Origin: a virus
Strand: one strand, 5' to 3'
Virus record (IMG/VR): IMGVR_UViG_3300009177_000082
Span: 1-33,750 of that record
Length of the DNA stretch: 33,750 nt
Position numbers and translations under genes: made by a program. This document shows positions 1 to 33,750 of the stretch, in pieces. Under the pieces are notes generated by a model that worked only from the letters and a program-made list of their open reading frames with translations, was not told where the DNA came from and did not search any database. Positions within the stretch are counted from its first letter, which is position 1; every line of letters begins with the position of its first letter.

Positions 1-60
1 CGGAATTGCGGGCGGAGCTGCTGCAGCGCTGCCGATACCGCCACTGTTCGGCGAAGGGGG

Positions 61-1095
61 TCAGAATCGGGGCAGCGTCGACAGCGCCCGCCGCACGTGC
101 TCCGCCGCCTGCTCCTGGTCCACTGCGAAATCGGAGGCTCTCATGTGGCCACGGATGTCATCCTGGAGCTCACTCAGGTCACCCGCCGGAAGTTGCGCAG
201 CAGCGGCATCGTACACCCACACGCAGACCGGAGCGCACAAGCAGCGAGGGTGAAGCGGCATCCGCCCAACGCCTGGCCAGTCCTGGCCGATCGGCACGCT
301 CTCGCCGTCGAGCGCGGCGCAGCGCTGACAGGTGTTACGGTCCATCATGGCCGACCAAACATCGAACAGCCCGCCGCCCCATCCGCCCGCCGGCGGCGCG
401 CCCATCCCGCCGGGCCCCGCCTCGTAAATCGTCCCCGGGATGACGGTGGCCAAGTCCCGCCACACAAGCGCGTGCTGGTCGGCGTAGGCGTCGATCGATT
501 GGGTGATTGCCTGCGTCTCGACGAGCGCCCCGACGCCCGTTCCTGACTCGAGCGCATCACTCCCAGCGGCGCTGCCGATGCCCCGAGCGAGCAGGTCGAC
601 CCCGCCGCCGCCCCGCTTCCAAGACACGTACGTGCCCAGCACCTGGCTTGACCAGCGGTGAGCGATCGAGAGCCCGGCCTGATGCGCGATCGCTGCGTCG
701 ACCTCGGAGGTTGTCACGATCCCGGTCAGCGTCGGGGCAACCGCGTCGAACCCCGCCGCTTGCGCCTGCTGCACGAACCCCGACAGGTCACCTTGCGCTT
801 GGCCGTTCGCGAGTTCTCGCGCATGACCGCGAGCTCGTTCGACTGCCATCGCTGCGGAGTGAGCCAGCGAGCCCGAGATCGAATTGACTGACCGGTAAAG
901 CGTCCGCTTGATGGCGCGTGGGTCGGGTGACTCGGACGCCAGGCGGACGATCAGTTGCTGGGTTGCCTGCTCGACTGGCTCTCGGAGCACGGTGCGCGCG
1001 ATGTCTTCGGACGCGAGCACGCGCGCAGTGACGGCGCGGTGGCGAGCGGCGAGGTCAGCGCGATCGGCCGCGGAGAGGCGAGGGGAGCGGGCCAT
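61..1095 (-). CDS. Phage head morphogenesis protein (Mu gpF / SPP1 gp7-like)
   Basis: This 344-residue protein ends with the signature of the minor head protein family: D252, then CxxC at 256-259, a conserved glycine-rich stretch, and LHPRCLC at 281-287. In SPP1 gp7 and Mu gpF this C-terminal domain belongs to a minor capsid protein that acts early in prohead assembly, close to the portal. The N-terminal two thirds are Ala-rich and largely helical by composition. The ATG at 1095 directly follows the TGA of the upstream gene (TGAATG), which supports the start. Its place downstream of terminase and portal genes fits a head gene. The family call is strong; the exact role is inferred. Confidence 0.85.
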   Translation of the reverse strand: MARSPRLSAADRADLAARHRAVTARVLASEDIARTVLREPVEQATQQLIVRLASESPDPRAIKRTLYRSVNSISGSLAHSAAMAVERARGHARELANGQAQGDLSGFVQQAQAAGFDAVAPTLTGIVTTSEVDAAIAHQAGLSIAHRWSSQVLGTYVSWKRGGGGVDLLARGIGSAAGSDALESGTGVGALVETQAITQSIDAYADQHALVWRDLATVIPGTIYEAGPGGMGAPPAGGWGGGLFDVWSAMMDRNTCQRCAALDGESVPIGQDWPGVGRMPLHPRCLCAPVCVWVYDAAAAQLPAGDLSELQDDIRGHMRASDFAVDQEQAAEHVRRALSTLPRF

Positions 1096-1446
1096 TCAAC
1101 CACGCGCCTTCCTGGCGTTGTACCAGCGTCGCCAAAGCGGATAGGCAAGAAAGAGCGCGCAGCCGGCCAGAGCCGAATAAGACCGATGCGCCAAGAAATA
1201 GGCGACCCAGAGCACCTCTTTGCCCGCGAAGTACCAGCGCGCCCATCGCCAACAGTGCACATCGGGGACGACCGCGCGCGCCTGAGATTCCGCCATCCGG
1301 TCGGAGACCTGGCCGTGCATGAACGAAAGCCAAACGGCCCCGACGCCAAGCCATTCAACCGCGCGATTGCCGCCGAGCGCGGCGACGAGACTCAGGACTG
1401 CGAGCGCCAGCGCCGACTCAAGCTGCCACGTTCGGAGCCTCCGCAT
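1096..1446 (-). CDS. Small multi-spanning membrane protein, unknown function
   Basis: The 116-residue product has three or four hydrophobic segments, at about residues 8-23, 27-44 and 79-105, and a basic C-terminus (RRWYNARKARG). Membrane location is therefore likely. I do not recognise the family. A holin role is conceivable for a small membrane protein in a phage, but there is no lysis gene nearby and I do not claim it. The gene sits between the gpF-like gene and a small zinc-ribbon-like gene. Both of its junctions are tight TGAATG stop/start contacts, so it is probably translated as part of the head operon. Confidence 0.65.
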   Translation of the reverse strand: MRRLRTWQLESALALAVLSLVAALGGNRAVEWLGVGAVWLSFMHGQVSDRMAESQARAVVPDVHCWRWARWYFAGKEVLWVAYFLAHRSYSALAGCALFLAYPLWRRWYNARKARG

Positions 1447-1641
1447 TCACGCCTCCGCTTCGCCCGTATGCTCACCACAATCGAGACACACCCACGTATC
1501 CGCTCCTGAGCACTGGAGAACGTTCGGGTGGAAGACGACCGAAGCCGTGACCGCCTCGGGCTGCCAGCAGTAGACCGGCGGATCGAGTTCGTCCGGCTCT
1601 TCGCATTCGCCGAAGACGTGGATCGTTGGGCTAGCGGCCAC
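1447..1641 (-). CDS. Small Cys-containing hypothetical protein
   Basis: This 64-residue acidic protein has a GTG start. Its C-terminal half carries CSGADTWVCLDCGEH, a spacing of cysteines and histidine that could bind zinc. Its start overlaps the end of the upstream 173-residue gene by 11 nt and its stop abuts the ATG of the membrane protein gene. Nothing further about function can be read from it. Confidence 0.6.
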   Translation of the reverse strand: MAASPTIHVFGECEEPDELDPPVYCWQPEAVTASVVFHPNVLQCSGADTWVCLDCGEHTGEAEA

Positions 1642-2152
1642 TGGCCACCACCCGGAGCTTCGCCGCCGGCTTCGGCTGGAGCTTTTCGATCTCTTCCTGA
1701 AGCCACAGCCCGAACACCCGCATCCCTGAGCGAAGGAACTTGTCCTGGACTTCTTTCAGGAGCTCGAGCTTCTCTTCGTTGCGGCGGGAGACGAAGTGCT
1801 CGGCCTTCGTGGGCATCGCCACGACGGTCAGACCTCGCTGGAGAGCGGTCGCTCGCTCATGCCGGGCGAGGTCGACTGCGCGGCATGCTGGGCATGTGCG
1901 GAACGCTCGAGACTGGGGAGTTTCCTTGTCACGCGACCGCCCGCACCGGCACTTGCCCTCTTCCGCATAGCGCTCGCGGCGCGCCGTCGTGCGGAGCCGG
2001 TGGTATTGGCGATAGGCCCGCTCTGCCGCGCTCTTCCCGTCAGCGGCCCGAAGAAAAAAGACCCCGCCCGACTCACCCTCAGCAGCCTTCGCTACCTGAG
2101 CGCAGGAGAGAACTTTCCCCTTCGAATCGAGCTCTACTCGGAACCAGAACAT
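1631..2152 (-). CDS. Zinc-ribbon-like hypothetical protein of the head module
   Basis: The protein has 173 residues when started at the ATG at 2152. A GTG one codon upstream, at 2155, is also open. An AGGGA element lies 8 nt before the ATG. The centre has CRCGRSRD followed by CPACRA, which could make a CxC/CxxC zinc site. A basic N-terminal half and a charged helical C-terminus (EEKLELLKEVQDKF) flank it. It follows the portal gene and overlaps the next small gene. Similar small Cys-rich proteins are common in phage head operons, but the function is unknown. Confidence 0.6.
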   Translation of the reverse strand: MFWFRVELDSKGKVLSCAQVAKAAEGESGGVFFLRAADGKSAAERAYRQYHRLRTTARRERYAEEGKCRCGRSRDKETPQSRAFRTCPACRAVDLARHERATALQRGLTVVAMPTKAEHFVSRRNEEKLELLKEVQDKFLRSGMRVFGLWLQEEIEKLQPKPAAKLRVVASGR

Positions 2153-2155
2153 CAC

Positions 2156-3844
2156 TTATTTCCCTGGGATTGGCGGCTTGGGTGGGAGGTTCGTTTTGCC
2201 GGCGCCGGGCGGCAGCTTCGGGTTTGCGCCTCCCGCGCCCGGCGCACCTAGGCCGAGCAAAGGCTTCGGCGGCATGACCATCTCGTCGGTGACGTGCTGG
2301 TCGAGTTCGTCGAACATCTCCTGCTTCTCTGCATCGGAGGACTTCGGGTTCATCCGAGCGACGAGGCTCTTGAGGTACACCTTGCGCGCAGTCTTCGACG
2401 GGATGTCGAGCGTCAGGAACTCGGTGGCCTCACCGATGAGCGCCGCACGGTCGTCATCGTCGTAGCTGTCTACGCCTGTGGCCTTCCACACGATCTTGCC
2501 ACCGCGCTCATTGTCGCCGCGGCCGTCGCTCACCACGTCGTAAACCATCTCCGATACCTCGCGCGTCGAGTCGGCGAGGAAATCGAGGATAACGCCCGTC
2601 GCAGAGCGATCTTCTGCCTTCGACTCACCCGAGCGCTGCACGGTCGCGCCGGTGTTCGAGAGCGCCAGGGACATGGTGTTCAGGGCGCTGTAGATCTCCT
2701 CGCGCACCTTGAAGTTTTCCGACGATGCGATCGTCCAAGCGTTGCCGGACGGACCCTTGAAGCTGAAGTCGTCGCCGGCGCCGAGCACGAGGAAACCCTT
2801 GGCGCGCGCCTGCCCGACTGGGTCAACGCCGCGCCCTGGGTTCTGTTGCACGTCGGCCGGGAGAGCACCGTTCACCGAGGGGATCTCGGAGCCGAGCTTC
2901 ACGAACGGAATCTCGACCAGACTCCGGCACATCGACCCGCGGAGATTCGATCGGCCGTTGTAGTGCTCCTTGCACAACGGGCCGAGCTGATTCCCTGCCC
3001 AAATCGCCGCTGGCAAGTTGATCTCGACGATGGGGATCCGAGAGAACGTGGTCGGCGTCCGCTCGGTCACCCGCGAGACGATCTCGTCGGGCTTGATGTC
3101 TTCGTCTTTGGTTACCGACTTGGTCTCGTAGACCTCGAAGGCCGCAGCGCCGGTGTCGAGCATTCGCCAGATCTTGAACTGGTACTTGTAGCTCGAGTGG
3201 TCCCCGAGCGGGTCGGACCGGTCGACGATCTTCTTGATGAGCTTGCACCAAACGAACCGCCCCTTGTCATCGCACTCCCAGTCGAGCATCGACTCGAGCG
3301 GGATCGAGTAAAGCCATGCGCGCCCGACCCCGAGCTGCTCTTCCTGGAGCTTGTTCGCCGCATCAGGTACGCCGCGCGGCATGTCGACGCCGATGAGAGC
3401 CCGCTTCTGCACGAGCGCGCCGATGAGCCGCGCCCGCATGAACTGGGAAAAGTTCGTGCCCTGAAGGTCGCAGTCGTTCGCGAAGGCCTTATAAAACGGT
3501 TCGTCCGGCGTCGCCGGCGCCGAGCTCCCGGTCTTCCCCTCGGCGGCTACCTTGAGTGGCACACCGAACAGCCCACCCACGAGATGCCCAACGACGCGGG
3601 CCATGTGGTTCACGTAGGCCGTGGTCTTCAGCCGCCACTCGTATTCTTTCTTCGGCTCTTCGGGGACACGCGGGCAGAAGAGCTTCGCGTTCTCCTGAAT
3701 TTCAAAGCCACCCTCGTGCAGAAGCCGCAGGCTCTCCCACAATTCGGCGTCGTATGCGGCATTCCGCTGCGAAAATAGCCGCGCCCACGTCGCTCCGGGC
3801 GGTTGCTCGGCGATGGCTGCGGCGAGTGGTGCAGGTAGGGTCAC
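2156..3844 (-). CDS. Portal protein (DUF4055-like)
   Basis: The 562-residue protein resembles the DUF4055 portal-type family. The N-terminal region has the order seen there: a repeated YVNHMARVVGHLVGGLFG helix, a short linker, and later a YSIPLESMLDWE strand. The C-terminal part is charged and Pro/Gly-rich and ends in PPKPPIPGK. Portal proteins form the dodecameric vertex ring through which DNA is packaged. The start is GTG with a weak AGG upstream. The gene lies directly after the large terminase gene, as portals usually do, with a 50-nt gap that holds one copy of the dispersed palindrome. The family assignment comes from pattern recognition only. Confidence 0.75.
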   Translation of the reverse strand: MTLPAPLAAAIAEQPPGATWARLFSQRNAAYDAELWESLRLLHEGGFEIQENAKLFCPRVPEEPKKEYEWRLKTTAYVNHMARVVGHLVGGLFGVPLKVAAEGKTGSSAPATPDEPFYKAFANDCDLQGTNFSQFMRARLIGALVQKRALIGVDMPRGVPDAANKLQEEQLGVGRAWLYSIPLESMLDWECDDKGRFVWCKLIKKIVDRSDPLGDHSSYKYQFKIWRMLDTGAAAFEVYETKSVTKDEDIKPDEIVSRVTERTPTTFSRIPIVEINLPAAIWAGNQLGPLCKEHYNGRSNLRGSMCRSLVEIPFVKLGSEIPSVNGALPADVQQNPGRGVDPVGQARAKGFLVLGAGDDFSFKGPSGNAWTIASSENFKVREEIYSALNTMSLALSNTGATVQRSGESKAEDRSATGVILDFLADSTREVSEMVYDVVSDGRGDNERGGKIVWKATGVDSYDDDDRAALIGEATEFLTLDIPSKTARKVYLKSLVARMNPKSSDAEKQEMFDELDQHVTDEMVMPPKPLLGLGAPGAGGANPKLPPGAGKTNLPPKPPIPGK

Positions 3845-3871
3845 AGCATCAACCTAGGGAAAAGCGCTCTT

Positions 3872-3889
3872 TCCTGCCACCTGACAGGA
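3872..3889. promoter_or_regulatory. Dispersed 18-bp palindrome, copy 1 (upstream of portal gene)
   Basis: The sequence matches TCCTGTCA-NN-TGACAGGA with one mismatch in the left arm and a perfect right arm. It lies in the only gap between the terminase and portal genes, 27 nt before the portal GTG. An operator or similar site is inferred from its recurrence at six other gaps. Confidence 0.6.
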
Positions 3890-3894
3890 TTGAC

Positions 3895-5331
3895 TCAGGA
3901 GAAATCGGGCAGGTCACCGCCCCAGTTGGCCGACTTTGAGGCGATGTGGGAGCCGCGGATCTGAGCGACCGCCATGTGCCCGTCGGATAGCGTGTCGATC
4001 TGATCGTCGTGGCCGCCCTTCGGGAACTGCTCTGCCTCGGCGAGGAAAGCCTCGTTCCACGGGCCGCGGAGCAGTGTGATCCCCGCGTTCTCCGCAGTAG
4101 CCGAGGCGGGCCCGGCGCGCTGCACCTTCGACCCGCTCGGCCGGATGATCATGACCCGATGCGCCGAGAGCATGTCGGCATATGCCATCGCCTGGGCCTT
4201 TCCGGCCTGTCCCGGGTCCTGCGGAATGACCGTCACCACGGCGCCGCGGCCGTAGCGCGCCGCGTCTTGGTTCGTGATCGTCTCGACCGTCCGCCTGACG
4301 ACCTCCGGCCTGCCCCTCACGCGCTCGACGTGCTCAATGAAGAAACCGAAGTTCGGCGCCCATCCGTACAAGAGACCTACCGAGTAGTCGGGATCGTTCT
4401 TCGCGTCTGGCTTGAGCGTGCGCGGCGCGCCGAGCTTTTCCTCTGTGGCCGCCAAGTCCCACGCCCGCACACGGATCGCCTGCGGCGGCACAGCGTCCTT
4501 CACCGGGAACATGCCGCGACGGAAAAGCAGGCCGGGCGTGTAATCGGCCTCCCAATCGCCCTCAAGCAGACGAGCGCGCTGCACTGGCTCCATGCTTTTG
4601 AGTTGCGCCTCGTACTCGACGCCGAGCGACGGGTTGTCCGAGAGCCGCGACCGAACGAAGCAGCGGGACAGCGCGTGCGGCGTGCCCTTCTCGACGTAGC
4701 GCTCCGTCCCATCGTCATCGGTCACGTACCAAAGCGTTTGGCCCGATTCGGCGCGGATGCCGGTGTAGGTCTCGGACCGGTCGACCCACGGGGCCCAGCG
4801 CTGCTTAACCCACCCGGGCTCTGGGTTGCAGGTCGCGCGGATCTCGAGCGGGATCCCGTTCTTGCCGCGCAAGCGGCTGAACAGGTAGCGGTACTGGAAC
4901 GGTGTGTAGTGCGTGAGTTCGTCGAAGCCGATGTATTGGTAGGCCGCGCCCTGGTGCTTGTAGGCGTCCTCGTCCCGAGCGAGGTACGAGAGGTAGATGC
5001 GCGCGCCGCTCGGGAAGTTCCACTCGGTGCCGCCCTTCGGCACGCCGCCTAGAGCGCCGTAGATCGGTCGAGCCTCCTGGTCGGAGATCTTCTGGATCTC
5101 GTCGAACGTGTTGCGAAAGAGAATCCCACGAAAAGTCGGCTCGTGGATGTAGCGGAGCGGGCCGGCAACCAGAAGGTTGCTCTTGCCGCCGCCGGCGCTC
5201 CCGCCGAAAAGTAGCTCACGCGCGCTCGAGCGAAGGGCAATCCCTTGCGGACCGATGCCGCCGCCCGGCGCTGGGTGCGGGCGCCAAACAACCTCGCTTC
5301 CGTCCGGCAGGAATTCCGGCTCGCCGATCAC
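3895..5331 (-). CDS. terL: Phage terminase large subunit (packaging ATPase and nuclease)
   Basis: This 478-residue protein has both terminase domains. The ATPase domain has a Walker A loop GGSAGGGKS at residues 43-51, a Walker B with the catalytic acid in IGFDELT at 134-140, and ATCNP at 166-170, which fits the coupling motif. The RNase H-like nuclease domain shows AWDLAA at 290-295, a second acidic region around QDPGQAGK at 371-378, and HDDQID at 441-446, which supplies the last metal ligands. It packages DNA into the prohead through the portal. The ATG overlaps the stop of the small-subunit gene by ATGA at 5328-5331, indicating coupled translation. Confidence 0.95.
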   Translation of the reverse strand: MIGEPEFLPDGSEVVWRPHPAPGGGIGPQGIALRSSARELLFGGSAGGGKSNLLVAGPLRYIHEPTFRGILFRNTFDEIQKISDQEARPIYGALGGVPKGGTEWNFPSGARIYLSYLARDEDAYKHQGAAYQYIGFDELTHYTPFQYRYLFSRLRGKNGIPLEIRATCNPEPGWVKQRWAPWVDRSETYTGIRAESGQTLWYVTDDDGTERYVEKGTPHALSRCFVRSRLSDNPSLGVEYEAQLKSMEPVQRARLLEGDWEADYTPGLLFRRGMFPVKDAVPPQAIRVRAWDLAATEEKLGAPRTLKPDAKNDPDYSVGLLYGWAPNFGFFIEHVERVRGRPEVVRRTVETITNQDAARYGRGAVVTVIPQDPGQAGKAQAMAYADMLSAHRVMIIRPSGSKVQRAGPASATAENAGITLLRGPWNEAFLAEAEQFPKGGHDDQIDTLSDGHMAVAQIRGSHIASKSANWGGDLPDFS

Positions 5332-5798
5332 TCAGGCTCTTTGGCGGGCATGATGATGACTTTGGCTGGCCCCATGTCGAGCGGCGCGCCGTCCTTGGCC
5401 GTGTGCTCGTTCTTCTGAATCGGCGCGAAGTCCTTCGGGAACAGTCGCTCAAGCACCCACTTGATGTCGCCGTTCCCGCGCTCCCGCTTCTCGCCGGTTG
5501 GCGCTCCGATGGCGTCAGCGTCGAGCACGCGGAGTCGCTCGATCACGTAACCCGCCTGAGCTCGGTCGACCTCGCGAATGAATTCCACATATGGCTCCTC
5601 GCCGTCCGCCGCACGAGTCCGGTAGTTCTCAAGCGTCTCGTAGGTGAAACCGATCGCCTTGCAGGCCCAGTTCTGTGGGCTCCCGGCACGGAGGAGCGTC
5701 AGGAAGCGCGTCTTGTCTTCCTCGGTCATGCCGGCGAGCTTGGGTGGCCTGCCGACGGGCTTCCCCTTGGCCTTGGCTGGGTGTTTCGGCTTAGCCAT
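5328..5798 (-). CDS. Probable terminase small subunit
   Basis: This 156-residue protein precedes the large terminase with an ATGA overlap. It has a basic N-terminus with the GRPPKL AT-hook-like motif. A helix-turn-helix-like region, AGSPQNWACKAIGFTYETLENY, follows at about residues 38-59, as in DNA-recognising small terminases. The middle, IREVDRAQAGYVIERL, is helical and would suit oligomerisation. It should bind the packaging site and present DNA to the large subunit. The call rests on position and this architecture. Confidence 0.8.
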   Translation of the reverse strand: MAKPKHPAKAKGKPVGRPPKLAGMTEEDKTRFLTLLRAGSPQNWACKAIGFTYETLENYRTRAADGEEPYVEFIREVDRAQAGYVIERLRVLDADAIGAPTGEKRERGNGDIKWVLERLFPKDFAPIQKNEHTAKDGAPLDMGPAKVIIMPAKEPE

Positions 5799-6243
5799 CG
5801 CTCGGTTCCTCTAAATGATCGCGCGCGCGTGCATGCGCGAGGGATAAAGAACCCGCTGGACGATCGGACATGATAATGGTTCGCTCTCCGGGCCCTGAGT
5901 CCTGACAGGTGGCAGCTTCGAACGGCCGAAGCCTAGCGATGCCTCGCGGCGACGCGGTCAGCGAATACGGTAGCCAGGTGAGCTTGAACTGCTGGTCGGT
6001 CTCCTGAGTTGGCTCATCCTCGGAAAAACGCAACGGCACGACGCCCAGCTCGAACACGCCTCGGGCGCTTAGCCCGTCGTACATCCTGCTACGGATCTCA
6101 TCGACCAGCTCCGACATCAGCCTGGAGATGACTGCGGCTGATTGATTGCTGAACGTCCCCATCCGGGAGAGCGCGGAGAATGCCGCTTCCCGTTGGCGCT
6201 GGAGCCTGCGGGTCCGGCGGAGGCGTCGTGCTCGGGGGTTCAT
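5791..6243 (-). CDS. Hypothetical phage protein, basic N-terminus
   Basis: The product is 150 residues when started at the ATG at 6243, which overlaps the upstream stop as ATGA. An in-frame ATG at 6267 would add eight residues but break this overlap. The first 20 residues are Arg-rich (RARRLRRTRRLQRQR). The middle contains SELVDEIRSRMYDGLSARG and a predicted beta stretch. No family was recognised. It overlaps the small terminase gene by 8 nt. A partial copy of the dispersed palindrome (5900-5917) lies within its coding sequence. Confidence 0.6.
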   Translation of the reverse strand: MNPRARRLRRTRRLQRQREAAFSALSRMGTFSNQSAAVISRLMSELVDEIRSRMYDGLSARGVFELGVVPLRFSEDEPTQETDQQFKLTWLPYSLTASPRGIARLRPFEAATCQDSGPGERTIIMSDRPAGSLSLAHARARDHLEEPSDG

Positions 6244-6482
6244 CGCTTGGGCTCCGGGCATGACCACTTGTCGAGCAGCATCCGATTGTGGCGATCGGCG
6301 CGAGCGGCAGCGCGGCGACGGTATTCGGCGATTGAGTCAGCTCGGACTGCGACGAAGAAGCCGGCTATGCCGCCGATGGCGAGCGCTGCGCTTAGCCAGG
6401 GGAGCACGTGCGCCGCGATGAGGGCCATGCTGGCCAGCAGCATCACGCACAGAATCGTCCCGACGATATATTGCCACCTCAT
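6240..6482 (-). CDS. Small membrane protein with two transmembrane segments
   Basis: The 80-residue protein has two hydrophobic segments, at about residues 5-28 and 29-47, joined by a very short turn. A basic cytoplasm-like tail (EYRRRAAARADRHNR) follows. It is linked by ATGA overlaps to both neighbours. The topology is clear from composition, but the function is not. Two-segment phage membrane proteins can be holins, yet this gene is far from any endolysin in the window, so no such claim is made. Confidence 0.6.
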   Translation of the reverse strand: MRWQYIVGTILCVMLLASMALIAAHVLPWLSAALAIGGIAGFFVAVRADSIAEYRRRAAARADRHNRMLLDKWSCPEPKR

Positions 6483-6943
6483 GGCCGAGCCCTCCGCTTG
6501 CGTGCCGCTTCTGCTCTGCGCTGGTGGCGGTTCTTCCGGGGCGCGATCGGTTGGTCTGGCTCAGCGAAGCCTCGTGCTTCTGCGCGCGCCGCGTGACCCT
6601 TGAGCCTGGGCTCCGGGTTGAGCAGCGTCGCTTGCATGAAAGCCTCGAAGGTCGCGCGGGACACGACGCCCGTGACGTTGCCGGCCCTGTCCTTGAGCAG
6701 GATGGCGCCGTCCGGGTTGGATTCGTCCTCCAGCTCGGCAGTGGCGATGTGGTCGAGCGGGATGCCTGTGGGGCTGAATAGCGTCCGCTCGATGGCCTCG
6801 AGTTGAGCGAGAGTCAGCTCCGGGCGCTCGCCGCGTGCTTCGGTTGGCAGAACGGCGCGCTCGAAGGTCTCGACCTGCTCCGGGGTATAGAACTGGGAGA
6901 AAGCTTCGCCTGCTGCCTCTGGAAAGGGGTCGACAACCGTCAC
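6479..6943 (-). CDS. Hypothetical phage protein with basic C-terminal tail
   Basis: This 154-residue protein is acidic for its first 110 residues and includes the well-spaced segment DGAILLKDRAGNVTGVVSRATFEAF. It ends in a strongly basic tail (RKNRHQRRAEAARKRRARP) that may bind nucleic acid. It overlaps both neighbours by ATGA. The family is not recognised. Confidence 0.6.
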   Translation of the reverse strand: MTVVDPFPEAAGEAFSQFYTPEQVETFERAVLPTEARGERPELTLAQLEAIERTLFSPTGIPLDHIATAELEDESNPDGAILLKDRAGNVTGVVSRATFEAFMQATLLNPEPRLKGHAARAEARGFAEPDQPIAPRKNRHQRRAEAARKRRARP

Positions 6944-7293
6944 GGCTCCAGTCTCCGCTCGTAGAACTCTTCGTAGGTCGGGTGGCGTGGCTTCAGGATT
7001 GGACCGGCGATGTGCGGGTGCAGGAGGGCCGCTAGCTGGCTCTTAGCTTCGTCGGTGAGCGGCGTGCGCTCGATGGCCCAGGACCAGCGGCGGGCGCGTA
7101 TCCGGTCAGCTGGGATACGGCTGGCGCCCCAAATCAGAACGTCCTCCGCGCTCGACTGCCAGGTGACAGGAACCGGGAGCTGGATGCAGCCGCGGCGGTA
7201 CCGGCCAGCCATCTCAGGGAGACACGCGAGCTTCGTGATCCGGGCTCTGGTGTCTCGGCGGCGCTGGCGGTGTCTCCGGGTGTGGGGGTTCAT
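6940..7293 (-). CDS. Hypothetical phage protein, Arg-rich N-terminus
   Basis: The 117-residue product starts with an Arg/His-rich stretch (RRHRQRRRDTRAR) and has a Trp-containing centre (VTWQSSAEDVLIWG, RRWSWAIERT). It overlaps both neighbours by ATGA. Its coding sequence contains an incidental match to the dispersed palindrome at 7154-7171, with a perfect right arm. No function can be proposed. Confidence 0.6.
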   Translation of the reverse strand: MNPHTRRHRQRRRDTRARITKLACLPEMAGRYRRGCIQLPVPVTWQSSAEDVLIWGASRIPADRIRARRWSWAIERTPLTDEAKSQLAALLHPHIAGPILKPRHPTYEEFYERRLEP

Positions 7294-7790
7294 GCGGGGC
7301 AGGTCTCCTCGCTCTCCGCGCAGAGCACGCGCTCGATGGCGTAGCCCATGTCAACCCGGTTCACTGAGTCGATGAGCGGATCGAGCAAGAATGGTCGCGT
7401 CTGGACACCGGCCGTCTCCATGACGAGCCTGGCGACACGAGAGAAGGGCCACGCATGCAAACACCGGCTACACCTGAGCGTTTGCCGCGATTGGTCCGCA
7501 AACACTGGCGCCACGCACTCGCAAGAGTGTGGGTACGGAGGCGTGTAGACGACGTGGGTGCGGTCGCCTTCGGTCACCACTTCCTGCGTTCGCGTTGCCC
7601 AGTGCGGATCTTCGTAGGGCGTGACGAGGGCCGCGAAATAGGAGCGCTCTTTGGCGGGGAGCTGGCGAAAGCGGAGGAGGTGCGCGCCGTTAAACTCTCC
7701 GCCTTCCGGATTGATGACGCGCCAAGCCAGGAACAGCTCGGCCACGAGCGCATCGCAGCTCTCCAGCGTGTCTTCGGGCTGCGTGCTCAC
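7290..7790 (-). CDS. Hypothetical phage protein with CxC and CxxC motifs
   Basis: The protein is 166 residues when started at the GTG at 7790, whose GTGA overlap with the upstream stop decides the start. The longer frame to 7829 would overrun the neighbour. Residues around SCECVAPVF and LRCSRCLHAWPF give two Cys pairs about 23 residues apart, which would suit a zinc ribbon. The rest is mixed alpha/beta. It is translationally coupled on both sides. The function is unknown. Confidence 0.6.
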   Translation of the reverse strand: MSTQPEDTLESCDALVAELFLAWRVINPEGGEFNGAHLLRFRQLPAKERSYFAALVTPYEDPHWATRTQEVVTEGDRTHVVYTPPYPHSCECVAPVFADQSRQTLRCSRCLHAWPFSRVARLVMETAGVQTRPFLLDPLIDSVNRVDMGYAIERVLCAESEETCPA

Positions 7791-8197
7791 GGCTTCACCC
7801 CCCACCCTCGAAGCTCCACCTCGACACACCTCAGGTCGTTCGCTGCATCTGATACAGCGTGCCAGTCGCTCTCTTGGAAGGCTGCTTGGAGGTAGGACTT
7901 GAGGGCTTCTTGACGGGTGAGGAGGCGAAGCTTTCGGGTTCCTCCGGTCGGCGCGGCGGGCGTGCCTGAGCCGCTGCCGCCTTCACCTGCACCTCTGCCG
8001 ACGCTCCGGTGCTGCCCGAGCTTGCGCAAGTCCTCCGCGACGACCCGGGCGATCCGCGAAACGTCCCCGTCGGACGTGACGACGATCTCGACCTTTTGGA
8101 TGGTCACCCCGCCATGGTCTGGCGGATGGCTTCCGGGGCGCGACTGCCGCGCTGGCGCGTTGGGTGGGCCGTCTTCGTGGTCGGGAGGGGCGCTCAC
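7787..8197 (-). CDS. Hypothetical phage protein with disordered linkers
   Basis: The 136-residue protein has a Pro-rich disordered start and then the strand-helix segment VEIVVTSDGDVSRIARVVAEDLRKLG. A Gly/Ser linker (GAGEGGSGSGTPAAP) and a helical C-terminus follow. It overlaps both neighbours by 4 nt. No family was recognised. Confidence 0.55.
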   Translation of the reverse strand: MSAPPDHEDGPPNAPARQSRPGSHPPDHGGVTIQKVEIVVTSDGDVSRIARVVAEDLRKLGQHRSVGRGAGEGGSGSGTPAAPTGGTRKLRLLTRQEALKSYLQAAFQESDWHAVSDAANDLRCVEVELRGWGVKP

Positions 8198-8556
8198 GGG
8201 CCGGGGTCTCCTGTTTGCAGGAAGGCGGCTTCGCGCGGGGACAGCGGCTCGTCCTTCAGCTCCTCCAGGGTAGCCTTTGCCTCAGCCACTGCGGCGAGCC
8301 GGAGCTCGGTCAGGAGCTTCGCGTGCTCTTCGGCGACCAGATCGGCCACCACCTGCTCGAGGCGCTTGGAGACGCGGGATTCGAGGTCGTTCGACATCTC
8401 TCGAAAGGTCACGGCCAGGTCGAAGCGGCCGCCAGCGGTGCCCTTTTCGACGTAGCGACCCGGTACGGCGCCGCCCGCGTGGTTGGGAGGGTTCCGCCAG
8501 CGCATGTGACGGCCCCAGTCCTGCTCGTAGCGGTCCAATCGGTCTCGTGCGCTCAT
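8194..8556 (-). CDS. Hypothetical phage protein, helical C-terminal half
   Basis: The 120-residue product has an aromatic and basic N-terminus (YEQDWGRHMRWRNPPNH). A long amphipathic helical region follows at about residues 50-105 (SKRLEQVVADLVAEEHAKLLTEL), likely a coiled coil. It is coupled to both neighbours by ATGA overlaps. The function is unknown. Confidence 0.55.
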   Translation of the reverse strand: MSARDRLDRYEQDWGRHMRWRNPPNHAGGAVPGRYVEKGTAGGRFDLAVTFREMSNDLESRVSKRLEQVVADLVAEEHAKLLTELRLAAVAEAKATLEELKDEPLSPREAAFLQTGDPGP

Positions 8557-9080
8557 TCCGCAGCCGCCTTTCCGGCGCTCTCGACAGCCCAGGCCCGGCG
8601 CAGCTCTTCCAGCTCCGTCCGGATGACGGCGCGCAGCTCCGAAGAGGGAGCGATCGGGCCGCGGTCGAGCATGTAGTTGATGATCCGATCTGCGGCCACG
8701 CCGACATCTGACCGCGCGCGCAAGACTTCCGCATTTTCGCTGGCTATGCGCGCGATTGCAATATGAACAACCTGCACATCTTCAGCGACGGTCGCCATCC
8801 GCGGAGACAGTGCTAGCGCCGCTTCGGCGTCGTAGATCTTGCGTTTCAGCGCATCAATGGGAGCGCTGACGGTCTCGATCACCTCTTTCACCGCGCCGAT
8901 CCCAGCCATCTGCGCTTGGTCGCGCTGGCGAATGATGCGATTCAGCGTCTCGACCGCACCCTCCGAAGTTCCGGGTTCGCCGCCGAACGATTCCCCGCAA
9001 TGATGGCTGAGGATTTCGACGAGTTCACGCCCGAGTCTCGCTTCCTGATTCAGTCGCTCCGCATCACTCAAATCGGCCAT
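8553..9080 (-). CDS. Hypothetical helical phage protein
   Basis: This 175-residue protein is almost entirely helical by composition, with heptad-like runs such as SAPIDALKRKIYDAEAALALS and ELRAVIRTELEELRRAW. It may be oligomeric. A good ribosome binding site (AGGAAGGG) lies 6 nt before the ATG. A copy of the dispersed palindrome sits about 30 nt further upstream, so this gene begins a translationally independent segment of the operon. The function is unknown. Confidence 0.6.
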   Translation of the reverse strand: MADLSDAERLNQEARLGRELVEILSHHCGESFGGEPGTSEGAVETLNRIIRQRDQAQMAGIGAVKEVIETVSAPIDALKRKIYDAEAALALSPRMATVAEDVQVVHIAIARIASENAEVLRARSDVGVAADRIINYMLDRGPIAPSSELRAVIRTELEELRRAWAVESAGKAAAE

Positions 9081-9109
9081 GGTTTACCCTTCCTTTTTCT
9101 GCCATCCAA

Positions 9110-9127
9110 TCCTGTCAGCTGTCAGCA
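9110..9127. promoter_or_regulatory. Dispersed 18-bp palindrome, copy 2
   Basis: The left arm TCCTGTCA is perfect and the right arm (TGTCAGCA) has two mismatches. The site overlaps the stop codon of the ParB-like gene (9115-9117) and lies 29 nt upstream of the next gene's ATG. Confidence 0.5.
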
Positions 9128-10110
9128 ATCCGCGCAACTACTCTCGACCCGTCGATGTAGCGCTCATCCCGAGCAAGCCCCATCCGTTCCATGAAGTTCT
9201 CCCGCTCTTCTCGGGACTTGAATACGACACAGGCCATCACCTCAGTGTCGTCCATAGTGTCGAAAAGCTCTTTGCCTCGCTTGCGGAAGGCTCGGGCCTT
9301 GTCGGAGACGCTTGGCTCGGGGTCGCTACCGCCTTCGCCTGAGTCGTCGCTATCGTCGCCGGCGGCGCCGCTCGAGCCGCTCCCGCTTCCAGGCTTGGCG
9401 GCTTTCTTCTGCTCTGCGGAATCCGCCTTGATGCCCGCGAGCTCACTCACCAGGGAGGCCGTGGCTTCGTTTGGCTGGAAGAGGGCAGACAGTTCGGGGT
9501 CTTCGAACGAGAGCGCGAGGTCGAGCGGGGTGAAGCCGGTGGCGTCGAGCTCGAGCTCCGGGGTCTTCAGTAGGTCGGCGAGGAGGTGGCTGTCCCAATC
9601 ACCCTGGGCGTTCAAATTGTTGAGCAGCAAGTTGGCTTGGATCTCTTGCACCTCGGTCAAGTGCACGACGGCAACGTCCAGCAGGTAGTTGTCGGAACCT
9701 TCGAGAGCGTCCAGCGAGGCGAGCCTCTGGTGTCCTCCAGTCGCGTTTCCGGTGACTTCGTTCCATGTGACGGGCGCGAGCAGCCCGACGCCGCCTGCGT
9801 CAACGTCGAGGTTGCGCTTGAGGGTTTTGCGGGCTTCGTCCGAGATGACGCGCGGGTTTCGAGCAAAATTCTTGATGTCGCGCCGGTGGATGCGGCGCAT
9901 CGTGAAGGTCTGGAAACGGGAGAGCTGCGCGTCGGCTTCAGGCTTCCTTGCTCGGCTCTTCGTCAGATCGGGCTCGGATGGCTTTTCGCCCTTTGGAAGC
10001 TTTGCGCGCTTTGGCTTTGACTCCAGGGAGGGCGTTGAAGTCGCCGCGCTCGACTCGGAAGACTTGGGCTTCTGCGAACGGGAAGACTTCGAGGATTTTG
10101 CGGTAGTCAT
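9115..10110 (-). CDS. ParB-fold (ParB/Srx nuclease-like) protein
   Basis: This 331-residue protein has a Lys/Ser-rich, presumably disordered N-terminus (residues 1-65). A ParB N-terminal-type domain follows, with NPR at 85-87 and GGHQRL at 125-130, the nucleotide-binding box of the family. A Ser/Gly/Asp-rich linker then leads to a small C-terminal domain. Phage proteins of this type occur beside terminases and DNA-modifying enzymes; some have nuclease or CTPase activity. The ATG at 10110 has AAGGAG 7 nt upstream, which supports an overlap of 173 nt with the preceding gene. An internal ATG at 9900 would give the bare domain but has no visible ribosome binding site. Confidence 0.8.
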   Translation of the reverse strand: MTTAKSSKSSRSQKPKSSESSAATSTPSLESKPKRAKLPKGEKPSEPDLTKSRARKPEADAQLSRFQTFTMRRIHRRDIKNFARNPRVISDEARKTLKRNLDVDAGGVGLLAPVTWNEVTGNATGGHQRLASLDALEGSDNYLLDVAVVHLTEVQEIQANLLLNNLNAQGDWDSHLLADLLKTPELELDATGFTPLDLALSFEDPELSALFQPNEATASLVSELAGIKADSAEQKKAAKPGSGSGSSGAAGDDSDDSGEGGSDPEPSVSDKARAFRKRGKELFDTMDDTEVMACVVFKSREERENFMERMGLARDERYIDGSRVVARIADS

Positions 10111-10720
10111 TCGGGTGCTCCTTCTTCAACTCGAAGAGAGTGTGCGGCTGGAGACTCACGCCGCTTGACACGCGCACGCCGAGCTTCTTCGGCACACGGA
10201 TCTGGCGGAGCCTCATGTAGCGTCGTAACTCTCCGAGCTTCCAATCCCAGATTGGCCAAAGGCGACGCCACTCGGTTTGCACGCCGTCGCATGGGCTCGT
10301 GTAGAGGCGGCGTACGAGCGAGTCCGACGCGCGCTCGCCGTACGAGAACCAATCGATCCCGGTGCGCTTCGTCAGCGCTAGCTCAATGTCCTTCAGCCGG
10401 AGCAGCGTGAGCTTTTCCGCGCCCTGAACGTGCGGACGCAGGATCGCAAACTTCATCAGGCGAGCGGTGTCCCAATGCGGCACGAAGTGCACCTTGACCC
10501 CGTGTCGCTCCGCCGCACGGAGGACGGGTTCTCGAAACACGTCTAGGCCCGCGACCAGCTCCATGCTGAAACACTCGACGCGCGAGAACGCACCTGACCG
10601 AGCGATCACATCGAGCGTCACGAGCGAATCCTTGCCGCCGGATAGGCCAACGCAAACGGCCCCGCCGCTTAAGACAGCGGCCCGTCTGCATCGCTCGATC
10701 GCCCCTCCAAGCGTCGCCAT
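9938..10720 (-). CDS. PAPS-reductase-like ATP pyrophosphatase (adenine nucleotide alpha hydrolase)
   Basis: The 260-residue protein carries the PP-loop SGGKDS at residues 27-32, which binds ATP and drives adenylation in PAPS reductases, DndC and related enzymes. The sequence continues with family-like segments (MKFAILRP, WLSYGERASDS-type WFSYGERASDS, WPIWDWK). Members in phages are thought to act in nucleic acid or sulfur modification; the substrate cannot be read here. The last 57 residues are encoded in the same DNA as the start of the ParB-like gene, in another frame. They still include a plausible domain end (NDYRKILEVFPFAEAQVF) before a basic tail. Confidence 0.85.
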   Translation of the reverse strand: MATLGGAIERCRRAAVLSGGAVCVGLSGGKDSLVTLDVIARSGAFSRVECFSMELVAGLDVFREPVLRAAERHGVKVHFVPHWDTARLMKFAILRPHVQGAEKLTLLRLKDIELALTKRTGIDWFSYGERASDSLVRRLYTSPCDGVQTEWRRLWPIWDWKLGELRRYMRLRQIRVPKKLGVRVSSGVSLQPHTLFELKKEHPNDYRKILEVFPFAEAQVFRVERGDFNALPGVKAKARKASKGRKAIRARSDEEPSKEA

Positions 10721-10732
10721 CTGTGGAGCGGA

Positions 10733-10960
10733 TCAGCCGTCGGATGAGGATGTGGCGCCCGATTTGGACTTCGCCGCCGCGACGCGATCTAGGCCCGACT
10801 TGCCGCGACCGAGAATGCCGTTGCCCTTGAAGATCTTCTTCAGCCGTTCGGCCTGGTTATTGCGGATGATCCGTTTTCCCGTCGTCTTGGGGTTCAGGAC
10901 GCTGAAGTTCGGGCCGGTACGGACCCGGTTGCTGGTTCTGCCGAGTTTGAATGTTGCCAT
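10733..10960 (-). CDS. Small basic protein, paralog B
   Basis: The product is 75 residues from the ATG at 10960; a longer frame would overrun the upstream gene. It is Lys/Arg/Ser-rich. Its last residues, AAAKSKSGATSSSDG, nearly match the end of the adjacent 102-residue protein, and its start shares the pattern of a TGP motif followed by N-x-KTG. The two genes look like a tandem duplication. The function is unknown; a nucleic-acid or capsid-associated role would fit the charge. Confidence 0.65.
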   Translation of the reverse strand: MATFKLGRTSNRVRTGPNFSVLNPKTTGKRIIRNNQAERLKKIFKGNGILGRGKSGLDRVAAAKSKSGATSSSDG

Positions 10961-10973
10961 GGGTCTTCGACTC

Positions 10974-11282
10974 TCAGCCGTCCGATGACGACGTGGCGCC
11001 GGCTTTAGACTTCGCAGCGACCGACCTGGAGCCAGCGCTACCGATACCGGAAGTGAAGCCGCCCACGCGACCGCCACCGATTCTGCGACCTCGCGAGACG
11101 TTGCCCTGCCGCAGAGCAGAGAGCACACGCGGGGTCTGCTTCGCGGTGAGCGTCGTGGCCGCCTTGCCCCCATCGGCCGCTTTGAGCCGAAGCCCGCCAC
11201 GGGAGCTCGACGCGAGAAAGGAATTGCCGGTCTTCGTGTTACGGATCGCCGGCCCGGTGCCGACTTTTGCGCTTCTTGCCAT
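10974..11282 (-). CDS. Small basic protein, paralog A
   Basis: This 102-residue Gly/Ser/Arg-rich protein is the first gene of the minus-strand packaging operon. CAGGAG lies 9 nt before the ATG. Its N-terminus (KVGTGPAIRNTKTGNSF) and C-terminus (VAAKSKAGATSSSDG) are mirrored in the next gene, from which it differs by a longer Gly-rich centre (GGGRVGGFTSGIGSAGS). The composition suggests a flexible, cationic protein. No family was recognised. Confidence 0.65.
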   Translation of the reverse strand: MARSAKVGTGPAIRNTKTGNSFLASSSRGGLRLKAADGGKAATTLTAKQTPRVLSALRQGNVSRGRRIGGGRVGGFTSGIGSAGSRSVAAKSKAGATSSSDG

Positions 11283-11309
11283 GCTGGAAACTCCTGCTCG
11301 GGTAGCCGA

Positions 11310-11327
11310 GTCTGACAGGTGACAGGA
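11310..11327. promoter_or_regulatory. Dispersed 18-bp palindrome, copy 3
   Basis: The right arm TGACAGGA is perfect and the left arm matches at five of eight positions. It lies 27 nt upstream of the first gene of the packaging operon, in the divergent region between the minus-strand and plus-strand blocks. Confidence 0.55.
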
Positions 11328-11411
11328 TAGGGCCGGGCGGGCGTTGCGGCGATGCGGGTACGCTGACAGCGCTGGAAAACGGGGAGCATCCGCGGGGTTG
11401 TAGGGCGCTCG

Positions 11412-11462
11412 GTCGATTTGTTGAAAATACCTCTGGACAGACTACGCGGATAGCCGCATAGT
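11412..11462 (+). promoter_or_regulatory. Operator-promoter A of the accessory block
   Basis: A -35 TGGACA (11434-11439), a 17-bp spacer and a -10 CATAGT (11457-11462) form a good sigma70-like promoter. The spacer and -10 carry an 18-bp near-palindrome, TACGCGGATAGCCGCATA (11443-11460). An upstream box GTCGATTTG lies at 11412-11420. All elements recur at 12134-12175 and 15634-15684. The first plus-strand gene starts about 50 nt downstream. Promoter and operator function are inferred from the conservation. Confidence 0.75.
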
Positions 11463-11500
11463 AATTACACACCGCGACGCACTGACCAAGCGCCGAAAGG

Positions 11501-11509
11501 CCCCCCCCC
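11501..11509 (+). repeat. C9 homopolymer between ribosome binding site and start codon
   Basis: Nine consecutive C residues separate AAAGG from the GAC-ATG start of the first accessory gene, giving a long 12-nt spacing. Slippage in this run would change the spacing and so the translation of that gene. Confidence 0.6.
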
Positions 11510-11512
11510 GAC

Positions 11513-11944
11513 ATGTCCGCTTACCTCTGCGATTCCGCCCATATCTCGTTTCTCGCTGGCTACGCCGTGATCCACAACCTGTGGCGTCCCGACGCTGAGG
11601 CGCTGACCGAGGCGCACTCGACCGGCCGCACCGACGCTGAGGTGCTTGCCCGCCGCCTCCACAGCGCCAACTGCACGAGCCTGATGGCCCGCTACGGCTC
11701 GCGAGCTGGCGAGATGATCGGTGATATCGACGGCTTCGTTTTCGACGCGAAGGCCGCGAGCCGCCCGAAGGTACTCGCGACCTCAGCGGTCTCCGCGATC
11801 AAGTCCGCGCGGTGCTTCGCGTATCAGGCCTGCGAATTCAAGGGTTGGGACGAATCGCCTGAAGCCGAGGTGATTGAATCGATCATCCGCCACGCGATCC
11901 CACGCCTCCCGGGCTATGAGACGGCCTCGTGGGGGGCGCCGTGA
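11513..11944 (+). CDS. Hypothetical phage accessory protein
   Basis: The 143-residue protein has the feel of a family found in many phages and prophages. It has an N-terminal AHISFLAGYAV segment, a central run of small residues, and a C-terminus with YQACEFKGWDESPEAEVIESI and IPRLPGYETASWG. The family is recalled from pattern only and has no known function. It is the first gene behind promoter A, with AAAGG before a C9 tract upstream of the ATG. It overlaps the next gene by GTGA. Confidence 0.7.
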   Translation: MSAYLCDSAHISFLAGYAVIHNLWRPDAEALTEAHSTGRTDAEVLARRLHSANCTSLMARYGSRAGEMIGDIDGFVFDAKAASRPKVLATSAVSAIKSARCFAYQACEFKGWDESPEAEVIESIIRHAIPRLPGYETASWGAP

Positions 11945-12117
11945 AAAGGGTCTACCTCGTGCAGTCCTGGGACCATTCTGGCGCCCTCACCAACCACTAT
12001 CAGGTCGTGGTCGAGACGGAGGGAGAGCTGGTCGATCTGCGCGCCTCGCTCGCCAAGCGGGCCGCGCGGGTGTTGATCACTCGCGACCCTGACCCGGCAG
12101 CCGCGCGCCACGCCTGA
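11941..12117 (+). CDS. Small hypothetical protein
   Basis: The protein is 58 residues from the GTG at 11941, chosen because it overlaps the upstream TGA as GTGA. A GTG at 11929 is also in frame. It contains an alternating beta pattern (RVYLVQSWDHS, YQVVVETEGELVDLRA). A run of seven T residues follows the stop at 12119-12125. I see no convincing stem before it, so termination there is uncertain. Confidence 0.55.
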   Translation: MKRVYLVQSWDHSGALTNHYQVVVETEGELVDLRASLAKRAARVLITRDPDPAAARHA

Positions 12118-12133
12118 ATTTTTTTAGCACCCT

Positions 12134-12175
12134 GTCGATTTGCCCTTTACCTTTATACGCGGCTAGCCGCATAGT
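12134..12175 (+). promoter_or_regulatory. Operator-promoter B, probably leaderless
   Basis: The box GTCGATTTG (12134-12142) is followed by a -35 TTTACC (12146-12151). An 18-bp spacer holds most of the palindrome TACGCGGCTAGCCGCATA (12156-12173), and the -10 CATAGT is at 12170-12175. Relative to copies A and C about 9 bp, close to one helical turn, is missing between the box and the palindrome. The ATG at 12181 is only 5 nt beyond the -10, so transcription would start at or next to the start codon. Confidence 0.7.
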
Positions 12176-12180
12176 AAGAC

Positions 12181-12318
12181 ATGGCCAACGCAACCCGCCC
12201 GGTTTCCGCCCCCTCCGTCGCCCCGATCTCCCAGGCCATGGCGGCGATCGATCTCTACGAAGCGGTGATGTCTGGCCGCCACAGCGGTCTCCGCGCCGCT
12301 CGCGTACCGCAATCCTGA
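12181..12318 (+). CDS. Short protein behind leaderless promoter B
   Basis: The 45-residue frame starts at the expected transcription start of promoter B and has no ribosome binding site, as expected for a leaderless mRNA. The product is Ala-rich, with a helical centre (SQAMAAIDLYEAVMSG). The start is comparable to the 55-residue gene behind promoter C: ATG lies 5-7 nt after the -10, and the proteins begin MANA and MTNA. Its stop falls inside a copy of the dispersed palindrome. The function is unknown. Confidence 0.55.
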   Translation: MANATRPVSAPSVAPISQAMAAIDLYEAVMSGRHSGLRAARVPQS

Positions 12319-12330
12319 CACCTGACAGGA
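12313..12330. promoter_or_regulatory. Dispersed 18-bp palindrome, copy 4
   Basis: The left arm TCCTGACA has one mismatch and the right arm TGACAGGA is perfect. It is the only intergenic copy in the plus-strand block. It overlaps the stop of the 45-residue gene and lies 53 nt before the next ATG. Confidence 0.55.
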
Positions 12331-12383
12331 AACCGCGTCAAGCCTGACCAGCTCGGCGCCTCAACCCAAGAAAGACACCCGAC

Positions 12384-12702
12384 ATGACGACCAACGCTCA
12401 GAACCCCTTCGAAGCCGCCGGCCGCGCCAAGAAAGTAGCGGCGCTCGTCGCCCACTTCGACGCCCTACCTGCACGGCTGTGGTCTGCACCCCATCAAGGA
12501 CGCTCCCGCCATGGTGAATGCTCTCGAGTACATGAAAGCCCCCGCCTGGTCGGCTCACGCTGCAGCGGCTGGGCTGAAGAACCCGCCGAGCGAGCTCACT
12601 GTCGCCGAGGTGCTGGCGGTGTATCAGGCGCGCGCGAAGCTCGACCCCGAAGCGGTCGCGGCGCTCGAAGGTGAAGACCCTTTCGCGCGGGTGTCGGCGT
12701 GA
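12384..12702 (+). pseudogene. Small phage gene split by a one-base frameshift
   Basis: The frame from 12384 codes for MTTNAQNPFEAAGRAKKVAAL up to residue 27 and then turns into Arg/Ser-rich antisense-like sequence. The frame reaching the stop at 12702 codes for a sensible protein, with DAPAMVNALEYM, PPSELTVAEVLAVYQARA and a GTGA overlap with the next gene. Skipping one C in the CCC run at 12463-12465 joins the two into a 105-residue protein. That reading gives a continuous helical domain. A true mutation, a sequencing error in the C run, or programmed +1 frameshifting are all possible. If the downstream part is expressed alone it could start at 12511. Confidence 0.65.
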
Positions 12703-12851
12703 GGCCCAAGCCCTGCCCCGGCTGCTCTCGCTCTCGCCGCGCTTGCTGGGAGTCCCCCTGCATCCATCTTCGCGTCTTGCTCCGGGGAAGCCTCTCTCGG
12801 CTCGCCAAGTGGGTCGCTGCTGGCGGTGGTCGGCTGGTCGCCAATGGCTGA
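12699..12851 (+). CDS. Tiny Cys-rich protein
   Basis: The 50-residue frame begins with GTG overlapping the previous stop as GTGA and ends overlapping the ATG of the next gene. Its first 21 residues contain CPGCSRSRRACWESPC, four cysteines spaced as in a small zinc-binding site. The rest is basic. Position and couplings support it, but codon evidence in so short a gene is limited. Confidence 0.45.
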   Translation: MRPKPCPGCSRSRRACWESPCIHLRVLLRGSLSRLAKWVAAGGGRLVANG

Positions 12852-13032
12852 CCTGCGCCTGCGCTTCTCTTCGGAATCCGCCTACCAGGGCCGTCACAAT
12901 GCTCGGCTCGAGTCGATGCTCATCGTGCTCGAGAGCACCGGGCGGGACCTCGAGCGGAGCACGGCCCGCTTCCGGGAAGCGAACGACAAGCTCGAACAGA
13001 ACCTGAAAGGCGCGCCGCGCGATGTCCGCTGA
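12844..13032 (+). CDS. Small helical hypothetical protein
   Basis: The product is 62 residues from the ATG at 12844, which overlaps the end of the upstream tiny gene. An ATG six codons earlier is less well placed. The sequence is highly charged and helical (HNARLESMLIVLESTGRDLERSTARFREANDKLEQNL), probably a coiled coil. It overlaps the DUF4942-like gene by 11 nt. The function is unknown. Confidence 0.6.
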   Translation: MADLRLRFSSESAYQGRHNARLESMLIVLESTGRDLERSTARFREANDKLEQNLKGAPRDVR

Positions 13033-14047
13033 AGTCCAAGAGATCCCGCAACTCGCTCTCGCGACCCCAGACCGCTCGGACTGGGGCGCTTGCGGCAATT
13101 GCGGCCAGGACTTGCCCTACGGCGGGGACCTTTGCGACGCCTGCTCGATGCCGCGTCACTGCTCCGATTGCGGGGTTGAAATCGCGCTGGATGATGGCCG
13201 GGCCTGCGCCGCCTGTCGCGCGTATGCACGCAGCGAGGCCGGTGACCAGCTCGCTGCGCGCCTCAGCCCGGCGGAGCTCGTGGCCGTCTACCAGAAAGCA
13301 GACCGCGAGATTCGCCAGGGCTTCGCGTTGATCGCGAGCGCGATGGGCGCCATCAACGGCGCATTCACGCTCGACAAGCCGAGCGCCATCAACATCCAGG
13401 ACGGCCGAAACTACATCGACTTCGAGAAGCCCGAGGCGCGGCTGAAAGAAGTCCGCCGCGCGATCTGGCGCGCCATGGTCGAGCGACTTGAGATCCGCCG
13501 ACTCATGTCGGTCAAGGCCTGGGACGAGCTGACGAAGCAGATCGACAAGGGAGACGTACCCGAGCTCACGGAGGAGGCGATCGCGGCGATGGTCAAGCAA
13601 TTCGCTGACGCCGCGCCATCGATGCTCGAGCAGGCGGTAGCCGAGGTATTCGACTTTCTGCGTCCGCCGCACAGCGAGTACAAGCGCAACTCCGAATACG
13701 AAGTCCCCCGCCGCGTCGCGCTGACGTTGGTGATCGATACCTGGTACACGAGGACCTTCCCGAGCAAGTGCCTACAGCCGCGTCACCAAGCGGAGCAGCA
13801 GCTGACCGCGCTGGAAAATGTCTTCAGCTCACTCGACGGGAAGGGCTCGACCAGCAAGGGATACGTGAGCAATCTCTCCGAGGCCATTCGCAAGACGGAG
13901 CGCGGCGCGCTCGGATCGACGGAGTATTTCGAGTTTCGCGGCTTCAACAACGGCGCGTTGCATCTGACGTTTCGGCGACTCGACCTTCTCCAAAAATTCA
14001 ACCAGATCGCCGGCGGCGCGCGCCTCCGTTCGAAAGGAAACCCATGA
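13022..14047 (+). CDS. DUF4942-like protein with N-terminal zinc ribbons
   Basis: The 341-residue protein starts with two adjacent zinc ribbons (CGNCGQDLPYGGDLCDAC and CSDCGVEIALDDGRACAAC). The rest resembles DUF4942: VERLEIRRLMSVKAWDELTKQI, an EVFDFLRP segment, QQLTALENVFSSLDGKG, and the C-terminal FRGFNNGALHLTFRRLDLLQKFN. DUF4942 proteins are frequent in prophages and mobile elements, sometimes joined to methyltransferase domains, but have no settled activity. It is the largest gene of the accessory block and lies mid-operon behind promoter B. Confidence 0.75.
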   Translation: MSAEVQEIPQLALATPDRSDWGACGNCGQDLPYGGDLCDACSMPRHCSDCGVEIALDDGRACAACRAYARSEAGDQLAARLSPAELVAVYQKADREIRQGFALIASAMGAINGAFTLDKPSAINIQDGRNYIDFEKPEARLKEVRRAIWRAMVERLEIRRLMSVKAWDELTKQIDKGDVPELTEEAIAAMVKQFADAAPSMLEQAVAEVFDFLRPPHSEYKRNSEYEVPRRVALTLVIDTWYTRTFPSKCLQPRHQAEQQLTALENVFSSLDGKGSTSKGYVSNLSEAIRKTERGALGSTEYFEFRGFNNGALHLTFRRLDLLQKFNQIAGGARLRSKGNP

Positions 14048-14271
14048 TCAAACTCATCCTGCTCTCGCTCCTGCTCACTCTCTCCGCCTGCGGCGGCGCC
14101 CCGCCCACCAGCCCATGCGACACGACCACCGGTGAAGCCGGCGCGCCTGCTACCGAGCCCTGCAATCAAGAAGCCGCCCTTGCCGCCTTCCGTGCTGCTC
14201 GACACGAAGAAGGCCAGGTGGGGGAGTGGGTGATCTCTCCTGACTGCGTAGTGACTCAGGTAGCGCAATGA
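14044..14271 (+). CDS. Predicted small lipoprotein
   Basis: The product is 75 residues from the ATG at 14044, which overlaps the upstream stop as ATGA and has AAAGGA just upstream. Residues 1-14 form a signal peptide (MIKLILLSLLLTLS) and the lipobox LSAC places the lipidated cysteine at residue 16. The mature part has two further cysteines in a Pro/Thr-rich stretch and ends with WVISPDCVVTQV. An outer- or inner-membrane lipoprotein made from an early accessory operon could act in superinfection exclusion; that role is speculative. It overlaps the next gene by ATGA. Confidence 0.65.
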   Translation: MIKLILLSLLLTLSACGGAPPTSPCDTTTGEAGAPATEPCNQEAALAAFRAARHEEGQVGEWVISPDCVVTQVAQ

Positions 14272-14630
14272 CGGAGCAGATCTGTCCGAAGTGCAGCCGC
14301 CCGATCAACCCCGACGGACCCTTCCGCCCGGGTGACTGCTACCACACGCTGAAGTCCGCGAGCTCCCCGCCGGCGCCCGACCCAACCAGCGAAGAGGTAC
14401 GCCGCCTCCGCGCTGAGCTCGACCTCCTGAAGATCGAGCACGCCAAGCCCCACGAGCAGCGCGAGCTCGAGCAGGCCATCGTGTCAGCCGAGCTCGAGAT
14501 CCGCCGGGTGACGAGTCGCCTCCGCGGCTTCGGCGCGCCGCAGTCGGCGTTTCACAGGGAGCTTTCTGTCCCGACGAAGCAGCTCTACGATGCGCTCGAC
14601 AAGCTGGCGGCGCTGCGGGGTGAGCCGTGA
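14268..14630 (+). CDS. Zinc-site plus coiled-coil hypothetical protein
   Basis: The 120-residue protein begins with CPKCSRPINPDGPFRPGDCYH, a likely zinc site. A long charged helical region follows (EEVRRLRAELDLLKIE to AELEIRRVTSRLRG), probably a coiled coil. It is coupled by 4-nt overlaps to the lipoprotein gene and the ASCH gene. The function is unknown. Confidence 0.6.
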   Translation: MTEQICPKCSRPINPDGPFRPGDCYHTLKSASSPPAPDPTSEEVRRLRAELDLLKIEHAKPHEQRELEQAIVSAELEIRRVTSRLRGFGAPQSAFHRELSVPTKQLYDALDKLAALRGEP

Positions 14631-15046
14631 TCCTGAGGTGCTTGAGCGTGCGCCAGCCGTGGAGCCAGGCCATCGTTTTGGGGTGGAAGTCGATCGAAAA
14701 CAGGCCGCAATACCGCCGCTACCGCGGCCCGCTTCTCATCCAGTCCGGATCCAAACCCGACGATAGCTTCGACGAAGCCTGCGCGACGGTCGAGCGGGTG
14801 AGCGGCCGCAAGCTACCCGACGAGCTCCGCTTCGGCGGGATCGTGGGCGCCGTGAACCTGGTAGATTGCCTCCCGCCGCTGAAGCACCATGACGGCCGGT
14901 GGCGCGCAGCGGGCCAGTACGGGCTCGAGCTCGAGCAGGCGATCACGCTCCCATTCCGACCCTACAAGGGGGCCCTCGGTCTTTTCAAGGTCGAGCTCAC
15001 GCCCGAAGAAGAGCAGGCTCTCAGAACAGCAGGACTGATCCCATGA
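14627..15046 (+). CDS. ASCH-domain protein
   Basis: The 139-residue protein starts with the ASCH signature: LSVRQPWSQAIVLGWKSIENR at residues 6-26, then RGPLLIQSG and later GGIVGAVNLVDCLPP. ASCH domains have a PUA-like beta-barrel that binds RNA or modified nucleotides; some are nucleases or deaminase-like enzymes. Phages often carry stand-alone copies in accessory operons. The start is GTG, overlapping the upstream stop as GTGA. The specific substrate cannot be judged. Confidence 0.85.
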   Translation: MILRCLSVRQPWSQAIVLGWKSIENRPQYRRYRGPLLIQSGSKPDDSFDEACATVERVSGRKLPDELRFGGIVGAVNLVDCLPPLKHHDGRWRAAGQYGLELEQAITLPFRPYKGALGLFKVELTPEEEQALRTAGLIP

Positions 15047-15261
15047 GATACCGATTGCAGCATGCGCTTTCCCGCGACGTGGCCGGCGCCGACTTCTTCG
15101 AAGAAGTCAACGTTTCGGACGCGCTCATCATTCCTAGGATCGGCGACACCGTCCACGTGCAAGGCTTGGACTACCAGGTGGTCTCTGTCTGGCACGATGT
15201 AATCGTGACGGGCATCGCGAAGGCAGAAGCCGGAGACCCGCCAACGGTCAGGGTGAAGTAG
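15043..15261 (+). CDS. Small beta-rich hypothetical protein
   Basis: The product is 72 residues from the ATG at 15043, which overlaps the ASCH gene's stop as ATGA. The second half (IIPRIGDTVHVQGLDYQVVSVWHDVIVTGIAKA) looks like a small beta-barrel of the type seen in many phage accessory proteins. The stop at 15261 directly abuts the next ATG. The function is unknown. Confidence 0.6.
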   Translation: MRYRLQHALSRDVAGADFFEEVNVSDALIIPRIGDTVHVQGLDYQVVSVWHDVIVTGIAKAEAGDPPTVRVK

Positions 15262-21862: not shown

Positions 21863-22584
21863 TCGTCCCGTCCTTCCGTCTCCACTCGGAGAAAGTCTCC
21901 CATCAAGAACTCCGGCCTCACTTGCTGAACGAGCTCGGAAATCTGCAAAGCTGTCGCGTCGCCCCGGGCCGATCGCGCCACGAGGTCCGAGAGCACGATC
22001 CGGAGGCAGCGCTTCAGGACGACATTGTTGTTCCGCTCGGTGATCTCGTGGCGCTTCGTTTTCTCTCGCTCTCTTTCGAGTGAGGTGGCCAGAGCAAGCG
22101 CCTGAAGGTTGGCCACGATGCGGGCTTGCTCCGGGTCTCGGGGGAGCTCGATCTTGGGAAGCGCTGGCGGCGGAGCCGGCGGCGCGGTCTTGACCGGTTG
22201 CTTCAGCGCAGCGGAGCGCGGGGACGGCTCGGTGAGCAACCCGCGATGCGCCAGGTCGCGTTTCACCTTCTTCTCGGCCTGGTCGGCGAGCCACTCGTTT
22301 CGGATCGCTTCCTCGTCATCGCTCCAGCCCTTCGAGTTTTCTCGCTCGGGAAGCACGGTGACGCAGATCAGATCGGGTCGCATCCGATGGTCCCTCTTCA
22401 CCACCAGGACGCAGCGTGGGTTGTCGATCTGGTATTGGAGTTGGCCGAGGATGGTCCGTTCACGGAGGCGAACGGCGCTCGCCTCGAGCAGGTGGCGCTC
22501 GGCTTCCGCCATGCTTAGAGATGGAGCATGGCGTTCGATGAAGCGTTCGATCGAGTGATGGGTGAAGGCGATGTCAGTGGGCAT
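21859..22584 (-). CDS. Hypothetical phage protein with toxin-like N-terminal fold
   Basis: The 241-residue protein has GAGG 5 nt before the ATG. The first 80 residues (FTHHSIERFIERHAP, LGQLQYQI, RCVLVVKRD, DLICVTVLPERE) have the helix-strand order of small RelE/BrnT-like or DUF4258-type domains. This is only a resemblance and key residues are not clear. A Pro-rich linker (APPAPPPALP) and a helical C-terminal part follow. It is coupled to the next gene. The function is unknown. Confidence 0.55.
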   Translation of the reverse strand: MPTDIAFTHHSIERFIERHAPSLSMAEAERHLLEASAVRLRERTILGQLQYQIDNPRCVLVVKRDHRMRPDLICVTVLPERENSKGWSDDEEAIRNEWLADQAEKKVKRDLAHRGLLTEPSPRSAALKQPVKTAPPAPPPALPKIELPRDPEQARIVANLQALALATSLEREREKTKRHEITERNNNVVLKRCLRIVLSDLVARSARGDATALQISELVQQVRPEFLMGDFLRVETEGRDE

Positions 22585-22590
22585 GTGACC

Positions 22591-23331
22591 TCATCGCTGC
22601 CAGGTCTTCCGCACGATCTCGTAGAACCGGAGTAAGTCGCCGTCGCGACGGATGATTTCTACTGGCTTTACACGCACACCCGTCGTGTCAGCCTCGACGG
22701 TTGCGCGACCCTGACAGTTTGCTCCAGTCTCTTTGTCGTAGGCGTCGTAGCTGATCCGCCAGGCCGCACGATGCTCACCGCTGGTTAGCCCCTGCTCTCG
22801 CAGGCTGTCGCCGTAACGAGAGTGCATCGAGTGCAGAATGTTGAGCTGCGAAGACTCGTCGAGATCGGTGAACTGCTTGATCTGGACGCGCTCGGGGAGC
22901 AGCGCGATTACCTGCGGCGGCAGAGGAGGGGCTTTGGCGGGCGCATCTACCGTTGGTTTCGCTGTCTGTCCGAGCGCCTGCATCACGCTGGCCACGATCG
23001 CACTGACGGCCTGCTGGCTCAGCTCAGCGTGGCCACGGGTATCGGTGGCGGCTGATGGAGGAGCAGGGGCCGGACGAGCCGCGCGACAAACCTCCGCCAG
23101 TCCCTCAAGCAGGTTCAGTGAAGAGCTCGAGAAGCTGTGTCCAGCATCAGAGTAGACATTGCGGAGCAGAGCGCTCGCCGAGTTGCGCTCGCGATATGGG
23201 TCGAGACGCATTACCTCGGTAGTGACCGCATGGAATCCGATCTGGTCAATCGCCGCGACGAGGCTTTCCCGATCGGCCCGACAGAGCAACTGGGGGTGCT
23301 GTTTTCTGCGCGTCTTTTCTTTTTGGTTCAT
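22591..23331 (-). CDS. Hypothetical phage protein, unknown function
   Basis: The protein is 246 residues from the ATG at 23331, which overlaps the methyltransferase stop as ATGA and has GGAG 6-7 nt upstream; the longer frame to 23412 is not supported. A basic N-terminus (NQKEKTRRKQHPQ) is followed by a helical region and a Pro/Ala-rich linker. The C-terminal domain contains HSRYGDSLREQGLTSGEHRAAW and a strand-rich end. No family was recognised. Confidence 0.6.
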   Translation of the reverse strand: MNQKEKTRRKQHPQLLCRADRESLVAAIDQIGFHAVTTEVMRLDPYRERNSASALLRNVYSDAGHSFSSSSLNLLEGLAEVCRAARPAPAPPSAATDTRGHAELSQQAVSAIVASVMQALGQTAKPTVDAPAKAPPLPPQVIALLPERVQIKQFTDLDESSQLNILHSMHSRYGDSLREQGLTSGEHRAAWRISYDAYDKETGANCQGRATVEADTTGVRVKPVEIIRRDGDLLRFYEIVRKTWQR

Positions 23332-24026
23332 GGGATCTCCGTGCTGACAGGTGACAGGAATCCGGGCGACTTCCAAGAGCAAACTGCGAGCTCCGTCGGG
23401 CCGCGATGCCATTTGGCCCAGCAGATCACGGCGTAGGCCGCATTGTCCGTCCCGGTCCCACCGCTGAAGCTCGGGCGCTCGCTGAGCACGTATACTTTGC
23501 TTGCCGGGTGCTCCTTCCAGAACGGAATACGCTCCTTGCTCTCGAGCAGGGAAAGCCGGAGCAGGAAGGCTACCATGCCGAATCTAGAGCGAAGCGCGAG
23601 CGCGCGCCGGACATGGGCCTCGGCCCCGGTGTACGGCGGGTTCCCCACTAGGGCATCGAAGTCAACGCTTTTGACTTCGGGGTACCACGGGCTGGTGATC
23701 GCGAGGGAGGCGCCATCGTGAGCCAGGAAATCCCCTTCGAGCGCTGGGATTCCGCGCGCCTTGAGTTCACAGCAGCGGTCAGGATCGATATCGATCGCGA
23801 GCATCGATTCCGGGCTGATATGCGCGCGCACGGCATCGACCCACGCGCCTTTCCCGGCGCTCGGCTCGAGCACGCGCATCCCGTCGACCAGGAATCCGTC
23901 ACGAGCGAGCCAGCCGGCAGCGGCGTGCGCCAAGGCGGGAGGCGTGAAATATGCGTCGAACTTCTTCCTCCCGACGGCTGGGAGGTTCTCTGGCTCTGAG
24001 AGGACGTAGGGGACGGGTGAGGTCAC
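23328..24026 (-). CDS. DNA N6-adenine methyltransferase-like protein
   Basis: The 232-residue protein has the motifs of class I adenine methyltransferases. DAYFTPP at 24-30 is motif X-like, LEPSAGKGAW at 53-62 is the AdoMet-binding motif I, DIDPDR is at 79-84, and NPPY at 129-132 is the catalytic motif IV. It would methylate adenine in phage DNA, perhaps for protection against host restriction. It starts with GTG in a GTGA overlap with the RNA ligase fragment. No target recognition domain is obvious. A palindrome copy lies within its last codons. Confidence 0.85.
   Translation of the reverse strand: MTSPVPYVLSEPENLPAVGRKKFDAYFTPPALAHAAAGWLARDGFLVDGMRVLEPSAGKGAWVDAVRAHISPESMLAIDIDPDRCCELKARGIPALEGDFLAHDGASLAITSPWYPEVKSVDFDALVGNPPYTGAEAHVRRALALRSRFGMVAFLLRLSLLESKERIPFWKEHPASKVYVLSERPSFSGGTGTDNAAYAVICWAKWHRGPTELAVCSWKSPGFLSPVSTEIP
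23342..23359. promoter_or_regulatory. Dispersed 18-bp palindrome, copy 6
   Basis: The right arm TGACAGGA is perfect, the centre is GG and the left arm TGCTGACA has two mismatches. It lies in the final codons of the methyltransferase gene, 10 nt upstream of the next gene's ATG. Confidence 0.55.
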
Positions 24027-24364
24027 GCGAGCACCGACTTGATCTGAGCGTGAAACAGCTCCGCAGTCTTGCGCCCGATCGCCGCGCGCGCCTCGCGGCT
24101 GTCGACAAATTCGCCAACTCCTTCACGGGTCACATCCTCGATCACAATGGGGTGACCGATTGTCTCGAACGCGGCGGCGAGCGCCGATTCATCGAAAAGT
24201 GCGATGAAGTTCTCGCGTTTCTCGCCGCCGTGGCGGAAGTGAACCTTGCCGTCTGACCACCGGATATGCGCGGAAGTTCCATGCAGCTTTTCGAGCGCAT
24301 AGCACTCGCGGAACATCAGAATCGTCTGATTCCGGTACAGGTTTTCGATGTGCATGTAGCCCAT
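24023..24364 (-). pseudogene. Truncated RNA ligase (nucleotidyltransferase fragment)
   Basis: The product is 113 residues from the ATG at 24364 (GGAG 11 nt upstream). It begins like phage RNA ligases, with FRECYALEKLHGTSAHIRW, where the Lys of KLHG is the adenylated residue, followed by GKVHFRHGGEK. After about residue 70 the motifs expected for the rest of the nucleotidyltransferase domain are missing and the sequence ends in REARAAIGRKTAELFHAQIK. Such enzymes normally exceed 200 residues, so an internal deletion is likely. A 9-residue micro-ORF (24364-24393) with AGGAG upstream ends in TAATG at this start. Confidence 0.65.
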
Positions 24365-24399
24365 TAGTTTTTGCTCCGTTCGGTTTGTGTCATGTGTTC

Positions 24400-24417
24400 T
24401 CCTGTCAGGTGACATCT
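24400..24417. promoter_or_regulatory. Dispersed 18-bp palindrome, copy 7
   Basis: The left arm TCCTGTCA is perfect and the right arm has two mismatches at its end. On the minus strand the palindrome runs straight into AGGAG, the ribosome binding site of a 9-residue micro-ORF that leads into the RNA ligase fragment. Confidence 0.6.
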
Positions 24418-24418
24418 T

Positions 24419-24883
24419 TCAAGCGACGTGCTTCCAGATTCGGCGATTCAGGATCAGCCAGGCGTGGCTCTTGTAGAGCCCGAAGCGCGCTGCGAGGGTG
24501 GTGAGCGGAGCTGTTCCCTTCAAGGCGCGTAGCTCACGCACAAGATCCTCCGTTATTCGCGCCATTCCATGGCCCTCTCCGCGGGCGCCCCGTTCTTTCG
24601 CGACGCAGTCAGCGCGATTAGCGGCCGTCGTACCCGGGAAGACGTGTGACGGATTGCAGCACGCTGGGATATCGCACTCGTGCATGGCGATCAGCTGCGG
24701 ACGTAGGAAGACCCAAGCGTCACCGTAGAGGTTGACGGTCGCGAGCTCCCCGCAGGCCTCGCAGCGCCAGTCCGTTGGACGACCGCCCCAGGCCGACAGG
24801 ATCAGCCAGGGATGACGGCTGTCGGGCTTCCGGTTCTCGTCGAAGCGCTTGGGCTCGAGATCGAGCAGGGAGAGCTGGTTCAC
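24419..24883 (-). CDS. HNH homing-type endonuclease
   Basis: The 154-residue protein has a CEAC pair at 41-44 and the core MHECDIPACCNPSHVFPGTTAANRADCVAKERG (H68, C70, C75, N77, H80, N89). This is typical of free-standing phage HNH endonucleases. It ends in the usual DNA-binding tail with a helix-turn-helix-like RITEDLVRELRAL and LTTLAARFGLYKSHAWLILNRRIWKHV. It should cut a specific site in related genomes and so spread by homing. It is inserted between the helicase gene and the ligase fragment, and may have caused the latter's loss. Confidence 0.85.
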   Translation of the reverse strand: MNQLSLLDLEPKRFDENRKPDSRHPWLILSAWGGRPTDWRCEACGELATVNLYGDAWVFLRPQLIAMHECDIPACCNPSHVFPGTTAANRADCVAKERGARGEGHGMARITEDLVRELRALKGTAPLTTLAARFGLYKSHAWLILNRRIWKHVA

Positions 24884-26613
24884 GCTGCGTTCGCTTTCTT
24901 CCGGCCCTTGGCCAGGAACTGCTCGGCCAGCGTGCGAACCCGATCGCCGCTCCGGTCGAGCTTTTCGATCAAGTCCTCGTCCGGATTGCGGAGCCCTTCG
25001 ACTTGACTCCGCTTCACGCCGAGCACGTCGGCCATCGCAGGGTCCGAGCCGCTATCGGACAGCAAGTAATAGACGACCGTCGGCTCCTGCTTTCCGTCGC
25101 GGTCGACACGGTCCGTGCATTGCGAGTGCACACCGGGGCTCCAGTCGAGTTCGCCGAAAACTACCACCGCGTTCGGTACGGCTTGGAGCCCATCCAGGCC
25201 GGCGCCGCTCCGAAGGCTCATGATCAGTAGCTTCGACTCGCCCTCGATGAACTTTCGCCCCGCCTCGGCCTTTTGCGTAGCGCTCTCGCTTCCGGTGTAC
25301 AGCACCGGATTCAGGTCGGCGAGGCGCTCCATCCAGATCGAGTAAACGTCGCGATGCCATCCGAACAGCACCACCGGCTCGTCGTTCCCGGTGATGAGCA
25401 TCCGAACGAATTCGGCTACGTACGGCGCTTTCGCGACGCCGGTGGCGTGGCGCACCATCATGTCGAAGTCGCCCGCAGCTTTCATGCGGTCGAATTGCGA
25501 GCCGTTTCGCTCGACGATGATCTGAGCGAGCTTCTCGGCGGCGCCGCTGATCTCCTTCAGCGGTGCCGAGTCGCAATCGATCTCGTGCGAGATCTTGATC
25601 ACGTCGGGTAGCTCGCGCCCAACCCCCTTCCGGGTGCGCCGCAGCATCAGGCCCGCCGAGCGGAGCCAAGTCCCGAAAGCCTTCGGGTCCTTCAGGTTGG
25701 CGCGGCCGCGCGCATCCGTCGCGCCGCAGTGCTCGCGGTGAAACTCGTCCTTCGTCCCCAATGTGTCGGGCGGTGCAATCGCCTTGAGCACGTTGTAAAT
25801 CTCGCCCCCGTAGTTGTAGATCGGGGTCGCTGATAAGCCGATCCGCCAGCCCACCGAGCCAGCAATCTCGTATGCCGCGGCGCCCTTGTTCGAAGCGGTC
25901 CCGGTGCGCAGCTCCTGGATTTCGTCGAAAACCACCGAATTGACCAGCGGGGCCAGCGTCGTCGACCACCCGGCGAGGCGCGAGTAGCAGGTGATCACGA
26001 CATCGGGGAACTGACCCGGCAATGCCAACTGGGCGCCCCTGGTCTTCTTCGGCGCGGCGAGGTCGTAAGGCTGAGCGCCTTTGACGACGTGCGTGGTCAG
26101 CGCCGGCGCGAAGCGTTGCAGCTGTTCGCGCCACTGTCCCATCAGATGCGTGAGCGTTACGACAACCGCCGGGCGCAGCCTCGGATCCGTGAGCGCGCAG
26201 ATTGCCGAGCACGTCTTGCCGATGCCAGTGTCGTCAGCGAGCAGCAGGCCGCCCATGCGAATCCACAGGTCGGCGCCTACGCGCTGGTAGTCGCGCGGCG
26301 GGATCGCCAGCTCGAAGGCGCGCGGGGGAAGCTGGCCGGAAAGCATCTGCTCGACCAGCGACTCGCGCTCACGGTGCTCGGCGGCGCGAGCGGCGAGGCG
26401 CGAGCGGTCCGCCTCGGTCATTTCGAGCTCGTAGCGCTCCAAGAACCACAGGAGCTCCCGGCAATTCTCGAGGGAATCAGCGAGCTTTATCTCGCCGGCC
26501 GTGAATTGCGCAGCCTTCTCGAACAGGCGTTTCACGCGGATTGCGACGTGCGGCTGCGCCTTGACCAGCCATCTGCTGGCGGCCGCGTCGAACGCGAGGC
26601 TCCCGACGCTCAA
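24880..26613 (-). CDS. SNF2-family DNA helicase/translocase
   Basis: The 577-residue protein carries SNF2 motifs in order: PRDYQ at 106-110 (Q motif), ADDTGIGKT at 126-134 (motif I), VFDEIQEL at 228-235 (motif II), GLSATPIYN at 259-267 (motif III), LFGWHRDV at 416-423 and MSLRSGAGLDG at 465-475. QCTDRVDRDGK at 498-508 is motif VI. It should move on duplex DNA using ATP. The start is TTG with a TTGA overlap. The gene just upstream encodes a small PD-(D/E)XK nuclease, so the pair may act as a helicase-nuclease. Phage SNF2 proteins are thought to aid replication or recombination. Confidence 0.9.
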   Translation of the reverse strand: MSVGSLAFDAAASRWLVKAQPHVAIRVKRLFEKAAQFTAGEIKLADSLENCRELLWFLERYELEMTEADRSRLAARAAEHRERESLVEQMLSGQLPPRAFELAIPPRDYQRVGADLWIRMGGLLLADDTGIGKTCSAICALTDPRLRPAVVVTLTHLMGQWREQLQRFAPALTTHVVKGAQPYDLAAPKKTRGAQLALPGQFPDVVITCYSRLAGWSTTLAPLVNSVVFDEIQELRTGTASNKGAAAYEIAGSVGWRIGLSATPIYNYGGEIYNVLKAIAPPDTLGTKDEFHREHCGATDARGRANLKDPKAFGTWLRSAGLMLRRTRKGVGRELPDVIKISHEIDCDSAPLKEISGAAEKLAQIIVERNGSQFDRMKAAGDFDMMVRHATGVAKAPYVAEFVRMLITGNDEPVVLFGWHRDVYSIWMERLADLNPVLYTGSESATQKAEAGRKFIEGESKLLIMSLRSGAGLDGLQAVPNAVVVFGELDWSPGVHSQCTDRVDRDGKQEPTVVYYLLSDSGSDPAMADVLGVKRSQVEGLRNPDEDLIEKLDRSGDRVRTLAEQFLAKGRKKANAA

Positions 26614-26975
26614 AACGCCCCCACGTGGAATGCGGCGACCGGCTTGGCGCGGAGTTCGTTCGGTAGGCCTCGCAGGTGAGCTCGGCGAGTCGTGATCAGG
26701 ACGACAGCCGAGAGCTCCGCCGCGGCACTGTAACGGTCGAGCTGGCGGAGCACGGCCGCCGGCGATCCGTCAATCTTCAGCTCGAGCCCCACGCCATCGA
26801 CCACAAAGTCGATGCGATTTCGCTTGTCGCCATCAAGCGCTACCTCGGCGCGGAACTCGAAGCCTGCCGACTCGAGACGCGCGCGCACGATCGCGCTCAA
26901 GCCTGCCTCGTCGGCAACGGCACACGACAGCCCAGCGAAAGCGCGGCGAAGGTCGGCCATGGTCGTGGCCTTCAC
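26610..26975 (-). CDS. Small PD-(D/E)XK-type nuclease
   Basis: The protein is 121 residues from the GTG at 26975, which overlaps the upstream stop as GTGA. The core is RIDFVVDGVGLELKIDG: Asp56 followed by ELK (E65, K67), the nuclease active site. SPAAVLRQLDRY with Gln78 and the strand AVVLITTRR follow, as in compact phage endonucleases and VRR-NUC-like proteins. It is immediately upstream of the SNF2 helicase and overlaps it by TTGA, pointing to joint action. The substrate is unknown. Confidence 0.75.
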   Translation of the reverse strand: MKATTMADLRRAFAGLSCAVADEAGLSAIVRARLESAGFEFRAEVALDGDKRNRIDFVVDGVGLELKIDGSPAAVLRQLDRYSAAAELSAVVLITTRRAHLRGLPNELRAKPVAAFHVGAF

Positions 26976-27145
26976 AAGGCGCCCCGCAGAGCGTTGTCGT
27001 TCGCCGGTACCGCGAACGTCGACCCCAAGGTCGGCGGCAGCCCTTCGAGCGGGGAGCCGAAGAGGCGCAGCGTCCACCCCTTGTCGTCGTTGCCGGTCAT
27101 TGGTTTGCCGAACAGAGTCGGCGGGGGCACATCTTTATTACTCAC
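26972..27145 (-). CDS. 57-residue hypothetical protein
   Basis: The frame begins with GTG overlapping the upstream stop (GTGA) and ends overlapping the nuclease start (GTGA), filling the space exactly. The protein is Pro/Gly-rich (VPPPTLFGKPMTGNDDKGW) with a strand pair (TLRLFGSPLEGLPP). The two couplings make it credible. The function is unknown. Confidence 0.55.
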   Translation of the reverse strand: MSNKDVPPPTLFGKPMTGNDDKGWTLRLFGSPLEGLPPTLGSTFAVPANDNALRGAL

Positions 27146-27432
27146 GTGTATTGCCCTTCTGAATGCATGGCGCGGGCGGCAGCTGCTGGGGAGCGCTGCA
27201 TCTTCTGTCGCGCATCCGCTTCCGGGACAGTAACTAGCGGTAGTTCGCCATCCCTGATGAAGCGTTCGCGGATGTTTCGCGCGTATTCGTATTCCTTTGC
27301 CGCGAGCTCACGAAGCGACTTCGGATCATCCGTTTGCGGAAGCATTTGCAGCGTCCACGCGGCTTGCCGAAGCCAGAACCACCGCACGTATCTCACCTGC
27401 CAAGGTAAGTCGGTCGATGATCGCTCAGCCAC
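27142..27432 (-). CDS. Hypothetical aromatic-rich protein
   Basis: The 96-residue protein begins with GTG and overlaps its upstream neighbour by 8 nt. The N-terminal part is unusually rich in aromatic and basic residues (WQVRYVRWFWLRQAAWTLQML) and then becomes helical and charged. The pattern could be an amphipathic helix at a membrane or protein surface. No family was recognised. Confidence 0.55.
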   Translation of the reverse strand: MAERSSTDLPWQVRYVRWFWLRQAAWTLQMLPQTDDPKSLRELAAKEYEYARNIRERFIRDGELPLVTVPEADARQKMQRSPAAAARAMHSEGQYT

Positions 27433-27613
27433 GCTTCACCTCGATCGAGTCGGCGAGCACGAGCAGCTGCGCCGCGAGCGTTCGCGCCGCGCCCGCGGTC
27501 AGCGACGCATCACACGTCAGCCGAAGGCGCTGCCCCTCTACCTTCAGCGTGCCAAGGCGGAACGGTGGGAGCTTCGCCGCCTTGTACTCTTCGAGTTCGG
27601 TGACGGTGCTCAC
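27425..27613 (-). CDS. Small hypothetical protein
   Basis: The 62-residue protein has a GTG start in a GTGA overlap. The second half (RLRLTCDASLTAGAARTLAAQLLVLADSIEV) is a strand followed by a helix. This resembles the 77-residue protein two genes upstream, which also has a strand region and a helix of type QARAVAGSLCRMAERIER. The two may be distant paralogs. Confidence 0.55.
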   Translation of the reverse strand: MSTVTELEEYKAAKLPPFRLGTLKVEGQRLRLTCDASLTAGAARTLAAQLLVLADSIEVKRG

Positions 27614-27969
27614 AGCAACACCGCCATCAGGTCAGAGGTAGAAACCCAAACCTCGTCCGCTTCTTTGCTCGCGGCGAGCAGTCGCCGAGCCTTTTCCTCG
27701 GCCTTGTACGGCTCTTTCGCGAACATGTAGTTGAGGCTCCAGCTCCAATCGCTGCACAGGTCCCGGATTACGGCCTCGCGCTCGGAGCTCTGGCGAAACC
27801 AACGCCGCCTGCTCGATTTACGGCTCTCGACTTCAGCGGTGATCTTCGCCTCGAACGGAGCAAGGTCTCGCGCGTGCGCAGCTTGACACCGAGCAATCGT
27901 CGCCTCGCAGAGCTCAGCCACCCGCTTCGACGGTATTTTGACCAGTGAGGTCGAGGGGCATTCGCTCAT
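27610..27969 (-). CDS. Hypothetical helical protein
   Basis: The product is 119 residues from the ATG at 27969, chosen for its ATGA overlap. It is charged and helical, with two cysteines 7 residues apart (CEATIARC), a basic segment (RKSSRRRWFRQ) and a C-terminal helix (AEEKARRLLAASKEADEVW). The function is unknown. Confidence 0.55.
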   Translation of the reverse strand: MSECPSTSLVKIPSKRVAELCEATIARCQAAHARDLAPFEAKITAEVESRKSSRRRWFRQSSEREAVIRDLCSDWSWSLNYMFAKEPYKAEEKARRLLAASKEADEVWVSTSDLMAVLL

Positions 27970-28199
27970 TTCGCCACGTCCGTTTCCACGATGCGAAACC
28001 GCTCGATCCGCTCCGCCATGCGACAGAGCGAGCCCGCTACAGCTCGCGCTTGAACCGGTGTCCAGTGCAGTCGCACGTCGGAGAGCGGTACCCGAAGGAT
28101 CACGAGATCGTTCTCGGTGGTGATTACGACTTCGGTGATCACGCGATAGGCGACAGCGCGGACGGCGGCGCCGAGAGTAGTGAGGGCGAGGTTGCTCAC
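27966..28199 (-). CDS. Small hypothetical protein
   Basis: The protein is 77 residues from the GTG at 28199, in a GTGA overlap. It has a beta-rich core (RVITEVVITTENDLVILRVPLSDVRLHW) and a C-terminal helix (VQARAVAGSLCRMAERIERF). The order of strands then helix is shared with the 62-residue protein downstream. No family was recognised. Confidence 0.55.
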   Translation of the reverse strand: MSNLALTTLGAAVRAVAYRVITEVVITTENDLVILRVPLSDVRLHWTPVQARAVAGSLCRMAERIERFRIVETDVAK

Positions 28200-28576
28200 G
28201 CCGACGCCTCCGGCCACTCTTTGGCCATCGCTGCGGCGACCTGTTCGGGGTCAATGCCGAGTTCGTGCTCCAGATAGCCAGCGATCATCGACCTCTCGGG
28301 GCGGTGCTGCTCGCGAGTCCAGCGAATGAGAAACTCCATGTCTTCCACGTCGATCGGCGTGTCGTCGTCCCCGTCAGCGCGCGGAGGCTTCCAGTAGCTC
28401 GGGTTCTCTTTGGCCGCGGCGCGGACGACGGCGAGCGGCAGTTCCTCCAGCCCGACGGGGCCGCGCCGAGCAGCGTGGCAACGGAATCGCTGAAGCGCGC
28501 AAGAAGCCTTCTTGCATGCCGAGCACACCGTCACCGGGTCGTTGAATGGAACGCTTTCAGGAAGCTTGATGCTCAC
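28196..28576 (-). CDS. Cys-containing hypothetical protein
   Basis: The product is 126 residues from the GTG at 28576, in a GTGA overlap. CSACKKASCALQRFRC near residue 18 could bind a metal. An acidic helical C-terminal half follows (DVEDMEFLIRWTREQH, MIAGYLEHELGIDPEQVAAAMAKEW). It is the first of a run of four Cys-rich proteins (28196-30396, one other gene between). The function is unknown. Confidence 0.55.
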   Translation of the reverse strand: MSIKLPESVPFNDPVTVCSACKKASCALQRFRCHAARRGPVGLEELPLAVVRAAAKENPSYWKPPRADGDDDTPIDVEDMEFLIRWTREQHRPERSMIAGYLEHELGIDPEQVAAAMAKEWPEASA

Positions 28577-29058
28577 GGCTCGTCCTCCCCGCCGCACTCC
28601 CAAGGGTGAGGCAAGGCCAGCATGCGGCTCTCCGCCGTGGCTCGCGGCTGGGCTTTGCGGTCGGCGGCGTCCATGCGAGCGCGGGCATCGGCTCCTTTCA
28701 GGTCCATCATGCGTCGCTGATTCTTTTCGGATCCGTAAACGCGAAGATGGCAGTAGCAGCACTCGTCCCCCATCGTCGCGGCAATCGGGCGCTCGGGTCG
28801 GCTGCACTCGCGGCACTCGGGCGCCAATCGCGCGACCGCTCGCGAAAGCTCAGCCTCATGCGAGCGCGGCGGGTCATCGCAAATCGGCGGCGCGGGGATG
28901 GTGTCGTTCGTATGTCCCGCCTCGGCGCGGCGCGCTCTCACGCGCAGATGCGCATCTGGTCCTGTGCAACTGTAACAAAGCGTGCAGTGGCTCTCGAGAT
29001 CATCGATCATCAGGAGCCGCACGGCGTGCGGGCCTTCGCATAATTCACACTTCGCCAT
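28573..29058 (-). CDS. Hypothetical protein with two zinc-finger-like sites
   Basis: The 161-residue protein has CELC at 4-7 with CTLCYSC at 25-31, and CREC at 82-85 with CCYC at 100-103. These are two likely zinc sites joined by a charged linker. The start ATG overlaps the upstream stop as TAATG. A nucleic-acid or protein-binding adaptor is plausible. No family was recognised. Confidence 0.6.
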   Translation of the reverse strand: MAKCELCEGPHAVRLLMIDDLESHCTLCYSCTGPDAHLRVRARRAEAGHTNDTIPAPPICDDPPRSHEAELSRAVARLAPECRECSRPERPIAATMGDECCYCHLRVYGSEKNQRRMMDLKGADARARMDAADRKAQPRATAESRMLALPHPWECGGEDEP

Positions 29059-29348
29059 TACGACTTCCTCCCAATCTTCTTCTCTGCTCGTGCAACTGAG
29101 ACCTTGCGGCGGAGCTCGCGGTCTGACGGTGGGCGTTTGATTCCCTGCAGCTCGTCAGCGAGCGCAGCCGCGCGCGCGAGAACAGCGGGTGATGGGCTCC
29201 AGGCGACCACCGCGGCCACGAGCAGCCGGGCGAGTTCCGGCGCGATTGGCCCTTCGCTCTTTATCCGGAAGCTCTGAAACCAGACCTGCAGGCGGAAGAC
29301 GGTTTTGCCCGGGAAGCGGGCCTGAAGCGGGGCGTTGCGGCGGGTCAT
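29058..29348 (-). CDS. Small basic hypothetical protein
   Basis: The 96-residue product is basic, with a hydrophobic helix (PELARLLVAAVVAW) and a Lys/Arg-rich end (RELRRKVSVARAEKKIGRKS). It is coupled to both neighbours by short overlaps. The function is unknown. Confidence 0.55.
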   Translation of the reverse strand: MTRRNAPLQARFPGKTVFRLQVWFQSFRIKSEGPIAPELARLLVAAVVAWSPSPAVLARAAALADELQGIKRPPSDRELRRKVSVARAEKKIGRKS

Positions 29349-29839
29349 TTACCGACTCCGCGCAATAGTCCGAGGGCACCGCGCCGAACGCTGAAGCGAT
29401 CCGCTTTCTTCTTGGCGGCCTCTCGCGCTCGTCGCGCTCCCGCGCAGGGCGGATACAGATTCTCTCGCCTCGGCGAATAGTCACCGTGACCAGGATCACC
29501 GTTCGTGAAACGAACCGGCATCGCGACATGGCAAAACATCGGCTCGTCACTGTCGATCAGGCACTGAATTTCGAACGCTTCTTCCGGGTCCTTTGAGCGG
29601 AATAAGCAATCGGCGCAAGGCTTCCCTCGGCGCCGCTCGTGAGCCTCCCATGCCAAGGTTTCGCACTTGCGATGGTGCTCCGTGGAAACCCCGTCACAAG
29701 TGCAGTGGTACTCGCCGCGTGCCGCGGCGCCCATGCACTGCGGAAAGCCGTGCAGGAATTCGCAGTTGTGGTCGGCTTGCCAAGCCGCGAGCGGCTCAGG
29801 TGGCCATCGGTCATCCGGCAGACACGTCTCCGCGATCAT
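29345..29839 (-). CDS. Cys/His-rich phage protein, unknown function
   Basis: The protein is 164 residues from the ATG at 29839, in an ATGA overlap. Residues are spaced for metal binding: CEFLHGFPQCMG, YHCTCDG, and GKPCADCLFRSKDPEEAFEIQCL with PMFCHVAMP. The last segment resembles small Cys-rich proteins seen in many phages, whose function is not known. The C-terminus is basic. It is part of the Cys-rich gene run. Confidence 0.6.
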   Translation of the reverse strand: MIAETCLPDDRWPPEPLAAWQADHNCEFLHGFPQCMGAAARGEYHCTCDGVSTEHHRKCETLAWEAHERRRGKPCADCLFRSKDPEEAFEIQCLIDSDEPMFCHVAMPVRFTNGDPGHGDYSPRRENLYPPCAGARRAREAAKKKADRFSVRRGALGLLRGVGK

Positions 29840-30396
29840 GTCCGCACCTGACCCTTCGCCGCGCGGCCGGCCGCTGGGCTTATTCCGCCGCGCCCGCTGC
29901 ACGATTGGCAGCGCCGTTCGCTACAGCTGAAACCAAACCATTCGAGCGTCTTCCCCGACCCGCCGCACTCCTCGCACTCGGTGTCCCGGTCAGGAGTCCC
30001 AAGCGCTCCCGAGCTCATGGCCCGAGCCTCGATCGGGAGCTCGGCGCGGAGGCAGTCGCACTCCGGATCGTCAGCGCCGTGGAAGTAGTTCTCGGTCCGG
30101 TAGCACCGGCGCAGGCCGAGGACGGTGGCTAGGTTGGGGCGGCCAGAGCCGGCGTGACGGAGGCGAATCGGTTGCGCGATCGCGCCGTGGTAGGGGAGGC
30201 AGCGCTCGCACCCTCGGTCGAACCCGTGGGCACCCGGGCAGCGGGCCAGACGGAAGCCCTTCCGGACGGCGTAGTGCTGGTGGTCTCCTTCGAGCACGTC
30301 GGCACGCTCGAACCCCTTGGGGGTCCGAACGAAGGCGCCGCCGCCGAATCCGGTGAACCGGACGATGTTAAGACCCGTAGGGATACGGCGGCTCAC
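29836..30396 (-). CDS. Zinc-finger protein with DnaJ-type CxxCxGxG pair
   Basis: The 186-residue protein has a C-terminal DnaJ-like zinc motif (CEECGGSGKT and CQSCSGRGG). Its N-terminal half contains further Cys/His residues (ARCPGAHGFDRGCERCLPYHG and ECDCLRAE). The start is GTG in a GTGA overlap. DnaJ-type zinc domains bind proteins or RNA, but no J-domain is present. The function is unknown. Confidence 0.6.
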   Translation of the reverse strand: MSRRIPTGLNIVRFTGFGGGAFVRTPKGFERADVLEGDHQHYAVRKGFRLARCPGAHGFDRGCERCLPYHGAIAQPIRLRHAGSGRPNLATVLGLRRCYRTENYFHGADDPECDCLRAELPIEARAMSSGALGTPDRDTECEECGGSGKTLEWFGFSCSERRCQSCSGRGGISPAAGRAAKGQVRT

Positions 30397-31058
30397 CGCG
30401 CACCCGACTTCGCGATGTAGACCCTGGTAGTCTTCCGGAGCGCGCGACCGATCTCAGCGGGGCGGGCGTGGTCGGGTGATTCGGAGAGGGCGGAAGCGAA
30501 GTCCAGCGCCTCTTGGTCCGGAAAGTTGAGCGAGGCGAATGGCCCGAAGGCCTCGACAGCCTTTCGGTCGTACGCGCGGGCCGCCTCCGCCGGATCGGTG
30601 AAGACGCCCAGGTACAGCTGGCGCCGCTTCCCGTTCGGCTTGATCTCGCCGGCGCAGATCGAGGCTTGCCACTTCTTCGAGCCAGAATTCCACGTGACCC
30701 CCTTGTAGCCGCCGAGTTTTTGGCGCTTGGAGCTCGTGACGTTGGTCGCATTCTGGCGTGGCGTGCACGGACGCAGGTTGCGCCGCTGGTTGTCGAGCCC
30801 ATCGCCGTTCTCGTGGTCGATGTACTGGCTGGACGGGCAGCCGAGCACGAAGTTGTGCAGCGTCTGGTTCGTAATGGTGCCGCGCTCGGCTCGCGGCAGA
30901 CTGCGCTGGGCGTAAAACTTGCCAGGCTGGCTCTTCTTGGACTTCAGTCGCCAGCGGAACTGGCTGACGCGCTCAGCGTCTTCGGCGTCGACGAGGGCGA
31001 AGCGGCCGGAGCGGCCGGAGCGGCCGAGCGGGATCTGGACCGGAGGATCGGCACTCAT
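30393..31058 (-). CDS. AP2-domain HNH endonuclease
   Basis: The protein is 221 residues from the ATG at 31058, which overlaps the integrase stop as ATGA. The HNH core is TLHNFVLG (H68), YIDHENGDGLDNQRRNL (H82, N94) and TPRQNATN (N103). An AP2 DNA-binding domain follows at about residues 117-180 (YKGVTWNSGSKKWQASI, YLGVFTDPAEAARAYD). Such proteins are phage homing endonucleases. A short tandem repeat in the DNA encodes GRSGRSGR near the start. It is the first gene of the operon beyond attP. Confidence 0.85.
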   Translation of the reverse strand: MSADPPVQIPLGRSGRSGRFALVDAEDAERVSQFRWRLKSKKSQPGKFYAQRSLPRAERGTITNQTLHNFVLGCPSSQYIDHENGDGLDNQRRNLRPCTPRQNATNVTSSKRQKLGGYKGVTWNSGSKKWQASICAGEIKPNGKRRQLYLGVFTDPAEAARAYDRKAVEAFGPFASLNFPDQEALDFASALSESPDHARPAEIGRALRKTTRVYIAKSGAR

Positions 31059-32326
31059 GCGAGCACCCCGACAGATCCGGCTGCGACGCATAATCGCTGT
31101 CGCATCCGTGTAACGTCGACCGCCCCGGCTCGCACCAGTTGGCCCCAGTTAACAGTAGATAAACCGATTAAATTCGCTGGTTCGTCAACTTCCGCCGCGC
31201 CAGAAAGCGGTTTCGTAAACCGCAGGTCTCGAGTTCGAATCTCGAAATCGGCTCCGGGTTTTTCTGCCGGATCGCGGATTGGTTCCGCGGTTGTATCGAT
31301 CACGCTGTCGCGTTGGCGTAGCGGCAAGGCCGTCAGCAGCTTCGCCTCTGCGAGTTTCCCGAGCGCTTCGGGGCGCGGGCGCGCGTAAATGCGATCTACC
31401 AATGCGCGCGTCGTGTGACCGAGCAGGCGGCGCGTAACATCTGCGTCCACACCTTCTTCGGATAGGAGCGTCGCGTGTGTACGCCGGAAGTCGTTCGGTG
31501 TGGCCTGATCTATTCCAGCACGCTTGCACGCGGCCTTGATATCCCTGTGTAGGTTATTCGGCTCCTCGCCCAGCGGTAGGTAGAGCGCGGCAGCCTCGAG
31601 GAGTTCTCGGAACAGGCTTAGGATCGGGACGCGGCGCTTGGACTTCTTCGTCTTCGTGCCGCGTATGAAAACGATGCCCAGCGTCCAATTGATGTCGGCT
31701 GGAGCGAGACGGTAGATTTCTGCCAGCCTGCAGCCCAGTGCAACGGCGACAGCGACAACAGCCATCAGTTCCGGCTTGAGCTGCTCGAGCAGCGGGAATA
31801 GTTCCTCCCGTGTCAGCGCGCGCTCGCGCGGCTCATATCCGGTCTGCAGGTCAGGCGGGCAGAGCGCGTCCACGTTGCCGGCGTAAACGCCAGCCCGCTG
31901 CGCGGCTCTCATCACAATGCACAGGTGGTCGACCTCTTTTCGAATGGTATGGTCGGTCACGTCCTCGGCTCGGCGTTTCTCGACATAGGAGTCGACGAAC
32001 GGCGGCGTGATTTGGATCAGTAGAGTGTTTGGCGCCAGGCGAAGCCAGTGACCGAGCTTCGTTCGGTAGATGGAAATGGTCGCCGCGGACCGCTTCTTCT
32101 TGCCCGTCTCTTTTTGCGCAATCACGCGGGCGATCCATTCGTCGAGGCGCGCCGTTTGCGAGGCTGCGTAGGCCGGATCGACAGCGAGCCGTTCGCGCTG
32201 GGCGCGGAAGGACCGAGCAGCTTCGATGTCGCGGCAGTACGTCGACTGCGGCTTTTTTGTGACCGGATCGGTCCGGATCCACCAGATTGGTCCGCGCTTG
32301 TAGAGGCCATCTCGTTTTTGAGCCAT
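31055..32326 (-). CDS. int: Tyrosine recombinase (phage integrase)
   Basis: The 423-residue protein has a Shine-Dalgarno GAGG 8 nt before its ATG. The N-terminal arm-binding region (GLYKRGPIWWIRTDPVTKKP) and core-binding domain precede the catalytic domain. Catalytic residues are Arg200 (GCRLAEI), a lysine near 225 (TKTKKSK), Arg281 in the box NDFRRTH, where Asn278 takes the usual His place, His304 (LLGHTT), and the nucleophile Tyr314 (RIYAR). About 110 residues follow the Tyr, including the part encoded by the tRNA-like attachment site. It should catalyse integration and excision at a threonine tRNA gene. Confidence 0.92.
   Translation of the reverse strand: MAQKRDGLYKRGPIWWIRTDPVTKKPQSTYCRDIEAARSFRAQRERLAVDPAYAASQTARLDEWIARVIAQKETGKKKRSAATISIYRTKLGHWLRLAPNTLLIQITPPFVDSYVEKRRAEDVTDHTIRKEVDHLCIVMRAAQRAGVYAGNVDALCPPDLQTGYEPRERALTREELFPLLEQLKPELMAVVAVAVALGCRLAEIYRLAPADINWTLGIVFIRGTKTKKSKRRVPILSLFRELLEAAALYLPLGEEPNNLHRDIKAACKRAGIDQATPNDFRRTHATLLSEEGVDADVTRRLLGHTTRALVDRIYARPRPEALGKLAEAKLLTALPLRQRDSVIDTTAEPIRDPAEKPGADFEIRTRDLRFTKPLSGAAEVDEPANLIGLSTVNWGQLVRAGAVDVTRMRQRLCVAAGSVGVLA
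31207..31255 (+). other. attP core: 3' half of a tRNA-Thr(CGU)-like gene inside int
   Basis: On the plus strand the sequence folds as the 3' half of a tRNA. It has an anticodon stem GCGGT/ACCGC with loop TTCGTAA (anticodon CGT at 31214-31216), variable loop AGGTC, and T-stem TCGAG/CTCGA with loop TTCGAAT. An acceptor strand AATCGGC, discriminator T and CC follow. No 5' half exists upstream, so it is not a gene but the identity block that rebuilds a host tRNA after integration. It lies within codons 358-374 of int. Phage genes flank both sides, as expected of attP. Confidence 0.8.
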
Positions 32327-32463
32327 TCAGAAAACCTCTCCTCAGTAATTCGTAGAGAATCTTTGCCGCACGGAATCGCCCCCGCTTGGCGCATGTAATC
32401 GAACGCGCGGCGCACCGTGCACCGCATGCGAGTGGCAACATCGGAAGGAGTCAGAATAGTCAC
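32122..32463 (-). CDS. Excisionase-like helix-turn-helix protein
   Basis: The protein is 113 residues from the GTG at 32463, with GGAG 8 nt upstream. Residues 1-47 form a MerR/excisionase-type domain (LTPSDVATRMRCTVRRAFDYMRQAGAIPCG, LRITEERFSEWL). The rest is basic and low-complexity and overlaps the start of int by 205 nt in another frame. It probably directs integrase towards excision or binds an attP arm. Position just before int supports this. The overlapped tail may not be functional in itself. Confidence 0.7.
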   Translation of the reverse strand: MTILTPSDVATRMRCTVRRAFDYMRQAGAIPCGKDSLRITEERFSEWLKNEMASTSADQSGGSGPIRSQKSRSRRTAATSKLLGPSAPSANGSLSIRPTQPRKRRASTNGSPA

Positions 32464-32513
32464 TCCAGAGCTCCAATCTTCGCCATCTGCACCTTGCCGG
32501 TCTCTTGCTTCAT
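32460..32513 (-). CDS. 17-residue coupling micro-gene
   Basis: The frame encodes MKQETGKVQMAKIGALE. It starts in an ATGA overlap with the gene upstream and ends in a GTGA overlap with the excisionase-like gene. Its end contains that gene's ribosome binding site. Its likely role is translational coupling. Confidence 0.4.
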   Translation of the reverse strand: MKQETGKVQMAKIGALE

Positions 32514-32782
32514 GCTGCCCACCGCTTAACCATCGCCACCGCCGCTGGCTTCTCCTGCGGAATGAACCGACTGCGCCCGACACCGATCAATGCGCCAGCC
32601 CATGGTGAGTCACTGAGGCAATGGCTCGGGACAAGCCGGATGGTCCCGGCCTCGATCCACTTCCGATTCCATCGGAGCCGGTGAACCAGGCGGACGCGCG
32701 ATCGCTTTGGTCCTCGGGACAGAATCTCGACTGGCGTCGCCATGGTGAATAGACCCGTGTGGTGCATCCAGCCGCGCTTCAT
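32510..32782 (-). CDS. Small basic hypothetical protein
   Basis: The 90-residue product is basic and Trp-rich, with strands such as SRVRLVHRLRWNRKWIEAGTIRLVP and RSRFIPQEKPAAVAMVKRW. It is coupled by 4-nt overlaps to the genes on either side. It precedes the excisionase-like gene in the operon. The function is unknown. Confidence 0.55.
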   Translation of the reverse strand: MKRGWMHHTGLFTMATPVEILSRGPKRSRVRLVHRLRWNRKWIEAGTIRLVPSHCLSDSPWAGALIGVGRSRFIPQEKPAAVAMVKRWAA

Positions 32783-33075
32783 GGCTTTGGCTTTGGCTCC
32801 GTCGCCGGGTATGGGTTGGCTTGGTGGCCATCGGTGAAACTATGCTCGGCGAAATCATAGCCTTCGTTCCAGGCCCGGTGAGCGGTAGCCGCTTCGAGAT
32901 CGGCGAGCGCCTGGGCCACCGAGATCGCGTTTCCGAAGTCGAGCCCGGGCGTGGGGACTCCCGTCTCGATCCACTCTCGCTCTTCAGCGAAGAACTCTCC
33001 AGGGAACCTCCGCTCGATATCGGGGAGAGCGAGGAGGGCGGCCTCTCGGTGACGCCTTTCGATGGGGGCGATCAT
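32779..33075 (-). CDS. Small hypothetical protein
   Basis: The 98-residue protein has a charged helical N-terminus (ERRHREAALLALPDIERRF) and a second helix (ISVAQALADLEAATAHRAWNEG), and ends Pro-rich (PATEPKPKP). It is coupled at both ends by ATGA overlaps. No family was recognised. Confidence 0.55.
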   Translation of the reverse strand: MIAPIERRHREAALLALPDIERRFPGEFFAEEREWIETGVPTPGLDFGNAISVAQALADLEAATAHRAWNEGYDFAEHSFTDGHQANPYPATEPKPKP

Positions 33076-33209
33076 GGTCCATCCTTTTCAGCCCACGACA
33101 GACCGAGCAGCGGCGCCAGCGCTAGCCATGGGTGGCCGGAGATGCCGATTGCCGCGCACAGTACCAGGCAGAATGCGTTGCTCAGCAGACATTTCGTGTG
33201 GATGCTCAT
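33072..33209 (-). CDS. 45-residue membrane peptide
   Basis: The frame (CLLSNAFCLVLCAAIGISG and WLALAPLLGLSW) has two hydrophobic segments and ends in an ATGA overlap with the next gene. It starts 2 nt after the stop of the upstream gene. Phage early operons often carry such peptides. The function is unknown. Confidence 0.5.
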   Translation of the reverse strand: MSIHTKCLLSNAFCLVLCAAIGISGHPWLALAPLLGLSWAEKDGP

Positions 33210-33211
33210 CG

Positions 33212-33487
33212 TCACTGACTCATCCTCGGCCCGGCCACGAAGACCTCATCCTGGCCGGCTCCCTGGTTCCAGATGCTGCGCAGCTCCCCGAGCTCGGCGA
33301 GTCGGTGCACGCAGGCCATGTGCGTCCAGTTTGATCCTGATACGCCGGGAGCGGAGATGAGTTTCCACATCGTCGCAGCCCCGCTCAGCTTGAGGATCCG
33401 GTGTGCATGATCGCGGATCTTCAGGAACGTTTCCTGGCCTTCTTCGGTGAAGATCTCTCCTCGTTCTGCGGTGTAGGAGTAGCTCAT
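33212..33487 (-). CDS. Small hypothetical protein
   Basis: The 91-residue protein starts with MSYSYTAERGEIFTEEGQE and has a helical centre (FLKIRDHAHRILKLSGAATMWKL). It ends with WTHMACVHRLAELGELRSIW, which looks like a helix-turn-helix segment. It could be a small regulator. No family was recognised. Confidence 0.55.
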   Translation of the reverse strand: MSYSYTAERGEIFTEEGQETFLKIRDHAHRILKLSGAATMWKLISAPGVSGSNWTHMACVHRLAELGELRSIWNQGAGQDEVFVAGPRMSQ

Positions 33488-33490
33488 CGC

Positions 33491-33685
33491 TCAGCCCTCC
33501 TTGTGATCGGCGGTCCGCTTCGTCTCGACCGTGACGGTCAGGTCAGCGACCTCGGAATCGTCGATCAGCGTGGCGCTAACCCGGACCCAATACGTGTCGT
33601 GGGGTAAGCCGAGTCTTTCGGCCGCTACCTCGGCGAGGAGCTTTCGAACTTCGCGTGCGCTTAGGGTGATTTTCCCAAGGATCAT
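33491..33685 (-). CDS. Small hypothetical protein
   Basis: The 64-residue protein has a helix (SAREVRKLLAEVAAERLG) and two strands (TYWVRVSATLIDDSE, ADLTVTVETKRT). Its ATG overlaps the stop of the partial upstream gene as ATGA and has AGGTG upstream. The function is unknown. Confidence 0.55.
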   Translation of the reverse strand: MILGKITLSAREVRKLLAEVAAERLGLPHDTYWVRVSATLIDDSEVADLTVTVETKRTADHKEG

Positions 33686-33750
33686 GGTGCACCTATAGGA
33701 ACGACAGTCACAGCAACCAAAAGACCAAAGGCGAATAGGATGCTGCAGGC
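33682..33750 (-). CDS. Partial small membrane protein (5' part beyond window)
   Basis: The open frame runs to the window edge and encodes a hydrophobic C-terminus (ILFAFGLLVAVTVVPIGAP). Its TGA overlaps the next gene's ATG. The coupling supports a real gene. Only about 22 residues are visible. Confidence 0.45.
   Translation of the reverse strand, partial: ACSILFAFGLLVAVTVVPIGAP

Follow-up and report, generated by a model that had tools for sequence, protein, structure and literature searches.

What happens to a phage operon when the attachment site (attP) lies inside one of its own genes? This question is raised by the linear virus record IMGVR_UViG_3300009177_000082 of IMG/VR, which was analysed over its whole 33,750 nt (hereafter the window). 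The locus is probably a temperate-phage attachment site of the kind found in Myxococcus phage Mx8: attP lies inside the integrase gene (int), which stands within the early operon and not at its end, and integration would split that operon. Two genes are described first:

31055..32326, minus strand: int, a tyrosine recombinase of 423 aa (PF00589 over residues 175-318; phrog_1 integrase, E=2.7e-41)
32122..32583, minus strand: open reading frame (ORF) overlapping the start of int, candidate excisionase by position alone

Int belongs to the tyrosine recombinases both by its PF00589 domain and by its catalytic residues, the catalytic-type set being R200, K225, R281, H304 and Y314. Tyr 314 is invariant among seven homologues. 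Since this residue precedes the codons that carry the attP core (358-374), the active site of Int lies entirely ahead of the core. A structure model was built on a seven-row alignment (mean pLDDT 70.6). The model is confident to approximately residue 316, the pLDDT is below 50 over residues 317-423, and the C-terminal tail is predicted to be disordered. For the ORF overlapping int, domain and family profile searches gave no family match. A similar ORF is found at the same place in a related contig, L011 (5786-6205), and in Mx8 the uoi gene also overlaps int.

The core of the attachment site is located near the 3' end of int:

31207..31255, plus strand: attP core, the 3' half of a tRNA-Thr(CGU), antisense in int codons 358-374

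A tRNA-Thr(CGU) half had been proposed here in a first, sequence-only reading, and its presence was confirmed by direct reading of the plus strand. The anticodon arm is GCGGT-TTCGTAA-ACCGC, with the anticodon CGT at 31214-31216 (plus strand). It is followed by the variable loop AGGTC, the T arm TCGAG-TTCGAAT-CTCGA and the acceptor segment AATCGGC-T-CC. As expected of a half, no complete tRNA was reported at the core by ARAGORN. A 35-bp core occurs once in the window and had 0 matches in shuffles.

Two related contigs carry the same core in the same int frame, namely L002 (24 kb, Int 62% identical) and L011 (37.9 kb, Int 61% identical). In L002 the core is identical: 19/19 same-residue codons of the stretch 355-374 are identical at the DNA level, compared with a fraction of about 0.33 in codons 181-330. 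In L011 the T stem is built from other bases (CGGGT/ACCCG) while pairing and int frame are kept. As these bases differ and yet pair, L011 probably copies the tRNA-Thr(CGU) gene of another host.

The core does not stand alone, and three further features of the int 3' end have to be considered:

31305..31320, minus strand: P arm-type site TACGCCAACGCGACAG, 101 bp before the core reference base (three mismatches to TACANGGACGCGACAG)
31097..31112, minus strand: P' arm-type site TACACGGATGCGACAG, 107 bp past the core reference base, in the int tail
31055..31206, minus strand: C-terminal tail of Int, about 50 aa, predicted to be exchanged on integration and holding the P' arm (low pLDDT; largely unconserved as protein outside the arm region)

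A 16-bp direct repeat with the consensus TACANGGACGCGACAG flanks the core in the window, L002 and L011. The left copy is found at -101, -101 and -77, respectively, and the right copy at +107 in all three; in L011 the repeat is 18 bp long and perfect. No equally good match is present elsewhere in the window or in the L002 and L011 loci. From this layout, the positions and their conservation, we infer that the repeats are arm-type integrase sites. With these arms, attP would measure about 225 bp and lie wholly within int. The sequence-only reading had thus located attP correctly but had overlooked the arm sites, and the site is larger than it had described. The protein conservation that is seen in the tail (GAVD.TR.RQ) partly falls on the right arm, and may reflect a constraint on the DNA instead. 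The locus therefore combines a tRNA-derived att core in the int frame, past the catalytic Tyr, with arm-type repeats on either side of it inside int, as in an int-embedded attP of the Mx8 type.

The arrangement recurs in other phages. By a pattern scan for tRNA-Thr(CGU) halves, followed by reading of the frames, three more phages were found in which the int frame runs through the tRNA half: L058, L063 and L067, belonging to genomes G045, G046 and G047, respectively. The integrases of G045 and G047 form a second subfamily, being 33-35% identical to the window Int and 54% to each other. This subfamily has its own repeat, GTGTGYCGNNTNNGTACG, at -116 and +73, of which the G045 copies are degenerate. 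Overall, the embedded arrangement is seen in integrases as low as 23% identical, with different next genes. The placement of attP within the int 3' end is thus supported by the conservation of the core, by the arm repeats and by recurrence in five more phages as well as in Mx8. G045 also carries a 97-bp terminal direct repeat (L074/L075), so that it closes to a 37,165-bp circle and its attP form is that of the free phage. The same tRNA target is used in the usual layout at L008, L054 and L062, where att lies beside int and int points away. A scan for the arm-site pattern returned 38 loci, mostly chance matches by count; among these, tblastn detected a close Int relative only at L006 and L050, both already known.

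Downstream of attP, the genes continue in the same direction:

30393..31058, minus strand: AP2-HNH endonuclease gene, the first after attP, whose start overlaps the int stop (ATGA, 31055-31058)
29836..30396, minus strand: operon gene, 186 aa, with a 4-bp overlap with the preceding gene
27425..29839, minus strand: seven more operon genes with 4- or 1-bp overlaps throughout (29345-29839, 29058-29348, 28573-29058, 28196-28576, 27966-28199, 27610-27969 and 27425-27613)
24880..26613, minus strand: SNF2-type DNA helicase gene (PF00176, E=1.9e-16; phrog_62)
18542..19978, minus strand: DnaB replicative helicase gene (PF03796, E=3.8e-68)

A nearly unbroken chain of overlaps had been described from int to dnaB. 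It is indeed unbroken through nine genes to 27425, but the calls of a simple gene caller show two interruptions before dnaB, one of 79 bp (27346-27424) and one of 41 bp (27101-27141). An apparent 448-bp gap at 21100-21547, just upstream of the genes for a 374-aa protein and DnaB, is filled by an HNH endonuclease gene (21033-21599); together with the AP2-HNH gene, the operon holds two HNH genes. Elsewhere in the window, a block of plus-strand genes (11513-15859) is situated between two minus-strand operons; one of its products (13022-14047) is a DUF4942 protein that weakly matches a zinc ribbon.

The int stop and the next start overlap by 4 bp (ATGA or GTGA) in 6/6 embedded cases, even though the identity of the following gene varies. 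Runs of genes linked by 4- or 1-bp overlaps comprise nine genes in the window, 11 in G044, three in G001, seven in G045, six in G046 and three in G047. Overlaps of 4 or 1 bp join a fraction of 0.45-0.68 of neighbouring same-strand genes in these phages, so that the six int overlaps are no more than slightly unexpected (probability about 0.02 at p = 0.5). The chain of 4-bp overlaps leaves no intergenic space for a promoter, and in G044 and G045 this holds up to the initiator. In G044 the chain extends as far as a replication initiator (phrog_2447, E=8.8e-25); that of G045 includes a DnaA_C-like protein (weak, below the cut-off) and an initiator of the same family (phrog_2447, E=7.1e-19). In L002 a VapE-like gene (PF05272) lies downstream. 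Across the window, L002, L011 and L058 the downstream replication modules vary (DnaB, VapE-like, phrog_2447 initiator), and the int-attP module is constant. A comparison of these four loci suggests that the operon has been exchanged just after the right arm.

From where, then, would these genes be transcribed? The earlier statement that no promoter is seen between int and the AP2-HNH gene agrees with a sigma70 consensus scan, which returned no promoter on either strand of 26500-33750. This absence is weak evidence, as shuffles yield only 0.9 promoters and the scan is nearly blind in G+C-rich phages. As the window is cut short upstream, the early promoter of this phage falls outside the contig. 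In both G044 and G045, Cro/CI-like genes are located upstream of int and the replication initiator downstream of attP. G044 contains a CI-like repressor gene (5465-5896, minus strand), a Cro-like gene (5988-6251) and int (7713-8945). Its operator-like palindromes GTAACCTGTTAC and GTAAGAGCTTAC lie at 5956 and 5974, upstream of int, and a weaker pair at 5203/5221; no operator-like palindrome was found in G044 near or after attP, or by the replication genes. At L076, two pairs of GTAA-N4-TTAC palindromes (5203-5232 and 5956-5985), each 18 bp apart, bracket a CI-like gene, and these pairs are probably the operators of a divergent immunity region. Because the operators and the CI-like repressor of G044 are found upstream of int, with none near attP or the initiator, integration should detach the replication genes from the early promoter.

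The following sequence of events can be proposed. In the free circular phage, int would be read through attP into the tail, whose stop overlaps the next start, and early transcription and translation would pass from int into the replication genes. The crossover would probably occur at the anticodon loop. Integration into a host tRNA-Thr(CGU) gene would restore the tRNA, the host 5' half being joined to the core and, through it, to int. The integrated int would be cut at about codon 373 and continue for a few residues into the antisense of the tRNA 5' half. Given a canonical D arm in the host tRNA, this antisense frame would stop at once and the lysogen Int would end in ...FTKPLLYQLS*. A crossover at the anticodon loop is predicted to replace about 50 C-terminal residues, in keeping with the replacement proposed in the sequence-only reading. 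In the prophage, the early promoter, Cro, the excisionase candidate and int would be found at one end, and the replication genes at the opposite end with host DNA upstream of them. Excision would then rejoin the early promoter and int with the replication genes.

The separation of the operon follows from the gene order, provided that integration uses the 31207-31255 core. Accordingly, the earlier claim that integration would cut the operon from anything upstream of int gains support from this gene order and from its recurrence in five more phages and Mx8. The anatomy of attP, its conservation and the order of the genes are read directly from the DNA, and integration at the core, exchange of the Int tail and physical separation of the operon have good support. 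With moderate confidence, it can further be proposed that the replication genes would be poorly expressed until excision rejoins the operon, the phage thus excising before it replicates. Such a switch is plausible, though unproven, on the architecture of several phages. The wider proposal is that, in a recurrent group of temperate phages including Mx8, integration itself disconnects the replication genes from an early promoter under repressor control, and replication follows only after excision. This is put forward tentatively and we hold it to be somewhat doubtful. If true, the products made first on induction would be limited to Int and the excision functions, and the prophage would be kept from replicating in situ.

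The position of attP in int could also serve only to alter Int, yielding a shorter, weaker prophage enzyme as in Mx8 and limiting excision. The operon split would then be a side effect, and the replication genes would be served by separate promoters, located past attP or within coding genes. In Mx8, integration replaces the 112 C-terminal residues of Int by 13 and lowers its activity (PMC4701971; PMC6070905), and a 48-bp gap follows int, both of which fit this explanation. The near blindness of the sigma70 scan likewise leaves room for a promoter inside the coding sequence after attP. However, the tail exchanged in the window is predicted to be disordered, the G044 palindrome has no copy near attP or the G044 replication genes, and in G044 and G045 the genes as far as the initiator are joined by continuous 4-bp overlaps, with no intergenic room between them. 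On balance, this explanation is considered unlikely.

A regulatory role might be lacking altogether if compaction simply left int without a stop before attP, the tail being any open frame that reaches the next gene. We find this improbable, as the arrangement recurs in integrases down to 23% identity with different next genes and the arm sites lie within the frame, although overlaps of 4 and 1 bp are widespread in these phages, the protein sequence of the tail is poorly conserved, and a 50-codon open frame would arise by chance with a probability of about 0.2 at such a composition (rough estimate). Moreover, the operon would be cut on integration regardless of the cause. That the tRNA half is a decayed relic or a chance match, with the working attP elsewhere, would fit the lysogen search, which found none, but is hardly credible in view of a core perfectly conserved at synonymous sites, the compensated tRNA stem in L011 and the arm repeats at fixed spacing.

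In the search for integrated forms, a scan of genome contigs returned only distant Ints and no lysogens of the window phage, and none were found for its five related phages. No matching tRNA was present in 40 genomes of the phylum of one distant match. The scans of viral contigs for tRNA-Thr(CGU) halves yielded one complete unrelated prophage (L007/L008) and several whole tRNA genes, and a profile search of these loci detected no lysogen of the embedded-attP kind. The prophage in question (IMGVR_UViG_3300031825_000025) resides in tRNA-Thr(CGU); it has the whole tRNA at one end and, at the opposite end, a 3' half from the anticodon stem onwards, and int is clear of att. Among annotated phages, no tblastn match was obtained to the window Int or the L067 Int. 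Terminase and DnaB matches were all below 60% identity and give no indication of the host. As a guess, the host phylum would be Myxococcota, based on a Polyangia-like lipoprotein ORF in L002 and the likeness to Mx8.

How does this locus compare to known systems? Tn916 and mycobacteriophage BPs had been named as precedents in the sequence-only reading. Both share the logic, in other genes, but the closest precedent, Mx8, had been missed. Tn916 is a conjugative element, with transfer genes instead of phage replication genes, and its att is not known to lie inside int. Tn916 has transcripts that arise only once its att ends have been joined in the circular form (PMC6540685); the gene order in the window would fit such a read-through across the joined att. 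In the integration-dependent immunity of BPs, attP is located inside a coding gene and integration alters its C terminus, thereby acting as a switch (PMC4557955), but here the gene carrying attP is the repressor and not int. The archaeal integrases of the SSV (suicidal) type do have att inside the int gene (PMC8371274). They differ in that the catalytic domain is separated from the rest of the enzyme on integration, which disrupts it; this type does not apply to the window, as all catalytic residues of Int precede the core.

Att sites within the element's own integrase gene have been described in very few elements (PMC4701971), one of which is Mx8, with attP inside int (PMC6070905). Like the window, Mx8 has a tyrosine integrase, an attP with an antisense tRNA segment in the int 3' end, an ORF overlapping the int start (the excisionase ORF uoi in Mx8, a candidate by position in the window) and, to either side of the core, direct repeats that resemble arm sites. 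The Mx8 9-mer GTGACAGCG has only three copies in 49.5 kb (6370, 6381 and 6582), all in int and flanking the core (L015). Its last seven bases, GACAGCG, match the window arms, and the copies are likely Int arm sites. Mx8 differs from the window in its tRNA, in its 112-residue tail and in having a 48-bp gap instead of an overlap after int. Homology of the two Ints beyond the general fold was not detected (BLASTP E 2.4), so that the window attP is said to work like that of Mx8, and membership of the same integrase family is not claimed. In the Mx8 record (AF396866), uoi overlaps int and is followed on the same strand by early genes, among them the DnaC-like p20, and by the terminase. The order is thus the same in Mx8 (uoi-int-attP-DnaC-like-terminase).

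An int-embedded attP is thus already known from Mx8, and its operon-splitting consequence is a testable, unproven hypothesis; no such proposal for Mx8 was found among the titles and abstracts retrieved, which cover the literature in part. As one tRNA target alone gave six phages from two or more integrase subfamilies, the arrangement is more frequent than had been assumed. Should the splitting of the operon be of consequence, it would provide a simple physical rule by which excision precedes replication, and would secure lysogeny a second time, in addition to the repressor. As a tractable cultured phage, Mx8 is well placed for addressing this question.
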